Assembly (NCBI RefSeq): GCF_003751945.1
Contig: NZ_RJKL01000001.1
Coordinates: 806,001 to 870,000 of the forward strand
DNA from: Couchioplanes caeruleus
Lineage (GTDB): Bacteria > Actinomycetota > Actinomycetes > Mycobacteriales > Micromonosporaceae
Length of the DNA: 64,000 nt
Reading direction: 5' to 3'
This document shows, one piece after another, positions 1-64,000 of this stretch. Every line of letters starts with the position of its first letter. The first letter of the stretch is position 1. The position numbers were made by a program, and so were the translations under genes. The notes under the pieces were generated by a model. It was not told where the DNA came from. It saw only the letters and a program-made list of their open reading frames with translations, and did no database searches.

Positions 1-301
1 CGTACGTCTGCTCGCAGTTGGTCGCCACGATCGAGGTGAAGCCGGCGTCGTCGAGCACCGCCGACATGACCCGCAGCGGGTCGGCCGGGTCCAGCGCGGC
101 CGGGCGCAATCCGGGCATGGTCCACACCTGCACCATCGCGGGCGGTGCCAGGCCGTCGCGCTCGTAGACCGGGTTGGTGTCGCCCATCGCCTCCAGCCAG
201 CCCCGGATCGCCGGCAGGTTCACCGGATCCCGGGCCTCGCGCGGTGCCGACTCCCCCGCCTCGATGATGCGGCGTGCGGCGTCGTGGATCGCCTCGTCCA
301 T
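1..301 (-). CDS. chsH2: Steroid side-chain enoyl-CoA hydratase subunit, ChsH2-like (partial, runs off left edge)
   Basis: I translated this frame directly: it starts MDEAIHDAARRII and runs into the window edge with no stop, giving about 100 N-terminal residues. The segments around DTNPVYERDG and PAMVQVWTMPG fit the N-terminal hot-dog (MaoC-like) half of ChsH2, which with ChsH1 hydrates the 3-carbon steroid side-chain enoyl-CoA. The call rests mainly on position: it lies 12 bp downstream of a FadE29-like gene, itself preceded by a FadE28-like gene, the same order as in the mycobacterial cholesterol cluster. The C-terminal OB-fold part would lie outside the window. Confidence 0.7.
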   Translation of the reverse strand, partial: MDEAIHDAARRIIEAGESAPREARDPVNLPAIRGWLEAMGDTNPVYERDGLAPPAMVQVWTMPGLRPAALDPADPLRVMSAVLDDAGFTSIVATNCEQTY

Positions 302-313
302 GCGTACCCTCAC

Positions 314-1459
314 CTACCTCGGCACCCGGGGCAGGCCGAGGCCCGCGGACGCGATCAGTTCCCGCTGGATCTCGTTGACCCCGCCGCCGAAGGTCAGCAC
401 GAGGTTGCGCTGGGCCTGCAGGTCCAGCCAGGACATCAACTCGGCGGTCGCGGGGTCGTCCGGGTCGCCGTGGCGGCCGACGAGCTGCTCGAGCTCGTGG
501 CCGATCCGCAGCACCCACTCCGACGAGAAGACCTTGGTGGCGGAGGCGTCCGCCGCCGCCGGCTCGCCGCCGGCGACCTGCCAGTTGAGCAGCTCGTTGA
601 GACGCAGGCAGGCGTACGCCCGGCCGAGCGACCGGCGCACGTCGGGCTCGTCCCGCAGGCCCGGGTGCGCACCCACCCAGGCCCGCACCCGCGTGTGGAA
701 GGCCGCCAGCCGCCCGGCCGGGCCGAGCATCACCCGCTCGTGGTTGAGCTGGGTGGTCAGCAGGCGCCAGCCGCCGTTCTCGGGACCGACCCGCATCGAC
801 ACCGGCACGCGGACGTCGCTGAGATAGACCGCGTTCACGTGGTGCGCCCCGTCGCAGGTGATGATCGGCGTCCAGGTGTAGCCGGGGTCGCGGGTGTCGA
901 CGATGAGCACGGACAGGCCCTTGTGCTTCGGCGCGTCCGGGTCCGTCCGGCAGGCGAGCCACAGATAGTCGGCGTCGTGCGCGCCGGTGGTGAACGTCTT
1001 CTGGCCGTTGACGACGTACCCGTTGCCGTCGCGTACCGCCCGGGTGCGCAGCGCGGCCAGGTCGGTGCCCGCCTCCGGCTCGGTGTAGCCGATCGCGAAG
1101 TGGAGCTCGCCCGCGAGAATGCGGGGCAGGAAGAAGTCCTTCTGCTCGGGCGTTCCGTACGCGAGCAGGGTCGGCGCCACCGTCTGCAGGGTGACGGCGG
1201 GCAGCGGGACGTCCGCACGGGCCGCCTCGTTCCCGAGGATCTGCTGCTCCACCGGGCCGTGGCCGCCACCGCCGTAGCGGGTGGGGAAGCCGAGGCCGAG
1301 CCAGCCGTCGCGGCCCAGCCGGGCGACCACCTCCCGGTGGACCGGTCCGTGCCGTTCGTAGCGCAGTGCGGCGCGCTGCTCCGGCGAGAGCAGGCCTTCC
1401 AGGTACGCACGGAGCCGGTCGCGCAGCGCCCGCTGGTCCTCAGACAGGTCGATGAACAA
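314..1459 (-). CDS. fadE29: Acyl-CoA dehydrogenase, FadE29/ChsE2-like large subunit
   Basis: 381 aa, full length for an acyl-CoA dehydrogenase. The N-terminal helical domain starts FIDLSEDQRALRDRL. The middle domain carries FAIGYTEPEAGTDLA, the flavin/substrate signature of the family, and QKTFTTGAHDADYLW. The C-terminal helical domain ends with FGGGVNEIQRELIA, the usual position of FAD contacts. It should pair with the FadE28-like neighbour as the heterotetrameric ChsE1-ChsE2 enzyme that dehydrogenates the 3-carbon side chain of cholesterol degradation intermediates. The start is TTG, 4 nt after a GGGAGGG ribosome site, and lies inside the 3' end of fadE28 (20-bp overlap), so translation is coupled. 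Function is inferred from family and gene order. Confidence 0.85.
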   Translation of the reverse strand: MFIDLSEDQRALRDRLRAYLEGLLSPEQRAALRYERHGPVHREVVARLGRDGWLGLGFPTRYGGGGHGPVEQQILGNEAARADVPLPAVTLQTVAPTLLAYGTPEQKDFFLPRILAGELHFAIGYTEPEAGTDLAALRTRAVRDGNGYVVNGQKTFTTGAHDADYLWLACRTDPDAPKHKGLSVLIVDTRDPGYTWTPIITCDGAHHVNAVYLSDVRVPVSMRVGPENGGWRLLTTQLNHERVMLGPAGRLAAFHTRVRAWVGAHPGLRDEPDVRRSLGRAYACLRLNELLNWQVAGGEPAAADASATKVFSSEWVLRIGHELEQLVGRHGDPDDPATAELMSWLDLQAQRNLVLTFGGGVNEIQRELIASAGLGLPRVPR

Positions 1460-2510
1460 CGCGCCCTCCCAGCCGGTGCAGGCAGTGTTCGGCGCCGCCG
1501 AGACGGCGGGCCAGGTCGCGCAGCAGGGCGCCGTAGCGGTGCAGCGGGTAGTCGGCGGCCAGGCCCAGGCCGCCGTGCAGGTGGTGGCAGGAGCGCAGGG
1601 CCGCGAGCGCCTCGCTGGTCAGCCAGTACGCGGCGACCCACAGATCGTCGTCCGCGGCCTCGTGGGAGGTGTCCAGGCCCCAGCAGGCGGCCAGCACGGC
1701 GAGGTGCAGCGTGCGCGAGGTGACGTACACGTCGGCGATCTGCTGGGCGACCGCCTGGAAGGTAGCGAGCGGGCGTCCGAACTGCTGCCTGCTCCGCACG
1801 TGGCTGGCGGTCAACCGCAACGCCCCGGCCAGCGCGCCGTCGCCGGCGGCGCAGGTCGCGGCGACGGCACAGCGGTGCAGGTCGGCGACGCACCGTCCGT
1901 CGGCGGCGGGACCGAGCGGCTCCGCGACCACCGCATCCATCCGTACGGTGAACTCCGCGATGCCGGACGACGTGGCCGAGCGCCGCAGCGTGACGCCGTG
2001 GGCGGCCGGATCGACCAGGGCGACCGCGAGGCCGCCGGTCTCCAGGCTCACCGGCACGAGGATGCGATGGGCCTGCTCGGCGTCGGGCACGCCGGTCTTC
2101 GTGCCGGTGACCGTCCACCCCGCGGTGGCCGTGGTGCGCGGGGTGACGGGTAGCGGATCACCCGGCTCGGCCAGGGCCGCCGTCAGGACCCGGCCCTCAC
2201 CCACCCCGGCCAGCAGCTCGCGGTGCCGGTCGGGATCCGCCCAGCGCAGTACCGGCGGCACGCCGAGGCCGAGTGTGGACACCGCCGGGACCGCGCCGCC
2301 GCGGCGGGCGATCTCGGTGATGACCAGGGCGTTCTCCAGGACACCCAGCCCCGCGCCGCCGAGACGCTCCGGCACGGCAAGGGTGAGCAGGCCCGCTTCA
2401 CCGAGGGCCTTCCCGAGGCGGTCCGGGGTCCCGGCGTCGTCGTCCAGCACCTCGCCGGCCAGGCGGACGATCGCGTCCTGCGCCTCGTCCAGTTCGAAGT
2501 CGGGACCCAT
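1440..2510 (-). CDS. fadE28: Acyl-CoA dehydrogenase, FadE28/ChsE1-like small subunit
   Basis: 356 aa from the ATG that begins MGPDFELDEAQDAIV. The frame stays open far upstream, but this start matches the family N-terminus and sits just downstream of a KstR operator. It is shorter and more divergent than fadE29, typical of ChsE1 subunits. LLTLAVPERLGGAGLG and the C-terminal SRQQFGRPLATFQAVAQ helix are conserved acyl-CoA dehydrogenase features. The usual catalytic and FAD-binding signatures are weak, as expected for the non-identical partner in an alpha2-beta2 enzyme. First gene of the fadE28-fadE29-chsH2 operon, divergent from kstR. Confidence 0.82.
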   Translation of the reverse strand: MGPDFELDEAQDAIVRLAGEVLDDDAGTPDRLGKALGEAGLLTLAVPERLGGAGLGVLENALVITEIARRGGAVPAVSTLGLGVPPVLRWADPDRHRELLAGVGEGRVLTAALAEPGDPLPVTPRTTATAGWTVTGTKTGVPDAEQAHRILVPVSLETGGLAVALVDPAAHGVTLRRSATSSGIAEFTVRMDAVVAEPLGPAADGRCVADLHRCAVAATCAAGDGALAGALRLTASHVRSRQQFGRPLATFQAVAQQIADVYVTSRTLHLAVLAACWGLDTSHEAADDDLWVAAYWLTSEALAALRSCHHLHGGLGLAADYPLHRYGALLRDLARRLGGAEHCLHRLGGRVVHRPV

Positions 2511-2518
2511 GCCAGGAT

Positions 2519-2532
2519 TAGAACACGTTTCA
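2519..2532. promoter_or_regulatory. KstR operator, copy 1
   Basis: TAGAACACGTTTCA matches every fixed position of the published KstR consensus TnnAACnnGTTnnA. It lies 9 bp upstream of the fadE28 ATG and about 110 bp upstream of kstR, which is transcribed the other way. This suits repression of the side-chain operon and possibly autoregulation. Confidence 0.85.
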
Positions 2533-2642
2533 GTATTCACTCGCCAGATACCTACGCCCGCGAACGTCTCACCCGCGTTGGTACGCTGGTAGATCCCATA
2601 ACACGGCCCCCAGCCGTGATCCAGTACGCGGGGAAGGCAAGG

Positions 2643-3272
2643 ATGGCAGCGTCGAGAACGAATACCAGTAACGGTGCCGGCCGCAACGCGCTCGCCGGCG
2701 CGGACGCGCAGCAGGGCTCCGCCGCTCAGCGGGATCGGCGCCGCCGGATCCTCGAGGCGACCCTGGCACTGGCCTCCAAGGGTGGCTACGACGCCGTCCA
2801 GATGCGCACCGTCGCCGAGCGGGCGGAGGTGGCGCTCGGCACGCTGTACCGCTACTTTCCCTCCAAGATCCATCTCCTGGTCTCGGCCCTGGTGCTGGAG
2901 TTCGAGATGATCCAGGAGAAGCTGGACCGCAAGCCGGTGCCGGGAGACACCCCGCACGAGCGGACTCTGCACGTGCTCGGCCGGATGACCCGGGTGATGC
3001 AGCGCGAGCCGCTGCTCACCGAGGCGATGACGCGCGCGTTCATGTTCGCCGACCCGTCGGCCAGCGCCGAGGTCAACGCCGTCGCCCGGCTCATGGAGGA
3101 GATGCTCACCAACGCCATGCACGACGGCGAGCCGACCCCGGACGACCGGGCGAAGGCCCGCGTGATCGGCGACGTGTGGCTGTCCAACCTGGTGGCCTGG
3201 GTGACCCGGCGGGCCTCGGCCAACGACGTGGTCAACCACCTGGAGCTGGCCACCCGCCTGCTGCTGCGCTGA
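2643..3272 (+). CDS. kstR: TetR-family repressor of steroid catabolism, KstR
   Basis: 209 aa. A short polar N-terminal tail precedes the TetR helix-turn-helix (RRRRILEATLALASKGGY, then VAERAEVALGTLYRYFPSK, residues about 38-85). The C-terminal ligand domain carries MQREPLLTEAMTRAFMFAD and DVWLSNLVAWVTRRAS, segments I recognise as nearly invariant in KstR of Mycobacterium and Rhodococcus. KstR represses cholesterol degradation genes and is released by steroid CoA thioesters. The start ATG follows GGGGAAGG. The call is supported by three exact KstR operators in the window and by the divergent fadE28-fadE29 operon. Confidence 0.92.
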   Translation: MAASRTNTSNGAGRNALAGADAQQGSAAQRDRRRRILEATLALASKGGYDAVQMRTVAERAEVALGTLYRYFPSKIHLLVSALVLEFEMIQEKLDRKPVPGDTPHERTLHVLGRMTRVMQREPLLTEAMTRAFMFADPSASAEVNAVARLMEEMLTNAMHDGEPTPDDRAKARVIGDVWLSNLVAWVTRRASANDVVNHLELATRLLLR

Positions 3273-3280
3273 CACACGCC

Positions 3281-3308
3281 GCGGCACCGGGATTGCTCCC
3301 GGTGCCGC
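3281..3308. terminator. Bidirectional hairpin terminator between kstR and the SRPBCC gene
   Basis: A perfect 12-bp stem (GCGGCACCGGGA pairing with TCCCGGTGCCGC) with a TTGC loop lies in the 46-bp space between two convergent genes. There is no strong U-tract, as is usual in actinobacteria. Confidence 0.7.
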
Positions 3309-3318
3309 TCGTCGCCCG

Positions 3319-3750
3319 TCAGCCGAGCAGGGCCGTCAGCTTCGCCAGGGACTGCTGCGCGGCGGTGCCGGCCTGCTTCTCGAGCATGGTCGCCATCGGC
3401 CCGGCCAGCGCGGGGCCGATGAACTCCATCTCGTATGTGATCTGCGAACCGCTCCCGGACGGCTCGATCGTGAATCTGCTCTTCGCCTTGACTCCCATCG
3501 GGCCGTCGCCGGACTGCTCGAGCCGCTCCCCCGCCTCCGCGCCCGTCACCCTCCAGGACATCTCCGCGGGCATGCCCATCAGCTTCACCTTCTGCCGGTA
3601 GGTCGTGCCCGTGTCGAGAGTCGACGGAATCTCGCCGGTGAAGCCCTCATGCATCGTGTTCCACTCGGCGACCCGCGGAAGGTCCACCAACACTTGCCAG
3701 ACTTTCTGCGGTTCGGCCGCGGCACCGGCCGAGACACTGACCTTGGGCAT
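3319..3750 (-). CDS. SRPBCC-family (START-fold) protein, Rv0910/polyketide-cyclase-like
   Basis: 143 aa from ATG (MPKVSVSAG), chosen because a perfect CAAGGAGGA ribosome site lies 6 nt upstream; an in-frame ATG further upstream has no such site. The pattern is a single-domain SRPBCC fold: N-terminal strand, then EPQKVWQVLVDLPRVAEWN, a GTTYRQKVKLMGMPAEMSW strand pair, and a long C-terminal helix ending LAKLTALLG. Such proteins bind hydrophobic ligands, and no catalytic residues can be assigned. A KstR operator about 30 bp upstream places it in the steroid regulon, so a steroid- or CoA-ester-binding role is plausible but inferred. Confidence 0.75.
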   Translation of the reverse strand: MPKVSVSAGAAAEPQKVWQVLVDLPRVAEWNTMHEGFTGEIPSTLDTGTTYRQKVKLMGMPAEMSWRVTGAEAGERLEQSGDGPMGVKAKSRFTIEPSGSGSQITYEMEFIGPALAGPMATMLEKQAGTAAQQSLAKLTALLG

Positions 3751-3782
3751 CGCGTTCCTCCTTGAGGCTGATCCCAGAGAAC

Positions 3783-3796
3783 TAGAACAGGTTATA
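3783..3796. promoter_or_regulatory. KstR operator, copy 2
   Basis: TAGAACAGGTTATA fits all fixed positions of TnnAACnnGTTnnA. It lies between the divergent SRPBCC gene (start 3750) and thioesterase gene (start 3888), so it can control both. A separate 16-bp palindrome, GTTTCATTCATGAAAC, follows at 3818-3833 and may be a second operator. Confidence 0.8.
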
Positions 3797-3887
3797 GCAA
3801 TGTGACGAGCTTCACTAGTTTCATTCATGAAACATGCTCGTTGCCGGAGTAGAACCAGGTTCTGTCGTCAAGCGGTGGAGGCGCACG

Positions 3888-4658
3888 GTGACCGAGAACG
3901 ATGCCGGTGGACGGGACGACTCCCCGTCGACCGCCTGGCACCAGGACGCGATAGCGCCCCGCTCCACCCGCAACCTGCGCGCGGTGAACGGCCGTACGGA
4001 CCCGGCCGGCCCGGCCCGGCTGCGCCGCCGGCGGCGCGCCGTCAGCGATCTCGGCGACGCGCTGCGCGCCCTGGTCGAGCTGGCCACGGCCACCGAGGCC
4101 CCGGCCGACGACCTCGAGCGCGCGACCGAGAGCGTCCGAGCGGCCGCGGCCCTGCTCGGCGGTCGCGTGCGCGACCGATCCAGCCTGCCCAGCACCGACG
4201 ACCTGCTCGACGGCGTCCGGATGTACAACCCGGTGACCGGCAGCGGCAGCGCCCTGGCCCCGCCGCTGCACATCGAACAAGCGGGCGACCTCACCATCGG
4301 CACCTGCACCCTGGGCCTGGCCTTCGAGGGTCCACCCAGCTACGCCCACGGCGGCATGAGCGCGCTGCTGCTCGACCAGCTCCTCGGATATGCGGTGAGC
4401 GCCTCGGGACACCCGGGCATGACGGTGCGGCTCGACACCTCGTACCGGGCGCCGGTGCCCCTGCAGACTCCCCTGCGCCTGACCGCCCGGGTGACCGCGA
4501 TCGACGGACGGCGGGTGACCGCCTCCGGGGCCATCGCCACGGCCGCGGAGCCGGACACCGTCCTGGTCGCCGCCACCGGCACCTTCGTCGCCCTCAGCGC
4601 CGACCAGGCCCGGCGCCTCTTCGGCGCGGTCTGGGACTCCGGCTCCCGGGCCGGCTGA
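3888..4658 (+). CDS. PaaI-type hot-dog acyl-CoA thioesterase
   Basis: 256 aa from GTG, 8 nt after GGTGGAGG; the in-frame ATG at 3834 lacks a ribosome site. The first 120 residues are charged and helical. The hot-dog domain follows, with SYAHGGMSALLLDQLLGYAVS (HGG plus the long central helix of PaaI-like thioesterases) and then VRLDTSYRAPVPLQTPLRLTA. Family members hydrolyse acyl-CoA thioesters. It diverges from the SRPBCC gene across a KstR operator, so it may recycle CoA or remove stalled steroid-CoA intermediates (inference). The extended N-terminus is longer than in typical 140-aa PaaI proteins. Confidence 0.78.
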   Translation: MTENDAGGRDDSPSTAWHQDAIAPRSTRNLRAVNGRTDPAGPARLRRRRRAVSDLGDALRALVELATATEAPADDLERATESVRAAAALLGGRVRDRSSLPSTDDLLDGVRMYNPVTGSGSALAPPLHIEQAGDLTIGTCTLGLAFEGPPSYAHGGMSALLLDQLLGYAVSASGHPGMTVRLDTSYRAPVPLQTPLRLTARVTAIDGRRVTASGAIATAAEPDTVLVAATGTFVALSADQARRLFGAVWDSGSRAG

Positions 4659-4715
4659 CGTGCACTACCGGCAGCGTTCTCGCCACCTGCGCCGAGCCGG
4701 CCGATGCGGGGCCCT

Positions 4716-6110
4716 TCAGGGACGCCGGACCAGGTGCCACTGCTGACTCCAGGTCTGCCGGCAGTCGACCATCTGCAGGCCGGTGCCCTCGAGCAGCAGG
4801 TCGTCGCGGACTTTCAGGCATTTCGCGCCGTCGCCGCTACTCAGCAGGCCGTCGTCGCGGATCGTCCAGTGCTGGGCTGGAGCAGTCACTGAGCAGGCGG
4901 ACTGGACGACCTCACGCGCGGAGGGATCGCCGGACAGGCACTTGCCGCTCAGCATGTTCACGAACCAGTGTTCGCCGCCAGGTAGTTGCCGGGCCCGCCA
5001 CAACTGGTTGCGAAAGTCGCCGTCCTCGCGCCAATGCCAGAGATGGGTACGCCCACCTTCGTCCGTCGACCAGTTCTCGACGTCCACCACGTACGCGGCC
5101 GAGGTGGACGTGGCCGAGCGTTGGTTGACGATCGCCACGATCGTTGCGTCGGGGATGTCGCCACTCAAGGGAGAGACGCCGGGCTGCGGCGACGCGATCA
5201 CCGCCGGGACGACCGGGGGTCGGCCGGCATCCCGCGTCCAGGCGATGACAGCAATCGTGGTGGCCGCGAGAGCCAGTGCGATGGCGGCCGCCGCCGACCA
5301 TGACCGCCTGGCGGACGGCTCGGAAGTCGCCACCGTCGACGTGGGAGCGGAGGCCAGGGACGACGGCGACGGGGTGCTGGCCCGCGCGTACGCCATCTCC
5401 GCGCCGTCGGTCAGCATCTTCAGGTGCAGGGCCTGCAACGCCGGGCTCGGATCGACGCCGAGCTCGTCGGCAAGCTGTCGCCGGCTCGTCTCGTAGTGAC
5501 GTAGCGCGTCGGCCTGACGGCCGTTGCGATACAGGGCCAGCATCAGTTGCCCGGTCAGCCGCTCGTCCATCGGGTGCGTGGAGGCGGCCGCCACCAGGTC
5601 TTCGACCAGTTCCGCATGCCGCCCTCGCGCCAGCGCGCGGTCGTTGCGATCCAGCATGGCGGCGTGCCGCTCGCGTTCCAGTGCCTCGCGCACCTCGTTG
5701 AACCATGGCGTGTCCAGGGAGCCGAACGGGCGGCCGCGCCACAGCCCGAGCGCCTCGTCGAAGAGGTCGTCCGAGGCATCTCCGGCACGGGCCTGTCCGA
5801 CGAGGTGGCGAAAGCGGTGGGCGTCGACAGCGAGCGGGTCGACACACAGGCAATAGCCGCTGGGTTGCCGGTCGATGCGGATGTCGGGGGCAAGTGCCTG
5901 TCGCAGTCCGGACAAGTAGTTGTGCAGCGCGCCGCGGGCGCGCTGCGGTGCGCTGTCCGCCCAAACCCGCTCGATGAGCTCGTCGGCGGAGACAGGCCGA
6001 CCGGCCTCCACCAGCAGGACCGCCAGGACGCTCCGCTGCCGCAGGTGACCCAGGTCGACCGGCCGGCCATCGCGGTAGGCCTCCACGCCACCGAGGACCC
6101 GGAGATCCAA
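4716..6110 (-). CDS. Membrane-anchored BTAD (SARP-like) regulator with C-terminal ricin-type lectin domain
   Basis: About 464 aa. Order: winged-helix DNA-binding domain (DLRVLGGVEAYRDGRPVDLG, about 1-95); bacterial transcriptional activation domain of helical repeats (VDAHRFRHLVGQA to ELGVDPSPALQALH, about 100-250); Ser/Thr-rich linker; one membrane helix (AAAAIALALAATTIAVIAW, about 297); then an extracellular ricin-B-like domain (HWFVNMLSGKCLSGDPS, GAKCLKVRDDLLLEGTGLQ, WSQQWHLV). The TTG start is preceded by GGGGAGGGG; an ATG at 6191 is the alternative. The layout suggests a one-protein sensor that binds sugar or wall polymer outside and DNA inside. Targets unknown; the divergent inhibitor gene is a candidate. 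Confidence 0.8.
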   Translation of the reverse strand: MDLRVLGGVEAYRDGRPVDLGHLRQRSVLAVLLVEAGRPVSADELIERVWADSAPQRARGALHNYLSGLRQALAPDIRIDRQPSGYCLCVDPLAVDAHRFRHLVGQARAGDASDDLFDEALGLWRGRPFGSLDTPWFNEVREALERERHAAMLDRNDRALARGRHAELVEDLVAAASTHPMDERLTGQLMLALYRNGRQADALRHYETSRRQLADELGVDPSPALQALHLKMLTDGAEMAYARASTPSPSSLASAPTSTVATSEPSARRSWSAAAAIALALAATTIAVIAWTRDAGRPPVVPAVIASPQPGVSPLSGDIPDATIVAIVNQRSATSTSAAYVVDVENWSTDEGGRTHLWHWREDGDFRNQLWRARQLPGGEHWFVNMLSGKCLSGDPSAREVVQSACSVTAPAQHWTIRDDGLLSSGDGAKCLKVRDDLLLEGTGLQMVDCRQTWSQQWHLVRRP

Positions 6111-6428
6111 TGCACCCCTCCCCGAAGCATTTCTGAGCTGGGAATTTGAGAGTCCACAGAGGATTCCGTGGGCGCCGAGAACAACTATCATCGATGATCT
6201 TCGTGGAGTCAAGGTGGCACCGGTCCACGGTGCCGCAGATCGCGCCTGGCCGTGGTTGTTCAACGGCCCCCGCCATTGTCGAGCACCTTCCGATGACGGT
6301 TGCCTTCTCCTCGGAGGCGACTGTCCGAACCGGTCTCGATGTCAACCGGCGAAAGGAGGTGAATGTCGAACTGACCGACTCGAAAGCGTTGGCGGCACCG
6401 GAATCTTGAACAACGAAGGGAACGAGGA
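6111..6428. other. Divergent regulatory region, with a possible 16-codon leader peptide
   Basis: 318 bp between the BTAD-ricin regulator and the secreted inhibitor gene. At 6354-6364 it holds AAAGGAGGTGA, fully complementary to the 3' end of 16S rRNA. Immediately after, an in-frame GTG opens a 16-codon peptide (NVELTDSKALAAPES) ending 20 bp before the inhibitor start. Spacing between the ribosome site and GTG is too short for normal initiation, so the peptide is doubtful. No clear promoter boxes could be assigned. Confidence 0.3.
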
Positions 6429-7040
6429 ATGAAAGAAATGATCGCCAAGAACGCCAGAAGGTGGGGGCTCGCCCTCGCCGTCGTGGCCGTGGTCGCGGCT
6501 CCCGCTCAGGTCGCGAACGCGGCCGCGGACGGCGCGGTCTCGCGGCCGGCGTTCGCGGAGCAGGCGCGCAGCGCGGGTCTCGACCAGCGGCAGGCACGCC
6601 TGCTGCAGGGCGAGGTCGACAAGGTTCTTGCCGGCATGAAGGTCGGCGGTCGGCAGGTCAGCGCCAATGAGGTCGTGTCCGACGACGGCCGGGTCAAGGT
6701 GGTCATCCCGGTGCCGGGCGAGCAGCGCGCCCGCTCACTTTCCGGTGCGGAAACTCTCGCCAACTGCTCCTACGAATACCTCTGCCTGTTCGACTATGCC
6801 CACTTCGGCGGGCTCCTGACGCGACTCTACCGCTGCGATTTCGTCAACCTCGGCGATTACGGCCTCAACGACCGGCTGGAGTCGTACGACAACAGCCAGA
6901 CGACTGGTACCGTCGCGCGCTTCTACAACTGGGAAGGGCGGTGGGTTTACAAATTCGGCAGCACCGCCCCGCACACGGATTACGATTTGAACCGGTGGTC
7001 GGGATTGGCGAACATGATCGACGGCGTGGATCCCTGCTGA
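6429..7040 (+). CDS. Secreted protein with peptidase-inhibitor I36-like (crystallin-fold) domain
   Basis: 203 aa. A Sec signal peptide (WGLALAVVAVVAAPAQVANA, about residues 12-31) is followed by a helical propeptide-like region (AFAEQARSAGLDQRQARLLQ) and a cysteine-containing C-terminal domain. That domain (CSYEYLCLFDYAHFGG, RCDFVNLGDYGLNDRLESY, NNSQTT-type loop, YNWEGRWVYKF, WSGLANMIDGVDPC) matches the Streptomyces metalloproteinase-inhibitor type, peptidase inhibitor family I36. It probably acts outside the cell, inhibiting a protease or binding metal. The ATG follows AACGAGGA; a second in-frame ATG lies 4 codons later. Divergent from the lectin-regulator gene. Confidence 0.78.
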   Translation: MKEMIAKNARRWGLALAVVAVVAAPAQVANAAADGAVSRPAFAEQARSAGLDQRQARLLQGEVDKVLAGMKVGGRQVSANEVVSDDGRVKVVIPVPGEQRARSLSGAETLANCSYEYLCLFDYAHFGGLLTRLYRCDFVNLGDYGLNDRLESYDNSQTTGTVARFYNWEGRWVYKFGSTAPHTDYDLNRWSGLANMIDGVDPC

Positions 7041-7405
7041 ACCAAGCGGCTGGGTAGGCATCCGGCTTCCGCCGGATTCGGGCGTCAGCAACGGGCTGGC
7101 TCGGCAGGGCGTCCAGGGCGGGCCCGGCAAGCGTCCAAGCGACCTCGGCAAAGCGTCCGGGCCGGCTCGGCAAAGCGTCCAGGCGGGTGAGTCCTCGCCG
7201 GTGATCGTGCGCGCGGCACGGCGCCGGCGGGATCTCACCCGCCGCCTCCTGTCCCCACCGGAATATGTCGGACCCCGGTCGACCGCACCGGCCCGGCGCT
7301 GTTCGGCTTGTCGCGTGGTGTTCGCCCGTGTCGGACGCCACCATCCCTTAAGCATCCTAGGAGGATAGGTTGACAGTGCTGGCCGTATCACGGGCCCAGG
7401 GCGTG
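7041..7405. other. Intergenic region with weak hairpin and a four-copy 22-bp repeat
   Basis: 365 bp without a convincing gene. It starts with a small hairpin, ATCCGGC-TTCC-GCCGGAT (7060-7077), a possible terminator for the inhibitor gene. The repeat at 7099-7180 is listed separately. Nothing else recognised. Confidence 0.5.
7099..7180. repeat. Four imperfect tandem copies of a 22-bp unit
   Basis: Copies begin at 7099, 7122, 7143 and 7165. The shared core is GCTCGGCAAAGCGTCC with small changes: GCTCGGCAGGGCGTCC, GCCCGGCAAGCGTCC, CCTCGGCAAAGCGTCC, GCTCGGCAAAGCGTCC. The period is 21-23 bp, close to two helical turns. Function unknown. Confidence 0.8.
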
Positions 7406-8083
7406 TCAGTCTCGGCCGATGGTGACGCAGCAGCGGTCCGGGCCGGGGTCGAGGCGCGCGTGGAGATCGTCGGCGTCGAGAGCTTCGAGGAGTCCGTCGA
7501 TCAGGTCCAGGTTCACGCCGCAGACCAGTGCGGTGTAGCGCTGGGCGAGGTTGTGGAACGGGCAGTTGGCGAGGAGCACCTCGCCGTCGACGGTGCGGGG
7601 TTCGTAACCGGCGCGAGCGAGGGCCGTGCAGATCGGGTGCTGCGTCCCGGACGCGGCTGCGGGGCTGTCGGCGAGGTGCCGCCCGGCTTCGCGTGCCGCC
7701 GTGTGCAAGGCCGTACTCATCGGCACGTGGTCGCGCTCGGTGATGGTGATGGCCTCGGCGAGGATCTGGCCGGCGAGGTCGTAGTGGCGTTCGGGCAGGC
7801 TCACGGAGATGTCGCGGGCGGCGCGGCGGTAGAGCTTGGTGGGGCGGCCCGCGCCGGGGCCGCTGCGGCCGGGAGGACGGCGGTACTCGACCTCGAGGAG
7901 TCCGTCGGTGACGAGCCGGTCGAGGTTGAACTTGGCGACATGGTGGGCGACCCCCGTCGCCGTGGCGGCGCTTTCCCGGCTGACCGGCTCGTCCTGGGCG
8001 ACGACGTACCGGTAGAGGTCGCGGCGGACCGGCTCGCCCAGCGCCGCGACGCTGGTGATGTCGGCCGCAAGATCGTCGCCCAT
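7406..8083 (-). CDS. ArsR/SufR-like winged-helix regulator with cysteine-rich C-terminus
   Basis: 225 aa from ATG (MGDDLAADITSV), chosen for the GGAGGGAG site 6 nt upstream. The N-terminal winged helix (LGEPVRRDLYRYVVAQ, SRESAATATGVAHHVAKFNLDRLV, a GRSGPGAGRPTKLYR wing) is followed by a ligand domain with conserved cysteines in PICTALARAGYEP, LLANCPFHNLA, LVCGVNLDLIDG and a final CCV. This pattern, like SufR/IscR-type sensors, suggests metal or iron-sulfur binding. No metabolic neighbour reveals its targets. Its own upstream region holds strong palindromes, so autoregulation is likely. Confidence 0.72.
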   Translation of the reverse strand: MGDDLAADITSVAALGEPVRRDLYRYVVAQDEPVSRESAATATGVAHHVAKFNLDRLVTDGLLEVEYRRPPGRSGPGAGRPTKLYRRAARDISVSLPERHYDLAGQILAEAITITERDHVPMSTALHTAAREAGRHLADSPAAASGTQHPICTALARAGYEPRTVDGEVLLANCPFHNLAQRYTALVCGVNLDLIDGLLEALDADDLHARLDPGPDRCCVTIGRD

Positions 8084-8112
8084 CAGCGCTCCCTCCGAGA
8101 TCTTCGCTCCTA

Positions 8113-8181
8113 CTCTAACGGACGGCCCCATTGACGAAAGAACCTCCCAGGTTCTAACATCTAATCACGTATCCGTTAGAG
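8113..8181. promoter_or_regulatory. Nested palindromic operator region upstream of the cysteine-rich regulator
   Basis: CTCTAACGGA (8113-8122) and TCCGTTAGAG (8172-8181) are perfect inverted repeats 49 bp apart. Between them, AGAACCT-CCC-AGGTTCT (8139-8155) is a second perfect inverted repeat. They lie 30-98 bp upstream of the regulator start, as expected for paired operator sites. Confidence 0.65.
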
Positions 8182-8216
8182 GAGGTTCCGGCCGCTGACG
8201 ACGGAGCCGGGCGCGG

Positions 8217-8783
8217 TCAGCCGTTGAACAACTGCCTCGCCACGGTCAGCAGCTTGTCGAGCGACGTCCCCTGCGGCACGTCGCAATCGTGGACGACCAC
8301 GGTCGACGACGGGCTCCTGAACTCGTACTCGTAGCCGTCATTGCAGATCACCTGCGCGCCCGACGGTGTCCCGGCGAGATTCGGCGCCGTCAGCAGCCGG
8401 CGGAGTTCCGCCATCGTGGCGGTCGGCAGCGAGGTCCGCACCACCGCGCCGCCCCGACGGGTCACCACCACCGATCCGTCGGCCGCGATCGAGGCACGGT
8501 CGTCGACACCGGCAAAGCCACCACGACGATTGACGGCGAGCGGAAACAGTTTCGCCGCAGGAACCGGCGCCGCGGACCCCGTGGGACCCACGGACGACGG
8601 CGCCGGTCCGGCGGACGTCGGCGGGGCGGATGCCGGCGCGGAGGACGCCGGTCCGGAGGATGCTGGCGAGGCAGACGTCGGCGAGGCCGGAGCAGACGCG
8701 GAGCCGCAGCCGGCGAGGCCGACCAGAAGCAGGGCGGCAAGGACTATGGATGTTCGCGACCTGCGCACCATGGTTCCCATCAT
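8217..8783 (-). CDS. Secreted lipoprotein, unknown function
   Basis: 188 aa from the first of two adjacent ATGs (MMGTMVRRSRTS); starts at 8780 or 8771 are equally possible, as no strong ribosome site is visible. A lipoprotein signal peptide (SIVLAALLLVGLAGC) ends in a lipobox cysteine. A Ala/Ser/Pro-rich spacer of about 45 residues follows. The C-terminal domain of about 100 residues (AVNRRGGFAGVDDRASIAADG to LDKLLTVARQLFNG) has two cysteines (VICNDGYEYEF and VVHDCDVP) that could form a disulfide. Similar small actinobacterial lipoproteins have no assigned function. Confidence 0.65.
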   Translation of the reverse strand: MMGTMVRRSRTSIVLAALLLVGLAGCGSASAPASPTSASPASSGPASSAPASAPPTSAGPAPSSVGPTGSAAPVPAAKLFPLAVNRRGGFAGVDDRASIAADGSVVVTRRGGAVVRTSLPTATMAELRRLLTAPNLAGTPSGAQVICNDGYEYEFRSPSSTVVVHDCDVPQGTSLDKLLTVARQLFNG

Positions 8784-9195
8784 CGTCGTTCGTGGCGGCC
8801 ACCGAGGAGACCGGGGTGCGCGGACGCACCGGGGGTTCCTCAGCCGCCGACGGGTACGTTCCCGCCGAGGACGCGTACGCGCTCGCCTGTCGAGCGACAG
8901 CCCAGTCTTGAGCCCGTGAACGACCAGCGTCAATACCTTGAAAAAATGATTCCGACATTTACGCCGAGCTTTCGGCAAGCTTTATTCAACCGAAGCCCCG
9001 CATCGACAAGAAGTGCCGTTGTCGTCACAGTGTCTCCGGCGGGCGGGAAAGCGTCGATGCCGGCATCAATGCGCGCCGCCGGGTAGCGGAGTCGGCGGTA
9101 GGTGTGCTTCCATCGAGGGGAGGCCGGGCATCTTCCCCCGTGGATGCCCGGCCTCTCTTCGTGAGCCGGCCCGTGTCCAGGAGGGGTGTTGCGGG
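8784..9195. other. Intergenic region with AT-rich stretch
   Basis: 412 bp between the divergent lipoprotein and P450 genes. The part around 8935-8990 is unusually AT-rich for this window (contains TTGAAAAAATGATT) and could hold promoters for either side. The strong hairpin at 9114-9161 is listed separately. No gene is supported. Confidence 0.4.
9114..9161. terminator. Strong hairpin upstream of the P450 gene
   Basis: A perfect 13-bp stem, GAGGCCGGGCATC (9120-9132) with GATGCCCGGCCTC (9143-9155), has a 10-nt loop and extends outward by six more pairs including two G-U. It sits 35 bp before the P450 start, in a place where no upstream plus-strand gene ends, so attenuation of a leader transcript is as likely as termination. 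Confidence 0.6.
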
Positions 9196-10335
9196 ATGAC
9201 AGCAACCTCGCCCCCGGTCCACGGCCTGCTGTGGGACACGGCGCCCGCCTGCCGGGTGGAGCTGCCGGACGGTTCGCCGGTCCGGCTGGTGACCCGGTAC
9301 GCGGACGTCCGCGCCCTGCTCGCCGACTCGCGGCTGTCCGTGGACAAGAGCAACGGGAACGGGAGCTGGCGCGGTTTCTCGCTCCCACCGGCGCTGGACG
9401 CCAACCTGCTGAACATGGATCCGCCGCATCACACGCGCATCCGTACGCTCGTGTCGCGCGCGTTCACCCCCCGCCGGGTGGAGGGCCTCCGGCCGCGGAT
9501 CCAGGAGACCGCCGACGCTCTGCTGGACGCCGTCGCCGCTCGGGACGAGGCGGATCTCGTCCGCGACTACGCCGGTCCCCTGCCGGTGGCCGTCATCTGC
9601 GACCTGCTCGGCGTTCCGGAAGCGGACCGGGCGGACTTCCGGTCCTGGACCGACACGATGCTCGACCCGCCCCAGGGTGACCGCGCCGCCGCGGCGCGCG
9701 CCATCGGCGCCATCCACGCCTATCTGGAGAAGCTGCTCGCGGCCAAGCGCGCCGACCCCGCCGACGACCTGCTCTCAGCGCTGATCGCCGCGCGGGAGGG
9801 CGGGGACAGGCTCAGCGAGGACGAGCTGACGTCGCTGGCCTTCCTGCTGCTGTTCGCCGGCTACGAGAACACCGTTCATGCCATCGGTACGGGGCTGCTG
9901 ACACTGTTGCGCCATCCCGAGCTGCCGAGGGACTCGCCACAGCTAGGGTCGACGATCGAGGAGCTGCTGCGCTACGAGCCGCCCGCTCCCGTGCTCCTGC
10001 GGCGCTTCGCCACCGAGGATGTCGACGTCTGCGGGGTCGTGGTGCCGCGCGGGGAAACCGTCCTTCTCGTGGTGGGCGCGGCCAACCGCGACCCCGAGGC
10101 GTTTCCGGAGCCCGGCGAGGTGACTCCGGGTCGTGCCGGCAGCCATCTGAGCTTCGGCCACGGCATCCATTACTGCGTGGCCGCCCCGCTGGCGCGGATC
10201 GAGCTCGAGATCGCCATCGGTACGGTGCTGCGCCGTTTCCCCGGGCTGCGGCTGGCCGTGCCCGAGGGCGAGCTGAGGTGGCGCCCGTCGTTCCGCGCCC
10301 GCGGCCTCAGCTCCCTCCCGGTGTTGCTGACCTGA
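9196..10335 (+). CDS. Cytochrome P450, bacterial class I (CYP107-like)
   Basis: 379 aa from ATG after AGGAGGGG. The frame is open further upstream, but this start matches the family. The I-helix oxygen-binding motif is LLLFAGYENT, the K-helix ExxR is EELLRYEP, and the heme loop is FGHGIHYCVAAPLA with the cysteine ligand. The residue two after the cysteine is Ala where the consensus has Gly, a tolerated change. It is soluble, somewhat short (typical 400 aa), with a short N-terminus. Substrate unknown; neighbouring steroid genes make a steroid or secondary metabolite possible. No KstR operator was seen in front of it. Confidence 0.85.
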   Translation: MTATSPPVHGLLWDTAPACRVELPDGSPVRLVTRYADVRALLADSRLSVDKSNGNGSWRGFSLPPALDANLLNMDPPHHTRIRTLVSRAFTPRRVEGLRPRIQETADALLDAVAARDEADLVRDYAGPLPVAVICDLLGVPEADRADFRSWTDTMLDPPQGDRAAAARAIGAIHAYLEKLLAAKRADPADDLLSALIAAREGGDRLSEDELTSLAFLLLFAGYENTVHAIGTGLLTLLRHPELPRDSPQLGSTIEELLRYEPPAPVLLRRFATEDVDVCGVVVPRGETVLLVVGAANRDPEAFPEPGEVTPGRAGSHLSFGHGIHYCVAAPLARIELEIAIGTVLRRFPGLRLAVPEGELRWRPSFRARGLSSLPVLLT

Positions 10336-10349
10336 GTCCTCCCGTACGC

Positions 10350-13768
<3,419 letters not shown>

Positions 13769-13843
13769 CGGAGCTCCTAGGAGGGCAGGGAGCAGAACGA
13801 CGCGCGTGCCTCGATGTCGCGGTGGACGACGGCTCAGGCAGCC

Positions 13844-13857
13844 TGTAACGCGTTCTA
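13844..13857. promoter_or_regulatory. KstR operator, copy 3
   Basis: TGTAACGCGTTCTA fits TnnAACnnGTTnnA exactly. It lies 76 bp upstream of the KstD-like gene start, next to an AT-rich stretch (13855-13915) that probably holds the promoter of the dehydrogenase-cholesterol oxidase operon. Confidence 0.8.
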
Positions 13858-13956
13858 CTATTGGCAAGAAAATATGCTGTTGTCAATTGAAATCTTTAAC
13901 GAGAACGTGATACAGCTAGCGGACAGGATCGGCACTCCCCCACGCCCGCCGCCGAC

Positions 13957-15945
13957 TCAGTCGATCAACCCTTTGATCGTCGCGGCGAGATCATCGAGCC
14001 GGCCTTCGGTACGGGCACGCTGGTGCCTGGCCCACTCCTTGCCTTCCGCGGCGATCCCTTCCAACACGTTGAGGGTGTGGGTCAGACCGGACGCGTCCAC
14101 CGCCACCCGGGACAGGGTCGACACGTCCTCGCCGTCTTTGATGTCTGCGGTGGGCGGCTCGGTGACCTCGACGTCGATGTGCTCGCCGCTGACGAGTGTC
14201 AGCTCGAACGTCTGCCGCTGTCGCGCGGCGAGCCCCTGCACGTGTGCGGCGGCGACGGCGTCGAAGCGGAAACTCATGCGCGCCGTCGGACGTGACTGCG
14301 CCGCCCGGAAGTCGAGATCGACCGAGGCGTGGCGTACGCCGGACTGGGTGAGCAGGAAGAGCAGGAGCCGATAGTTCGTGTAGCGCCAGGGGCCACGAAT
14401 GAGCCGGGCCCGCTCGCGCGGCGTGCCGGGCGCCTCGATGAAGGTGTGCGCGATGATCTGGCTCGGCTTGAGCCGGTACAGCGCGAGCATCCGGTCGACG
14501 AGGAGCTTCCGGTCGCACTCGAGCCAGGAGGCCATCTCAGGATCGGTGGGCCGCCGCGACAGCTTCGCCTTCCAGCGAAGGTAGGCCACCTCGCGCGCCT
14601 CGAGCTCCTCCGCCCGCTCCACAACGTCGGCCACCACCCGCCGGCGCTCGGTGGTGATACGCAACCACGCCCGCGTCGCGACGACCACGCAGACGGCGGC
14701 GAGCAGGGCTGCGGCCGTGCCCGCCCAGGGTGCGGTCACCACGGCCGCAGGCACCACCCAGCCCGTCACCGCGACCAGGGCGACGGCGATCCCGGCGAGA
14801 CATGCCGCCTTGATCCGCAAAGGAGTGCGGAGATGCGCCCGGTATGCCGTCAGGGTGTCCTTCTCCCAGCGGCTGCGGACATCGCCGACGAGATGACGCA
14901 CCAGCCAGGCGATCTGCCGGGCCTTGATGCGTTGCTCGCGGTAGATCTCGACGAGTTCGTCGCGCAGATGCCGCTTGATGCCGGCGGTCTGCGCCAACCA
15001 GGTGTCCCGGTCGGAACCGTCCGGCACGTACCGCGCGAAGTAGTGGTCGACCAGCCGATCGACCGCGCGGGCGAAGCCGCGCTCGGGCGCCTCGGCGACC
15101 CGCTGCCTGGGCGGCGCGAGCACCGCGTCCTTCATTCGCAGCCGAGCCCGCGCAAAATGCCACGGCACGGCGTGCACCATGGCAACGGCGCCACCGGCCG
15201 CAGCGAGGACGAGGGCGGCCATCGCGGCGGGGTCGCCCCGCTGAAGGAGCAGGCGGCCGACGACGCCCATCGCGTACAGAAGGGCGGCGGTGCCGATGAT
15301 CGCCCCCGCCCAATCCCGTACCCGCGTCGCGTTCGGCCTTACTTCACGGGCGCGCGCACCCGCGGGATTCGGCTCGAAGAACATCCAGACCCGGTTCATC
15401 CGGTCCCCGGCCATCTGGTTCGCCCGAGCCTGCGCGATCGACCGCTGCCACAGCTGATCAACCATCGGCCCCTCGATCAGAGAGCCCAGATGATCGAGGA
15501 CCTTGCCGCGCTGCACCGGGTGGAGGTCGTCAAGCTGCTTGACCGCTATGTCGGTGTCGGTCGTGCCGATCGAGCCCATCAGGCGCAGCACCGCCCGCAG
15601 GCCCGCCGTCCACTCGTCGCCGCGACCGAGCGGTGGCATGTCCCCACAGATCGCCGAGAGCGCCGCGATGTCCTCCGGGCTCAACTCCCGCAGCGTCCGT
15701 CCGCTCAGCCGTGCGAGCAGGCGATGGAAGCGCACCTCGTCGGTCTCGTAGCCCCGGGCGACGGCGCGCTCGATCAGCTCTCGCGCCTCGCCGGGCATCC
15801 GAGCATCCAGATACCGCACGCCGACGGTGAACTGGACCTCCGGCGATGCGTCCGCCTCGACCTGGTAGAAGTTGACGTCGCCGTGGACGTCGCCCTGCGC
15901 GCCGACGTTCGCGTAGCCCTGAACGGTGTTCGTCGTAGTGATCAC
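13957..15945 (-). CDS. Four-helix membrane protein with N-terminal amyloid-like glycine motif
   Basis: 662 aa from GTG (VITTTNTV), chosen because GTGA overlaps the stop of the upstream nucleosidase gene by 4 nt. Residues 6-26 form a glycine-rich motif (TNTVQGYANVGAQG, then GDVNF) that aligns with residues 269-290 of the neighbouring nucleosidase. A helical region (about 40-190) of TPR-like character follows. Two predicted membrane hairpins lie at about 212-234/240-260 and 380-403/405-426, flanking a helical segment. A cytosolic C-terminal domain of about 230 residues ends GRLDDLAATIKGLID. No known catalytic domain. The motif suggests recruitment of, or activation by, the nucleosidase. Confidence 0.65.
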   Translation of the reverse strand: MITTTNTVQGYANVGAQGDVHGDVNFYQVEADASPEVQFTVGVRYLDARMPGEARELIERAVARGYETDEVRFHRLLARLSGRTLRELSPEDIAALSAICGDMPPLGRGDEWTAGLRAVLRLMGSIGTTDTDIAVKQLDDLHPVQRGKVLDHLGSLIEGPMVDQLWQRSIAQARANQMAGDRMNRVWMFFEPNPAGARAREVRPNATRVRDWAGAIIGTAALLYAMGVVGRLLLQRGDPAAMAALVLAAAGGAVAMVHAVPWHFARARLRMKDAVLAPPRQRVAEAPERGFARAVDRLVDHYFARYVPDGSDRDTWLAQTAGIKRHLRDELVEIYREQRIKARQIAWLVRHLVGDVRSRWEKDTLTAYRAHLRTPLRIKAACLAGIAVALVAVTGWVVPAAVVTAPWAGTAAALLAAVCVVVATRAWLRITTERRRVVADVVERAEELEAREVAYLRWKAKLSRRPTDPEMASWLECDRKLLVDRMLALYRLKPSQIIAHTFIEAPGTPRERARLIRGPWRYTNYRLLLFLLTQSGVRHASVDLDFRAAQSRPTARMSFRFDAVAAAHVQGLAARQRQTFELTLVSGEHIDVEVTEPPTADIKDGEDVSTLSRVAVDASGLTHTLNVLEGIAAEGKEWARHQRARTEGRLDDLAATIKGLID

Positions 15946-17078
15946 GACAGACTCTTGGCGACGGCGATCATCCCGGTGGCGCGTGCGGCGAGATCGGCCA
16001 CGTCGGTCACGAGACCTCGCAACCGCTTCAGCGCGACCACGAGCCCACTCCCACCCTGAGCGAGACATCTGCTCGCGGCATCGATCTCGGCCTTCGCGGC
16101 CGCGCAGGTCTCCGGGTCGAGCTCCCCGGCATGATGCGCCCGCTCGAGCAAACCCCGGAGGTCCGCAAGCCCGGCGGCCACGTCGGTCGGCGGAAGGACC
16201 CCGCGCTCGAAGGTGATGTCACCGTAGTTGGTGCCCTGATTGCCCACCCGCGCGTTGCCGCCGGCGACGTTCGTGTGGGTCGTCGACGTCGCGGCCGGAC
16301 CGCCCTCGCCGGAGGCGGCCGGCCGGCCGGGGCCACCGTCCGCGACGAGCTCGGCGGCCAGAGCCGCGGCGAACGCCGCGGCGTGGACGACGGCGCGCGG
16401 CTGCCAGTTCTCGCCGTCCCGCGCCGCCTTCTCGCCGTCAGCGCGGTCGCTGATTCCCCGCACCACGACGACCGGCAGAGCGCCGTTGAGGTGTCCCGCC
16501 TGCGCGACACCCGCGGCCTCCATCTCGACCGCAAGTGCGTCGTTGTAGTGCTGCCGAATCCATCCCGCCTGTGCCGAGACTGCGGAGTCCTGCACGATCT
16601 CCCCGGCGGCGATCGGCCCGAAGTGCACCCGGGGACGCACCCCGCCGGGCAGTCCACCGGCCCAGCTCCCCGTACGGATGACGCGCTGCGCGACCTGGGC
16701 GGCGGCATGCGACGTCTCCCACCCACGCGGACGGGATCTCAGGCCGTCGTCCTCACTCGTACCGCCGTGGTAGGCGTAGACCTGCGAGGCGACCACCACG
16801 TCGCCGAGCTCGACACTGGGCCACAGCGCCCCCGCCACCCCGACGAACAGGACGGCGGCGGGCGAGAACTCGGCCATCGCACGCTCGGCGAGAACCGCCG
16901 CCGGATGGTTGCCCTTCCCGACCAGACCGAGTGCGACGCGGAATCCGCCCGTACCGAGCCGGCCGACCTCGAAAAGGGTGCCCGCCGGATGCCGATGCGT
17001 CCGCGGGCTGGTCATCCGGTCCCGGACCGCCTCGTACTCCAGGTTCATGGCCGTGAGAATCACGACGAGGTCGCTCAT
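15942..17078 (-). CDS. Nucleoside phosphorylase/nucleosidase-domain protein with C-terminal amyloid-like motif
   Basis: 378 aa. Residues 1-245 are a PNP_UDP_1 domain like MTA/SAH nucleosidase: VVILTAMNLEYEAVRDRM, LGLVGKGNHPAAV, VLFVGVAGAL, FGPIAAGEIVQ, VEMEAAGVAQAG (base/ribose binding) and VVRGISDRAD (catalytic Asp). A Gly/Pro linker leads to a motif at 269-290 (TNVAGGNARVGNQG, then GDITF) and a helical C-terminal region. Standalone metabolic nucleosidases are about 230 aa; this domain in long fusions is typical of bacterial conflict and NLR-like systems, where it is an effector. Start ATG follows GGAGG and overlaps the NUDIX gene by 4 nt. Confidence 0.82.
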   Translation of the reverse strand: MSDLVVILTAMNLEYEAVRDRMTSPRTHRHPAGTLFEVGRLGTGGFRVALGLVGKGNHPAAVLAERAMAEFSPAAVLFVGVAGALWPSVELGDVVVASQVYAYHGGTSEDDGLRSRPRGWETSHAAAQVAQRVIRTGSWAGGLPGGVRPRVHFGPIAAGEIVQDSAVSAQAGWIRQHYNDALAVEMEAAGVAQAGHLNGALPVVVVRGISDRADGEKAARDGENWQPRAVVHAAAFAAALAAELVADGGPGRPAASGEGGPAATSTTHTNVAGGNARVGNQGTNYGDITFERGVLPPTDVAAGLADLRGLLERAHHAGELDPETCAAAKAEIDAASRCLAQGGSGLVVALKRLRGLVTDVADLAARATGMIAVAKSLS

Positions 17079-17806
17079 GATGTCGCCTCCTGATCTGCGG
17101 GACCGATCGGTCGCGTCAACGGGGGACGGATCGTCGCGCTCGGGCCGGCGCGGAAAAGCCGAGCGGGACGTCCGGGAGTGGCCCTGCGCGCCGGGCCTGC
17201 CGGGACGAGGAAACCGTCAGCACCCTGGACCTTGCGGTAGAAGTTGCGGGGATCGAGGCGGACGCCCCACACCGCCTCGTAGACGCTCTGCAACTCGGAG
17301 ACCGTGAACGTCGGCCCGACGAACGCGGTCGCCAGCGTCGAATGCTCCAGCTTGGTGCGGACGCGCTCCACCCCGTCGGCCAGGATCCGCCGATGATCGA
17401 AGGCGAGCCGGGCCGCCGGAGACAACGCGAAGTCGGCGAGAACCCAGCCCGCCGCGGACGCGTCGGTGTCCGCGACCGGCTCGGGCAGCCGCGGCGCAAT
17501 CGCCAGGTAAGCCACGGAGATGACCCGGCCGCGAGGGTCGCGGCCCGGTGTTCCGTAGGCGCCGAGCTGTTCGAGGTGAACGTGCCGGGCCGTCAATCCC
17601 ACTTCCTCGGACAGCTCGCGGTAAGCGGCCGCCAGTAGGTCCTCCTCGGCGTCTCTGAGGAAGCCACCAGGAAGCGCGAGAACGCCACGATGCGGTGCGA
17701 TCCCCCGCTCGATCAGCACGACGTGGAGCTCTGATCCGCGCACGGTGAAGACCACGAGATCGACGGCTACGAGCACCGGAGGCGGCACCCAGGCATCGGC
17801 GGTCAT
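17075..17806 (-). CDS. NUDIX hydrolase with C-terminal winged helix (NrtR-like)
   Basis: 243 aa. The Nudix box is complete: GGFLRDAEEDLLAAAYRE followed by LSEEVGL (GX5EX7REUXEEXGU), about residues 47-70. The C-terminal half (VRTKLEHSTLATAFVGPTF, SELQSVYEAVWGVRLDPRNFYRKV) is the winged helix seen in NrtR-type regulators and related ADP-ribose pyrophosphatases, followed by a basic proline-rich tail. NrtR proteins bind ADP-ribose or related NAD breakdown products and repress NAD genes. Here it heads an operon with the nucleosidase and membrane gene, suggesting that it senses or processes nucleotide products connected with them. Enzyme or repressor cannot be decided from sequence. Confidence 0.8.
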   Translation of the reverse strand: MTADAWVPPPVLVAVDLVVFTVRGSELHVVLIERGIAPHRGVLALPGGFLRDAEEDLLAAAYRELSEEVGLTARHVHLEQLGAYGTPGRDPRGRVISVAYLAIAPRLPEPVADTDASAAGWVLADFALSPAARLAFDHRRILADGVERVRTKLEHSTLATAFVGPTFTVSELQSVYEAVWGVRLDPRNFYRKVQGADGFLVPAGPARRATPGRPARLFRAGPSATIRPPLTRPIGPADQEATS

Positions 17807-18247
17807 GGATGCACCGTAGGTTTACTGTCACTCTCACAACAAGGGTCGATGACTGTCGGTTTCCGTCAGTCCCTTACCGCAGGATCTCGTCCCGGGCGAT
17901 CCGAGATCCGGCACTACGGCGGGAGGTGCAGGTGCGCACCGCCCCGACCGATCCGGCATTGACCTTGCTGCGACCGAAGCCGTCGGGCGCTCAACCTCGC
18001 CGCCGCACCTCGCCCTCGGACGGAGATGGATCCAGGAGGGCGGAGCGCAGTGATGCATCCTGCACCGGAGGTGGCCGACCCGGAGAGAGTGCAGCTCAGG
18101 ACGCTCGCCGGAGTAGGACCGCGCGACACGGAGGGCCGCGTACACGGAGCCCGGAGGGGCGTGTAAAGTTCTCTCCTGTGCGGCCCACCGGGGCACACCG
18201 ATTGCGGATGCCAACCGCAGATCGGCCCGGCTAGGCTGTGCGAGCAG
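17807..18247. other. Intergenic region between the NUDIX operon and tRNA-Leu
   Basis: 441 bp. The first 60 bp probably carry the promoter of the NUDIX operon (TTTACTGTCACTCTCAC at 17820). The rest shows only short frames with no ribosome-site support; one GTG frame of 38 codons at 18050-18166 is not convincing. Nothing else recognised. Confidence 0.4.
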
Positions 18248-18332
18248 GTCCGGGTGGCGGAATGGCAGACGCGCTAGCTTGAGGTGCTAGTGCCCTTTAT
18301 CGGGCGTGGGGGTTCAAGTCCCCCCTCGGACA
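18248..18332 (+). tRNA. tRNA-Leu (anticodon GAG)
   Basis: 85 nt. The acceptor stem GTCCGGG pairs with CTCGGAC. The anticodon stem-loop CTAGC-TTGAGGT-GCTAG carries anticodon GAG. A long variable arm (TGCCCTTTATCGGGCG) marks a class II leucine tRNA, and the T arm GGGGGTTCAAGTCCCCC is canonical. CCA is not encoded. Its 3' end overlaps the end of the serine recombinase gene on the other strand, marking the left edge of the integrated element. Confidence 0.96.
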
Positions 18333-20047
18333 CGTACCATAACCCCACAGGAATCCGCGTCTGGCGTTGCCAGCACGCGGATTTTGTGGTTTCCGGGGTG
18401 GTACGTCATGGTCAGCCCCAGTTGCCGATAGACCTCGGCCTTGCGGGTGGCGTCAGCGTGGCGGACGGTGTCGCGGATTCGGTCGAAGTCACTGACCAGC
18501 TGAGCGATCTCCGCACGACTCAGTCGACCGGGCGCGATCGGCGAGGGTGCGATCGTCCGCCGCGACAGGGCCGCGGCGCGTTGGGCATTAACCGCAGCGA
18601 TCCAACCGGCCACGGTGACAGGATCGCCGCCGGCCTCGGCGAGCGCGCGATAGCGAGCCAGCTTGGCGTCACATTCCGCGATGATCGCTGCCGAGTCGTC
18701 CTCTGGAACCGGCGCAGCCGTGTGTTGGGGCTGAGCGGCGTGCAGGCGGTCGATGGTGTCCGTCAGTCGGTGCGGGGCAAAGGCTCGCAGCAGCCACCGG
18801 TCCAGCTCTGGGACCAGGTCTTGCTCGGGTAGGTAGACGTTGCGAGGGTGCTGGACGTGGTTGGCGAGGGCGTACTCGTTGGGGTAGCGACAGCGGTAGT
18901 ACGGCTGGCCGTGGCTGAACTGGCCTTGCATCTTGCGGCCGCAGACGCCGCACCGCAGTAGGCCGCGCAGCGTATACGTTCGGCGGACGCGTTCGCGCTG
19001 GCGGGTTTGACGGCCGGCACCGTGTTCGGCGCGGACGCCCTGCGCGGCCTCGAAGTCGGCGACACTGACTAGGGGTTCCTGGGCGATGGAGTCGGACCAC
19101 ACCCACTTGTCGGTGTCGTTCCAGCGCATCCTTGTTTGATAGCCCAGGCCGACGTCGTCGACGTCGAGCAGGATCTCGTCCTTGCGCTGCTTGTTCCATA
19201 CCTGCCGTCCGGTGTAGCGGGGGTTGGCCAGGATCGCCTTGATGGCGCTCTTGGCCCATCCTTCGCCGGTGCGGTGGCGGTTACGGGCGGGGTCGGCGGC
19301 CGACGGGGACGGGATGCCGTCACGGGTCAGTGCCTCGGCGATAGCGAAGATCCCGGCCCCGGCCAGATACATAGCGAAGATTCGTCGGACGACCGGCGCG
19401 GTGACGGGGTCGGGCTCGAGCCGGTGCAGACGCTTGCCGTCGGCGGCCTTGCCCGGGTTCGGGTGCGGGCCGGCGTCGGCGAGGCGGTAGCCGTACGGCG
19501 GACGGCCGCCAAGGAACCGTCCCTCGATCTTGGCCTGTGCCTGCATCGCCATCCGCACACGGACCTTGACCCGGGAACGCTCGCCCTTGGACATCCCGCC
19601 GAACACGCTCATGATCAGATCGTGGGCCTCGGAGTCCGGATCGATAGCTCCGCCGACCTCGGGCACCCAGAGTTCGACACCGTAGTGGGTGAACACCGGC
19701 ATGGTGAGGCCGTACTGGTTGCCGTAGAAGGCACGCTGAGGCTCGCCGATCACGACCGCGCTGAAGCCCCGGTTGGGATCTGTGAGGGCCTCCAGCAGTG
19801 CAGCAGCCCGGGGGCGGCGGCGCCACGGCAAGGAGCGGGACATGCCGATGTCGAAGAACTGGGCTACGACTTGTCCACCGACGGGTTCAATCAGTGCGGT
19901 TGCCCGAGTGAGCTGCCAGTTCTTGGAGGCTTCCGGGTCCTGGTGGTCTTCGGTTGAGACGCGGCCGTAGAACGCGAACGTCAGTCGTGGCGGTCGAGAG
20001 TCCGGGGTGGCCGAGTCGAGCTGGAGCGGCGGAACGTCGATCGTCAT
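18314..20047 (-). CDS. Large serine recombinase / integrase
   Basis: 577 aa from ATG (MTIDVPPLQLD). The resolvase-type catalytic domain has the nucleophile Ser in FAFYGRVSTEDHQ (about residue 27) and conserved AVVIGEPQRAFYG and GGMSKGERSRVKVRVR. The recombinase domain (GRPPYGYRLAD to NPRYTGRQVWNKQ, about 185-310) and a zinc ribbon (LLRCGVCGRKMQG, then YYRCRYPNEYA) follow, then a coiled C-terminal region. This is the architecture of phiC31/TndX-type integrases that move elements without host factors. The last six codons and stop lie within tRNA-Leu (antisense), so the integrase may end at an attachment junction. A recombination directionality factor was not recognised. Confidence 0.93.
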   Translation of the reverse strand: MTIDVPPLQLDSATPDSRPPRLTFAFYGRVSTEDHQDPEASKNWQLTRATALIEPVGGQVVAQFFDIGMSRSLPWRRRPRAAALLEALTDPNRGFSAVVIGEPQRAFYGNQYGLTMPVFTHYGVELWVPEVGGAIDPDSEAHDLIMSVFGGMSKGERSRVKVRVRMAMQAQAKIEGRFLGGRPPYGYRLADAGPHPNPGKAADGKRLHRLEPDPVTAPVVRRIFAMYLAGAGIFAIAEALTRDGIPSPSAADPARNRHRTGEGWAKSAIKAILANPRYTGRQVWNKQRKDEILLDVDDVGLGYQTRMRWNDTDKWVWSDSIAQEPLVSVADFEAAQGVRAEHGAGRQTRQRERVRRTYTLRGLLRCGVCGRKMQGQFSHGQPYYRCRYPNEYALANHVQHPRNVYLPEQDLVPELDRWLLRAFAPHRLTDTIDRLHAAQPQHTAAPVPEDDSAAIIAECDAKLARYRALAEAGGDPVTVAGWIAAVNAQRAAALSRRTIAPSPIAPGRLSRAEIAQLVSDFDRIRDTVRHADATRKAEVYRQLGLTMTYHPGNHKIRVLATPDADSCGVMVRVRGGT

Positions 20048-20164
20048 GTGGTGGCACCCTCTCAGGAAATTCGGTGTTGCCCCGGGACGGCGGAGGCCCA
20101 TCTGGGATAGGCGGTCGTCGCCCCGGGGCGTCAACACAGATCCACGCAAATCAGGTTGGAGTGA

Positions 20165-20365
20165 TCAAGGCTGGGCTGCGGTGTCCGACGTGGGCTGCAA
20201 GGAGTCCGATGGTGTTCTCGGTCCGGCGTCTTGTAGGAGGCGTAGTACCGCTCGCGCGACGGCAACGCTGTCCAGGCTTGGGCTATCCGTATCGAACTCG
20301 ACGATCACGGGGCCGCCGGGCTCTGACTGCTGCCGGCGCCTTGAGGTACGACGCTGATCAGTCAT
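20165..20365 (-). CDS. Small hypothetical protein coupled to the methyltransferase gene
   Basis: 66 aa. The ATG lies inside the last codons of the methyltransferase gene (8-nt overlap), which supports translation by coupling. Basic, arginine-rich N-terminus (QRRTSRRRQQ), then an acidic-hydrophobic core PVIVEFDTDSPSLDSVAVAR and a helix VLRLLQDAG. No family recognised. As the last gene of the operon running toward the integrase, it could be an accessory to modification or excision, but nothing in the sequence shows this. Confidence 0.55.
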   Translation of the reverse strand: MTDQRRTSRRRQQSEPGGPVIVEFDTDSPSLDSVAVARAVLRLLQDAGPRTPSDSLQPTSDTAAQP

Positions 20366-21233
20366 CGGGCCGCCGGAGGATCACGACGTCTTCGTGCTGG
20401 ACAAGCCACTGCGGGTCGCCGTCGGCGATGGCGTCGCGGACGTTCTTCTGCTGGAAGAACGACGCCCGGGGCACGAGCACCCCGTCGCGGACACCGGCCA
20501 TCAGCGCCACGCATTCCTCGACCAGTTCCAGCCCGGCGGCCTGTCCGGCGGCGACGACCATGCCGGGGATGTCGATGAGTTCGCCGTGGCGCCGGTAGGG
20601 GCGGGCCGTGATGACCACGTGCCCGCCGGGGCGCAGGACGGCCCGGCAGCCGGCGAGGATGTCGGTGAACCCGGCGGCGAGGGTGTCGTGGTCGCGGTAG
20701 GCGAGGTTGTCGCTGCCGCCGTATCGGTGGTGGACCTTCTGTACCTTGCCGCGCCGTGGGCCGGGGGTGCGGACGTGGCCGTGGGTGGACGGCCCGTACG
20801 GCGGCGACGTAACGACGAGGGCCACCTTGCCGGCCACCGGTGGCGGCAGCAGCACGGGGAGCTGGCGGGAGTCGCCGGTGTAGACCTCCCCGGTCCCGGT
20901 GGCGCCCTGCCTCTCGGCGAGGGCGATGTTGACCGCCGCCAGGGCGGCCCACCGGTCCTCGTACTCGACGCCGACACCGTCCCGGCCGAGGTGCATGGCC
21001 TCGACCACGGTGGTGCCGATGCCGGCCATCGGGTCGAGCACGACATCGCCGGGGTCGGTGTAGGTGCTGATGGCGTAGCGGGCGATGGTGGGCAGCATCT
21101 TGCCCGGGTGCGTGATCGACTCGGAGTCGTAGCGGCCCTTGCGCAGTTCCCGGGAGGGCTGCTGGCCGGTCAGCCACACCGAGCCGGGGTAGCCGGCGGC
21201 GAGCAGGGCGGCGGGCGAGCGGAACTCAGACAT
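20358..21233 (-). CDS. Site-specific DNA methyltransferase (N4-cytosine/N6-adenine type)
   Basis: 291 aa from ATG (MSEFRSPAALL), overlapping the upstream gene by 8 nt. An N-terminal SVWLTGQQ and HPGKMLPTIARYAI segment precede the SAM-binding motif I DPMAGIGTTVVEAMHLGR, GVEYEDRW (motif II) and the catalytic TSPPYG (motif IV). A C-terminal strand region, GGHVVITARPYRRHGELIDIPG, completes the fold. The S/T-PP-Y form favours N4-cytosine. No restriction enzyme is encoded nearby, so it is probably an orphan that modifies element or host DNA, for example to escape host restriction on transfer (inference). Confidence 0.88.
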   Translation of the reverse strand: MSEFRSPAALLAAGYPGSVWLTGQQPSRELRKGRYDSESITHPGKMLPTIARYAISTYTDPGDVVLDPMAGIGTTVVEAMHLGRDGVGVEYEDRWAALAAVNIALAERQGATGTGEVYTGDSRQLPVLLPPPVAGKVALVVTSPPYGPSTHGHVRTPGPRRGKVQKVHHRYGGSDNLAYRDHDTLAAGFTDILAGCRAVLRPGGHVVITARPYRRHGELIDIPGMVVAAGQAAGLELVEECVALMAGVRDGVLVPRASFFQQKNVRDAIADGDPQWLVQHEDVVILRRPDD

Positions 21234-21912
21234 CGGCGGCCTCCGGGGTGATCGACGCGAACGCGAGGAGGTCCCGGTGGGCCGGCACGTGCCGGCCTCC
21301 GCGCAGCGGCGGGCGGGACACGGGACGGGTTTCGGTGCGCGGCTCGGCTTCGGGCAGCGGCACGAGCAGCGCGGGGATGTGCTGGTGGTAGAGCAGCCCG
21401 GCGGTCCGGGCGGCGGCGATGACCGTCGAGCGGTGCCCGAACGCACCGCCGGGGCCGGTGGTCAGCAGCAGGACGAGGAACCCGCCGGGGCGCAGCAACC
21501 GGTGCCAGGCGCCGAGAGCCTGGCTGATGGCGTGGGGGTCGCGGCTGTCGATGTCCAGGCGCGGCAGGGTCGCCAGGACGAGCCCGGCGCCGTGCCGGGC
21601 GGTGGCCGCCGAGTGCCCGTCGAGGGGCTCGGGCCACACGTGCGGGTGCTGACCCTCGGTGACAGCGATGCCGTGCCGGCGGTGCAGGTGCTCGGCGGCA
21701 GCCGCGATGGTCGGGTGGCCGTCGCTGTCGAGGACGGTGTCGCCGTCGCGGGTGTAGCGGGCGATCAGGAGGGCGACGTGGTCGGGGTGGATGCCGTACC
21801 AGTCGGGTAGCGGACGCCCGGCCGGGTCGGCGGGGCGGTGGGTGTGGGTGGGGCGAAGGAGCAGTCCGACGGGCGCCGGAGGGCGGGTGTCGGGAGTGCG
21901 GGTCTGCGACAT
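21226..21912 (-). CDS. Degenerate methyltransferase-like protein
   Basis: 228 aa from ATG (MSQTRTPDTRPP). Its layout parallels the downstream methyltransferase: HPDHVALLIARYTRDGDTVLD resembles the approach to motif I, but the glycine loop is lost (DSDGHPTIAAAAEHLHRRHG). ATLPRLDID stands where the catalytic PPY should be, and LRPGGFLVLLLT matches the C-terminal strands. It therefore keeps the fold but not the catalytic residues, and may serve as a partner or specificity subunit. First gene of a three-gene operon; a 35-bp promoter-like element ends 41 bp upstream. Confidence 0.65.
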   Translation of the reverse strand: MSQTRTPDTRPPAPVGLLLRPTHTHRPADPAGRPLPDWYGIHPDHVALLIARYTRDGDTVLDSDGHPTIAAAAEHLHRRHGIAVTEGQHPHVWPEPLDGHSAATARHGAGLVLATLPRLDIDSRDPHAISQALGAWHRLLRPGGFLVLLLTTGPGGAFGHRSTVIAAARTAGLLYHQHIPALLVPLPEAEPRTETRPVSRPPLRGGRHVPAHRDLLAFASITPEAADV

Positions 21913-21952
21913 GGGGCGTGTGGGCCATGTCCGCCGACGAGCGCTGACACAT

Positions 21953-21987
21953 AGAGATACAGATTTCGGGGCCGGTTTGGACATCGG
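21953..21987 (-). promoter_or_regulatory. 35-bp promoter-like element, copy facing the methyltransferase operon
   Basis: Read on the minus strand: CCGATGTCCAAAC, 5 variable bases, CCGAAATCTGTATCTCT. All 30 fixed bases recur at 23443-23477 facing the transfer operon. TGTATC fits a -10 box, with TGTCCA 16 bp upstream as a possible -35. Confidence 0.65.
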
Positions 21988-22036
21988 CCCCGGCCTGGCA
22001 CGCCCGTTGCGCCGGTGTCACACCGCCGCCGAGACA

Positions 22037-22506
22037 CCTATAACAAGATCAATTCGTGGTTGAACACGCAGGTCAGAGCCCTGGTGGCGGGGACGCCACC
22101 GGGGTCGCGTGCGGCCGACGGAGGCGGGTGGTGATCGCGGCCACCTATAACAAGATCACGAAGCCCTATAACAAGATCACCGTCGAGGTTGAACAAGATC
22201 ATCGAGCCCTATAAACAAGATCGACTTAGGGTTGAACAAGATCATCAACGGCGTTCGGATGGTGTAACACGCCTCGCCGCGCCGTCGCGCCCGGCGCCGT
22301 CAAGAGGTGACCGACGCCCGGTCGGACATTGATGTTCAAGGCATGTCTGCCGCCTGTGACAGCGGTCGCCGCGAGCCGGTGTGACAGGGGTTGAACACGC
22401 AGCTCAGCGGCCCCGGACGACGCCCCTCGGCCCGCGCCGGGCGGGGGTGGCGGCCGACGCGCTAGCACAGGGGTTGAACACGTGGCGTGACCGTTGAACA
22501 AGATCC
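22037..22506 (+). repeat. Iteron-like array of AACAAGATCA repeats
   Basis: Direct repeats with core AACAAGATC. CCTATAACAAGATCA starts at 22037, 22144 and 22165, with a variant at 22208 (one extra A). GGTTGAACAAGATCA starts at 22187 and 22230, and CCGTTGAACAAGATCC at 22491. A shorter related form, GGTTGAACACG, starts at 22058, 22389 and 22472. An inverted partial copy lies at about 22511-22528. The array fills a 590-bp gene-free region ahead of the sigma-like gene. Iterons of this kind serve as binding sites for a replication initiator, transfer protein or regulator; which one is not known here. Confidence 0.8.
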
Positions 22507-22612
22507 ACAGTGTTCATGATCTGTTACACCCGAGTGGCGGGATGGGTGTCGTTCCCGCCGGATGGCCCACCGAGGCACCGGCATCCCACACCCACCTCTC
22601 GGGGGATCTTCC

Positions 22613-23425
22613 ATGTCTCAGTTCGTTCGTTCCGTGCTGCCCACCGCCGGTCTCGACGCGCCGCGTCTGGTGCTCGGCGCGCAGCCCTTTGACGTCGCCG
22701 CGAACTCGCTTCGCCTGCTCACGACCGGTCCGGAGCCGCTGTCGGTGGACGGTGCCGCGCTCGGCGGGGGCCTGCCGCGTCGGCGGATTCCGTTGTCGGA
22801 GCTGGCCGCGATCCTGATGCACCCGTCCTGCGACCACGCCACGAGTGACCGGGTGTGGCGGCTGCTTATCGGCCGTGCCCGCGCTGATGGTCCGGTCTGG
22901 GTCGTGGGTGCGGTCGGGGTGGCCCTGCCGGGCCTGCGCCAGGCGGCCTACCGGCTGCGCGGCTTCTCCGGTGACGTGCAGGCCGAGCTGCTGACCGCCT
23001 TCGTCGCGGCGCTGCACACGGTGAAGCCCGGTGGGGCCAAGGTGGTGCAGCGGCTGCTGTCGGCCACGTTCACTACCGCCCGCGCGGCGCTGCGCGCCGA
23101 CGAGCCGATCCGCACGAAGGCGCCGGTGGATCTGCCGGTGGCGGCTGGCGGGCATCCGGACTTCGTGCTGGCCAAGGCGGTCGCGGTCGGGGTCATCACC
23201 CCGGGCGAGGCCGAGCTGATCGGCGCCACTCGGCTGGAGGGCGTGTCGGTGGCCGACTACGCCGAGCGGGCCGGTCGTGGCTACTGGGCGGTGGCCAAGG
23301 AGCGCTCGCGGGCCGAGGAGCGCCTGGTCGCGGCGATCCGCTCCGGGGAGCTGTCCGATGAGGACGCCGCCGTGATCGCCGAGGCCACGATGACCCTCGC
23401 GGTCGACCGGGCGCACCTCGGCTGA
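22613..23425 (+). CDS. Sigma-like / helix-turn-helix protein of the conjugative element
   Basis: 270 aa. I do not recognise a named family with certainty. The middle (LRQAAYRLRGFSGDVQAELLTAFVAAL, then GGAKVVQRLLSATFTTARAALRAD, about 100-160) resembles region 2-like helices of sigma-70 proteins seen in actinobacterial mobile elements. The C-terminal part (VAVGVITPGEAELIGATRLEGVSVADYAERAGRGYWAVAKERSRAEERL, about 185-245) reads as a region 4-like helix-turn-helix. It stands alone between the iteron array and the transfer operon, and two matching promoter-like elements flank it facing outward. Control of those two operons is a reasonable inference. Confidence 0.6.
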   Translation: MSQFVRSVLPTAGLDAPRLVLGAQPFDVAANSLRLLTTGPEPLSVDGAALGGGLPRRRIPLSELAAILMHPSCDHATSDRVWRLLIGRARADGPVWVVGAVGVALPGLRQAAYRLRGFSGDVQAELLTAFVAALHTVKPGGAKVVQRLLSATFTTARAALRADEPIRTKAPVDLPVAAGGHPDFVLAKAVAVGVITPGEAELIGATRLEGVSVADYAERAGRGYWAVAKERSRAEERLVAAIRSGELSDEDAAVIAEATMTLAVDRAHLG

Positions 23426-23442
23426 CCTGCGCCTTTGCGTGC

Positions 23443-23477
23443 CCGATGTCCAAACGAGGGCCGAAATCTGTATCTCT
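23443..23477 (+). promoter_or_regulatory. 35-bp promoter-like element, copy facing the transfer operon
   Basis: CCGATGTCCAAAC, GAGGG, CCGAAATCTGTATCTCT: identical to the minus-strand element at 21953-21987 except in the 5-base spacer. It starts 18 bp after the stop of the sigma-like gene and 203 bp before the pilin start. Confidence 0.65.
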
Positions 23478-23620
23478 TAGTGCGGGACTTTCCCGCACCT
23501 GGTGACCTTCTTCGACCGGCCCCGCTGACGGCGCTGACACCCGCAACGGCCCCGCCGAACCCTTCGAAGGAGGACGGCCAACACGGCCGGTCGAGGTCAC
23601 CACCTTTCCCCTCGTCGCTC

Positions 23621-23655
23621 GCCCAGCCCCACACCTTGTGGGTGTGGGGCTGGGC
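23621..23655. terminator. Perfect 15-bp hairpin in the leader of the transfer operon
   Basis: GCCCAGCCCCACACC pairs without mismatch with GGTGTGGGGCTGGGC across a TTGTG loop. It ends 25 bp before the pilin start codon, leaving room only for the GGAAGG ribosome site. It could attenuate the operon, terminate an upstream transcript, or be a protein-binding structure. Confidence 0.65.
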
Positions 23656-23679
23656 TGCCCTGGAAGGTGCCCACGTCCC

Positions 23680-24075
23680 ATGAACCACCGCCCTCTGCAC
23701 CGCCCGACCCCGACCCCGCCCCGCCCGGTCGGCGACCGGCGCGGCCGGCGCCTGACCCGTACCGTCCGCGTCCTCGCACCGGCTGTCGCGGTCACCGCTG
23801 CCGCGCTGGTTGCCATCGCCGGCACCCCGGAGGCCGCGTACGCGGCCGACTCGCTCGACGCCGTGGTCAACAACATCCGCAACTGGCTGGTCGGCATCCT
23901 CGTCGCCGTCGCCACCCTGTTCCTCACCGTCGGCGGGCTGCGCTACGCCGCCGCCAACGGCGACCCCGGCGAGGTAGAGAAGGCCAAGCTGACGCTGAAG
24001 TCCGCCGCCGTCGGCTACGGGCTGGCGCTGCTCGCGCCGCTGTTCGTCACCATCGTCGGCAAGTGGGTGGCCTGA
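23680..24075 (+). CDS. VirB2/TrbC-like pilin of the type IV secretion system
   Basis: 131 aa from ATG after GGAAGGTG. Basic N-terminus, signal helix (VRVLAPAVAVTAAALVAIAG) ending at AAYAADS, a plausible signal peptidase site. A first helix (VVNNIRNWLVGILVAVATLF), a short charged loop (NGDPGEVEKAKLTLKS) and a second membrane helix (AVGYGLALLAPLFVTIVG) follow. This small two-helix exported layout is that of VirB2/TrbC pilins and their Gram-positive equivalents. First gene of the transfer operon; its TGA overlaps the next ATG (TGATG). Confidence 0.75.
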   Translation: MNHRPLHRPTPTPPRPVGDRRGRRLTRTVRVLAPAVAVTAAALVAIAGTPEAAYAADSLDAVVNNIRNWLVGILVAVATLFLTVGGLRYAAANGDPGEVEKAKLTLKSAAVGYGLALLAPLFVTIVGKWVA

Positions 24076-26153
24076 TGACCCACTCCACCGATCCGGCTCG
24101 CCGTCCCTTCGTCCCCAACCGCCGCCCGGCCGTCCCCGCCCGCCGTCCCCGGTCGTCCCGCCGTGGCGTGCGGCTGCTCGTCCTGATCGCCCTCGGCGTC
24201 GGTCTGACCGCCGGCCCCGCTCTGGCGGGGACGGCGTGGGCCGAGCCGTCCCCGGCACCGTCCCCGGGTGCGAGCGTGCCGAACCCCGGCTCGCGCCCGC
24301 CGGGGGCGAACCCGTCCCCGTCCGCCCCGTCGTCCCCGCCGACCGTCGTGCCGTCCCCGGCCCCCGCCCCGCCCGGCAGCGAGGCCGGGGACGCCGACGA
24401 CGACCCCGGCATGTTCGACATCCCCGGCCAGATCCGCAAGGCCATCAACGAGTTCCTGCTGTGGATGGCCAAGACCGGCCTGAAGCCGGTCATGGAGACC
24501 CTCGGCAGCACCGCGCTGTCCACCCCGGACCTGACCGGCAGCGAGCACGTCAAGGCCATCTGGACGACCAGCCTCGTCACCGCGAACGCCATCTACGTAC
24601 TGTTCATCGTCGCCGGCGGCTTCATCGTCGCCTCCCGCGAAACCCTGCAGAGCCGGCACGGGCTCAAGGAGATCGCGCCGCGGCTGGCGCTCGGGGCGGT
24701 GGCCTCGAACGTGAGCCTGATCCTGTGCGGCAAGGCCATCGAGTTCACCAACGCGCTGACCGCCGCCGTCGCTGGTCAGGGCGTGGACGGGCCGAGTGCG
24801 GCGAACGCCATTGTCGGCATCCTCTACCAGCCGTTCAACGGCGCGAGCCCGAACATCCTGCTCGCCCTGTTGGTCATCGCCGCGTCCATCCTCGGGCTGA
24901 TCGTGATCATCACGTTCGTCATGCGGGTGGCGGTGATGGTCGTACTCGTCGGCATCGCACCCCTGGCGCTGGCCTGCCACGCGACGCCACAGACCGAGGG
25001 CATCGCACACACCTGGTGGCGTGCCTTCGGCGCCTGCCTGGGCCTGCAGGTGGCGCAGGCAGTGGTCGTGCTCGCCACGATCAAGGTGTTCCTCACCCCG
25101 TCCGGCCTGGTGATGCTCGGAGTACCTCAAACGGCGAGCGGCCTGCTCGGCGTCCTGGTCTGCATCACGATGCTGTGGCTGCTGATCAAGCTCCCCGGCC
25201 TGATGAAGCAGTACGTGCTCAGCCCGATGGGGCTGCAAAGCCAGGGCCGAGGGCTGTTCGGACAGCTCCTGCAGGCGTACATGACGTTCAAGACCCTCGG
25301 TGCGGTCACCGGCCTGAGCAAGGGCAAGAGGGCCGTCATCGCAGGTGCGGCAGCCCGCCCGACAGGCGGCGGGACGGGAACGACGAGCACTGCTCGGCCC
25401 GTTTCCGCCACCCGGGGTGGTCCGGGTACCCCGCGCCCGGCGCCGTCCCGGCCGTCCCCGGCCGGTCCGGTGGCGTTCAGTAACGCCCCGACCACGCAGA
25501 CGCCACTGTCGGCGCCCGCCGGCACCGCCGGGGCACCGTCGTTCAGCCACCCGGCGCAGCCGGGCACCCCGGCGGCGACCCCGACCGGCCCGGCCCCGGC
25601 CGCGTCGTTTTCCCAGCCCAACGCTTCCCAGCCGGCCACGCCTCGACCGAGTGGACGGCCGGCACCGGCGGCGTTCAGCGGCACGGCGCCCTCACCGGCG
25701 AGCCCGACTCCGACCGGGCCGGCACCTGCGGCAACGTTCTCCAATCCGCCAACGGCGCAGAGCGCGCCGCGTCGACCCCCGGCCCCGGTCACGCCGGTGT
25801 TCTCCTCCGCACCGAAGGGCACCTCGGCGGGGCGGCCGACGGCGGCCCGACGGCCGACCGCCGCGCCTCGCCCGGCCAGCGGAGGCGGCCGTCCGCCGGT
25901 CACCACGCCGCCGGCATCGGCCCCGGCGCCAGCGGCTCGGCCGTCCCCGCGTCCGGCACCAGCGCCGAGTCCGTCCCCGGCCGCCGGGCCGGCATCGCCG
26001 CCGCCGTCCCCGCCGCGACCAGCGGGCAGCGCGGCTCCGGTGTTCCGACCGGCGCCGTCCCCGCCTCCGTCCCCACCGTCCCCGCCGCCGCAGCGGCCGT
26101 CCCCGCCGTCCCCGCCGCCCGCGCGGCGCCGTCCCCGAAAGGCAGGTAACTGA
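24075..26153 (+). CDS. VirB6/TrbL-like polytopic channel protein with proline-rich tail
   Basis: 692 aa from the ATG overlapping the pilin stop. A signal-anchor (VRLLVLIALGVGLTAGPALAG) precedes a Pro/Ser-rich spacer. Residues about 110-420 hold at least five membrane helices (NAIYVLFIVAGGFIVAS, LLALLVIAASILGLIVIITFV, MVVLVGIAPLALACHA, QVAQAVVVLATIKVF, LLGVLVCITMLWLLIKL) in the VirB6/TrbL pattern. The last 270 residues are low-complexity Pro/Ala/Ser with PSP repeats, probably cell-wall spanning or cytosolic and disordered. It forms the inner-membrane channel of the conjugation machine. Coupled to the PrgI-like gene by TGATG. Confidence 0.8.
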   Translation: MTHSTDPARRPFVPNRRPAVPARRPRSSRRGVRLLVLIALGVGLTAGPALAGTAWAEPSPAPSPGASVPNPGSRPPGANPSPSAPSSPPTVVPSPAPAPPGSEAGDADDDPGMFDIPGQIRKAINEFLLWMAKTGLKPVMETLGSTALSTPDLTGSEHVKAIWTTSLVTANAIYVLFIVAGGFIVASRETLQSRHGLKEIAPRLALGAVASNVSLILCGKAIEFTNALTAAVAGQGVDGPSAANAIVGILYQPFNGASPNILLALLVIAASILGLIVIITFVMRVAVMVVLVGIAPLALACHATPQTEGIAHTWWRAFGACLGLQVAQAVVVLATIKVFLTPSGLVMLGVPQTASGLLGVLVCITMLWLLIKLPGLMKQYVLSPMGLQSQGRGLFGQLLQAYMTFKTLGAVTGLSKGKRAVIAGAAARPTGGGTGTTSTARPVSATRGGPGTPRPAPSRPSPAGPVAFSNAPTTQTPLSAPAGTAGAPSFSHPAQPGTPAATPTGPAPAASFSQPNASQPATPRPSGRPAPAAFSGTAPSPASPTPTGPAPAATFSNPPTAQSAPRRPPAPVTPVFSSAPKGTSAGRPTAARRPTAAPRPASGGGRPPVTTPPASAPAPAARPSPRPAPAPSPSPAAGPASPPPSPPRPAGSAAPVFRPAPSPPPSPPSPPPQRPSPPSPPPARRRPRKAGN

Positions 26154-27100
26154 TGAGTCGCCGTGACGACGAGGCGCCGCTGCGCGCCCGGGTACCCGCC
26201 GATGTGGAGAGGGCTGATCGGATCGCGTTCGGCTTGACCGGGCGCCAGCTCGTCATCCTGACAGTCACCGGCCTCGTGCTGTACGCGGCGTGGACCGCTC
26301 TCGCGACGGTGGTGCCGCCGCTGGTGTTCATCGCCTGCGCGCTGCCCATCGTCGGCACGGCGTTCTTCGTGGCGGTCGGCCGCCGGGACGGCCTCGGCCT
26401 GGACGTGTGGCTCCTGGCCGGACTGCGGCACCGCCGGGCGCCGCGTCGGCTGGTGCCGTCGGAGGGTCCGGTCACCCCGGCCCCCGCGTGGATCAGCACC
26501 ACGCGGGGGCCGGGTGACCGGCTCCCGCTGCCCGCACCGCTTCGCCTACCGGCCAAGGGCATCACCGCCGACGGCCTGGTCGACCTCGGCCCGGACGGCA
26601 CCACCGGCCTCGTCGCCGCCAGCACCGTCGCGTTCGGGCTACGCACCCCGGCCGAGCAGAACGGCCTGGTCGCCGGGTTCGCCCGCTGGCTGCACAGCCT
26701 GGACGGGCCGGCGCAGATCCTCGTCCGCGCCCAGCGGGTCGACCTGACCCACGTCGCCGACCGCATCCTCGCCCAGGCGCCGGGCCTACCGGACCCGGCC
26801 CTGGAAGACGCCGCCCGCTCGCACGCGGCCTTCCTGGACGACCTCGCCGCCCGGCGCGAGCTGCTGCACCGGCACGTCACCGTCGCGGTGCGCAGCAAGC
26901 GCAGCCCCGGCCACACCGCCCATCAGGCAGCCGAGACGGTCCGGGCGCTGTCCGGCTGCGAGGTCGCCGCGAGCGTGCTCGACCCGGCCGACGCCGCCGC
27001 CACCCTCGCGGGCGCGCTCAACCCGTCCGCCGCGCCGTCCCCGTCGTCCCCGCCGCCGGGACGGCCCGTCCCCGACACCCATGGAGATGAGCAGCTGTGA
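26153..27100 (+). CDS. PrgI/VirB3-like conjugation protein
   Basis: 315 aa. The N-terminal part RVPADVERADRIAFGLTGRQLVILTVTG is characteristic of the PrgI/SCO6880-type family: a cytosolic start, then two adjacent membrane helices (about 27-45 and 50-68). The rest is soluble, with GLVAASTVAFGLRTPAEQNGLV and a helical C-terminus. Such proteins sit beside VirB4 ATPases in Gram-positive type IV systems and replace VirB3. Coupled on both sides: TGATG before, GTGA after. The C-terminal tail is again Pro/Ser-rich. Confidence 0.78.
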   Translation: MSRRDDEAPLRARVPADVERADRIAFGLTGRQLVILTVTGLVLYAAWTALATVVPPLVFIACALPIVGTAFFVAVGRRDGLGLDVWLLAGLRHRRAPRRLVPSEGPVTPAPAWISTTRGPGDRLPLPAPLRLPAKGITADGLVDLGPDGTTGLVAASTVAFGLRTPAEQNGLVAGFARWLHSLDGPAQILVRAQRVDLTHVADRILAQAPGLPDPALEDAARSHAAFLDDLAARRELLHRHVTVAVRSKRSPGHTAHQAAETVRALSGCEVAASVLDPADAAATLAGALNPSAAPSPSSPPPGRPVPDTHGDEQL

Positions 27101-28860
27101 ACCTGTTCCCGCGCAACCGGAAGACCGTCGTCCCCGAGGTGGGGACGGTCGTCCCCGGCAGCCCGGACGCCGTCGAGGTCGCCGGACGGTCGGTACGGGT
27201 CGGGGACGGCTACACCGCCGCCCTGGCCGTGACCGGCTACCCCGCCGAGGTCGGCCCCGGCTGGCTCGAACCGCTGCTGGCCTACCCGGGCCGGGTCGAC
27301 GTGTCCCTGCACATCGAACCCGTCCCGCCGGTGGTGGCCTCGCAGCGGCTGCGCAAGCAGCGCGGCCGGTTCGAGGCCAGCCGGCGGCAGGACGCCGCCA
27401 AAGGCCGCCTGGATGACCCGGAGCTGGACGCCGCGGCGGCCGACGCCGCCGAGCTGGCCGCCCGCGTCGCCCGAGGCGAAGCCCGCCTGTTCCGCCTCGG
27501 CCTCTACCTAACCGTGCACGCGGACAGCGAGCCGGAGCTGGCCGACCGGGTGACCGAGGTCCGCGCCCTCGCCTCGTCGCTGCTGCTCGACGTCGCCCCG
27601 GCCACCTGGCGGCAGCTCCAGGGCTGGATCACCGGTCTACCCCTCGCCTATGACGCGCTGGGGATGAAGCGGGTGTTCGACACCGACGCCCTCGCCGCCG
27701 CGTTCCCGTTCACATCGCCGGACCTGCCGACCACCGCCGGGGACACCGGCATGGGCGTGCTCTACGGCCTCAACCTGCACAGCCCCGGTGTCGTGGTGTG
27801 GGACCGGTGGGCACAGTCCAACTACAACAGCGTCGTCCTCGCCCGCTCCGGTGAGGGCAAGTCCTACTTCGCCAAGCTGGACCTGCTCCGCAACCTCTAC
27901 CTGGGGGTCGAGGCGTTCGTCATCGACCCCGAAGACGAGTACGTCCGCCTGGCCGAGGCGGTTGGCGGGACGATCATCCGGCCCGGCGTGCCCGGGGTAC
28001 GGATCAACCCCCTAGACCTGTCGGCCGGGGACGGCGACGACGCCCTGATCCGGCGGGCGCTGTTCCTGCAGACCTTCGTGTCGGTCATGACCGGCGGGAC
28101 GGCCATCGCTCCGGAGGAGACCGCCGCTCTCGACGTCGCCGTCCTCGCCGCGTACCGGGGCAAGGGCATCACCACCGACCCGCGTACCTGGCGGCGCCCG
28201 GCGCCGCTGCTCGCCGACGTCGCCGAGGCGTTGAAGGACGCCGGTGACGCCGGGCGGACCCTGGCCGCGCGCCTGCACCCGTACGTGGCCGGCTCGTTCA
28301 AGGGCCTCTTCGACGGGCCGACCACCACCAACCCGGACGGACACCTCGTCGTCTACGCGATCAAAGACCTGCCCGAAGAGCTGAAGCCCGTCGGGACGCT
28401 GCTGATCCTCGACGCGATCTGGAAGACGGTCAGCACCGCCAACCGCAACGGAGGCACCGCCCGGCGGCTGGTGCTGGTCGACGAGGCGTGGCTGATGCTG
28501 CGCCAGGGCCTCGGCGCCCAGTTCCTGTTCCGGCTGTCGAAGTCGGCCCGCAAGTACGGCGCCGGCCTATCGGTGATCACGCAGGACGCCGCCGACGTCC
28601 TCGCCACCGAGGTCGGCCGGGCCGTGGTGTCGAACGCCGCCACGCAGGTGCTGCTGCGGCAGGCGCCGCAGGCCATCGACGCCGTCACCTCCGCGTTCGG
28701 GCTCACCGACGGCGAGCGGGCGTTCCTGCTGTCCAGCTCACGCGGAGACGCCCTCCTCGCAAGTGGATCTTCGCGGGTGGCGTTCCACAGCCTCGCCTCC
28801 GACGTGGAGCACGACCTGGTCGTGACAGGTCCGGAGTCCAGCCCCGTGGCCCGCCGGTAG
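27097..28860 (+). CDS. VirB4/TraE-like conjugation ATPase
   Basis: 587 aa from GTG overlapping the previous stop (GTGA). The N-terminal domain (1-215) contains the HIEPVPPVVASQRLRKQRGR segment typical of actinobacterial VirB4. The ATPase domain has Walker A ARSGEGKSYFAK (about 250), AFVIDPEDEYVRLAEAVGG, Walker B RRLVLVDEAWLML (about 460) and SVITQDAADVL with downstream NAATQVLLRQAP. It energises pilus assembly and substrate transfer at the inner membrane. Full length for Gram-positive members. Confidence 0.9.
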   Translation: MNLFPRNRKTVVPEVGTVVPGSPDAVEVAGRSVRVGDGYTAALAVTGYPAEVGPGWLEPLLAYPGRVDVSLHIEPVPPVVASQRLRKQRGRFEASRRQDAAKGRLDDPELDAAAADAAELAARVARGEARLFRLGLYLTVHADSEPELADRVTEVRALASSLLLDVAPATWRQLQGWITGLPLAYDALGMKRVFDTDALAAAFPFTSPDLPTTAGDTGMGVLYGLNLHSPGVVVWDRWAQSNYNSVVLARSGEGKSYFAKLDLLRNLYLGVEAFVIDPEDEYVRLAEAVGGTIIRPGVPGVRINPLDLSAGDGDDALIRRALFLQTFVSVMTGGTAIAPEETAALDVAVLAAYRGKGITTDPRTWRRPAPLLADVAEALKDAGDAGRTLAARLHPYVAGSFKGLFDGPTTTNPDGHLVVYAIKDLPEELKPVGTLLILDAIWKTVSTANRNGGTARRLVLVDEAWLMLRQGLGAQFLFRLSKSARKYGAGLSVITQDAADVLATEVGRAVVSNAATQVLLRQAPQAIDAVTSAFGLTDGERAFLLSSSRGDALLASGSSRVAFHSLASDVEHDLVVTGPESSPVARR

Positions 28861-28901
28861 ACCCCGCAGTTCCCCCACCCTTCCCGTCAGGAGCAACCCT
28901 C

Positions 28902-30329
28902 ATGTCCCTTTTCGGCAGGTTGTCACACCCCTCGGCCCTGCTGCTGGCCGCTCCGTCCCCGGCGCCGTCCCCGTCCCCGCCGTCGGCCCCGCCGTCCCCG
29001 GCCGGGTGTGTGCCCGGTCAGGGCGGGATGCCCGACGGGCTGCTCGGCGAGCTGCTGTGCGGCACGTGGGGACCGAAGGCCCCCGCCGCTGTAGCCGAGT
29101 TCGTTCGCGTCCGGTGGCCGCTGCTGCTCGCCGCCCTCGTCGTCCTGATCGCCCTCGCCGTGGTGTGGCGGATGTGGCGACGCCGGGTCTGGTCCGCCCA
29201 CGCCGCGCAGGCCCGCTGGTTGCAGATCATTCCGCCGGTCACCGCCACCCCGGCCGCCACCGTCGGGCTATGGCGCCTGCTGGCCACGGCGCTGCCCGCG
29301 CCGAGGCGGTGGGCGTGGCGTCCGGCCCGGATCGTGTGGGAGGTCGAAGCCGACCCGCACGGGATGCGCGTCGGGCTGTGGCTGCCCCCTGGGGTGAACC
29401 CGACCGCCGTCCTGCGCCTGCTGCAGCGCGGCTGGCCCGGGGTGCGCGCCGAGCAGGCCCCGCCGCCGGTCGTGCCCGGCGGGACCGCGACCACCCTCGC
29501 CCTGCTGCCGACCCAGCCGGACTGGCTGCCCCTCGTGGACGACACCACCACGGCCAGCTCGAGGAACTGGGAGACCGCGCCGCCGGACGAGGACCGGCTA
29601 CGCGCCGTCTACGACGGGCTCGCCTCGGCCGGGCGCACCGGCGGCGGCCTGCTCCAGGTCCACATCAGCCGGGCACCGGCGCACCGGATGCGGTCACTGC
29701 GCCGGGCCACCACCCACCCCGAGCGCGCCCGCAAGACCCGAGGTGCGTCCCGCGCCGTGGGCCTGCTGGCCGACGGGTTGCGGGCGCTGATCCTCGGCGT
29801 GCTGAACATGCTCACCCCCGGCCCGTCCAGCAGCGGCAGCTCGTCGCGGCGCACCACGCATGACCCATACCTGGCTGAGCTGGCGCGGCAGGCGCGCGGC
29901 AAGCTCACCGCCGCCCCGCACCTACTCGTCGCCGTCTACGCCACCGGGGCCGGGCCGACCAAGGCCGCCGCCCTGTCCGGCGCCGCCGACATCACGAGCG
30001 GGTTCGGGCTGCTGTCGGCGCACTTCACCCGCCGGCGGCTAAGGGGCGGCACCACCGCGGCGGCGATGCGCTGGGTGCCCGAGTCCCGGATGAGCCTCGC
30101 CGCCGTCGCCGAGGCCGCCGCCCTGGCCGGGCTGCCCGCCGAACCGGCCGCCTACGGCCTGCCCGCCGCCGCGTCGCGCCGCCGCCCCGGCAACCGCGAC
30201 GTCTTCCGGACCGGCCCCGCCACCCGCCGCCGCGACCCCGAGCCGCCGAAGCCCCCGAAGCCCGACGCGCCGAAGCCCGGCACCGACGACCCCGACGAGA
30301 ACCCCCCGAACGTTTGGAGTGCTCCGTGA
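28902..30329 (+). CDS. Membrane protein of the transfer operon, T4CP partner
   Basis: 475 aa from ATG after CAGGAG. A proline/serine-rich exported N-terminus with PSP repeats, one membrane helix (LLLAALVVLIALAVVWRMW, about 75-93), then a large cytosolic part (RWLQIIPPVTATPAATVGLWRLLA, WRPARIVWEVEADPHGMRVGLWLPPGV) and a charged Pro/Lys/Asp tail. Encoded immediately before the coupling protein and overlapping it by 4 nt. Proteins of this layout in actinobacterial elements accompany the T4CP; no enzymatic motif is seen. A role linking substrate recruitment to the channel is inferred from position only. Confidence 0.6.
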   Translation: MSLFGRLSHPSALLLAAPSPAPSPSPPSAPPSPAGCVPGQGGMPDGLLGELLCGTWGPKAPAAVAEFVRVRWPLLLAALVVLIALAVVWRMWRRRVWSAHAAQARWLQIIPPVTATPAATVGLWRLLATALPAPRRWAWRPARIVWEVEADPHGMRVGLWLPPGVNPTAVLRLLQRGWPGVRAEQAPPPVVPGGTATTLALLPTQPDWLPLVDDTTTASSRNWETAPPDEDRLRAVYDGLASAGRTGGGLLQVHISRAPAHRMRSLRRATTHPERARKTRGASRAVGLLADGLRALILGVLNMLTPGPSSSGSSSRRTTHDPYLAELARQARGKLTAAPHLLVAVYATGAGPTKAAALSGAADITSGFGLLSAHFTRRRLRGGTTAAAMRWVPESRMSLAAVAEAAALAGLPAEPAAYGLPAAASRRRPGNRDVFRTGPATRRRDPEPPKPPKPDAPKPGTDDPDENPPNVWSAP

Positions 30330-31921
30330 CCACCATCCACAACCCCGACGCCGCGCCCGCCTCCGACCCGCAGGGCCGCCGGCTCAACCTGGTGCCGCTG
30401 GAGGAGCGACACGGCCTGGGCGGCAAGGTGATCGGCGTCGCCAACGCCGGCCCCCGCACCCGGATCGGGATCTCGCTGACCGACTGCCGCTACCACCTGC
30501 ACGCGCTCGGCCCGACCGGAACCGGCAAGACCACGCTGCTGATGAACATGATCCTCGACGACGTCGAGGCCGGCAGGGGCGTGGCCGCGTTCGACCCGGC
30601 CAAGGGCGACCTGATCCGGGATCTGCTCGACCGGATGCCGAAGTCCGCCGGTGACCGCCTGGTGCTGATCGACCCGGACGAGGACAAGGCCCCTCCGGCG
30701 ATCAACCTCCTGGATCCGGCGGTGCACGGCGGCACCCCGCACGACGTGGCCGCCAACGTCACCGCCGTCATGTCGAAGGTCTGGTCCCGCTGGTGGGGCC
30801 ACCGCAGCGCGGACATCTGCTACCACGCCCTGCTCACCCTGGCCCACCTGGAAGGCTCGACCCTCGCGCAGTTGCCGCGGCTGCTGTCGGACTCCAAGTG
30901 GCGTGCCGGGCGGGTCGCGGCGGCCACCAACGCACTGAAGGCGTGGGAGGGCAACACCCTCACGGAGTTCTGGGAGGGTTTCGACGCCCTCCCCGCCGGG
31001 CAGCGCGCCGGCCTGGTCGCCCCGCTGCTGTCCCGGCTGCGCCTCGTCTTGGCGCATCCGATGGCGAACTCGCTGTTCGGGGTGCCGGCCACGACGTTCT
31101 CCTTCGCCGACATCCTCGACGGCGGCGTGCTGTTGTGCCGGCTGCCGAAGGGTGTCATCGGTGAGGACGGCACCCGCCTCATCGGTTCCCTGCTGCTGGC
31201 GGGGCTGTGGCAGGCCACCACCGCCCGCGCCCGCATCCCCGAGAACCAGCGCCCGGACGCCATGGTGGTGCTGGACGAGTGTCACAACTTCCTGCACCTG
31301 CCCATCGGCATCGATGACGCCCTCGCCGAGGCCCGCGGCCTGCACACCTCGTTCGTCTTGGCTCACCAGTACCTGGGGCAGCTCTCCGGGGAGATGGTCG
31401 AGGCGATCGACGCCAACGCCCGCAACAAGGTGTACTTCGCCCTCGCCCCGCGTGACGCCGTCGACCAGGCCCGCCACCTGCGGCCCTACCTCGATGAGGG
31501 GGACCTGATCCGGCTCGGCGGCTATGAGGTCGTCCTGCGGCCGGTCGCAGGCGGTCGGGTCGTGCCACCGGCGACCGCTGACACCGAGCCCCCGCAGCCG
31601 CCGATTTCCGGCCGCTCCGAGGCGCTGCGCAAGGCGGCGAGGAAGCAGACCGGGCTGTCACACAAGGAGCGGCGGAAGTTGCTCGGCGCGGCGGTGACGG
31701 TCACGGCGAGCACCGAGTCCGAGTCCTCGGCGCCGGTTCCGGTGCCGGATCTGGTGGGTCGCAACACCTTCGCCGCTCGGGGCGAGCGGTCTAACGAGAC
31801 CACTCACGAGCCGTCCAACGAGGAATCCAACGAGTTTTCTAACGAGTCCGATGACTCGTTTGACCCCACCCCCTATAACACGTCATCCGCGCAGGTCAGC
31901 GGCGCTGAGGAGGTCTGGTGA
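30326..31921 (+). CDS. Type IV coupling protein (TraD/TraG/VirD4-like ATPase)
   Basis: 531 aa from GTG after TTTGGAG, overlapping the preceding stop. Walker A is ALGPTGTGKTTLLMN (about residue 62); AFDPAKGDLIRDLLDRMP, Walker B AMVVLDECHNFLH (about 315) and SFVLAHQYLGQL follow, as in VirD4/TraG coupling proteins that deliver DNA to the channel. No N-terminal membrane helices, so anchoring may come from the preceding protein. The C-terminal 45 residues are acidic with repeated SNE (ERSNETTHEPSNEESNE, then FSNESDDSFDP), likely disordered and a possible docking tail. Confidence 0.88.
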   Translation: MTTIHNPDAAPASDPQGRRLNLVPLEERHGLGGKVIGVANAGPRTRIGISLTDCRYHLHALGPTGTGKTTLLMNMILDDVEAGRGVAAFDPAKGDLIRDLLDRMPKSAGDRLVLIDPDEDKAPPAINLLDPAVHGGTPHDVAANVTAVMSKVWSRWWGHRSADICYHALLTLAHLEGSTLAQLPRLLSDSKWRAGRVAAATNALKAWEGNTLTEFWEGFDALPAGQRAGLVAPLLSRLRLVLAHPMANSLFGVPATTFSFADILDGGVLLCRLPKGVIGEDGTRLIGSLLLAGLWQATTARARIPENQRPDAMVVLDECHNFLHLPIGIDDALAEARGLHTSFVLAHQYLGQLSGEMVEAIDANARNKVYFALAPRDAVDQARHLRPYLDEGDLIRLGGYEVVLRPVAGGRVVPPATADTEPPQPPISGRSEALRKAARKQTGLSHKERRKLLGAAVTVTASTESESSAPVPVPDLVGRNTFAARGERSNETTHEPSNEESNEFSNESDDSFDPTPYNTSSAQVSGAEEVW

Positions 31922-32817
31922 ACCGGAACCGACTGATAAGAGATATCACTCCTACTAGCGCACAAGCTTCTGCCCCTTCCGGTGCCCGCCTGACGGCGTC
32001 CGTCGTGGCCGGCGAACTCACCAGACTCACCCCACGAGACCGGCACCTGCTCGACCTGCTCGACCAGCACAAGACCCTCACCACCGACCAGCTCGTCGAC
32101 GTCGCCTTCGGCTCCGCCGGTCGTGCTCGCAACCGGCTCAACGTCCTGCTGTCCCGCGACATCCTGGACCGGTTCCGGCACTACCAGCGGCCCGGCTCGC
32201 AGTCGTGGCGGTGGACCCTCGGCCCGGTCGGCGCGGCCCTCGTGGCGGCCGGACGCGGTGACCCGTTGCCCCGTCCGGCCACCGTGCGCGACGCCACGGC
32301 CCGACTGGCGATGTCCCCGACGCTGCCGCACCTGCTCGCCGTGAACGGGTTCTTCGTGGCGCTCACGGCGCACGCCCGCACCGACCCGAGCACGCGGCTG
32401 GACCGGTGGTGGAACGAGGCGCGGTGCCGCGAGGAGGTCGGCACCGTGGTCCGCCCGGACGGGCACGGGGTGTGGAACGTCGGCGGACGGGCGGTGCCGT
32501 TCTGGCTCGAAGTCGATCTCGGCACCGAAACGCTGTCCCGTGTCGTCGGCAAGCTCGACGGCTACGCGAAACTTCCCCCGCCCCGGGCGTACCCGGTGCT
32601 GTTCGTGCTGCCCATCGCCGCGCGGGAGGCGAACCTGCACGCCCACCTCTCCCGTACCGGGGTGCCGGACGGGCTCACGGTGGCGACCGCCGCCGACGAC
32701 CACGCGGCCGACACCGGCGGCCCGGCCGGGCCGGTGTGGCGGGTCACCGGACGCCCCGGGCGAGTCAGCCTCGCCGACCTCGCCCCGGCCGGGGACGGTG
32801 CGGTGTGGGACGGATAG
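31918..32817 (+). CDS. Replication-relaxation family winged-helix protein
   Basis: 299 aa from GTG (GTGA overlap with the coupling protein gene). RLTPRDRHLLDLLDQHKTLTTDQLVDVAFG and ARNRLNVLLSRDILDRFR form an N-terminal winged helix. PFWLEVDLGTETLSRVVGKLDGYAKL is the conserved C-terminal segment of the replication-relaxation family, whose E-x-D and K resemble a nuclease-like core. Members are common next to transfer genes of actinobacterial plasmids and elements and are thought to act in replication or transfer initiation. It is the only candidate DNA-processing protein in the operon, since no classical relaxase is present. Confidence 0.8.
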   Translation: MNRNRLIRDITPTSAQASAPSGARLTASVVAGELTRLTPRDRHLLDLLDQHKTLTTDQLVDVAFGSAGRARNRLNVLLSRDILDRFRHYQRPGSQSWRWTLGPVGAALVAAGRGDPLPRPATVRDATARLAMSPTLPHLLAVNGFFVALTAHARTDPSTRLDRWWNEARCREEVGTVVRPDGHGVWNVGGRAVPFWLEVDLGTETLSRVVGKLDGYAKLPPPRAYPVLFVLPIAAREANLHAHLSRTGVPDGLTVATAADDHAADTGGPAGPVWRVTGRPGRVSLADLAPAGDGAVWDG

Positions 32818-33884
32818 TCGGGCTGGCCGTGGCCGTCGTGGCGACCGTGCTCCTGCTGATCGCGGGTGCCGCCGCCGGGGTCGTCTCGGCCATGTTCGGC
32901 GGCGGCGGGTACGGCTCCGGGTGCGCGGCAACCGTCGCCGCGCCCGGGGCCGTCCCGGCCGGGCTCACCGCCGAGCAAGCCCGTAACGCCGGGGTGATCG
33001 TGACCGTGGGCGAGCGGATGCGGGTACCGGTGCGCGGGTGGGTGGTCGCGGTCGCCACCGCCCTCCAGGAATCCAACTTGATCAACCTGGGAAACCTCGG
33101 CGACGCCAACGACCACGACAGCCTCGGACTGTTCCAACAGCGGCCGAGTCAGGGGTGGGGCACCCCGGAACAGGTCATGAACCCCGACTACGCCGCGACG
33201 AAGTTCTACGAGCGCCTCCTCACCGTGCCGGGGTGGGAACGGTTGCCGGTCACCGAGGCCGCTCAGGCGGTGCAACGGTCGGCGTACCCGGACGCCTACG
33301 CCAAGCACGAGCCGCGCGCTACGGCCATCGTGACCGCGTACACCGGCGGGACACTGCCGACCTGCGACGGCGGACCGATCGCGCCGTCCGGGTGGGGCCG
33401 CCCCGTCGCCGGGACGGTGGGCTCCGGATTCCGTACCGGCGACCGGCCCGGCCACGACGGAGTCGACATCATGGCCGCACGCGGAACCGTGATCCGTGCC
33501 GCCTCGGCCGGGGTGGTGGTGACGGTGCGGTGCAACATCGGCGGCAACTCGTGGCAGGCGCCCTTCGGGCCGGGGATGCCGTGCGATGTGGACGGCAGCC
33601 CGACCACCGGCGGGTGCGGGTGGTACGCCGAGGTGCGCCACGCGGGCGACATCGTGTCGCGGTACTGCCACATGGTGCGGCAACCGATCGTACGAGTCGG
33701 TCAGACCGTCGCGCCCGGACAGCCGATCGGCTACGTCGGAACGTCGGGCAACTCGTCCGGCCCGCACCTGCATTTCGAGATCCACGTGCGCCGTGAGGCG
33801 CTGCACAACCGAGAGGAGGTCTACGAACCTGTAGATCCTGTTGCCTTCCTCGCGCAGAGGGGGGTGAAGCTGGGGGCAGCCTGA
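32805..33884 (+). CDS. Membrane-anchored transglycosylase-M23 endopeptidase of the transfer system, interrupted by a group II intron
   Basis: 359 aa when read unspliced, from GTG overlapping the previous gene by 13 nt. An N-terminal membrane helix (RIVGLAVAVVATVLLLIAG), then a lysozyme-like domain (VAVATALQESNLINL with likely catalytic Glu, GLFQQRPSQGWGT). The M23 metallopeptidase domain follows, with zinc ligands in RPGHDGVDIM and GPHLHFEIH. It cuts peptidoglycan for the conjugation channel. The intron enters after ...HFEIH (33785). Splicing would continue in frame into TGYPAHEG...VDPVSFMAKKGVRL (exon 2, 35949-36023; 351 aa). Unspliced, the intron itself supplies the tail ending VDPVAFLAQRGVKLGAA. 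Confidence 0.88.
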   Translation: MGRIVGLAVAVVATVLLLIAGAAAGVVSAMFGGGGYGSGCAATVAAPGAVPAGLTAEQARNAGVIVTVGERMRVPVRGWVVAVATALQESNLINLGNLGDANDHDSLGLFQQRPSQGWGTPEQVMNPDYAATKFYERLLTVPGWERLPVTEAAQAVQRSAYPDAYAKHEPRATAIVTAYTGGTLPTCDGGPIAPSGWGRPVAGTVGSGFRTGDRPGHDGVDIMAARGTVIRAASAGVVVTVRCNIGGNSWQAPFGPGMPCDVDGSPTTGGCGWYAEVRHAGDIVSRYCHMVRQPIVRVGQTVAPGQPIGYVGTSGNSSGPHLHFEIHVRREALHNREEVYEPVDPVAFLAQRGVKLGAA

Positions 33885-34374
33885 TCCGGAGAGGTGTCCG
33901 GGTCGGGTGGGAGCAGCCCCGACAACGTCGGGACGGTCTGGCACTGCCAGACAGGCCGGGTCCGGCTAGCGAGACGGGACGGCATACGAGCAGGAACCAG
34001 CGGTGAGACCCCGTAAGCGAAGAACCTGCCCCGAACCTGGCGGATATGGGCAGGAGTGAGGAACGCATCGTCCTACGTGGATTTGGGCGGTGTCCGACCG
34101 GCCTTCGGGCTGGTCTGGGTTGTCGGCTGAGCTGCGCGTGGTCGGCAACGTCCTCCGGGGCGGAGCTGGGTGCCTCACCCGTCGCATTCGGTTGTCAGTG
34201 AACACGGGAACCGCTGCGGTCTCGCCTCCCACGTCGTCGCCATCGGCGTGAAGGCAAGGCCCACCGTCGGCCGATGGGGCCGCAGCGGGGCGGAGCCGCC
34301 GTAGTAGTCCGAGGTCGGGAAAGCCGATCACATGGCGAAGGGCGGCAGCGAGTCAAGCAGCGAAGGAGAGTGCA

Positions 34375-35832
34375 ATGCCGGAAGACTCGCCGGTGAATAT
34401 CGGCGATCTGCTCGCGCGGCCCTTGGTGGCCGAGCGGCGGGTACTGGAGATGCAAACCAAACTGCACCGATGGTCGGTGGCCGATGCTGGCCGCCGGTTC
34501 GATGATCTGTTCAACCTCGTGGCGGACCCGGCGTTCCTGGTGATGGCCTGGACACGGGTTCGGGAGAACAAGGGTTCGCGGACCGCCGGGGTGGATTGGC
34601 AGACAGCCCACTCCATCGAGGCGTCCGCGGCCGGCGTGGTCGGGTTCCTGGAACAGGTGCGTGCACAGGTCAAGGCGCGGGCCTTCGTTCCGGTCCCGGT
34701 GCGGCAGCGGATGATCCCCAAGGCGAGCGGCAAGCTGCGCAAGCTGGGGATTCCGACGATCGCAGACCGCGTCGTGCAGGCGTCCTTGAAGCTGGTGTTG
34801 GAGCCGATCTTTGAGGCGGATTTCCTGCCGTGTAGCTACGGTTTCCGCCCGGAACGCCGCTGTCAGGACGCGATCGAGGAGATCCGTTATCTCGCCGCCC
34901 GCTCCTACGAGTGGGTGTTCGAGGGTGACATCGCGGCCTGCTTCGACGAGATCGACCATGCGGCCCTGCTGGACCGGGTGCGTCGACGCATCGCCGACAG
35001 GCGCGTCCTGACGCTGGTCAAGGCGTTCCTCAAGGCGGGCGTGCTCAATGCTCTCGGGCACGTCCGTGGCTCTCACGCCGGTACTCCCCAGGGCGGCATC
35101 CTGTCGCCGCTACTGGCCAACATCGCCCTGTCCGCGCTCGACGAGCACTTCGCCGAGCTGTGGCAGCGCCACCGCAATCCCACCGCGCGCAAAGATCACC
35201 GCCGACGCGGAGGCGCGACGTATCGCCTGGTGCGCTACGCCGACGACTTCGTCGTCATGGTGTCCGGCACGCGCGAACAGGCCATGAGCCTGTGGGATGA
35301 GGTGGCCGCGATCATCGCGCCGCTCGGGCTGCGTTTAGCGCCCGAGAAGACGAGGGTCGTGGGCATCAACGAGGGCTTCGACTTCCTCGGGTTCCGCATC
35401 CGGCGGGACCGGCAGAGGGGAAGCGACCGCTACTTCATCTACACCTACCCGGCGCGCAACACCCTGACGTCGGTCAAGGCGAAGATCAAGGCGGTCACAC
35501 AGACACAGACCCTGGACCGCCCGCTCGACGAGATCCTCAAACATCTCGGCACCATCGTGCGGGGCTGGACCCTGTACTTCCGGCACTCCTCAGCCAGCGT
35601 CACCTTCGCCTACCTGCGCTACTACCTGTGGAAACGGGTCGTCGTGTGGCTACGGCGTCGGCACGCGAAGCCGGGATGGAAGTACATCCGCCGCCAGTAC
35701 TTCAACCAAGACTGGTGGCCCGAATGGAACGGCATCAGGCTCTTCGACCCCAGTACGGTGAAGATCCACCGTTACCGCTACCGGGGCACGAAGATCCCCA
35801 CGCCGTGGGGCACGCGCCCAGCAACAACCTGA
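34375..35832 (+). CDS. ltrA: Group II intron reverse transcriptase/maturase
   Basis: 485 aa from ATG after AAGGAGAG. RT blocks are complete: KLRKLGIPTIADRVVQASLKL, CSYGFRPERRCQDAI, EGDIAACFDEIDH, GTPQGGILSPLLANI, the catalytic VRYADDFVV, and GFDFLGFRIRR. The maturase domain X follows (VRGWTLYFRHSSASVTFAYLR) with a GIIM-type end (GWKYIRRQYFNQDWWPEWNG). There is no HNH endonuclease domain, so retrohoming would use nicks at replication forks or rely on another nuclease. It lies within intron domain IV and needs to bind its own intron RNA for splicing. Confidence 0.95.
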   Translation: MPEDSPVNIGDLLARPLVAERRVLEMQTKLHRWSVADAGRRFDDLFNLVADPAFLVMAWTRVRENKGSRTAGVDWQTAHSIEASAAGVVGFLEQVRAQVKARAFVPVPVRQRMIPKASGKLRKLGIPTIADRVVQASLKLVLEPIFEADFLPCSYGFRPERRCQDAIEEIRYLAARSYEWVFEGDIAACFDEIDHAALLDRVRRRIADRRVLTLVKAFLKAGVLNALGHVRGSHAGTPQGGILSPLLANIALSALDEHFAELWQRHRNPTARKDHRRRGGATYRLVRYADDFVVMVSGTREQAMSLWDEVAAIIAPLGLRLAPEKTRVVGINEGFDFLGFRIRRDRQRGSDRYFIYTYPARNTLTSVKAKIKAVTQTQTLDRPLDEILKHLGTIVRGWTLYFRHSSASVTFAYLRYYLWKRVVVWLRRRHAKPGWKYIRRQYFNQDWWPEWNGIRLFDPSTVKIHRYRYRGTKIPTPWGTRPATT

Positions 35833-35850
35833 CCAGCCGGGACTCGTGGA

Positions 35851-35884
35851 GAGCCCGGTGCTCGGAAACGGGCACGCCGGGTTC
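35851..35884 (+). ncRNA. Group II intron domain V (catalytic hairpin)
   Basis: 34 nt. Outer stem GAGCCCGG/CCGGGTTC contains the AGC catalytic triad. A 2-nt CG bulge and inner stem TGCTCG/CGGGCA with a GAAA tetraloop complete the standard domain V. Confidence 0.95.
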
Positions 35885-35948
35885 GGACGGGCGGCCAAGG
35901 GAAACGGGCGGCGGAAATGCCGAAACCGCGCCCTTGGTCGACCCGTAC

Positions 35949-36023
35949 ACCGGCTATCCGGCCCACGAAGGCAACGCCGTGGACCCGGTTTCATTCATGG
36001 CGAAAAAAGGCGTCCGACTGTAA
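35949..36023 (+). pseudogene. Exon 2 of the M23 endopeptidase gene (stranded C-terminus)
   Basis: 75 nt encoding TGYPAHEG, then NAVDPVSFMAKKGVRL and TAA. It has no start of its own and is in phase 0 with exon 1 (ends 33785), so it can only be expressed by splicing of the group II intron. VDPxxFxxxxGVxL is the usual C-terminal end of actinobacterial M23 proteins of this kind. Confidence 0.85.
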
Positions 36024-36073
36024 ATCGTGAAGTGATTCTTCGCACAAATCATCGACTTGACTTCACCACCCGG

Positions 36074-36093
36074 ATCGAGCGTCCATGAACGTG
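36074..36093 (+). promoter_or_regulatory. Shared 20-bp upstream motif, copy 1
   Basis: ATCGAGCGTCCATGAACGTG, 30 bp before the gene at 36123, with TTGACT 11 bp upstream of it (36057). The same motif with one base change recurs at 36812. Its centre CGTCCATGRACG is near-palindromic, which suggests a regulator site overlapping the promoter. Confidence 0.55.
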
Positions 36094-36122
36094 TAAGCAA
36101 TTCCCGGACGAAAGGAAAGACA

Positions 36123-36527
36123 ATGCCGCACGCGACCGCCCCGCAATTCACCACCGAGTCCCTTGCCGCCGCCGTGAAGTCCGTAGCGGCCAACTGTGAC
36201 ACCCCGACGGTGGTCACGCTGACCGCCGCCGGGGCCACCGTCACCGGGCGGGCGGAAGCCGTCCCCGGTGCCCCGCTGACCGCCGACGCCGCCGCCGCGA
36301 CGCTGGCCGGCATGGCGCGGCTGATCGGCCGGCACCCGGGCATGTTCGGCGCCGACGTGGCCGGGTACGCGCTGATTCTGCCCGGTGAGCGCGTCGCGTT
36401 CGCCGCCGACCGAACCGGGACCACGCACCACATCCAACTCCCCGGAGCCCCCACCGAGCCGCTACGGTCCGACCGGTGGGGCGCCATCTGTGACGGGCTC
36501 ACCGCCATGATCAACGCCGCGCGCTGA
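36123..36527 (+). CDS. Hypothetical protein, element accessory
   Basis: 134 aa from ATG after AAAGGAAAG. No family recognised. Small mixed protein without membrane helices: ESLAAAVKSVAANCDTPTVV, a strand-rich middle (LTAAGATVTGRAEAVP), LAGMARLIGRHPGMFGADVAGYALILPGERVAF and a C-terminal helix GAICDGLTAMINAAR. First gene of the accessory block after the transfer operon, preceded by its own promoter-like region and followed by a strong terminator, so it is expressed alone. Confidence 0.65.
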   Translation: MPHATAPQFTTESLAAAVKSVAANCDTPTVVTLTAAGATVTGRAEAVPGAPLTADAAAATLAGMARLIGRHPGMFGADVAGYALILPGERVAFAADRTGTTHHIQLPGAPTEPLRSDRWGAICDGLTAMINAAR

Positions 36528-36557
36528 CCGTCACCCCGCCGCACCACCGCCCCGCCA

Positions 36558-36585
36558 CCGCGCCCGGCCGATCGGCCGGGCGCGG
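36558..36585. terminator. Perfect 28-nt palindromic terminator
   Basis: Each half, CCGCGCCCGGCCGA, is followed without a spacer by its exact complement, then GCGCGTTTCC. It lies 31 bp after the gene ending at 36527. The remaining 330 bp up to 36919 hold no supported gene, only the motif at 36812 and a TTGACA box at 36796. Confidence 0.7.
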
Positions 36586-36811
36586 CGCGTTTCCTACCCC
36601 CGAAAGCCGACCCCGCCCACGGCCGATTTACGGCCACGCCCCACCGGCCCTAGGCAATGCCACCCGCGCCGCGCGAACGTCGCACAGCGGCGAAGCTGGG
36701 GCCATCAAATAGCGCGCCCCGCCGCAATCGCGCCCGCAATCGAGGGCCGCGCGGCCCCGAATCCGGGTTCCCGGAAAGAGTCATGAAAACCGGGGTTGAC
36801 AACAACCGGGC

Positions 36812-36831
36812 ATCGAGCGTCCATGGACGTG
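36812..36831 (+). promoter_or_regulatory. Shared 20-bp upstream motif, copy 2
   Basis: ATCGAGCGTCCATGGACGTG, 19 of 20 bases as at 36074. TTGACA lies 10 bp upstream (36796), flanked by two AACCGGG copies. It is 88 bp before the winged-helix gene at 36920. Confidence 0.55.
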
Positions 36832-36919
36832 GGCAACAACAACCGCCCCGGCGAAACGCAAGAACGCCAACGCGGAATCGCTATTACCAATCCCATTTGT
36901 GTACGGAGGTTTACCCGCC

Positions 36920-38218
36920 ATGACCGCACCCACCGCCACCCCGGCCGCCGAGTCCGTCGCCCGTTCGCTCGCCGCCCACCCCGACGGCGTCACCGCACGC
37001 GACCTCGCCACGTCCGCCAAGGTTGGCAACTCCACCGCCGCCAAGATCCTCGCCGCCATGGAGGCCGACGGCACCGCCACCCGCATCCCCGGCCCGACCA
37101 ACGGCAACCGCAAGAGCGCCGACATCTGGCGGCCCGCCGCCACCACCGAGGAGGCCACCGTGACCACCACGACCGACGAGGCGCCCGCCGCGACCGACGA
37201 CGCCAGCGCCGCCGACGAGGCGCCCGCCGCGACCGACACGGCCACCACGACCGACGGCGCGGGCAGCGCCACCGCAACCGACGACGCGCCCGCCTCGACC
37301 GACGAGGCCGCCGCCGACGCGCCGACGCCGACCGACGGGGCCGCGCCGAACGAGGCGGGCAACGCCGACGGGACGGACGGGAAGCCGGTCGAGGCGCCGG
37401 TTTCCGGGGCGCCGGTGTCGGGCGCGCCGTCCGGCGCCGGGGATCACCTAAAGATCGTGATGGTGGCCGGGGTGCTCGGTGACCACCCGGACGGGGTGAG
37501 CGCGGCCGACCTGATCGAGACGTCCGGCCTGCGGGCGGCGGTCGTGGCGCGGGTACTGACCGCCATGGAGGTTGCCGGGGCGGCGGTGCGCAAGCCCGCC
37601 GACAAGCCCGACGGCGTAGACCTGTGGGTGCGCGGTGAGGCGGACCTGGACAAGGTCGATCTCGCCAACGCGGCCCCGTACCGCGAGTGCGTGTGCACGT
37701 GCGGCCACAAGCACCGGGTCAAGACCGGCGTCGCGGTCACCACGATGCGCCGCCCCGGTCGCACCACCGGCGAGATCAACACCGACGGGTCGGCGAAGCT
37801 CGGCAAGGGCGAGCTGGAGCGCATGGTCGAGGCGTGGATGCGCGACCTGGGCACCGGCCACGACGTCACCCCGACCACCGTGGGCAAGGAGCTGGGCGGA
37901 CGTAGTTCGGGCGCGTGCGGCAACGCGCTGAACAAGCTCACCGCCGCCGGGGTGGTCGTGATGACCAGCGCCGCGCCCGCGAAGTTCGCCCTCGCCGACA
38001 ACCCGCCCGCCCCGAGTGACGCGGTTGCCGCGCTGATGACCCGCCCGGTGACCACCGACGAGGCGGTGAGCGACGAGGCCCCGGCCACCGACGACACCCC
38101 GGCCGACGCGACCACCGACGCGACCACCGACGAGGCCCCGACCACCGAGGAGGCCGCGACCACGGCAGACGCCCCGGCGACCAACGAGGCCCCGGCCGAG
38201 CTTGCCGACGCCGCGTGA
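36920..38218 (+). CDS. Winged-helix protein with acidic Thr/Asp/Glu/Ala repeats
   Basis: 432 aa from ATG after GGAGGT. Three helical DNA-binding-like units: VARSLAAHPDGVTARDLATSAKVG (10-60), LGDHPDGVSAADLIETSGLRAAVVARVL (190-240) and VGKELGGRSSGACGNALNKLTAAG (about 325-350). They are separated by low-complexity TTDEAPA/ATDDA repeats (about 80-170 and 375-432). A possible zinc site, YRECVCTCGHKHR, lies near 260. The acidic repeats could mimic DNA or hold domains apart. Similar proteins occur in Frankia and Micromonospora mobile elements with no known function. Repeated codon units GACGAGGC make recombination-driven length change likely. Confidence 0.7.
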   Translation: MTAPTATPAAESVARSLAAHPDGVTARDLATSAKVGNSTAAKILAAMEADGTATRIPGPTNGNRKSADIWRPAATTEEATVTTTTDEAPAATDDASAADEAPAATDTATTTDGAGSATATDDAPASTDEAAADAPTPTDGAAPNEAGNADGTDGKPVEAPVSGAPVSGAPSGAGDHLKIVMVAGVLGDHPDGVSAADLIETSGLRAAVVARVLTAMEVAGAAVRKPADKPDGVDLWVRGEADLDKVDLANAAPYRECVCTCGHKHRVKTGVAVTTMRRPGRTTGEINTDGSAKLGKGELERMVEAWMRDLGTGHDVTPTTVGKELGGRSSGACGNALNKLTAAGVVVMTSAAPAKFALADNPPAPSDAVAALMTRPVTTDEAVSDEAPATDDTPADATTDATTDEAPTTEEAATTADAPATNEAPAELADAA

Positions 38219-38307
38219 TGACCCGCCGCGCACCCGGGGGCCGGACTTCCCTGCCGGCCCCCGGCGCGGCGCCCCTTCATGACCATCGATCCCGCAAGGA
38301 GGCATCC

Positions 38308-38529
38308 ATGACCACCACACAGACCCCGGCCCCGGCCCCGTACGTCCCGGCGCACGACGGCATGTGCCCGCTCGGCCCGCACCTGGTGTGCGCGGACTTC
38401 AACGCCATGCCGCAACGGATGTGGCGCACCGACCGGCAGGACTGGCCGTGCGAGGGCTGCGGCGCGCCCATGACCCGCACCTACGCGCCCGCCACCGGCT
38501 GGAGCGCGTGGCGCCCGGCGACCCGATGA
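38308..38529 (+). CDS. Small zinc-ribbon-like protein
   Basis: 73 aa from ATG after AAGGAGG. Cysteines in GMCPLGPHLVCADF and WPCEGCGAPM could bind one zinc ion. Otherwise a flexible N-terminus and a Trp-rich end (TGWSAWRPATR). No family recognised. Its stop overlaps the next start (ATGA), so it belongs to a four-gene run ending at 39694. Confidence 0.6.
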   Translation: MTTTQTPAPAPYVPAHDGMCPLGPHLVCADFNAMPQRMWRTDRQDWPCEGCGAPMTRTYAPATGWSAWRPATR

Positions 38530-38885
38530 CCTCGGCCGGAACCGGCGACCCGACCACCACCGACCCCCGACAGGAGACGCGCCGCATGACCACGCAACCC
38601 CCGCCGCCCGGCACCACCGCCGAGCCCGGCCCGACGGCCCCGGCAACCGCGCCCGAGCCCGCCGGGCAGGTGTACCTGGTCGCCGGGGGCGACCTCGTGG
38701 CGCTGTTCGACACCCGCGAGGCGGCGGACATCATGCTCGTCACGATGATCGGCGCGAACCTTGACCCGGTGACCGCGTGTCTGAGCGCGGCCCGATGGGA
38801 TGAGGTGCGGGCGGACCTGCTGGCGCGCGTGCCCGCCCTGACCATCACCGACGCTCGGACCGGCCGTGCGGGCGGTGCCCGGTGA
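38526..38885 (+). CDS. Hypothetical accessory protein
   Basis: 119 aa from the ATG overlapping the previous stop; an in-frame ATG at 38586, preceded by AGGAG, is an alternative that would drop 20 residues. A Pro/Thr-rich N-terminal 45 residues, then one compact domain (GQVYLVAGGDLVALFDTREAADIMLVTMIGANLDP). It ends in a basic tail. The core looks like a short alpha-beta fold; no function assignable. Confidence 0.55.
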   Translation: MTSAGTGDPTTTDPRQETRRMTTQPPPPGTTAEPGPTAPATAPEPAGQVYLVAGGDLVALFDTREAADIMLVTMIGANLDPVTACLSAARWDEVRADLLARVPALTITDARTGRAGGAR

Positions 38886-39451
38886 CCCGCCCGCCCGGCG
38901 CCACCCCGGACGATCCGGCGATCCCGCCACGGCTGGCCGCGCGGCCCCACGACGCGCGGCGCGGACTGCCGATCCCGCCGGTCAACCTGCACCCCGACCC
39001 GACCGGCGGCGGGATACACGTGGACTTCACCACGATCAACACCCGCACGTCGACCGACCTCGCCGTACAACGGTTGTGCTCGCTGTGCGGGCAACCGATG
39101 GGGTACTGGGTGGCGTTCCTCGGCGGCCCCCGCGCGGCCGAGCTGATGCGCTACGCCGACCCGCCCGGGTGCGTGGAGTGCATGACGGCCGCACTCACGC
39201 TGTGCCCACACATCGCCCTCGGCAGGCACCGGCGAGCCCGCGCCGACCGGCCCGGTGGCGGCATCATCCCGCCCGGCTCGCACGGCGACAAACCCGACCG
39301 CTACCTGCTCGGCATCACCCGGCACTACCGGACCCGGTTCATCCCCGAGCACGGCTTCAGCGTGTACCTGCCGGCCCGGTTCAAGACCGTCCACGAGTAC
39401 CGCTACGGCCCCGACGGACGGCTGAACACCGACCCCCAATCGCGACCCTAG
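38882..39451 (+). CDS. Hypothetical protein with two CxxC pairs
   Basis: 189 aa from GTG (GTGA overlap). Cysteine pairs in LCSLCGQPMGYW and PGCVECMTAALTLCPH form a likely zinc ribbon around residues 65-110. A C-terminal strand-rich part (RYLLGITRHYRTRFIPEHGF, SVYLPARFKTVHEYRYG) follows. No recognised family. Conserved-looking, with good coding bias and coupling to its neighbour. Confidence 0.6.
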   Translation: MTRPPGATPDDPAIPPRLAARPHDARRGLPIPPVNLHPDPTGGGIHVDFTTINTRTSTDLAVQRLCSLCGQPMGYWVAFLGGPRAAELMRYADPPGCVECMTAALTLCPHIALGRHRRARADRPGGGIIPPGSHGDKPDRYLLGITRHYRTRFIPEHGFSVYLPARFKTVHEYRYGPDGRLNTDPQSRP

Positions 39452-39463
39452 GGAGCAAGCGCC

Positions 39464-39694
39464 ATGACCGGGTTTCACTCCGATCTCACCGTCGACAAGC
39501 TGATCCTGCACGCCGGCCACGAAGTAGAGATCGTGACGTACGCGGGAGAAAACGTCTCCCTGGACTGCATGACGTGCGGCGAAACCCTTACCGACGCCGC
39601 CATTGCGGATGACGCCGAACCGGCCGACCGGCCCGGTACCCCGGTAGCCGTGCGCCAGCGGCGGGCGCCAGATTCGCCGCAGAAAACTCCATAG
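39464..39694 (+). CDS. Small hypothetical protein with CxxC
   Basis: 76 aa from ATG after GGGAGCAAG. Strand-helix pattern DKLILHAGHEVEIVTYAGENVSLDCMTCGETL, with one CxxC. An acidic then basic disordered tail. Short intergenic gap to the previous gene suggests co-transcription. Unknown function. Confidence 0.55.
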   Translation: MTGFHSDLTVDKLILHAGHEVEIVTYAGENVSLDCMTCGETLTDAAIADDAEPADRPGTPVAVRQRRAPDSPQKTP

Positions 39695-39815
39695 ACCGGC
39701 CCGGATCGACTTGATCCGCCACCTGTAGGTAGGGACCATTATTTGTGACGGCGCACCCGGGATTGGAACCCCCGGCCCGCCGCCACCATCCACATCGACC
39801 CGGAAGGAAACACCC

Positions 39816-40802
39816 GTGGCACACGAACTCGAACGCCTCGCCAACGGACAGACCGCCTTCGCCTCCGCCCGACTGTCCGCCTGGCACCAGCTCGGCCAGG
39901 TCACCGACGACTGCATGACCGCCGAGGAGATCATGAGCAAGGCGTGGCTCGGCGGCTGGGAGGTCCGCAAGATCCCGCTCCAGGGCATGGAGATCACCGA
40001 CAAGGGCGTGACAAAGGTCGACTGCCCCGACAAGTTCATGACGGTGCGGACCAACCCGCAGACCGGCGCCACCGAGTACCTCGGCATCGTCGGCGAGGAC
40101 TACACCACCGTGCAGAACGAACAGATCGCCGAGGTACTCAACCTCCTGGTCGACGAGTCCGGCGCGCACTTCGAAACCGCCGGCTCGATGCGCAAGGGCA
40201 AGAGCGTCTTCGTCACGATGAAGCTGCCGACCGCCATGGAGATCGCCGGGGTGGACCGGATGGACCTCTATCTGGCCGGCACCACGAGCCACGACGGGAC
40301 CGCGTCGCTGAGGCTGGACGCCACGCCGGTGCGGATCGTGTGCGCCAACACCCAGCGGTCAGCCTTCGCGCAGTCGGAAGGAACCTACACCTTCCGGCAC
40401 ACCTCGAACATCACCGCGAAGATCAGCGAGGCCAGGCAGGCCCTCGGCCTGATGTGGAAGCACTTCGACGCGTTCGAGGCCGCGGCCGAGAAGATGATCA
40501 ACGAGGCGCTCACGATGGGCGAGTTCGAGAAGATCGTCGCGCAGCTCTGGCCCCTCGCCGACGACGCCACCGACACGGCGCGCAACAACGCCAAGCAGCG
40601 CGCCTCGACCCTGCGCTACCTCGTCCGCGACGCGGACACGCAGAAGGCGATCAAGGGCACCCGGTGGGCCGGGTACCAGGCGATCACCGAGTACGTCGAC
40701 CACTACGCCAAGGCCAGCACCGCCGAGATCCGCGCCCGCCGCGCGGTGACCGGTGCCGGTGCCGACCTGAAGGCCCGCGCGTTCGACCTGCTGTCGGTCT
40801 GA
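39816..40802 (+). CDS. DUF932 family protein
   Basis: 328 aa from GTG after GGAAGG. The DUF932 pattern is clear: SARLSAWHQLGQVTDDCMTAEE at the N-terminus, YLGIVGEDYTTVQNEQIAEVLNLL, a strand-rich middle with DLYLAGTTSHDGTASLRLDATPVRIVCANTQ, and a helical C-terminus. DUF932 proteins are found in phages, plasmids and integrated elements (phage/plasmid-like protein TIGR03299) and have no settled function. It stands alone with its own ribosome site, so it may be expressed independently of the genes around it. Confidence 0.88.
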   Translation: MAHELERLANGQTAFASARLSAWHQLGQVTDDCMTAEEIMSKAWLGGWEVRKIPLQGMEITDKGVTKVDCPDKFMTVRTNPQTGATEYLGIVGEDYTTVQNEQIAEVLNLLVDESGAHFETAGSMRKGKSVFVTMKLPTAMEIAGVDRMDLYLAGTTSHDGTASLRLDATPVRIVCANTQRSAFAQSEGTYTFRHTSNITAKISEARQALGLMWKHFDAFEAAAEKMINEALTMGEFEKIVAQLWPLADDATDTARNNAKQRASTLRYLVRDADTQKAIKGTRWAGYQAITEYVDHYAKASTAEIRARRAVTGAGADLKARAFDLLSV

Positions 40803-41067
40803 GCCGTAGCCCGGGTATCGGGGCCGGCACCGCCGCAGGCGACCGGCCCCGCCACCGGCGGACACCGTCACCACCGAGCGCGCCACCGCCACCGAGCGGA
40901 ACGCCTCGGGATGGTCCCGCCCGCGCACGTAGCCCGGCCCTAGACGCCCCCAGGCGCCGTATCTGGCCCGGCCCGGGGTGTCGCCCGCCCCCGGCTCGCG
41001 GGGCGCCGTCACGGCCGCGCCCGAACCTCGATCGCCTCGAACTCACTCCACGATGGAGGACCCGATC

Positions 41068-41640
41068 ATGCCCACCGAGCCCATGCCCGGCGCCGGTGCC
41101 ACACCGACCGCCGAGGAGCTTCTCACCTCGATCAACGAGCTGTGCGAGGCGTACGCGCTGGCGCGATCCACCCGCGCCCTCGCGCAGCACGCCGAGACGC
41201 CGGCCGAGTACGACAACCTCACCGCGCGCGCCGAGCACTGGGAGCTGAGCGTCCGCACCCGCTTCGACGCCCTCGCCGACACGGTCGAGGCCGCGTTCCC
41301 GCGCGGCGCCCGGATCGAGGCGTTCCTGCCGGTGCGGGTACTGCCCAACGGCCACGTCGAGATCCACGCCCGCGACCAGCACACCCGCCCCGTGGTCCTC
41401 GCGCTGTCCGGCCCGGAGGCCGTCACCGTCGGCGTGCACCTCACCGCGTACGCCGCCATCGGCCTCGACCGCACCGGCACCAAGGTCGACCGCGTCCTGC
41501 CCCCGATGATCACCGACCCGCCGCCGGCCACCACCACCGACGCCCGGCCCGGCGGCCCCGCCGCGCTCATGACCGCCGGCCCCGCCGCCCCGGCGCGCGG
41601 CGTCGCCACCGCACCCGCCGGACACCGCCGCCACGCCTAA
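41068..41640 (+). CDS. Hypothetical accessory protein, paralogue of the gene at 41719
   Basis: 190 aa from ATG (MPTEPMPGAG), 8 nt after GGAGG; ATG at 41053 is less likely. Helical N-terminal half (ELLTSINELCEAYALARSTRALAQ, EYDNLTARAEHWELSVRTRFDALADTV), strand half (ARIEAFLPVRVLPNGHVEIHA, VVLALSGPEAVTVGVHLTAYAAIG) and an Ala/Pro tail. The same helix-then-strand plan occurs in the gene at 41719. Unknown family. Confidence 0.6.
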   Translation: MPTEPMPGAGATPTAEELLTSINELCEAYALARSTRALAQHAETPAEYDNLTARAEHWELSVRTRFDALADTVEAAFPRGARIEAFLPVRVLPNGHVEIHARDQHTRPVVLALSGPEAVTVGVHLTAYAAIGLDRTGTKVDRVLPPMITDPPPATTTDARPGGPAALMTAGPAAPARGVATAPAGHRRHA

Positions 41641-41648
41641 CCGACCGA

Positions 41649-41683
41649 CCGCGCGGCCGGTCGGTCCGGTACCGGCCGCGCGG
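41649..41683. terminator. Perfect 13-bp hairpin between two accessory genes
   Basis: CCGCGCGGCCGGT pairs exactly with ACCGGCCGCGCGG across a 9-nt loop, 8 bp after the stop at 41640. Likely a terminator separating the two paralogous genes. Confidence 0.65.
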
Positions 41684-41718
41684 CGGGCGACCCCCAACCC
41701 CCTCGATCGGAGATCACC

Positions 41719-42210
41719 ATGACAACGGAACGCCTTCTCGCCCTCGCCACCGAGTTCGCACTCGCCACCGGCGCCGCCGAACGCGCCTACGCCTACGCCG
41801 CCCGCGCCACGACCGACGACGAGCGCAACGAGCACACCGCCAAGGCGCAGCAGTGCCAGGTCACCGCCACCCAGCGGCAGGAGGAACTGCGCCGCGCCCT
41901 GCGCACGGTGACCGAGTCCACCGTGCGGGCTGTGCCCGACGGGCGCCTCGCGGTGAGCATGTGGCAGCGCGGCCTGGTCGAGGTCCGCGCGATCACGGCC
42001 AAAGGCGCCCGCGCCGTGCGGGTGCGCTACACCCCGGCCGAGGCCGTCGCCGCCGGCACGGCGCTCATCGCCTGCGCCGCCGTCACCGACACCGCCGAGG
42101 GCGGCACCCTGTCACGCATCCTCGGCACCTTCCCCGGAGCCCACTCACCCGACTCCGAGCCGGAGCCGGCGACCGGGCAGGACACGCCCGACCACGGGAC
42201 GCGGGCATGA
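41719..42210 (+). CDS. Hypothetical accessory protein, paralogue of the gene at 41068
   Basis: 163 aa from ATG after GGAGAT. Helical N-terminal half (RLLALATEFALATGAAERAYAYAA, HTAKAQQCQVTATQRQEELRRAL) and strand half (AVPDGRLAVSMWQRGLVEVRAI, VRYTPAEAVAAGTALIACAAV), matching the plan of the preceding gene at low identity. ATGA overlap with the next gene. Function unknown. Confidence 0.6.
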   Translation: MTTERLLALATEFALATGAAERAYAYAARATTDDERNEHTAKAQQCQVTATQRQEELRRALRTVTESTVRAVPDGRLAVSMWQRGLVEVRAITAKGARAVRVRYTPAEAVAAGTALIACAAVTDTAEGGTLSRILGTFPGAHSPDSEPEPATGQDTPDHGTRA

Positions 42211-42536
42211 CCAGCACCCCGGAGAACGCGCCCGAGATCGACGTCACACAGATCTTCCTCGACGGCCGCCGGCTGACTGCCGCGCTACGTGCACTCGGCC
42301 CGGTCGAGCCCGCCCTCGCCGACGTACTCGACCACCTGAACCTGCGCCTCTACCCCCGCGACCACACGGCCGGTGACCACAGCGCCTACGTGGTCCTCGA
42401 CCTGCACGGCGTCTCCCTCGGCGCGCAGCGCCGCGCGGGCGGCCTGTACCTGCACGCCGACACCAGCGAGAGCGACGACGACCTCATCCACTTCGAGATC
42501 AACGGCGGCGGCGAAGCCGACCACCCCACCCGCTGA
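42207..42536 (+). CDS. Small hypothetical protein
   Basis: 109 aa from the ATG overlapping the previous stop. DVTQIFLDGRRLTAALRALGPVEPALADVLDHLNL forms two helices, followed by strands (SAYVVLDLHGVSLGAQRRAGGLYLH) and an acidic end. No cysteines or membrane helix. Its coupling to the previous gene suggests a shared role. Not recognised. Confidence 0.55.
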   Translation: MTSTPENAPEIDVTQIFLDGRRLTAALRALGPVEPALADVLDHLNLRLYPRDHTAGDHSAYVVLDLHGVSLGAQRRAGGLYLHADTSESDDDLIHFEINGGGEADHPTR

Positions 42537-42563
42537 CCCCCCTCCACGGACGGAGAACACCCG

Positions 42564-43025
42564 ATGCCCCTATCACGCAACCAGCGCCTCGGCCTGGGCG
42601 ACACCGCCCGCGTCGACCACCCCGAACACGGCTTCGAGCACCGCCTCGGCACCGTCACCGACTTCCGCCTCGACAGCTTCACCACCTGGATCCACTGGTA
42701 CCGGCTGCGGTTCCCCACCGGCGACGAGCGCACCTACACCCCCGACAAGATCACCGCGTGTGGCCGCGACGACGACCACGCCGCCCTCATCACCCACCTC
42801 GACGCGGCGTTCCGGTCGCTGGCCGCCGCGTGCCGCATCGGCCACGACTACGGCGACGACGAACTCAGCGCCGAAATCTTCTTCCACACCGCCAGCTTGA
42901 TCGACTCCGCGCGCCTGCGGCTCCGCGTCACCCTCGACCCGGCCCGCCTGGTCGACCTGGGCACCGCCGCCGACCCGGCCGCCGTCGGGTCGGCGGCCCC
43001 GGCTCCGGACGGGGACCGATCGTGA
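42564..43025 (+). CDS. Hypothetical accessory protein
   Basis: 153 aa from ATG after CGGAG. N-terminal small beta domain (LGLGDTARVDHPEHGFEHRLGTVTDFRLD, WIHWYRLRFPTGDERTYTPDKI), of the kind seen in SH3/KOW-like folds that hold nucleic acid or protein. Then a helical C-terminal half (HAALITHLDAAFRSLAAACRIGHDYGDDELS). Overlaps the next gene by GTGA. Function unknown. Confidence 0.55.
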   Translation: MPLSRNQRLGLGDTARVDHPEHGFEHRLGTVTDFRLDSFTTWIHWYRLRFPTGDERTYTPDKITACGRDDDHAALITHLDAAFRSLAAACRIGHDYGDDELSAEIFFHTASLIDSARLRLRVTLDPARLVDLGTAADPAAVGSAAPAPDGDRS

Positions 43026-43393
43026 CGCCCGTCGTCACGCACGCCAAGGCCACCCACCACGGCGGGCCGGTGTGCGGGGCCGACGACGGACCGGCAACCC
43101 GGGTCAGCGAGGACCCGCTGCAGATCACCTGCCCGGACTGCCCGGACCTCGTCTGGATCGAGGAACTGCCCAACGACGCCACCGCGGGAGACCCCCGGAT
43201 CATCGAGGTACTGCGTGAAGCCACGCGCGGACACATGCGCAAGGTCGACGGGCTGATCGTGGACGGCACCACCGCCGCCGCGATCCTGACCGTCTACGAG
43301 GTGATGAAACCGCCGACGCGGGCGAAGTTCCTCGCCCTGGACCTCGACAAGATGACCACCGTGGCGTGGCGCCTGCTGCGCCCGCACCTGTAG
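43022..43393 (+). CDS. Hypothetical protein with C-terminal helical domain
   Basis: 123 aa from GTG (GTGA overlap). N-terminal zinc-ribbon-like half with GGPVCGADDG and ITCPDCPDLVWIE. C-terminal half (DGLIVDGTTAAAILTVYEVMKPPTRAKFLALDLDKMTTVAWRLL) resembles the short helical end of several mycobacterial/actinobacterial element proteins. No function assignable. Confidence 0.55.
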   Translation: MTPVVTHAKATHHGGPVCGADDGPATRVSEDPLQITCPDCPDLVWIEELPNDATAGDPRIIEVLREATRGHMRKVDGLIVDGTTAAAILTVYEVMKPPTRAKFLALDLDKMTTVAWRLLRPHL

Positions 43394-43401
43394 GGCCGGT
43401 C

Positions 43402-43450
43402 GGTGGCCGGCGGGCACGCCCGAGGGCGTGTGGAACCCCCGCCGGCCACC
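43402..43450. terminator. Compound hairpin terminator
   Basis: Outer 13-bp stem GGTGGCCGGCGGG/CCCGCCGGCCACC encloses an inner hairpin CACGCCC-GA-GGGCGTG. It begins 9 bp after the stop at 43393. Confidence 0.7.
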
Positions 43451-43575
43451 TCACCCGCTCCGGACCATCCAGGCCATCGACAGCCGCATTTCCCGGGCGA
43501 GCGTGGCACCGATCCTATGCCGAACACCTCGATGCATCGCCACGGCGACGAGCGGCCTGGGCGGGGTGAGAGAGG

Positions 43576-44226
43576 ATGATCGCCGTGGCGAAACGCAACA
43601 TCGGCGGCCGAGTCGCCCTCGACCGCGACGGGGTGGCCGCGCACACCGGCGCGGCCCGGCCCACGGTCAACCACTGGCACCTGCACCGCGACCGGTTCGG
43701 CTTCCCCGAAGGCTTCACCCACGACGACGGCGAGTGGTTCTGGCTCGACGACATCGAGGCATTCCACGCCGCCCACCAGGCCACGAAGAAGGCCGAGCTG
43801 ACCGAGGTCGACCGCAGCGGCAGCCCGACCGAACTGGTCACCTCCGGCGGCGCGGCGGCCATCCTCCGTTACCGCTCGTACCGCAACCTGCCCGACGAAC
43901 TACTCGACCTCGCGGACGACACTGAGGAGCTGGCCGACGGGCGGGTGCGCCGGTTCTGGTACCGGCGCACCGTGTGGGACTACGCCGACGGGCGGACCGG
44001 TCGGCAGTCCACCGGCCGCACCCCGGGCACCACCACCGGCCCGCGTAAGCCGCATCCGTACGCCGACGACCCGCGCCTGCGGGCCGCCGCCGACCTGCTA
44101 GCCGAGGCGCGTGAGGCCGGGCGGGGCCGGCGCGGCCTCGGGGTCGAGCTGGCCCGCCGCCTCGGCATCCCGCAGCGCACCGCGCAGCGGCTGCTCACCG
44201 TGGCCGAGGGCGGGCAGCCGACCTGA
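43576..44226 (+). CDS. DNA-binding protein with two excisionase/MerR-like helix-turn-helix segments
   Basis: 216 aa from ATG after GAGAGG. Two tandem segments share a pattern: RVALDRDGVAAHTGAARPTVNHWHLHRDRFGFPEG (about 12-46), then ELVTSGGAAAILRYRSYRNLPDELL (about 85-110), each followed by a Trp/Arg strand (WFWLDDIEAF; RRFWYRRTVWDYADG). This is the winged-helix fold of AlpA/excisionase-type proteins. The C-terminal region (AADLLAEAREAGRGRRGLGVELARRLGIPQRTAQRLL) is a third helix-turn-helix. It could act as regulator or directionality factor for the element. Confidence 0.65.
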   Translation: MIAVAKRNIGGRVALDRDGVAAHTGAARPTVNHWHLHRDRFGFPEGFTHDDGEWFWLDDIEAFHAAHQATKKAELTEVDRSGSPTELVTSGGAAAILRYRSYRNLPDELLDLADDTEELADGRVRRFWYRRTVWDYADGRTGRQSTGRTPGTTTGPRKPHPYADDPRLRAAADLLAEAREAGRGRRGLGVELARRLGIPQRTAQRLLTVAEGGQPT

Positions 44227-44240
44227 CCCCGTCGAGCAGC

Positions 44241-44279
44241 GTGGGGCGCCGCCGGCCCCCTCGCCCGGCAGCGCCCCAC
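44241..44279. terminator. Bidirectional terminator between convergent genes
   Basis: GTGGGGCGCCGCCGG and CCGGCAGCGCCCCAC form a 15-position stem with one mismatch and a 9-nt loop. It separates the plus-strand accessory block from the minus-strand Tad-side operon. Confidence 0.8.
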
Positions 44280-44290
44280 GCGCGGGGAGA

Positions 44291-44464
44291 TCAGTCCTCG
44301 TCGTCGGTCTCGGCCGGCGTGGTAGGCACCGGCGACAGCTCCAGCAGGTAGCGCAGCACTCCGTTGATGTCGGTGCCCCGGGTCTTGGCGGTGCGGGCGA
44401 GCACGTCGTAGCTGTCCTGGCTGACCTCGATCTGGTGCCAGCCGGGTCGGGTCTCGGTCGTCAT
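44291..44464 (-). CDS. Small protein, possible ribbon-helix-helix regulator
   Basis: 57 aa from ATG (MTTETRPGWHQIEV) after GGAGGAG; an ATG four codons earlier is inside the ribosome site. Pattern: strand WHQIEVSQD, helix SYDVLARTAKTRGTD, helix INGVLRYLLELSPV, acidic tail. This fits a ribbon-helix-helix DNA-binding protein of the kind found in antitoxins and plasmid copy-control proteins. Last gene of the long minus-strand operon. Confidence 0.55.
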   Translation of the reverse strand: MTTETRPGWHQIEVSQDSYDVLARTAKTRGTDINGVLRYLLELSPVPTTPAETDDED

Positions 44465-44542
44465 CGGCTCCTCCAACGTGGATGGGGTGGGCGTCCCGGT
44501 CGGGGCACCCGCCGTCCATCCATGGCGACCGGCATGAAGGCA

Positions 44543-44968
44543 TCAAGCCGACCGTGGCGGCGCACTGACCGGCGCGGTATCCGAGGGCGGCCCGCATGGC
44601 GCGGGCGTGCGGTAGAGGGCCTCGGTCTCGGCGGCGTCGGCGGACCGCATGAGGGCGGCAGCGAAGGTGCGTGCCTGGGCGGGGTTGAGGTACAGCTGCA
44701 CATCGGTGCCGTCGCCGAGGTGGACCTCGACGTGTGGGCGTTCGATGTCGGCGGGGTCGGTGCCGAGCCAGGCGGGCGGTTTGTTCCAGAAGGCCGGGCG
44801 AACGTGGGCGTCGACCAGGTGGCACGCCTCGTCGTAGACGGCCACCGACGTTGTCGGGCCTCGGTGCAGCAGCGTGCCGGGCGGGTCGGAGTCGCGGCAG
44901 TCCGCGCACCACGGCGGGCAGGAGCCGAGGTGTCGCCGGGCGTCGGGCGTCGCGGGTTGCTCGTCCAT
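44543..44968 (-). CDS. DUF6907-like small protein
   Basis: 141 aa from ATG. GSCPPWCADCRDSD provides a cysteine cluster, followed by strands (TSVAVYDEACHLVDAHVRP, PHVEVHLGDGTDVQLYLNPAQARTFAAAL) and a Pro-rich end. The CPxWC start and the L-x-x-x-A-R-x-F-A-x-A-L helix are typical of small Streptomyces proteins annotated DUF6907. Function unknown; zinc binding likely. Confidence 0.6.
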   Translation of the reverse strand: MDEQPATPDARRHLGSCPPWCADCRDSDPPGTLLHRGPTTSVAVYDEACHLVDAHVRPAFWNKPPAWLGTDPADIERPHVEVHLGDGTDVQLYLNPAQARTFAAALMRSADAAETEALYRTPAPCGPPSDTAPVSAPPRSA

Positions 44969-45013
44969 GGGGTTCCTCGATTCTGGCGAGGGCGGGATGC
45001 GGTCGGAGCGGGG

Positions 45014-45928
45014 TCAGACCGGCAGCTTCGGGCGGGAGCCGTTCACCGATGGCTCCTCGCGGCGCAGGGCAGTGAGCAGCTCGGAGACCCGGTTGTTGCG
45101 GATCGCGGTGCCGTTGCGGCGCAACCGACGGGCGAGGGCGTCGCGGCTGACGGTGCGGCCTTCGCGGGTCAGCTCGTCGCGGGCAGCGCGGGCGGCCGGC
45201 AGCAGCGGCACCAGGTCCGCTGCGAGGTCCGCGCCGTCGTCAGCGTCGTCCTCGTCGTCGGCCTCGGAGGCGCTGTCGTCGTCGGTTGCGTCGTCCTCGT
45301 CGTCCTGGCCGTCCGGGTACTGACCGCGTTCGGCGGCGGACGCCGGATCGGGCGCGGGTATGGCGGGCGGACGGTCGTCGGATACGCCGTCGGTCAGCTC
45401 GGCGTGCGCGGGCCGGACCGGTGGCGCGGTCGCAGGTGTCGCAGCGGCGAGGCCCGGCTCCGGTTCCGGTGTGGCGCTGGCCGCGGTCGTTGTGGCGGGC
45501 GCCCCGGCCCTACCGGGGGCCGGTGCGGCGGGGGTGGTGTCGCGGTGGCGGGCGGACAGCTCGACCAGGGACACCGAGGCGACGACGATGAGGCCGTCGA
45601 CGGACAGTGGGAGCAGGTAGGGCACGGTGCCGGTTTCGCCGTAGCGGGCCACGACTCCGGCCATGTGCCAGTACGAGACCCAGGCGGCGATGCCGGCGAT
45701 GGCGGCGGTAGCCGTGATGCGCAGTACGCCGAGGCTGCGGCGGTACAGCGGGATCCGCGAGACCAGCTCGACCGTGATGAGCAGGGCAAGCGGCGGCCAT
45801 GCCGCGATGGCCTGCGAAACCGGGTGCGGCCTCGCATGGAGGATGTTCGCGGTGACCGAGGCGGCCACCCCGAGGGCGAGGGTGAGGCGCACGGCCCATC
45901 GCAGCCGCCGCAGGCGTGCCTCGCTCAT
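45014..45928 (-). CDS. DUF2637 (SpdB2-like) membrane protein
   Basis: 304 aa, ATG overlapping the LysM-BTAD stop (ATGA). Four membrane helices in the first 130 residues (AVRLTLALGVAASVTANIL, AAWPPLALLITVELVSRI, VLRITATAAIAGIAAWVSYW, LLPLSVDGLIVVASVSLVE), the DUF2637 layout with HARPHPVSQAIAAWPP. A long acidic linker (DGQDDEDDATDDDSASEADD) leads to a helix-turn-helix-like end (REGRTVSRDALARRLRRNGTAIRNNRVSELL). DUF2637 proteins resemble Spd proteins involved in intramycelial spread of plasmids in Streptomyces, which fits a conjugative element. Confidence 0.82.
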   Translation of the reverse strand: MSEARLRRLRWAVRLTLALGVAASVTANILHARPHPVSQAIAAWPPLALLITVELVSRIPLYRRSLGVLRITATAAIAGIAAWVSYWHMAGVVARYGETGTVPYLLPLSVDGLIVVASVSLVELSARHRDTTPAAPAPGRAGAPATTTAASATPEPEPGLAAATPATAPPVRPAHAELTDGVSDDRPPAIPAPDPASAAERGQYPDGQDDEDDATDDDSASEADDEDDADDGADLAADLVPLLPAARAARDELTREGRTVSRDALARRLRRNGTAIRNNRVSELLTALRREEPSVNGSRPKLPV

Positions 45929-48846
45929 CCGCGCACCCCGCTCGCGGTCGCGGGTCGGAGCTGGCGTTCGGCGACGCGGCGGGTGGCCTGCGACGGTTCG
46001 GCGTCACCCAACTCGGCGAGGCGTTCCTCGAGCCGGCGCAGGGTGCGGCGGACCGCGTCCGGGCGGTTCTGGCGGCCGTGGATTCGCATGATGCGCTGGT
46101 ACAGCTCCTCGTTGACCGGGTCGAACTCCAGGGCGCGTTCGAGGGCGGCGACGGCCTGGTCGGGGTGGTCGGCCTCGGTGATCTCGGCCATGCGGGCATA
46201 CACGGAGAGGATCTGGTGCCGGTAGGTGGTGGCGTGGTCGGTGATCCAGGTCTGGTCGGCGCCGTCGGCGAAGTCCCCGCCGTACAGCTCGACCGCCTCC
46301 CGCAGCAGGGCGAGGGCCTGGGTGTCGTCGTCGGCGGTGTTCGCGGCCTCGATGGTGGTGAGCATCTGCCACAGGTCGACGGCGATCAGCTCCAGGTCGA
46401 GGCGGTAGCGGCCGGTGGCGCCGTCGTAGATGACGAACATGGCCTCGGGGTTGCCGGTCGCCGTGCGCAGGACCCGGCGGGTGGTGCTGACGTCGGTGCG
46501 GATCCGCTTGCCGGCGGTGGCGAGGTGGACCTCGGGGTGCAGGTCGGCGGCGAGCTGGTCGAGGGTCCGCCCGCCCGGGTGTACGGCCAGGGAGGCGAGG
46601 ACGAAGTAGGAGCCGCTGCGCATCCCGCTCGTCACCGGCCCCGCGTCGGTCTCGGCCACCAGCGGGCCGAGGACCCTTAGCCGCACCAGGGCCGGCGCGT
46701 CGCTGGCCTGAGCCGGAACCGGCTCGGCCGGGGCCTCGACCGGGGCCGCGGCGTTGCTGCTCGGGGCGGGGTCGAGTTCGACGTCGTAGCCGGCCTCGGG
46801 CCGTGCGGTGGCGTCGGTCAGCATGGCCAGCACGGCGGCGAGATCATCGGCTGCGAGGGTGGACAGCCGCGCCACCCGGGCCGCCTCGTCGCCGCCGGTG
46901 GTGGTGGTGGTGGTGCCGTCGGCGGCGACCTCGACGCTCGGAATGCCGTCGAGCGGGCCGAGTACGACCGGGTGCAGGTCCAGCGCGGCGCGGTGCGCGC
47001 CGACGGCGAGCAGCCGGGCAGCGTGCCGCGCCGTCGCCTCGATGAGCAGCACGTACGGCGGCTGCATTTCCGCGTGGTCGGTGCGGGCGTTCAGCGCGGC
47101 GACGGTGTCGAGATCGAACGTGTCGAGGACTCGCCGGCGGACGATCATCTCCTCCTCGGCGTGGGTGACGGCCGCGGCGACGTCGGAGAGCACGACGAGG
47201 CGTTCACCGTCGAAGCTGGTGCCGTCCGGATCGAGGCCGACCAGCGGCGCCCCGTCGGGCAGCAGCCGAGCGGCGATCTCCACGGTGGTGACCACCACCG
47301 GCCGCTTCTCCACCGGCGCCGTCGTCCCGGTCGCCAGGGCGGCAGCGAGGATTGCGCGGGCGGCCGGCTCGGCGCCGGCCCCGGTCAGGGCGACGCCGGG
47401 GCCAGGAAGGTCGAACAGGCTGACCTCGCCTCCATCGACATCGACGCCGATCGGAGCGGACACGGCCGGGACCGGCGGCCGGTGCGACTCGTCGTCCTCG
47501 GTGCCCAGGCGGGCGGTGCCGACCGCGTCAACCCGGGCCAGCGGCTCCGGTACCGGGGCGGGCTGCGCCTCGACGCTGGCGCGGATCGGGAACGCCAGGC
47601 GGGCGCGGCGGCGCCGCTGCAGGCGCAGCAGCGACGCCACGGTGGCGATGAGGGCTGCCAGGCCGAGGCTGACCCAGCCCTGCGACGGCAGGCTGATCCC
47701 GGCCTCGTCGTGCGCGCCGACCGCCTCCCTGTCACTGCCGTCGTCGGGGGCCTCGGCGGACGGCGTGCCGCTGTCAGCGGGTGTCGCGCTGGCCGACGCT
47801 CCGGTGGCCGGAGCGGCGTTGCTCGGCGCGGTGGTGGTCGCCGACGGCGCCGGGGTGGCCGGGCCGGGCGTGGCGTCGCCCGGAGTCGGCTCGGCCGCGC
47901 CCGTGCCGCCGGGCGCGGGATTGGCGGGCGCGGGGTCGCCCGTTGCCGGGCCGGCGTCGTTGGGGGCCGGGTCGGCGGGCGCGGGGGCGGCCGGGGCCGG
48001 GTCGGTGTCGTGGGCGGGCAGGGCGAGGACCCACCCGATGTGGATCTCGTCTGGGTCGGTCAACGAGTAGCCGTTGGCCTGCTCGTGGCCTCGGTTGAGG
48101 GTGTAGATCTCCCGCCACCGGTGCGGGTCGCCGAGCTTCGCCTCGGCCAGGTCCCACAGGTTGTCCCCGGCCCGGACGTGGTGGACTCCGCCGGGGGCGT
48201 CGCGTGCCCACGCCGGGACGTCGAGGTTGCGGTCGGCGAGGGCCTGGGCCGCTGCGGAGGTCCGGGTGTACGCGGAGGTGACGGCGTCGCCGGTGGCCAG
48301 GGACTTCACCCAGGCGTGATCGACCACCGCCGGGGCGACGGTCGGGGCTGCCTGGACGACCGCGACGGCTGGGCGGCGCGCGGCGGCATCGGCCGCAGCG
48401 GCGGCGCTCGCACCGGGACTGGTGAGGGCGCGGGCGGCGTCGAACAGGACCGCGCCCGCGATGGCGCCGACCAGCACGGCGGCCACCCACCGGATCGGGC
48501 CGCGCCCGGTGACCGGCGGGCGGGGGCGGCCGTGGCGGGCGGCGGCAGCGTGCGCGCTGGCCTCGATGACCTCGACGATGACGTGCCGGACGAAGGTCAG
48601 CCACAGCGCCCAGCCGATCGTGGCGAGGAGGCCGAGGATCATCTGGTCCGACCAGGGGCTCGTCACCGCACCGATTACCTCGGCGACGCCGGGAAGGTGG
48701 GCGGCCTGGGGCCAGCCGATCCAGCTCAGCGGCCAGCTGGCCGAGGCGGTCAGCAGCCACGGCACCCCGGCGACGAAGCCGGCCAGGGCGGCGAGGGCGG
48801 CCACGGCCCGCAGCAGCCGGCCGGCGGTGGCGAGGGTGCGCACCAT
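45925..48846 (-). CDS. Large membrane protein with LysM and C-terminal BTAD domains
   Basis: 973 aa from ATG (MVRTLATAGRLLRA), 7 nt after AAGGAGAG. Three N-terminal membrane helices (about 10-30, 60-80, 118-140), an exported part with LysM (GGVHHVRAGDNLWDLAEAKLGDPHRWREIYTLN, about 225-275), then a Pro/Ala-rich region. One more helix (WVSLGLAALIATVASLL, about 395) precedes a cytosolic region ending in a winged helix (LRVLGPLVAETDAGPVTSGM) and BTAD repeats (DLELIAVDLWQMLTTIEAA to ELYQRIMRIHGRQNRPDA). It may bind peptidoglycan outside and control or scaffold inside. Lies at the end of the Tad operon. Confidence 0.82.
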   Translation of the reverse strand: MVRTLATAGRLLRAVAALAALAGFVAGVPWLLTASASWPLSWIGWPQAAHLPGVAEVIGAVTSPWSDQMILGLLATIGWALWLTFVRHVIVEVIEASAHAAAARHGRPRPPVTGRGPIRWVAAVLVGAIAGAVLFDAARALTSPGASAAAAADAAARRPAVAVVQAAPTVAPAVVDHAWVKSLATGDAVTSAYTRTSAAAQALADRNLDVPAWARDAPGGVHHVRAGDNLWDLAEAKLGDPHRWREIYTLNRGHEQANGYSLTDPDEIHIGWVLALPAHDTDPAPAAPAPADPAPNDAGPATGDPAPANPAPGGTGAAEPTPGDATPGPATPAPSATTTAPSNAAPATGASASATPADSGTPSAEAPDDGSDREAVGAHDEAGISLPSQGWVSLGLAALIATVASLLRLQRRRRARLAFPIRASVEAQPAPVPEPLARVDAVGTARLGTEDDESHRPPVPAVSAPIGVDVDGGEVSLFDLPGPGVALTGAGAEPAARAILAAALATGTTAPVEKRPVVVTTVEIAARLLPDGAPLVGLDPDGTSFDGERLVVLSDVAAAVTHAEEEMIVRRRVLDTFDLDTVAALNARTDHAEMQPPYVLLIEATARHAARLLAVGAHRAALDLHPVVLGPLDGIPSVEVAADGTTTTTTGGDEAARVARLSTLAADDLAAVLAMLTDATARPEAGYDVELDPAPSSNAAAPVEAPAEPVPAQASDAPALVRLRVLGPLVAETDAGPVTSGMRSGSYFVLASLAVHPGGRTLDQLAADLHPEVHLATAGKRIRTDVSTTRRVLRTATGNPEAMFVIYDGATGRYRLDLELIAVDLWQMLTTIEAANTADDDTQALALLREAVELYGGDFADGADQTWITDHATTYRHQILSVYARMAEITEADHPDQAVAALERALEFDPVNEELYQRIMRIHGRQNRPDAVRRTLRRLEERLAELGDAEPSQATRRVAERQLRPATASGVRG

Positions 48847-48878
48847 GCTCAGACTCTCCTTACCGGTTGGGGATGAGG

Positions 48879-49337
48879 TCACGTGTTGGGGCCGGTCACG
48901 CCCTGCACAGCGGTCGCGGTGGCCGAGGCGGACACGCTCAGGGTCCGCACACCGACGATCTGCAGTAGCTGCGTGCGGCTGGTCCGGCGGATGTTGACCG
49001 TGACGGTGGTGGCCGTGGCGGAGGCGTCGCCCTGCACTCCGGCCGAGGCCAGCCACGCCTGCGCGGCGGAGGCGGCGCCGGCCGGGTCGAGCTGGGCGAC
49101 GCCGCGGGTGCGGTAGGCGTTGAGGTCGAGCTGCTGCGCCCCGGCGCGGGCGGCGGACTGCGCGATGTCCAGGGCCTGCACCTTCGCCGACAGGGCCAGG
49201 CCGGCGTCGAGCACGAGTCCGGCCACCGCGACCATGACGACGCTGAGCAGCACCGCGAACGGCGTCACCTCCCCGGCATCGGCTCGGCCGGTACGGTGAC
49301 GCAACCACCGGCCCACGGCACGGATACGCGACCTCAT
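48879..49337 (-). CDS. TadG-like pilus assembly protein (minor pseudopilin)
   Basis: 152 aa from ATG overlapping the upstream TadE-like stop by 4 nt. A single N-terminal hydrophobic helix after ADAGEVTPF (AVLLSVVMVAVAGLVLDAGLAL), with KVQALDIAQSAARAGAQQLD typical of the TadG/putative Flp pilus-assembly N-terminal region. Then a beta-rich domain (TATTVTVNIRRTSRTQLLQIVG). The Glu at +5 of a prepilin site is absent, so processing by the prepilin peptidase is doubtful. Confidence 0.78.
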   Translation of the reverse strand: MRSRIRAVGRWLRHRTGRADAGEVTPFAVLLSVVMVAVAGLVLDAGLALSAKVQALDIAQSAARAGAQQLDLNAYRTRGVAQLDPAGAASAAQAWLASAGVQGDASATATTVTVNIRRTSRTQLLQIVGVRTLSVSASATATAVQGVTGPNT

Positions 49338-49792
49338 GGGGCCACCCCTCTCCACTGGTCAACGGGCGATGTCGCGGTCGACTCCACGACCCGGCTGCCT
49401 GGCACGCCGAGCAGAACGAGATCCGCCAGCAGGACCCGGCACGAGACAGTGACCGTGACCGCCCCACCGGGGCGCAGCCCGCCCGTGTGGACGCTCACGG
49501 TGGTCTGCTGGCAGGTGACACCTCGGGCGGCGAGGGTGTCGCGGGCGGTGCGTTCGGCGCCCGCGACAGCGGCGGCCTGGCTGCGGGCGATCGATCCCGA
49601 CCGGGCGCCGCTGCTCGCGGCGGCGTCCACGTCGATCTGCGCCGCCGCCAGCCGACCGCAGAGCACCACGAGTAGCAGAAACATGATCAAAAGTGGGGTG
49701 AGCAGCGCCATCTCGGCGGTGCTCGCCCCGGCATCCGGGGTGCGGGTCAGTGCCCGCCACCGGGCGGCGAGGCCCGCGCGTAGCTGGGTCAT
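49334..49792 (-). CDS. TadE-like minor pilin 2
   Basis: 152 aa from ATG (MTQLRAGLAARW), 7 nt after GGAGG. The prepilin-type site is DAG-ASTAE followed by the hydrophobic helix MALLTPLLIMFLLLVVLCG; Glu at +5 is present. Then AAQIDVDAAASSGARSGS, a typical TadE start of the periplasmic helix, and a disulfide-capable domain (GVTCQQTTVSV, VTVSCRVLL). Minor pseudopilin of the Tad pilus, likely processed by the peptidase encoded at 58711. Confidence 0.82.
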   Translation of the reverse strand: MTQLRAGLAARWRALTRTPDAGASTAEMALLTPLLIMFLLLVVLCGRLAAAQIDVDAAASSGARSGSIARSQAAAVAGAERTARDTLAARGVTCQQTTVSVHTGGLRPGGAVTVTVSCRVLLADLVLLGVPGSRVVESTATSPVDQWRGVAP

Positions 49793-49836
49793 GCCAGCAC
49801 CTCCGTTCTGGGCGGTAGCGGGATGGCGGATGTGGG

Positions 49837-50148
49837 TCATCCGAGGGACGAGAGAACGAACACCAGCAGCGCGCCCGCGCCGAGGCACGCGATCAGCACC
49901 GTGACGAGGACTGCCACCCCGAACGGCGCGGCGGCGGGTGCCGCGTGCGCGTCGGCGACGTCGAACAGGGCGCGCAGGAACTCGGGGTCCTCGGCCAGCA
50001 GCGCCCGGTACTCCTCGCCGTGGACCGGGTCATCGACGTCGGCTCTCAGCGACGCCACGTAGGCGGCGAACCGGGCGTCCGCCTCCGGGTCGATGGGCTG
50101 CGTCCCGGTGCTCGGCGGGACCGCCGACGGATCGGCATCGGAGATCAT
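49837..50148 (-). CDS. Small tail-anchored protein in the Tad operon
   Basis: 103 aa from ATG overlapping the preceding TadE-like stop (ATGA). Acidic N-terminal part (DPEADARFAAYVASLRADVDDPVHGEEYRALLAEDPEFLRALFDVADAH), then a single C-terminal membrane helix (FGVAVLVTVLIACLGAGALLVFVL). Not a known Tad component by sequence. Position between two TadE-like genes suggests a structural or assembly role. Confidence 0.6.
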   Translation of the reverse strand: MISDADPSAVPPSTGTQPIDPEADARFAAYVASLRADVDDPVHGEEYRALLAEDPEFLRALFDVADAHAAPAAAPFGVAVLVTVLIACLGAGALLVFVLSSLG

Positions 50149-50630
50149 GCTGCGCCTCCCGGGTCGGTCCACCTCTCGACCGGCCGCACCACCACGGCGG
50201 TGACCCGCCACGAGATGCCCGGCACGACGGTGGCCGCCGTCCCATGGATCTCCACCCGGACCTCGGTGGCGGTCCGGGTGACCGACACCTGGGGGTTCTT
50301 CAGCACCCCGTCACCGATCGCGGCGAGGGTGTCCGCGCCGGCACCCTGCCCGGCCCCGGCGCTGGACTGGTAGCCGGCGGCCGTGCTCGCCGCCCGAGTC
50401 GCGGCGGCCTGGGCGACGTGGGTGGCGTGCATCCACACTCCGGCCTGGATGACGAACATGACGATGAGCAGCAGCAGCGGCATGGCGATGACCAGCTCGG
50501 CCGTGGCGCCGCCCGCGTCGGGGCGGGCGGCCACGCGCCGCCATCGGGCACGCAACCGCCCGGCCGTGCCGCGCGCCGGGGAGGAGGGTCGCGCGGCACG
50601 GCGGTCTCGGGAGATGGTCACCGGGGGCAT
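50145..50630 (-). CDS. TadE-like minor pilin 1
   Basis: 161 aa from ATG (MPPVTISRDRR) after GAGGACT; the frame is open upstream but there it only covers the Flp gene antisense of coding sense. Basic N-terminus, then the processing site PDAG-GATAE and helix LVIAMPLLLLIVMFVIQAGVWMHA. HVAQAAATRAASTAAGYQSSAG is the periplasmic helix, followed by a beta part (TRTATEVRVEIHGTAATVVPGISW). Minor pseudopilin of the Tad pilus. Confidence 0.82.
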   Translation of the reverse strand: MPPVTISRDRRAARPSSPARGTAGRLRARWRRVAARPDAGGATAELVIAMPLLLLIVMFVIQAGVWMHATHVAQAAATRAASTAAGYQSSAGAGQGAGADTLAAIGDGVLKNPQVSVTRTATEVRVEIHGTAATVVPGISWRVTAVVVRPVERWTDPGGAA

Positions 50631-50638
50631 GGCAGTCC

Positions 50639-50830
50639 TCAGCCGAGGTTGATGCTGTTGGCCTTGCCGGTCACCTTCGTGGCGATGATGGCGATGACCG
50701 CGATGGCCAGCACCACCAGCAGCGCCGTCACGAGGACGGCCTCGGTGGAGTAGCCGCCGTCCTTGGTGTCGCGCACCGCCTTCCAGCGGTGGCGGATTTC
50801 GGCGGTCAGGTAGCTCAGCAGTGCGGGCAT
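50639..50830 (-). CDS. flp: Flp-type major pilin
   Basis: 63 aa from ATG after GAAGGAGG. Leader MPALLSYLTAEIRHRWKAVRDTKDG, cleavage before GYSTE (Glu at +5), then one hydrophobic helix (AVLVTALLVVLAIAVIAIIATKV) and a short polar tail GKANSINLG. This is the size and layout of Flp pilins, the polymer subunit of Tad pili. Processing would need the A24 peptidase at 58711. Confidence 0.85.
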   Translation of the reverse strand: MPALLSYLTAEIRHRWKAVRDTKDGGYSTEAVLVTALLVVLAIAVIAIIATKVTGKANSINLG

Positions 50831-51117
50831 GGTTTCCTCCTTCGAAGGCGGGCGAGCACGGAACGGTGCGGGCAGGTACCGGGGCTGGCTGCATCGGGAC
50901 TGGTCAACAACGAGCGGACGTGGCGGCGACTGGTGCTGGTGCCGGGAACGGCGGTGAGGTACCAGACGAGCCGCTGGTCGCTCACCATGCGGGGCCGGTT
51001 CGGCGTTGGTCAGGGGCGGGCGTGTTCGTAGTGGTGGACGAGACGATCAGCTCCTTCGCGGGCTAGGCGGTCGGTATGTGGGGCGTGGCCGCCGTGGCGG
51101 CGGCCGGTGGTTGGTGG
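50831..51117. other. Gap between the TadC-side and Flp-side genes
   Basis: 287 bp with no supported gene. It probably holds a promoter for the highly expressed Flp gene. Short GC-rich repeats (CGGCGGCGG) only. Confidence 0.4.
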
Positions 51118-51207
51118 TCAGGTGCACTTGGCGACGAGCACGACGACAAGCAGCAGGCCAAGCACGACCGCCAGCACGACGGGCATGACGCGGCTCTCGG
51201 TGCTCAC
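51118..51207 (-). CDS. 29-aa single-helix membrane peptide in the Tad operon
   Basis: 29 codons from GTG, 8 nt after AAGGAG: MSTESRVM, then a hydrophobic helix PVVLAVVLGLLLVVVLVA, ending KCT. It lies between tadC and flp, same strand. The ribosome site and clean transmembrane pattern support it. Too small for family recognition; could assist TadB/TadC or Flp insertion. Confidence 0.6.
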   Translation of the reverse strand: MSTESRVMPVVLAVVLGLLLVVVLVAKCT

Positions 51208-51270
51208 CTCCGGGTCTCCTTCCAGATCAGCCGGGGCGGACAGTCGGGATTGGTGAACTGGCGGGGATCT

Positions 51271-52173
51271 CTAGAGACCGCCGAGGACGGCGGCCAGGGC
51301 CGGGTAGCCGAGGAAGATCAGGAAGCCGCCGAACAGGGCGACGATGGGCAGGCTCATGCGTTCGGTGGCGGCGTTGGCTTCGCCTTCGGCGTCAGTGAGC
51401 TGTCGCTCGCGCATCGCCACCGCCCTGGAGCGCAGCGACGAACGGACCCGGGCGCCTTCGGTGCCAGCCATCCCGACGGTTGCGGCGAGCTGCTGCAACT
51501 CGGCCACGGCCAGGCGTTGTCCGAGGACGGCGAGGATGTCCCACGGCGCCACCCGCGCCAACCTGGCCTCGGTCAGCGCGTAGCGCAGCTCCGCGTACGC
51601 GGGGCCCGACCCGACAGCGGCGGCCTCGTCCAATGCCTGGTCGACCCCGGACCCGGCGGCGAGGCTGATCACCACCAGGTCGAGGAACGACGAAAGCGCG
51701 TCGCGGAACGCGGCTCGGTGCTTGGCCGCGTCGCTGCGAACGGACAGCTCCGGGGCCAGGAATCCGGCCACCCCGAGGATCAGCGACGCGGCGGCGGGCA
51801 TGGTGAACCCGGGAGCCATCCCCGCGAGGGCGAGCAGGGTGGCGAGCACCGGCGGGACGAGCAGCCCGAAGACGGTGGCGGTGGCCTGCTCGGCGAGGTG
51901 CACGTCGACCGGTTTGTCCACGGTCGCCAGGTCCCGGCGGGTACTGGCGAGCGGCAGGCCGGCGCGGCGTAGCCACCGCACCGCCGGGCGTCCCCACCGT
52001 CCGGCCCACCCGGCGGCGGCCTCGGTCGCCTCGGCGTTGGCCTGAGCGCGGCGCACCTGCCCGTAGGGGGCGTCGAGGGCCTTGTCCAGGCGGGGCGGGC
52101 GCGGTGACCAACCGACGAGCATGAGCCACAGTCCGAGGCCGGTGCCGGCGCCGAACAGCAGAGTCCCGGTCAT
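51271..52173 (-). CDS. tadC: TadC, type II secretion F-domain membrane platform protein
   Basis: 300 aa from ATG overlapping the TadB stop (ATGA). N-terminal membrane helix, cytosolic linker, two helices (about 95-135), then the T2SSF domain (AAFRDALSSFLDLVVISLAAGSGVDQALDEA, LRYALTEARLARVAPWDILAVLGQR, RVRSSLRSRAVAMRERQLTDAEGEANAATERMSLPIVAL) and a last helix pair. With TadB it forms the inner-membrane platform on which the pilus is assembled. Confidence 0.88.
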   Translation of the reverse strand: MTGTLLFGAGTGLGLWLMLVGWSPRPPRLDKALDAPYGQVRRAQANAEATEAAAGWAGRWGRPAVRWLRRAGLPLASTRRDLATVDKPVDVHLAEQATATVFGLLVPPVLATLLALAGMAPGFTMPAAASLILGVAGFLAPELSVRSDAAKHRAAFRDALSSFLDLVVISLAAGSGVDQALDEAAAVGSGPAYAELRYALTEARLARVAPWDILAVLGQRLAVAELQQLAATVGMAGTEGARVRSSLRSRAVAMRERQLTDAEGEANAATERMSLPIVALFGGFLIFLGYPALAAVLGGL

Positions 52174-53066
52174 CGCAGCACCACCGCCTCCGCGTCGGTG
52201 CTGTCGGCAACCCCCTGCAAGATCCGACTGGTGTCTCGGTCGCGCATCAGCTGAGCCAGCCAGAAGAACGCGAAGGCGAAGCATCCGCCGGCCATGAGCA
52301 GGACGAGCTGTCCGGTGGCGGTGTCGAACGGCGCCAGGTAGCCCCGGTTGATCAGGGTGAGGATGCCGGCCATGGCGAGGGTCACGCCGACGATGACCCG
52401 CGCCGAGGTGCGGTTGCGTTTGCGGCCGGCGGCGATGCGCTGCCGGCTCGCGACCTTGGCGCGAGCAGAGGCGGCCAGCTCGCCGAGCACCTCGCCGAGC
52501 TGCCCGGCGCTGCCCCGCGCGGCCATGAGCAGGCCGGCGACGACGAGGTCGGCGGTCGGGTCGGCCAACTCGGCGGCGAACGCCCGCAGCGCCGCCGGCA
52601 GCCGCCAACTGCGCTGCAGCCGGGTCGCGAGGCGGGTCACCTCATCGCGGATGGCCTCCGGGGACTCGATCGCGCTGGTGGTGATGGCCTGCTCCAGCCC
52701 GGCCGCACCGGACAGGCTGTCACGCAGGGACTCCGTCCAGGTCGCGATGGCCTCGATGCGGGCGACCCGGCGGGCGTGGTCGCGGTCCGGGCCGATGACG
52801 GCCGGCAGTACCCACGCCCCGACGGCGGACAGGGCCGCCGCGACCGGCCAGCGGGTCAGCACAGCCGCGACGACCCCAACGGCCAGGCACACGGCTACCC
52901 GGCGCCGGTCGATCGGCCCACGGCCCGAAGTGAACCTCGACAGCCACGAGTCGCCATCGAGGTCGACGGGCCCGTTGTCCCGGCCCGACAGCCCGACGGC
53001 CACCATGACCACCCCGAACGCTGTTCCCAGCCCGAGCAGCGCGGCCAGGGGCACGGTCAACGTCAT
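52170..53066 (-). CDS. tadB: TadB, type II secretion F-domain membrane platform protein
   Basis: 298 aa from ATG overlapping the TadA stop (ATGA). Two N-terminal membrane helices (LAALLGLGTAFGVVMVAVG; AVCLAVGVVAAVL with ALSAVGAWVLPAVIG), then T2SSF helices (IEAIATWTESLRDSLSGAAGLEQAI, LPAALRAFAAELADPTADLVVAGLLMAARGSAG, VASRQRIAAGRKRNRTSARVIVGVTLAM) and a C-terminal helix. Partner of TadC. Confidence 0.88.
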   Translation of the reverse strand: MTLTVPLAALLGLGTAFGVVMVAVGLSGRDNGPVDLDGDSWLSRFTSGRGPIDRRRVAVCLAVGVVAAVLTRWPVAAALSAVGAWVLPAVIGPDRDHARRVARIEAIATWTESLRDSLSGAAGLEQAITTSAIESPEAIRDEVTRLATRLQRSWRLPAALRAFAAELADPTADLVVAGLLMAARGSAGQLGEVLGELAASARAKVASRQRIAAGRKRNRTSARVIVGVTLAMAGILTLINRGYLAPFDTATGQLVLLMAGGCFAFAFFWLAQLMRDRDTSRILQGVADSTDAEAVVLR

Positions 53067-54484
53067 GACGCCCACCCCCCGCCCGGTGCGGTACGCGCCT
53101 CATCGAGCAGGCGCGGGTCGAACCTGGCATCGGCCAGGGTGGACAGCAAGGCGGTCGACGGCGGCGACCCGGGCACGGCCCGCCCGTCGCGGCCGGGCCG
53201 GAAGATCTCGTTGCTCGCGACCGACAGGCCATCGGCGTCCACGACCTCGCGCACGGACGTGACGACACGGCGGCTGCCCTCGGCGAGGCCGAGGTGCACC
53301 ACCAGGTGCACCGACTCTGCCACGAGGAGGTTCGTTGTGGCTGGGTCCAGGCGCTCCGGGGACTGCGCGGCGTAGAGCGCGAGCTTCTTGAACACCCCGG
53401 CGCTGGAGGAGGCGTGGATGGTGCCAAGGCTGCCGTCGTTGCCCTGGCTCATGGCGTTGAGCATCGGGATGACCTCGTGGCCCCGGATCTCACCGACGAT
53501 CACCCGGTCCGGCGACATCCGCAGCCCCGAGCGGAACAACATGCTCATGTCGATGGCGCCTTCGCCCTCGACGTTGGCCTCCCGCGACTGCAACGGCACC
53601 ACATCCGGGTGCAGCGCCTTGTCCGAGTCCAGGGCCAGCTCGTACGTGTCCTCGATCGTCACGATCCGCTCGTCCGGCGGGATCACCGAGGCGAGCGCGC
53701 GCAGGAGGGTCGTCTTCCCTGCGCCGGTGCGCCCGGCGGCGAGAGTGTTCTGCCTGGCCCGCACGGCGGCGGCAAAGAACTCCCGCAGCACAGGGTTGAG
53801 GGTGCCGAGCTGCTCCAGGTCAGCCAGCGAAACCTTGATGTAGTGGTGCCGGCGGATCGACAACGCGGGCCGCCGAGTGACCGACATGATCGCGTGCAGG
53901 CGCGAGCCGTCCGGGAGTTGGAGGTTGAGGATCGGCGACGCGCGATCCCAGCGGCGCTCCTCGCCCCCCTCCCCGCCGGTCTCGGCCCGGCCAGCGTCGG
54001 CGGCCAGGCGGCGGATCAGCTCCACCATGTCGGCGTCGGAGTCGGCGATCGGGGCGACCTGCACGCGGCTGCCGTCGGTGTAGCGGACGAAGACCTGATC
54101 GGCGCCGTTGGCGTGGATCTCCTCCACCCGCTCGTCATTGAGCAGCGGCTGCAACCCGCCCGCCCCGAGCAGCATGTCCGCCACCGCTCGGCCCACCCGG
54201 GACTCCGCGTCCGGGCGCAGCGGCGGGCGGCCGGCGTTCATCTCCTCGGTGGCGTAGGCGTCGAGAGCCTCGGTGATCAGGCGGCGGGTGGTCGCGGTCT
54301 GCTCGGCGGCCGACATCACCGCCCCGGTGGCGGTCTCATGCGCCCGGGTGGCCCGGGTCAGCCGCTCGGCCACCTCGCGACGGATCCGGCGCACCACCGG
54401 AATCTCGGCGGCGTCAGCGGGCAGGTCGGGGGTGAACCCGTCCCGGCGGCTGCCCAGCGGCCGGGGCTCGAACGGGTAGCTCAT
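53063..54484 (-). CDS. tadA: TadA/CpaF-type pilus assembly ATPase
   Basis: 473 aa. N-terminal helical region, N2 domain (LLGAGGLQPLLNDERVEEIHANGADQVFVRYTDGS), then the ATPase core with Walker A GRTGAGKTTLLRALAS (about residue 250), Asp box EDTYELAL, Walker B DRVIVGEIRGHEVIPMLNAMSQGNDGSLGTIHA and the His box. This is the secretion ATPase of the CpaF/TadA family that powers Tad pilus extension and retraction. Overlaps tadZ and tadB by 4 nt each. Confidence 0.95.
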   Translation of the reverse strand: MSYPFEPRPLGSRRDGFTPDLPADAAEIPVVRRIRREVAERLTRATRAHETATGAVMSAAEQTATTRRLITEALDAYATEEMNAGRPPLRPDAESRVGRAVADMLLGAGGLQPLLNDERVEEIHANGADQVFVRYTDGSRVQVAPIADSDADMVELIRRLAADAGRAETGGEGGEERRWDRASPILNLQLPDGSRLHAIMSVTRRPALSIRRHHYIKVSLADLEQLGTLNPVLREFFAAAVRARQNTLAAGRTGAGKTTLLRALASVIPPDERIVTIEDTYELALDSDKALHPDVVPLQSREANVEGEGAIDMSMLFRSGLRMSPDRVIVGEIRGHEVIPMLNAMSQGNDGSLGTIHASSSAGVFKKLALYAAQSPERLDPATTNLLVAESVHLVVHLGLAEGSRRVVTSVREVVDADGLSVASNEIFRPGRDGRAVPGSPPSTALLSTLADARFDPRLLDEARTAPGGGWAS

Positions 54485-55290
54485 CGGGAAGCCTCCTCAC
54501 GAAAGTCAGTCGGGGTCGGTGCGGCGAGGCTCAGGTGCGGGGCAAGGTCGCCGAGCAAACCGGCGTAGGCGCGCATCAGCGGCAACCGCCGCCACCGCCG
54601 CCCCGCGACGAGTTCCCCGCCGAGGACCGCGGCGGCCTTGCGGTCGGCCGGCAGCGGCCCGAGCACGCTGACCGCGTTCGGGTCGCGGGCCAGTTCCTCG
54701 GCCACATGGGTCGACAGCACGTCAGCCACCTCGGCGGCCGGGTACACGCCACCCGGAGCAAGCAGCACGACGAGGCGGCCGGGACCGACGTCGACCAGCT
54801 CGGCCAGCACCTCACGCAGATGGGCCAGCTCGTCAGTACGGGCGCGGACCATAACGAGGACGACGTCGGCGAGGCGGAGCAGCGGCCAGGCCGAGGAACC
54901 CGGTGCCAGGCGCCCGCAGTCGGCGATGACGAGCCGGTCCGGTGCGGTGAGTACCGCCCGGCCCATGCCGGTCAGCTCCGGCAGGGCGGCGCGGGTCTGC
55001 GCCCCGCCCGCCGGGGCCACCACCACCGGCACGGCCACGTCACCGATGACGACTCCCTGCCGTCCGGCGGCGAGGGCGTCCTCGGCGTGCGTGGCGCCCC
55101 GGGCGGCGGCGGCCAGGTCCACCAGGCTCGGCGTCGCGGCCAGGTCGAGGCGGCGCATCAGGTCCCCGCCCGCCGGATCAGCCTCCACCACCACCGGCCG
55201 TGCTGTGGGCGGGGCGACGGCGGCCAGCCCGAGCGCGGTCGTGGTCACGCCGGGACGGCCCTTGACGTAGGTCACGGCAATGAGCGGCAT
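54481..55290 (-). CDS. tadZ: TadZ/CpaE-like P-loop localisation protein
   Basis: 269 aa from ATG (MPLIAVTYVKGRPGVTTTA), 8 nt after GGAGG; a GTG nine bases earlier sits in the ribosome site. The deviant Walker A KGRPGVTTTALGLA, PVVVEADPAGGDLMRRLDL (Walker A' Asp) and LVIADCGRLAPGS mark a ParA/MinD-like fold. LADVVLVMVRARTDELAHL and the C-terminal LGPLPADRKAAAVLGGE complete it. The Lys of a normal Walker A signature (GKGGxGKTT) is replaced, as in TadZ proteins. It places the Tad machine in the cell. Confidence 0.82.
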   Translation of the reverse strand: MPLIAVTYVKGRPGVTTTALGLAAVAPPTARPVVVEADPAGGDLMRRLDLAATPSLVDLAAAARGATHAEDALAAGRQGVVIGDVAVPVVVAPAGGAQTRAALPELTGMGRAVLTAPDRLVIADCGRLAPGSSAWPLLRLADVVLVMVRARTDELAHLREVLAELVDVGPGRLVVLLAPGGVYPAAEVADVLSTHVAEELARDPNAVSVLGPLPADRKAAAVLGGELVAGRRWRRLPLMRAYAGLLGDLAPHLSLAAPTPTDFREEASR

Positions 55291-55291
55291 G

Positions 55292-56020
55292 TCAGGCACC
55301 TCCAGGAGCGGTCTGCATCAGCACCACGCCGCCCGCCGGGGCCGCCGCGAGCTTCGGACCATCGGAGGCGTCGAGCAGGAGCGTGATGACAGTGGCGCCC
55401 TGGCCGTCGCCGGCGAGATCCACCCCGAGCACCACCGCCGCCAACCGCGCCGGGGCCGAGCTGCCCGCCGTCGAGCTGCCCGAGCTGGGCGCCGGGGCCG
55501 CCTGGCCGTTGCCGCCCGCACCGGTGGCCGAGACGTACACCGCCACCCGGGCACCGGTGGACAACCCCTGCGGGTACTGACCCGGCTTCAAGGCAAGGGA
55601 GGCGGCGACCTTGCCGGGCGGCGGGAACGCCGCCTCACCCACCAGCGACGGCATGAGCAGCGTTCCCGGCAGAAGCGGCACCACCGCCGTGCGGCCGACG
55701 ACCTGCTCGGCCTGCGCGGCGGGGATGAGTTGCACCCCCGGGTCCTGCGCGGCGGAGACCTGCTTGAGGTCGGCGGCCGTGAGCGTCTGCCCGGCGGCGA
55801 CCGAGCGGGCCACCGCGAGCACCTGGACCCGGTCGCCGAGACGGACCGCGCCGTAGGCGTAACCGAGCACGCACACGATGACCAGCAGGCCGCCGAGTGC
55901 CATGAACGGCAGCCGACGACGGCGCCTCGCAGCCCGCCACGGTCCCCGCCCCGCACGCGGTGCGGGAACCGTGGAACGATCTTCCAACCCTGATTTTGGG
56001 CGCATGGAACCTAGCGCCAT
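55292..56020 (-). CDS. SAF-domain protein, CpaB/RcpC-like
   Basis: 242 aa from ATG (MALGSMRPKSG), 9 nt after GGAGG. A basic N-terminus and membrane helix (PFMALGGLLVIVCVLGYAYG), then the SAF domain (VAARSVAAGQTLTAADLKQVSA, LIPAAQAEQVVGRTAVVPLLPGTLL) and a beta-rich C-terminal part with a Gly/Ser linker. In Tad/Cpa systems this family binds carbohydrate or assists pilus passage. Lies 1 bp ahead of tadZ. Confidence 0.8.
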   Translation of the reverse strand: MALGSMRPKSGLEDRSTVPAPRAGRGPWRAARRRRRLPFMALGGLLVIVCVLGYAYGAVRLGDRVQVLAVARSVAAGQTLTAADLKQVSAAQDPGVQLIPAAQAEQVVGRTAVVPLLPGTLLMPSLVGEAAFPPPGKVAASLALKPGQYPQGLSTGARVAVYVSATGAGGNGQAAPAPSSGSSTAGSSAPARLAAVVLGVDLAGDGQGATVITLLLDASDGPKLAAAPAGGVVLMQTAPGGA

Positions 56021-56074
56021 GACCAACGTCCTCCCCGACTTGGCGCGCTTCTACGGACTACTTCGTTGCTTGTG

Positions 56075-56998
56075 CTAGCGGACGACCGCCTGCGACTCCT
56101 GCACCTGGGTCTGCACCTGACCGGTCGTCGTCATCCCCGGCACGGTGCCGGACTGACCCGCCCCGGCCCAGGAGACCTCCCACGTCACCGTGACCGTCAC
56201 GGTGTAGGTGCCGCCAGCAGCGCCCGCCGAGGAGCGTCGGTAGACGTGTCCGCAGTCCGGTGACGCCTTCGCCGGGTCGGTGCCCGGCGTCCACGCCGTA
56301 CCCGGCCCGTCACAGGTCTTCGTCGTCCCGTCACCCATCGCCCAGGACACCATCACCGGCCGGGCGGTCGCAGTGACACTCACGCCGGGAACCGAAGCGG
56401 TGGCCGATTGCGTCTTCCACGATGAAGGGTCCAACGCGAGCCAGATCGGCAGGTTGACGAGCTGGTCACCCGGCGGGTTCATCCGGATCGTGACATCGGG
56501 CAACCGCAGCTTCGCTCGCGCCTGCCGCGCGAGGATCTCCGGCGACACCGCCGGAGGCGCGCCCGCGATCCACACCGGCCCACCGAGCCCGGTCGTCGCC
56601 TGACCGTCCGCGCCGTAGCAGACCTTCTCGTACCAGCCGCCCTCTCCGGCGGGCTGACCACCCATGTTTTCGATCATGGTCGGTGACAGGTCGGCGGGCT
56701 TGTAGTAGCAGCCGTCCGCGCCGGCCCAGCCCCCGTTTCGCTGGCAGGGAATCTCCGCGCCTTCAGGGTTGCGGCATTTGCCGTCGCCGCCTCGGCCGCC
56801 GGTGCCCCCGCCGTTGCCGCCACCGTTACCAGGGCGGGCCGGTGTGCCGACGTCAACGTCGCAGCCCGGCTGGGGGTTCTGCTTGTCGCACTTGACCTTG
56901 CCGATGCCGCCGTCGGCGAACCCCGGCGTTGACACGGTGACCACGGGAGTGAGGGCGAGCATCGCCACCACGAGGACGCGGCCGATAACCCTCAGCAT
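56075..56998 (-). CDS. Secreted protein with PKD-like beta domain, Tad-associated
   Basis: 307 aa from ATG overlapping the lipoprotein stop by 7 nt. A signal peptide (VIGRVLVVAMLALTPVVTVSTPGFA), then a Gly-rich region (GNGGGNGGGTGGRGGDG) with cysteines (KCRNPEGAEIPCQRNGG, DGCYYKP). A beta domain with VSWAMGDGTTKTCDGPGTAW and CGHVYRRSSAG resembles a PKD-type fold (W-x-x-GDG). Commonly found in actinobacterial Tad operons; may be a surface component or adhesin. Confidence 0.68.
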   Translation of the reverse strand: MLRVIGRVLVVAMLALTPVVTVSTPGFADGGIGKVKCDKQNPQPGCDVDVGTPARPGNGGGNGGGTGGRGGDGKCRNPEGAEIPCQRNGGWAGADGCYYKPADLSPTMIENMGGQPAGEGGWYEKVCYGADGQATTGLGGPVWIAGAPPAVSPEILARQARAKLRLPDVTIRMNPPGDQLVNLPIWLALDPSSWKTQSATASVPGVSVTATARPVMVSWAMGDGTTKTCDGPGTAWTPGTDPAKASPDCGHVYRRSSAGAAGGTYTVTVTVTWEVSWAGAGQSGTVPGMTTTGQVQTQVQESQAVVR

Positions 56999-57531
56999 GA
57001 CTCGTCTCCGATCACGAAGCGGCTGACCTTCCAGCCGTCGGCGGTGAGCGTCACCGTCGCCGTCGTGCGGTGCTTGCCTCCGGGCTTGTCGTTCACGAGC
57101 CCTCCGGACTTCTTGTGTTCCAGCCACTTCTCGTCGTTGACGCAGTCAAGGACGCTCGCCTCGGTGGGCGCGTCGGACGGCTTCAGCGCCGTCACCTTGG
57201 GGTCGATCTTGAGTTCGCCGAGCGTGACGACGTCCTGGGAGCGGTTGGTGTAGAGAGCGCTGGAGATCAGCCGCAAGGCGTTGCCGGTTGCGTACTTGTT
57301 CAGATCGGGCGCCTCAGGGTCCGAGGTCTTCGCCGCCTCCACGAACGCGCTCCACATGCCGCGGTACGCGATCAGCGCATCCCGCTCAGCGGCAGCGCTC
57401 GGGCCAAGGCTCGGTGTCGCCGACGGCGTTGGCGCGCTGGTCGGCGTGCTCTTGGGCTTGTCCGAGGTACACCCCGCGCCGAGCAGGACGGACGCCGCGA
57501 CGAGACCAACCAGAACCGGACGGGTGAACAC
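56992..57531 (-). CDS. Lipoprotein, first gene of the Tad operon
   Basis: 179 aa from GTG, 9 nt after GGGGAGG. The signal peptide (TRPVLVGLVAASVLLGAGC) ends in a lipobox. A Ser/Thr/Pro spacer, then a single alpha+beta domain (AAERDALIAYRGMWSAFVEAAKTSD, LKIDPKVTALKPSDAPTEASVLDCVNDEKWLEHKK, TATVTLTADGWKVSRFVIGDESC). The domain resembles small NTF2-like extracellular domains of actinobacterial lipoproteins. It opens the operon and may anchor the secreted protein encoded next. Confidence 0.7.
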   Translation of the reverse strand: MFTRPVLVGLVAASVLLGAGCTSDKPKSTPTSAPTPSATPSLGPSAAAERDALIAYRGMWSAFVEAAKTSDPEAPDLNKYATGNALRLISSALYTNRSQDVVTLGELKIDPKVTALKPSDAPTEASVLDCVNDEKWLEHKKSGGLVNDKPGGKHRTTATVTLTADGWKVSRFVIGDESC

Positions 57532-57869
57532 CGGGCAGTACCTCCCCAACTCGTGGACGGCCCCCCGTCGAGGAACCGCGTCTGCGATCCTTGACACTGG
57601 CCACTGAGGACGCGAATCAAGGTCACGAATCGTGTGTACACCCTCACCCCATAGGGACCGCAACGTGTGTACCTGCACGTACGCACCTTCAAGGGGCTGA
57701 ATTCACGTACCCCGACGTACGTACCTAGAGGTGTGGACATTGAGGTGCGTACCTCGCGGCTGACCCTCAGAAGCCATCCGCGAAACTGTCACCCAGCCGA
57801 CAGATCCGTCGATTTCGATTGCGGGCTACACTCCCCGAAATGCTTGTGGCCGCAAGAAAGGTGACCGCG
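57532..57869. promoter_or_regulatory. Divergent control region of the Tad operon with GTAC-rich repeats
   Basis: 338 bp between the Tad operon and a winged-helix gene. Between 57632 and 57756 there are six sites of the type GTGTGTACC/ACGTACGTACC: GTGTGTACACC (57632), GTGTGTACC (57665), CACGTACGCACC (57677), ACGTACC (57705), GACGTACGTACC (57714) and GAGGTGCGTACCTC (57742). Such clustering points to cooperative binding by one regulator, perhaps one of the two winged-helix proteins encoded next. Confidence 0.6.
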
Positions 57870-58202
57870 ATGAGCGACCACGGCCGCACCGACAGGGCGC
57901 TGACGCTGCTTGCGCGGCCAGGCGCCTACGAGGTGCTCCACGCGATGCAATCGCGCGACGGTACGGCCACGTTCGCCGAGATCAAGACCGCAGCACGCCA
58001 GCCGCTAGCCCTCCTGCGGGCGCTGGCGACCGAAGGCTTCGTGCGCAGCTACCACAGCGGAACCCTGGACATCGAGCCGTGCGAGCGGACCCACTTCTGC
58101 CTAACCGCCAAGGGCGAGGCGGTGACCGGTCACCTCGTCCGGCTCCAAGAGTGGGTCACCAGCCGGCCGACTCGTCGTGGCAGCCGAGGAGCTGCGGCGT
58201 AG
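57870..58202 (+). CDS. Winged-helix regulator, HxlR-like, upstream of prepilin peptidase
   Basis: 110 aa from ATG after GAAAGGTGA; GTG at 57861 and ATG at 57840 are in frame alternatives. Winged-helix pattern: ALTLLARPGAYEVLHAMQSRDG, TFAEIKTAARQPLALLRALATEGFVRSY, a wing HSGTLDIEPCERTHFCLTAKGEAV. No ligand domain. Divergent from the Tad operon and followed by a second winged-helix gene, so control of the pilus genes is likely. Confidence 0.68.
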   Translation: MSDHGRTDRALTLLARPGAYEVLHAMQSRDGTATFAEIKTAARQPLALLRALATEGFVRSYHSGTLDIEPCERTHFCLTAKGEAVTGHLVRLQEWVTSRPTRRGSRGAAA

Positions 58203-58380
58203 CGACATAACCCCTCGATCTCCACATTCCAGGTCAGTAAGGCGCGCCTCACGGCGCTGACCCTTACCTGATTCACAGTGGACAGAGGTCACGGCGATCA
58301 CAATCGACTGGCCGAACATTTGTATGACCCGATAGAATGATCGCTTGCTCGCGCGCTCGTGTCGGGGGAGGTGAGTCGCG

Positions 58381-58707
58381 CTGCCGAAAGATCTCGAACC
58401 CATCCTCAACATCGCCAAGCGAAAGCTGACCCGCGCCATCCTGACCGCCCTCCGAGACGGCCCCCTCCGGTACACCAGGGTGCTCCACGCCGTTTCGCAG
58501 ACTAGTCCGGACGTCGTCCACTCGCGCACCCTGACCCGCACGCTCGCCCACCTCCAGTCGGAGGGCCTGGTCGAGCACCACCTTGACAACGAGGCCGCCG
58601 ACTATCGGCTCACCAGGGCCGGTACCGAACTGGTCGACCTCCTGGCCGAACTCGACCGCTGGACCCGAGAACACTGGCCGGACGAGGACGACGAGGGCAG
58701 TTTGTAG
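58381..58707 (+). CDS. Winged-helix regulator (HxlR-like), probable CTG start
   Basis: 108 aa. I translated upstream of the first ATG-like codon: LPKDLEPILNIAKRKLTR, ILTALRDGPLRYTRVLHAVS, then RTLTRTLAHLQSEGLVEHHLDNEAADYRLTRAG, a complete HxlR-type winged helix. A stop lies three codons before CTG 58381, and GGGGGAGGTGA is 9 nt upstream, so CTG is the best start; a start at 58480 (GTG) would remove the first half of the fold. It ends 3 bp before the prepilin peptidase gene, hence co-transcribed. Confidence 0.65.
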   Translation: MPKDLEPILNIAKRKLTRAILTALRDGPLRYTRVLHAVSQTSPDVVHSRTLTRTLAHLQSEGLVEHHLDNEAADYRLTRAGTELVDLLAELDRWTREHWPDEDDEGSL

Positions 58708-58710
58708 GCC

Positions 58711-59367
58711 GTGGACGTCTTCGCCGCGAGCGGCCTCGCCGTCGCGGGCGCGCTTGCCGGCATCCCCATCTCCGCCATCTCGTACGCCGCGCCGGCTCAC
58801 GGAAGCCTCCAGGTGCCGGCAGGATGGTGGCGCGGCGCCCCCGCACGGCCGGCGGCTGTGCTCGCCGTTTCGCTCATGGCCGGAGTGGCGACCTGGCTCG
58901 TGGCCTGGCGGCTTCCGACGACTACCATGCCCGCATTCTGGATCTTCGCCGTTGTCGGCGCCGGCCTAGCCGTTATCGACGTCCGGCGACGCCGTCTGCC
59001 GTACCCTCTCGTGGGGACCGCTGCAGCCGCAAGCGCACTCTGCTTCGCTGTGGATGCCGCGGTGCACGGAAGCGAGGGTTCTCTACTTCGAGCGCTCGCG
59101 GCTGCGTTGATCGCAGCGCTCTTGATGTTGGGCGTGGCACTGTCCTTCCCCGGACAGCTCGGCCTGGGGGACGTAGCCCTCTCGGGCGCGGTGACCCTCA
59201 ATCTTGCATGGCTGAGCTGGCAGGCGGCCATCGCTGGCATGTTCATCGCGTTCTTGCTGCAAGGGGTCATCGGCTTGCTCGTCAGGGTGCGAACGAGGGC
59301 GCCAGCGACATTGCCGATGGGGCCGGCGATGTGGGCGGGGTGGCTACTCGCAGTTGCCGTGAGCTAG
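58711..59367 (+). CDS. A24 prepilin peptidase (TadV/CpaA-like)
   Basis: 218 aa from GTG. Six membrane helices. The two catalytic Asp motifs are FAVVGAGLAVIDVRRRRLPYPLV (first Asp) and SFPGQLGLGDVALSGAV (GxGD). The N-terminal cysteine-rich domain of full-length PilD-type enzymes is missing, as in TadV/CpaA. It should process Flp and the TadE-like proteins encoded by the Tad operon 7 kb away. Cotranscribed with the winged-helix gene just upstream. Confidence 0.88.
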   Translation: MDVFAASGLAVAGALAGIPISAISYAAPAHGSLQVPAGWWRGAPARPAAVLAVSLMAGVATWLVAWRLPTTTMPAFWIFAVVGAGLAVIDVRRRRLPYPLVGTAAAASALCFAVDAAVHGSEGSLLRALAAALIAALLMLGVALSFPGQLGLGDVALSGAVTLNLAWLSWQAAIAGMFIAFLLQGVIGLLVRVRTRAPATLPMGPAMWAGWLLAVAVS

Positions 59368-59433
59368 GCGGCACCGAGCAGGGCGACGACGCCGCAAGTC
59401 TTCGTTCGATGCCCTTTGTCCTTGTCAGTCACG

Positions 59434-60360
59434 TCAGCCTCCTTCCCTTCGGAGGTCCGCGAACGGGGTCCACCGGGCATGTTGATCTTGGATGCGGACG
59501 CTGTGTAGGCGGGTGCGGAATTCGCGGGCTACGCCTGGGGTGCTCGCGAGAAGAGGTACGGCGGCGCAGACCATTTTGAGTTCTCGTGCTTCGCGCAGCG
59601 TGGGCCAGTCGGGATCTTGAGTCACGTCGTAGCCGTAGGCGCGGGCTAGGCGGGAGTGGGCACCGTGGCGGCCGAAGCGGGTTTCACCGACGGGTACGGC
59701 GACGAGGTCGACCTGCCAGGGGCCTGCGCAGGTGGGGTCGAAGTCGCCGATGACAACATCGCCGTCCGGGGTGCGGAGCAGGTTGCCCACGTGCGCGTCG
59801 CCGTGGACAAGGTTGCCTTTCGATCGCTCGTTGAGTGCCGCGATGCGGGGGGCGAGGTGGTCACACCAGGTCAGGAGGTAGTCGGCCTCATCGTCTCGCA
59901 GGGCTTCGGCGTCGGCGAGCCGGCTTCGTGCGTCGGCTACGGGGTCCCAACTCGGCAGAGGGAACGGCGGCGTGCCGAGGTTGTGGAAGCGGCTCAGGAG
60001 GTGGCCGAGATCCTCGACGGTCGGCGTTGGGTCAGTGGGCGGGACGTACTCCCAGATGGTGGCGAGAAGGCCCTCGACGGGGACGGGCTGATCAACGTGC
60101 GTGGCGAGCCGGATGGTCGGGGCGTCGCGTTCGGCGAACCACGTGGCAAGACGGGCGACCTTGTGGACGCGGTCGTGCAGAACGGTGGAGCGGGTGATGC
60201 GAACGACGATCGCAGCGGTGGGCAGCGCGAAGACGGCATTGTTGGTGAGACGGAGCAACTTCGCGTCGTGACTGGGAACGTCGAGCTGGTCGGCGATGTG
60301 GCGCATGGCCTCGGTCATGGCCGCTTCGGTATACCGGCCCTTGGCGTCGGTGGTGGTCAT
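59434..60360 (-). CDS. Aminoglycoside phosphotransferase-like kinase
   Basis: 308 aa. APH/choline-kinase fold: NNAVFALPTAAIVVRITRS (nucleotide-binding strand), LLATIWEYVPPTDPTPT, catalytic loop NLVHGDAHVGNLLRTPDGDVVIGDFDPTCAGPWQVDL with the HGDxHxxN and DFD motifs. Substrate unknown; such proteins often sit with XRE-TPR regulators in actinobacteria and are not proven resistance enzymes. The ATG overlaps the stop of the upstream XRE gene (ATGA), so the two form a unit. Confidence 0.85.
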   Translation of the reverse strand: MTTTDAKGRYTEAAMTEAMRHIADQLDVPSHDAKLLRLTNNAVFALPTAAIVVRITRSTVLHDRVHKVARLATWFAERDAPTIRLATHVDQPVPVEGLLATIWEYVPPTDPTPTVEDLGHLLSRFHNLGTPPFPLPSWDPVADARSRLADAEALRDDEADYLLTWCDHLAPRIAALNERSKGNLVHGDAHVGNLLRTPDGDVVIGDFDPTCAGPWQVDLVAVPVGETRFGRHGAHSRLARAYGYDVTQDPDWPTLREARELKMVCAAVPLLASTPGVAREFRTRLHSVRIQDQHARWTPFADLRREGG

Positions 60361-61712
60361 GCGGCCGAGCCGATCGTGGACAGGGCACGGCTGAACTCGG
60401 CCACCTCCGGGTTGGAGGCGTAGGGATCCAGGTCGCGGCGGAGGTTGCGGATGCGGTCGTGTACCCGCTGGGAGGTCAACTGGGCGGCGTGCTGGATGAC
60501 CCGGTTACCGACGGAGACGGCCTCATGTGGTTCCCCGGCGAGGAACAGGCCGCTGCACAGCCCGACCTCGTTGAGCACCGTGCTGCGTACGTTCTGGGGT
60601 CCGAAGGCGGAGATGGCCTCGGAGACCCACCGGACGGCGGCGTTGCCGTGTCGTCCGTCGACTCGGGCCAGGTCGCGGTAGACGCGCCCGTACTGGGCGA
60701 GTAGCTCGCCGCGGTCGTAGAAGCCCATCCACTCCGGTTCGCGGTCGGGATCGATGCCGTCGAAGGCATCGGTGGCGTCACCAAGCGCGGCCAGGGCCTC
60801 CTGCCGATCGCCCCGGGCCGCCAGGGAGGCGGCCTCCGCGCCGTGCAGCATGGCGCTGATGGCCGGCGTGGCGAGGCTGGCAAGGTGTTCGCGAGCCAGC
60901 CGGAGCGTGTCCAGGGCGTCGCCGTTGTGGCGCAGGTGCTGGAACTGCCGGGCCTGGCAGTAGCGGACCCGGGCGGCCAGTCGCAGGTCCCCGGCGGTGA
61001 CGGCGGCACGTTCGGCCGAGAGCCAGTGGCGTTGGGCGTCGGAGTGGTGACCGGTGTCGAACGCGGCCCATCCGGCGAGCTGGCGGGCGTTGGCAATGGC
61101 GGCCAGCAGGGCGGGCTTGACCGTGTCGCTGCAGGGCCGGTCGGACAGCGACGTCGCCGCCTCGGCGAACCGACCCGCCTCCACGCGCAGCACGCCGCCG
61201 CCGGATTCGTAGTCCACCGACCGGTACAGCGCCACCACGGCGTTCAGGCGGGCCACATCGGAGCCGCCGATGCGCCTGCTCTTGTCGCCATGTGGTCCGC
61301 GACTGAACAGCCCGAGGGCTGCGATCAAGCCAGCGATGCCGCCGAGCAGCGAACGCCTACCGCCATCAGCCGTCTCCAACCGCCCCACCTCAAACGGCGC
61401 GTGCGGTTCGACCTCGGCAGGGTCGCCACGGACGACGTAGAAGCCCAGGGCGGCGTCGCTGGCCGCACCCAGTACGGCACGGAAAGCCTCGCGTCGGGTA
61501 TCGCGGGGCCAGCGGTGCTCGCCGCGTTCGAGCTTGCCGACGTAGTTGGCGTCAATGTCGGCCTCGTTGTACCCCTTGCGGGCGAGGTAGCGGTTGACCG
61601 CGTCGGCGACCTCTTGGCGGGACATCGGCCTTCCCGATCCGGACGGCGACGCTCGGCGGCGGCGAGCGTTACGGAGCAGCTCGTTGGGCGGACGGTCGTG
61701 GCCCCGCGTCAT
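60357..61712 (-). CDS. XRE-family regulator with C-terminal TPR domain
   Basis: 451 aa from ATG (MTRGHDRPPNELLRNARRRR). N-terminal helix-turn-helix (SRQEVADAVNRYLARKGYNEADIDANYVGKLERGEHRWPRDTRREAF, about 30-75), a short hydrophobic stretch (SLLGGIAGLIAALGLF), then TPR-like helices (AAIANARQLAGWAAFDTGHHSDAQRHWLSAERAA, LRLAREHLASLATP, AVRWVSEAISAFGPQ). This is the common Streptomyces-type XRE-TPR architecture of unknown ligand. Coupled to the kinase gene. Two CCGACATGTC sites lie upstream. Confidence 0.82.
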   Translation of the reverse strand: MTRGHDRPPNELLRNARRRRASPSGSGRPMSRQEVADAVNRYLARKGYNEADIDANYVGKLERGEHRWPRDTRREAFRAVLGAASDAALGFYVVRGDPAEVEPHAPFEVGRLETADGGRRSLLGGIAGLIAALGLFSRGPHGDKSRRIGGSDVARLNAVVALYRSVDYESGGGVLRVEAGRFAEAATSLSDRPCSDTVKPALLAAIANARQLAGWAAFDTGHHSDAQRHWLSAERAAVTAGDLRLAARVRYCQARQFQHLRHNGDALDTLRLAREHLASLATPAISAMLHGAEAASLAARGDRQEALAALGDATDAFDGIDPDREPEWMGFYDRGELLAQYGRVYRDLARVDGRHGNAAVRWVSEAISAFGPQNVRSTVLNEVGLCSGLFLAGEPHEAVSVGNRVIQHAAQLTSQRVHDRIRNLRRDLDPYASNPEVAEFSRALSTIGSAA

Positions 61713-61757
61713 CCCCAACCGTCCTCACCTCGATTCGCTGTGCTATCGATCCGCGAG

Positions 61758-61788
61758 CCGACATGTCCGGTCAGCCCCGACATGTCGG
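61758..61788. promoter_or_regulatory. Twin CCGACATGTC operator upstream of the XRE-TPR gene
   Basis: CCGACATGTCCGG (61758-61770) and CCGACATGTCGG (61777-61788), the latter a perfect 12-bp palindrome, are 19 bp apart start to start, about two helical turns. They lie 46-76 bp upstream of the start, suggesting autoregulation. Confidence 0.55.
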
Positions 61789-61877
61789 CCAGCGTCAGCA
61801 TCCCACCGTGACGAACGGCGTTCAAGGCGTTGCGGTCATGACAGACCGCGACCGAGAACGCGTTCGGTCACCCTCAA

Positions 61878-62075
61878 TCAGAGATCGAATTCGCCGTCCC
61901 GGACACCCCCGGTGAACGCCGCCCATTCCGCCGGGGTGAACTCGAGGACCGGCCCGGTCGGGTTCTTCGAGTCGCGTACGCCAACCACGCCGTCTTCAGC
62001 GACGGCGATCTCGACGCAGTTGTCTGCACTGCCGCTGCGGGTGGACTTGCGCCAGTTGGTGAAGCGGTGGGGCAT
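61878..62075 (-). CDS. DUF397 family protein
   Basis: 65 aa. Typical DUF397: PHRFTNWRKSTRSGSADNCVEIAV, VVGVRDSKNPTGPVLEFTPAEWAAFTGGVRDGEF. Its start codon overlaps the end of the upstream XRE-DUF5753 gene. These pairs are abundant in Streptomyces and relatives (AbaA/BldB-type neighbourhoods) and behave as small regulators or antitoxin-like partners of the XRE protein. Confidence 0.9.
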   Translation of the reverse strand: MPHRFTNWRKSTRSGSADNCVEIAVAEDGVVGVRDSKNPTGPVLEFTPAEWAAFTGGVRDGEFDL

Positions 62076-62956
62076 CAGATGGCTCCTTGGTGTTCGGGTA
62101 GCTCCTCGGCCACGGCGGCGAGGAAGTCGAGGGTCTGCTCCGGCGTCAGGGCCGCCGCCCGGAGGCGGTCGTACAGAGTCAGGTAATGGCTTACCTCGAC
62201 GGCCTCGGTCAGGACAAGGTCCGAGGTGATGGTGTCGACGGAAACCACGATCGGGTCGGCGGAATCTGGGTAGCGGTAGATGGAAAACGCCGAGCGTGGC
62301 ACTACATGGCCGGCGATCGACGCGGCGATCGGTAGCACCCGAATGGTGACCCGGTCGTGTGTGCGCCCGAGGTCGGCCAGATGTCGAAGCTGCCCTCTAA
62401 CAACGTGCACGGGCGCGGCAAACCTTCGGATCGCCAGCTCGTCAATAACGACCTCGTAGGTGGGGCCGCCGGGCCGTTCCAGGAAGCGTTGCCGCGTGAG
62501 GCGCGCCTCTAGGGCGCGGGCGGGGTCAACTCCTTGCGTGTGGGCGGAGGGGTCGGCGTGGACCCGAGACTGGCTGAATGCCGGGGTTTGCAGCAGCCCC
62601 GGCAGCAAGGTCATCTGGTACTCGTAGATCCGGTGGGCGCCGGCCTCCAGACTCGCCGAGAGCGCCTGCCGAGGACCCATCTGTTCGGCGTGACGTTCCC
62701 ACCAGCCGCGCTCCTGGGCTTCGCGAGCGATCGTCATGATCTGCGCCCAACGCTTCTCGCCGACGTTGAACACCGCGAGGATCCGCATGATCAGGTCAGG
62801 GTCGGGCCGTACGTGGCCGTTCTCGATCCGACTGATGGTCTGCCGCTTCACCCCGACCGCACTGGCAAGACGGTCAGCAGAGAAGCCGTACTCGTCGCGT
62901 AGTCGCAGGATCTCCATCGCGAGCCGACGCCGTCGCACATATGGGCTGACCATCAT
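62075..62956 (-). CDS. XRE-family regulator with DUF5753
   Basis: 293 aa from the first of two ATGs (MMVSPYVRRRRL) after GGAGGACTTG. The helix-turn-helix (AMEILRLRDEYGFSADRLASAVGVKRQTISRIENGHVRPDPDLI, about 15-60) is followed by the DUF5753 ligand domain (EYQMTLLPGLLQTPAFSQSR, RLTRQRFLERPGGPTYEVVIDELAIRR, VTIRVLPIAASIAGHVVPRSAFSIYRYPDS). Forms the standard XRE-DUF397 pair. Confidence 0.9.
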   Translation of the reverse strand: MMVSPYVRRRRLAMEILRLRDEYGFSADRLASAVGVKRQTISRIENGHVRPDPDLIMRILAVFNVGEKRWAQIMTIAREAQERGWWERHAEQMGPRQALSASLEAGAHRIYEYQMTLLPGLLQTPAFSQSRVHADPSAHTQGVDPARALEARLTRQRFLERPGGPTYEVVIDELAIRRFAAPVHVVRGQLRHLADLGRTHDRVTIRVLPIAASIAGHVVPRSAFSIYRYPDSADPIVVSVDTITSDLVLTEAVEVSHYLTLYDRLRAAALTPEQTLDFLAAVAEELPEHQGAI

Positions 62957-63285
62957 CAAGTCCTCCAGCCACACCGGCCATGTCAGCTCACTGACCGTCT
63001 CCGTGGACTGTCAGCGCGCGAAGAGCGTAACCCCGGAATCGTCCATGTTGATCACTAGTTGATCAGGGCGGATCCGCAAAACCGCTGGTCAGCGGCCAGT
63101 CACCCCGCAAATCTCCCCCTAAGTCTCCCCATAGAACGGGGTTCCGGCCCGACGGACAGTCCGTTATCGTGGACTCACGACACGCAATACATCGATGGCT
63201 ACGGCAGCCCCCCAGGGCTGCGTCCTCATCGATGAAGGCGTCCCGATCAGCGACGGCACGAGAGGCCAGGCAGGGGAGGCGACCG
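62957..63285. other. Divergent intergenic region before GPP34
   Basis: 329 bp. Contains TTGATCACTAGTTGATCA (63048), a direct repeat of TTGATCA that is also nearly palindromic, and TGTCAGCTCACTGAC (62983). Either may be an operator for the XRE protein. No gene is supported. Confidence 0.4.
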
Positions 63286-64000
63286 ATGCAGGCACAGCAC
63301 CCATTGGCGGCGCAGGCTACGCCTGGACCTGCGCAGCCCCACGTTCCGCGCGGTGATGCCGGCGTGCCGTACCAGGATCCCCGGCCCGCCGCTGCTGTCA
63401 CATGGCCGGCGGCGGGCCGGGCGCCAGCACCACGCACGCCCCGGACCACCGTCCCAATTCCGGCCCGGCACGCGGCCCCTGAACCGGACGGACACCCGGT
63501 AACGCAGATCCCCGGGGGACCGGTCCGCCCGAACCCGTCGGTGCCGCCTCGGACTCGGTGGCCGCGGCTGGCTGATGACCTGTTTCGGCTGGCGCACCAT
63601 GACACGACGGGCCGTCCGCTGTTGCACTCGACGGTGGCGGGTCTCGGGCTGGCCGCCGCGCTGCTGGCGGAGTTGGCCTTCACCGACACGATCGTGATCG
63701 AGCACGACCAGGTGCACGTCATCAGCCGCACGCCGCCGAGCGACGCGCTCGCGCACACGGTTCTGGATCAGCTCGCCGGCGAGACGATCGCGCACACCGT
63801 GCGGACCTGGCTGGCGTTCCTGTCGCAGACCTCGCACGAGCAAGTGGCATCGCGGATGCTGCGGTCGGGGCACGTCCGCGCCGAGACCAGCAGACGACTG
63901 CTGACCAAGAGCACGACCTACGTCCCCACCGACGCCAACGTGGCGGCGTGGCCGTGGGCGCGGCTGTCCACCCGGCTGCGCAACGCCCAGCCGCTGGACG
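63286..64000 (+). CDS. GPP34 (GOLPH3-like) phosphoprotein, partial at right edge
   Basis: Read directly: ATG after AGGGGAGG, open to the window end (238 codons). A Pro/Ala-rich N-terminal region of about 90 residues precedes the GPP34 domain: RLADDLFRLAHHDTTGRPLLH, STVAGLGLAAALLAELAFTDTIVIEHDQVHV, then TPPSDALAHTVLDQL, AHTVRTWLAFLSQ and SGHVRAETSRRLLTKSTTYVPTDA. GPP34 proteins are numerous in Streptomyces and relatives with no settled function; the eukaryotic homologue binds phosphoinositides. The long N-terminal extension is unusual, since most members start near the LADDLF helix. Confidence 0.8.
   Translation, partial: MQAQHPLAAQATPGPAQPHVPRGDAGVPYQDPRPAAAVTWPAAGRAPAPRTPRTTVPIPARHAAPEPDGHPVTQIPGGPVRPNPSVPPRTRWPRLADDLFRLAHHDTTGRPLLHSTVAGLGLAAALLAELAFTDTIVIEHDQVHVISRTPPSDALAHTVLDQLAGETIAHTVRTWLAFLSQTSHEQVASRMLRSGHVRAETSRRLLTKSTTYVPTDANVAAWPWARLSTRLRNAQPLD

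Follow-up and report, generated by a model that had tools for sequence, protein, structure and literature searches.

A group II intron in an actinomycete M23 hydrolase gene appears to carry a replacement C-terminus for its target family

Introduction

Mobile elements that bring foreign C-termini to their host genes are known from fungal mitochondria, where they occur in the atp6, atp9, cox2, and nad3 genes of Glomus and in the atp6 gene of Allomyces (PMC3630166). In the available part of that source, the element is described as bringing an in-frame substitute for the 3' coding end of the host gene while the native end stays downstream, and the elements contain LAGLIDADG or GIY-YIG endonuclease genes. 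A related arrangement is reported for mitochondrial introns of Tremella fuciformis, in which the exon that follows is repeated at the intron 5' end, with similarities of 72.5% and 81% for nad4; as far as the accessible text goes, these duplicated exons are close to exon size (PMC7315562).

Among bacterial group II introns, C.te.I1 of Clostridium tetani is alternatively spliced by way of exons lying downstream and four repeats of domain V/VI, and the sections of the paper at hand (PMC3919590) give approximately 75–95% unspliced mRNA for a bacterial group II intron. The Ll.LtrB intron of Lactococcus lactis resides in a conjugative relaxase gene, and introns of this type depress host-gene expression; the portion of that source consulted mentions no substitute tail (PMC6003770). 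Alternative splicing is covered in a review of group II introns, whose available text contains no intron-borne tail (PMC4424553). No bacterial or group II case was found in the open-licence literature, as judged by title or the start of the abstract among the matches listed.

The present work concerns an intron in a 64,000-nucleotide stretch of the Couchioplanes caeruleus genome (here called the window) that interrupts the gene for an M23 hydrolase. A preliminary description of this DNA knew of no described case of an intron with a mimic of the host 3' coding end. For bacteria and group II introns this still holds within the sources above, but mobile elements that bring host-gene ends have been published from fungal mitochondria (PMC3630166, PMC7315562, each available in part), and these elements are the nearest precedent for the window intron. 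The in-frame substitute for the host end and the native end downstream are both present in the window. The window intron differs from the Glomus and Allomyces elements in that it is a group II ribozyme from a bacterium, encodes a reverse transcriptase, and has its tail inside structured ribozyme RNA. It resembles the Tremella introns in having a 5' end similar to the exon after it, but the segment concerned is 40 nt fitted into domain-I hairpins and the host is a bacterial M23 gene. As with C.te.I1, one group II intron locus is predicted to give several protein isoforms, including one from unspliced mRNA; in the window, however, there is one domain V/VI and the tail is inside the intron. Like Ll.LtrB, the intron occupies a conjugation gene carried by a mobile element, here a putative one.

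Results

Host Gene and Neighborhood

The genome around the window is 8.4 Mb in two contigs. Exon 1 (32,805–33,785, plus strand) encodes an M23 hydrolase through the catalytic HLHFEIH motif, as identified from homologues and from a match to Pfam PF01551 over residues 216–332 of the unspliced protein. The 3' end of exon 1 reads ...NSSGPHLHFEIH, and the intron is inserted exactly after HLHFEIH. The gene is located among conjugation genes and is adjoined by the genes for a Replic_Relax protein (31,918–32,817) and a TraG/TrwB-like ATPase (30,314–31,921), the latter with weak Pfam matches. A putative VirB4-like ATPase (27,097–28,860) and a putative serine recombinase (18,314–20,149, minus strand) are named from a reading of the ORF list only. 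A tRNA is found at 18,248–18,332 beside the recombinase-like ORF, and the tRNA, this ORF, and the run of conjugation genes suggest an integrative conjugative element inserted at the tRNA (18,248–38,218).

Intron Anatomy

The group II intron extends from 33,786 to 35,948 on the plus strand and was identified by its ends, its domains V and VI, and its reverse transcriptase/maturase. The intron starts with GTGCGCC at 33,786, a GUGYG-type start. The 3' end reads GACCCGTAC at 35,948, with AC at 35,947–35,948 as an AY-type end. IBS1 (ATCCAC, 33,780–33,785, plus strand) pairs at all six positions with EBS1 (GTGGAT, 34,077–34,082, plus strand). When 53 introns including that of the window were examined with G-U pairs allowed, a 6/6 partner for the intron's own IBS1 appeared at intron positions 290–350 in 55% of cases, versus 22% with swapped IBS1s.

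An intact reverse transcriptase/maturase of 485 amino acids is encoded at 34,375–35,832 on the plus strand, with matches to PF00078, PF08388, and TIGR04416 (363.8 bits; cut-off 300). The intron ORF matches reverse transcriptase and maturase models only and, unlike the Glomus elements, the intron has no endonuclease gene. Domains V and VI (35,849–35,948, plus strand) were assigned by folding and by a match to Rfam RF00029 (50.6 bits; gathering score 40), the single match to this model in the 64-kb window. Alternative splicing like that of C.te.I1 was considered and rejected, given the one domain V/VI and the lack of repeats for several 3' splice sites.

The preliminary description had placed the boundary at 33,785/33,786 from GTGCG, the 6/6 EBS1–IBS1 match, the domain V/VI structure, the 3' AC, and an in-frame exon join. 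The first four features are all present. The exon join at 35,948 is also in frame, but it does not serve as proof of the boundary, since in-frame joins recur at every third base nearby. The boundary is fixed instead because the tails of intron-free homologues are collinear with the spliced product.

Spliced Product

Exon 2 (35,949–36,023, plus strand) encodes the native tail TGYPAHEGNAVDPVSFMAKKGVRL followed by a TAA stop, and the same ending is found in intron-free homologues. The predicted splice at 35,948 gives EIH|TGYPAHEGNAVDPVSFMAKKGVRL-stop in frame. The collinear tails of two intron-free homologues read NGYPAHEGNAIDPVSFMAQQGVRL (locus L096) and TGYPAHEGNAVDPVSFMTQKGVRL (locus L141), and the tail of protein P0002 from Salinispora arenicola is that of L141. 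As read from these alignments, the spliced gene is predicted to yield the tail of its intron-free homologues. In a codon-by-codon comparison with L141, 244 codons of exon 1 are unchanged, 48 differ synonymously, and 33 are changed; the corresponding counts for exon 2 are 20, 2, and 2. These counts against a relative without the intron indicate that exon 2 is intact and not decaying.

Read-Through Tail and Its 40-nt Middle

Reading from exon 1 directly into the intron stays open for 32 codons and ends at a TGA stop at 33,882–33,884, as had been described. The resulting tail, VRREALHNREEVYEPVDPVAFLAQRGVKLGAA, is encoded with its stop at 33,786–33,884 on the plus strand, and the same tail occurs in six other M23 proteins (see below). 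Both residues that never vary among 52 natural homologues, P and G, are present in the tail, as is the nearly invariant F.

Relatives of the intron were gathered by reverse transcriptase similarity, which gave 79 loci, the best of them 60% identical. The 76 distinct 5' ends (the window and 75 others) were collected with a regular expression that captured 66 of these 79 loci and excluded oddly built 5' ends. The 5' end of a typical relative reads GTGCGCC..GAGGCGCTG, then GGAGGT, and further on GGTGAAGCTGRGGGCAGCCTGA. In the window, these generic family stretches code for VRREAL..R..V and GVKLGAA. A derivation of the whole intron 5' end from an M23 gene was therefore rejected, since the first 35 nt and the last 24 nt are family sequence of introns located elsewhere.

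The 40-nt middle (33,821–33,860, plus strand), which encodes YEPVDPVAFLAQR with two of its bases completing the flanking codons, is special to the lineage. In the region of the two hairpins B and C, identity is 0.39 between the window and the family, versus 0.63 within the family (75 others). The preliminary description had noted that the tail similarity would be a matter of chance if relatives in unrelated genes had the same 5' sequence; such sharing is found at both tail ends and not in the M23-like middle. An HxHFE motif is located upstream in 0 of the 73 relatives that have upstream DNA (of 75), and none of them is in an M23 gene.

Several features of the relatives are recorded here for their own sake. 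A second relative in the same genome (L002, G000:C1:7200634-7202742) is approximately 68% identical, starts with TTGCGCC, and is without the M23-like tail. Nine relatives (L027, L036–L038, L049, L050, L052, L070, and L073) are inserted after a W..DI motif that resembles the first acidic residue of DDE transposases, and four (L013, L016, L025, and L030) are inserted near the end of a putative IS3-type OrfA, the gene naming in both groups being our own reading. On this reading, the insertion sites of both groups look like conserved target motifs. An IS1380 transposase gene annotated in Rhodococcus jostii RHA1 extends approximately 30 codons into a related intron (L119; NC_008270.1, locus 1554–2597), so that public annotation treats the intron 5' end as the gene end.

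Resemblance to the Native Tail

The read-through and native tails, described earlier as sharing a motif, align with a BLOSUM62 score of 53. None of the 75 other family read-throughs scored above 18 against the host tail. Base shuffling of the 40-nt middle gave no score of 53 in 60,000 trials (best, 43). A structure-preserving randomization reached 53 in 6 of 60,000 trials, a count that is no clean p-value because the generator fixes the bases paired to the flanks and keeps part of the real sequence. In a comparison of 57 introns (window included), host tails shorter than 40 residues gave scores of at most 19 except for the window at 53, and two much longer host frames, of 260 and 300 residues, reached 45 and 39, scores that arise by chance with long targets; the choice of host frame was automatic, which is unreliable in GC-rich DNA, and any single one of these relatives could mimic its host tail.

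A chance resemblance between the read-through and the host tail can be argued from the fact that VRREAL..R..V, like most of GVKLGAA, is shared by the intron family in general, so a small part of the match, G-V-K/R-L, comes free. It is contradicted by the score of 53 against at most 18, by the shuffles, and by the recurrence of this tail in six further M23 proteins. Unless those six proteins are artefacts, chance is a highly improbable explanation, and it was rejected.

Six Further M23 Proteins with the Tail

A full-length search returned 2542 homologues, and among the 120 listed, one (P0009) has the tail. A search with residues 320–359, which comprise the eight residues PHLHFEIH and the tail, returned 7 candidates, of which 6 were significant proteins. 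P0122 is from Actinoplanes sp. NPDC049118; P0009, P0123, and P0125 are from JGI; and P0124 and P0126 have the source "lgn". All six are M23 proteins, and in each the tail directly follows HLH[FY]E[VI]H, at the same residue as in the window. The co-occurrence of tail and motif is partly by construction, since the query held both, but the query does not account for the difference in identity between bodies and tails. Copies inserted in M23 genes without the tail, or copies of the tail elsewhere, could be missed by such a tail-based query.

In pairwise comparison of the seven proteins, the bodies (last 150 residues before the tail) are 49–72% identical and the tails are 67–100% identical. The tails are more identical than the bodies by more than 15 points in 21 of 21 pairs. 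For natural homologues, 2115 pairs were sampled, with homologues lacking the motif or having tails outside 15–40 residues excluded; among the 1078 pairs whose bodies are 55–65% identical, the fraction with a gap of this size was 0.004, and in the other three identity bands no pair had one. Strongly diverged bodies with similar tails indicate that the tail belongs to a mobile piece and not to the genes. Introns probably lie behind the six other tails as well, judging by their intron-typical VR[RC]EAL start.

Length differences among the seven tails are whole codons. Their amino-acid identity is highest in the M23-like part (0.925) and lowest in the linker (0.41), and in the wider family the nucleotide identities of the corresponding regions are alike (0.63 and 0.65); this sets amino-acid against nucleotide identity and is neither a strict test nor one of synonymous rates. 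The pattern fits selection on the protein but may also reflect recent common descent.

Searches for Further Copies

The intron-start pattern after HFE[VI]H codons was found without mismatch only in the window among 354 genomes of the family; two matches with three mismatches look like chance, and a reversed control also gave one. No second copy of the tail was found with the read-through query among the matches listed for 354 family and 397 order genomes, where the best-scoring loci inspected have natural tails. The same query detected no second tail copy in 394 genomes of the class at E ≤ 1e-10, nor in further drawn sets of 6, 299, and 66 genomes. The genome sets overlap, and the sets of 299 and 66 center on the family and genus of the window. 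Viral contigs gave no match to the junction and no relative by tail patterns; one M23 homologue among them has a natural tail. No match to the tail was found in phages. A 125-nt query from the intron 5' end returned 26 plasmid records, and the 15 listed are shorter or partial 5' ends.

RNA Folding and Protein Models

The 40-nt middle with its flanks is predicted to fold into two hairpins of domain I (z = –2.75; 2 of 200 shuffles as good), hairpin B at 33,817–33,839 and hairpin C at 33,841–33,867 (both plus strand), the latter with CGCA in its loop. The relatives also have two hairpins there. Of the 75 relatives, 71 contain CG[CT]A, and in 55 it lies in a predicted hairpin loop. The loop hairpin was kept in 5 of 1500 synonymous recodings, by a criterion that the real sequence satisfies and that was chosen after the real sequence had been seen. 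By folding energy alone, the real segment is ordinary, with 938 of 3000 synonymous recodings at least as stable. The 40 nt contain codons that are rare by the usage of four neighboring genes (CCT, GTA, and GTT at 0.03, 0.02, and 0.01, respectively), and exon 2 likewise contains rare codons.

The form with the intron tail was modeled with AlphaFold2 (59 sequences). A strand (339–343) and a helix (345–350) are predicted, with a mean pLDDT of 96 over residues 341–350 and a poor value of 68 over the linker (331–340). For P0002, which represents the natural form, a helix is likewise predicted (340–346), and the pLDDT over 331–340 is 98. When the model was compared with solved folds, M23/LytM domains appeared at ranks 1–3 and folds of other kinds at ranks 4 and 5. 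The tail lies outside the Pfam M23 model, whose match extends only to residue 332, close to the junction. The predicted structures are evidence of the compatibility of the tail with the M23 fold and not of activity.

Discussion

The results are best explained by a group II intron lineage that seems to carry along a substitute C-terminus for its M23 target family, a reading to which we assign a probability of about three in four. In this proposal, the lineage would insert into M23 genes directly 3' of the DNA for HLH[FY]E[VI]H. By recognizing the DNA of the catalytic motif, it would remove no more than the short final element of the fold. The first 96 nt of the intron, part of ribozyme domain I, would have been remodeled into an in-frame substitute C-terminus, D-P-V-x-F ... 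G-V-x-L. In unspliced mRNA the intron 5' end would restore the lost element, and splicing would restore the native one. Both mRNAs would then be productive and the cost of insertion lower. Splicing in vivo, translation of the unspliced mRNA into a working enzyme, and the lowered cost are presumed here. A benefit is plausible because, in the sources available in part, group II introns depress host expression and one of them leaves most of its mRNA unspliced.

A stronger form of the proposal, which we consider slightly better than an even bet, is a retroelement for which splicing is optional. Part of domain I would act as a replacement exon, the same 40 nt serving both RNA structure and the C-terminus. 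An M23-specialized lineage of this kind could invade distantly related M23 genes without making the host dependent on splicing. As for the origin of the tail, an intron-free M23 gene in genome G338 reads VRRPAHDNRAQAYEPVDPVA after HLHYEVR, a gapless 14/20 match to the tail; the M23 locus recorded there (L133; G338:C1:2835211-2835363) has no sign of an intron start and reads HLHYEVRVRRPAHDNRAQAYEPVDPVA. Judged by this similarity, the tail may come from an M23 gene of the G338 type, a possible donor, or may have been shaped in place.

Two other histories must be weighed against the proposed adaptation to M23 genes. A single capture of the tail from an M23 gene into domain I could have been followed by mere inheritance as the intron spread among M23 genes, with splicing doing the work and the unspliced product being without a role. 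The tails of P0122 and the window are identical, as in recent copies, a donor type exists in the G338 gene, and exon 2 is intact, all as such a relic would have it. The 0.925 identity of the M23-like part versus 0.41 for the linker speaks against it, within the limits of that comparison given above, as do the whole-codon length differences; moreover, rare codons and kept hairpins are unlike a plain paste from a GC-rich gene. We regard passive descent as unlikely. Alternatively, splicing could have been lost in this or other hosts, so that the intron 5' end has become the new end of the gene and exon 2 is a relic. All seven proteins are predicted with the intron tail as their end, and a group II intron of another bacterium leaves approximately 75–95% of the mRNA unspliced (PMC3919590, in the part available). 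In the window, and for the window only, the intact domain V/VI, EBS1–IBS1 pairing, maturase, and exon 2 oppose this domestication, which is less probable still.

If the proposed lineage is as described, a selfish intron would have adapted to the gene family it targets by itself providing the protein end that is lost. Insertion would then have its cost blunted in a second way in addition to splicing, and the built-in tail could offset the loss of host expression associated with introns of the Ll.LtrB type. One short sequence would be under two codes, that of ribozyme structure and that of protein. In genome annotation, such genes are reported as intact M23 genes, and the intron and the native tail are both missed. 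The locus would also make it possible to test how inefficient splicing shapes the sites at which group II introns survive in bacteria.
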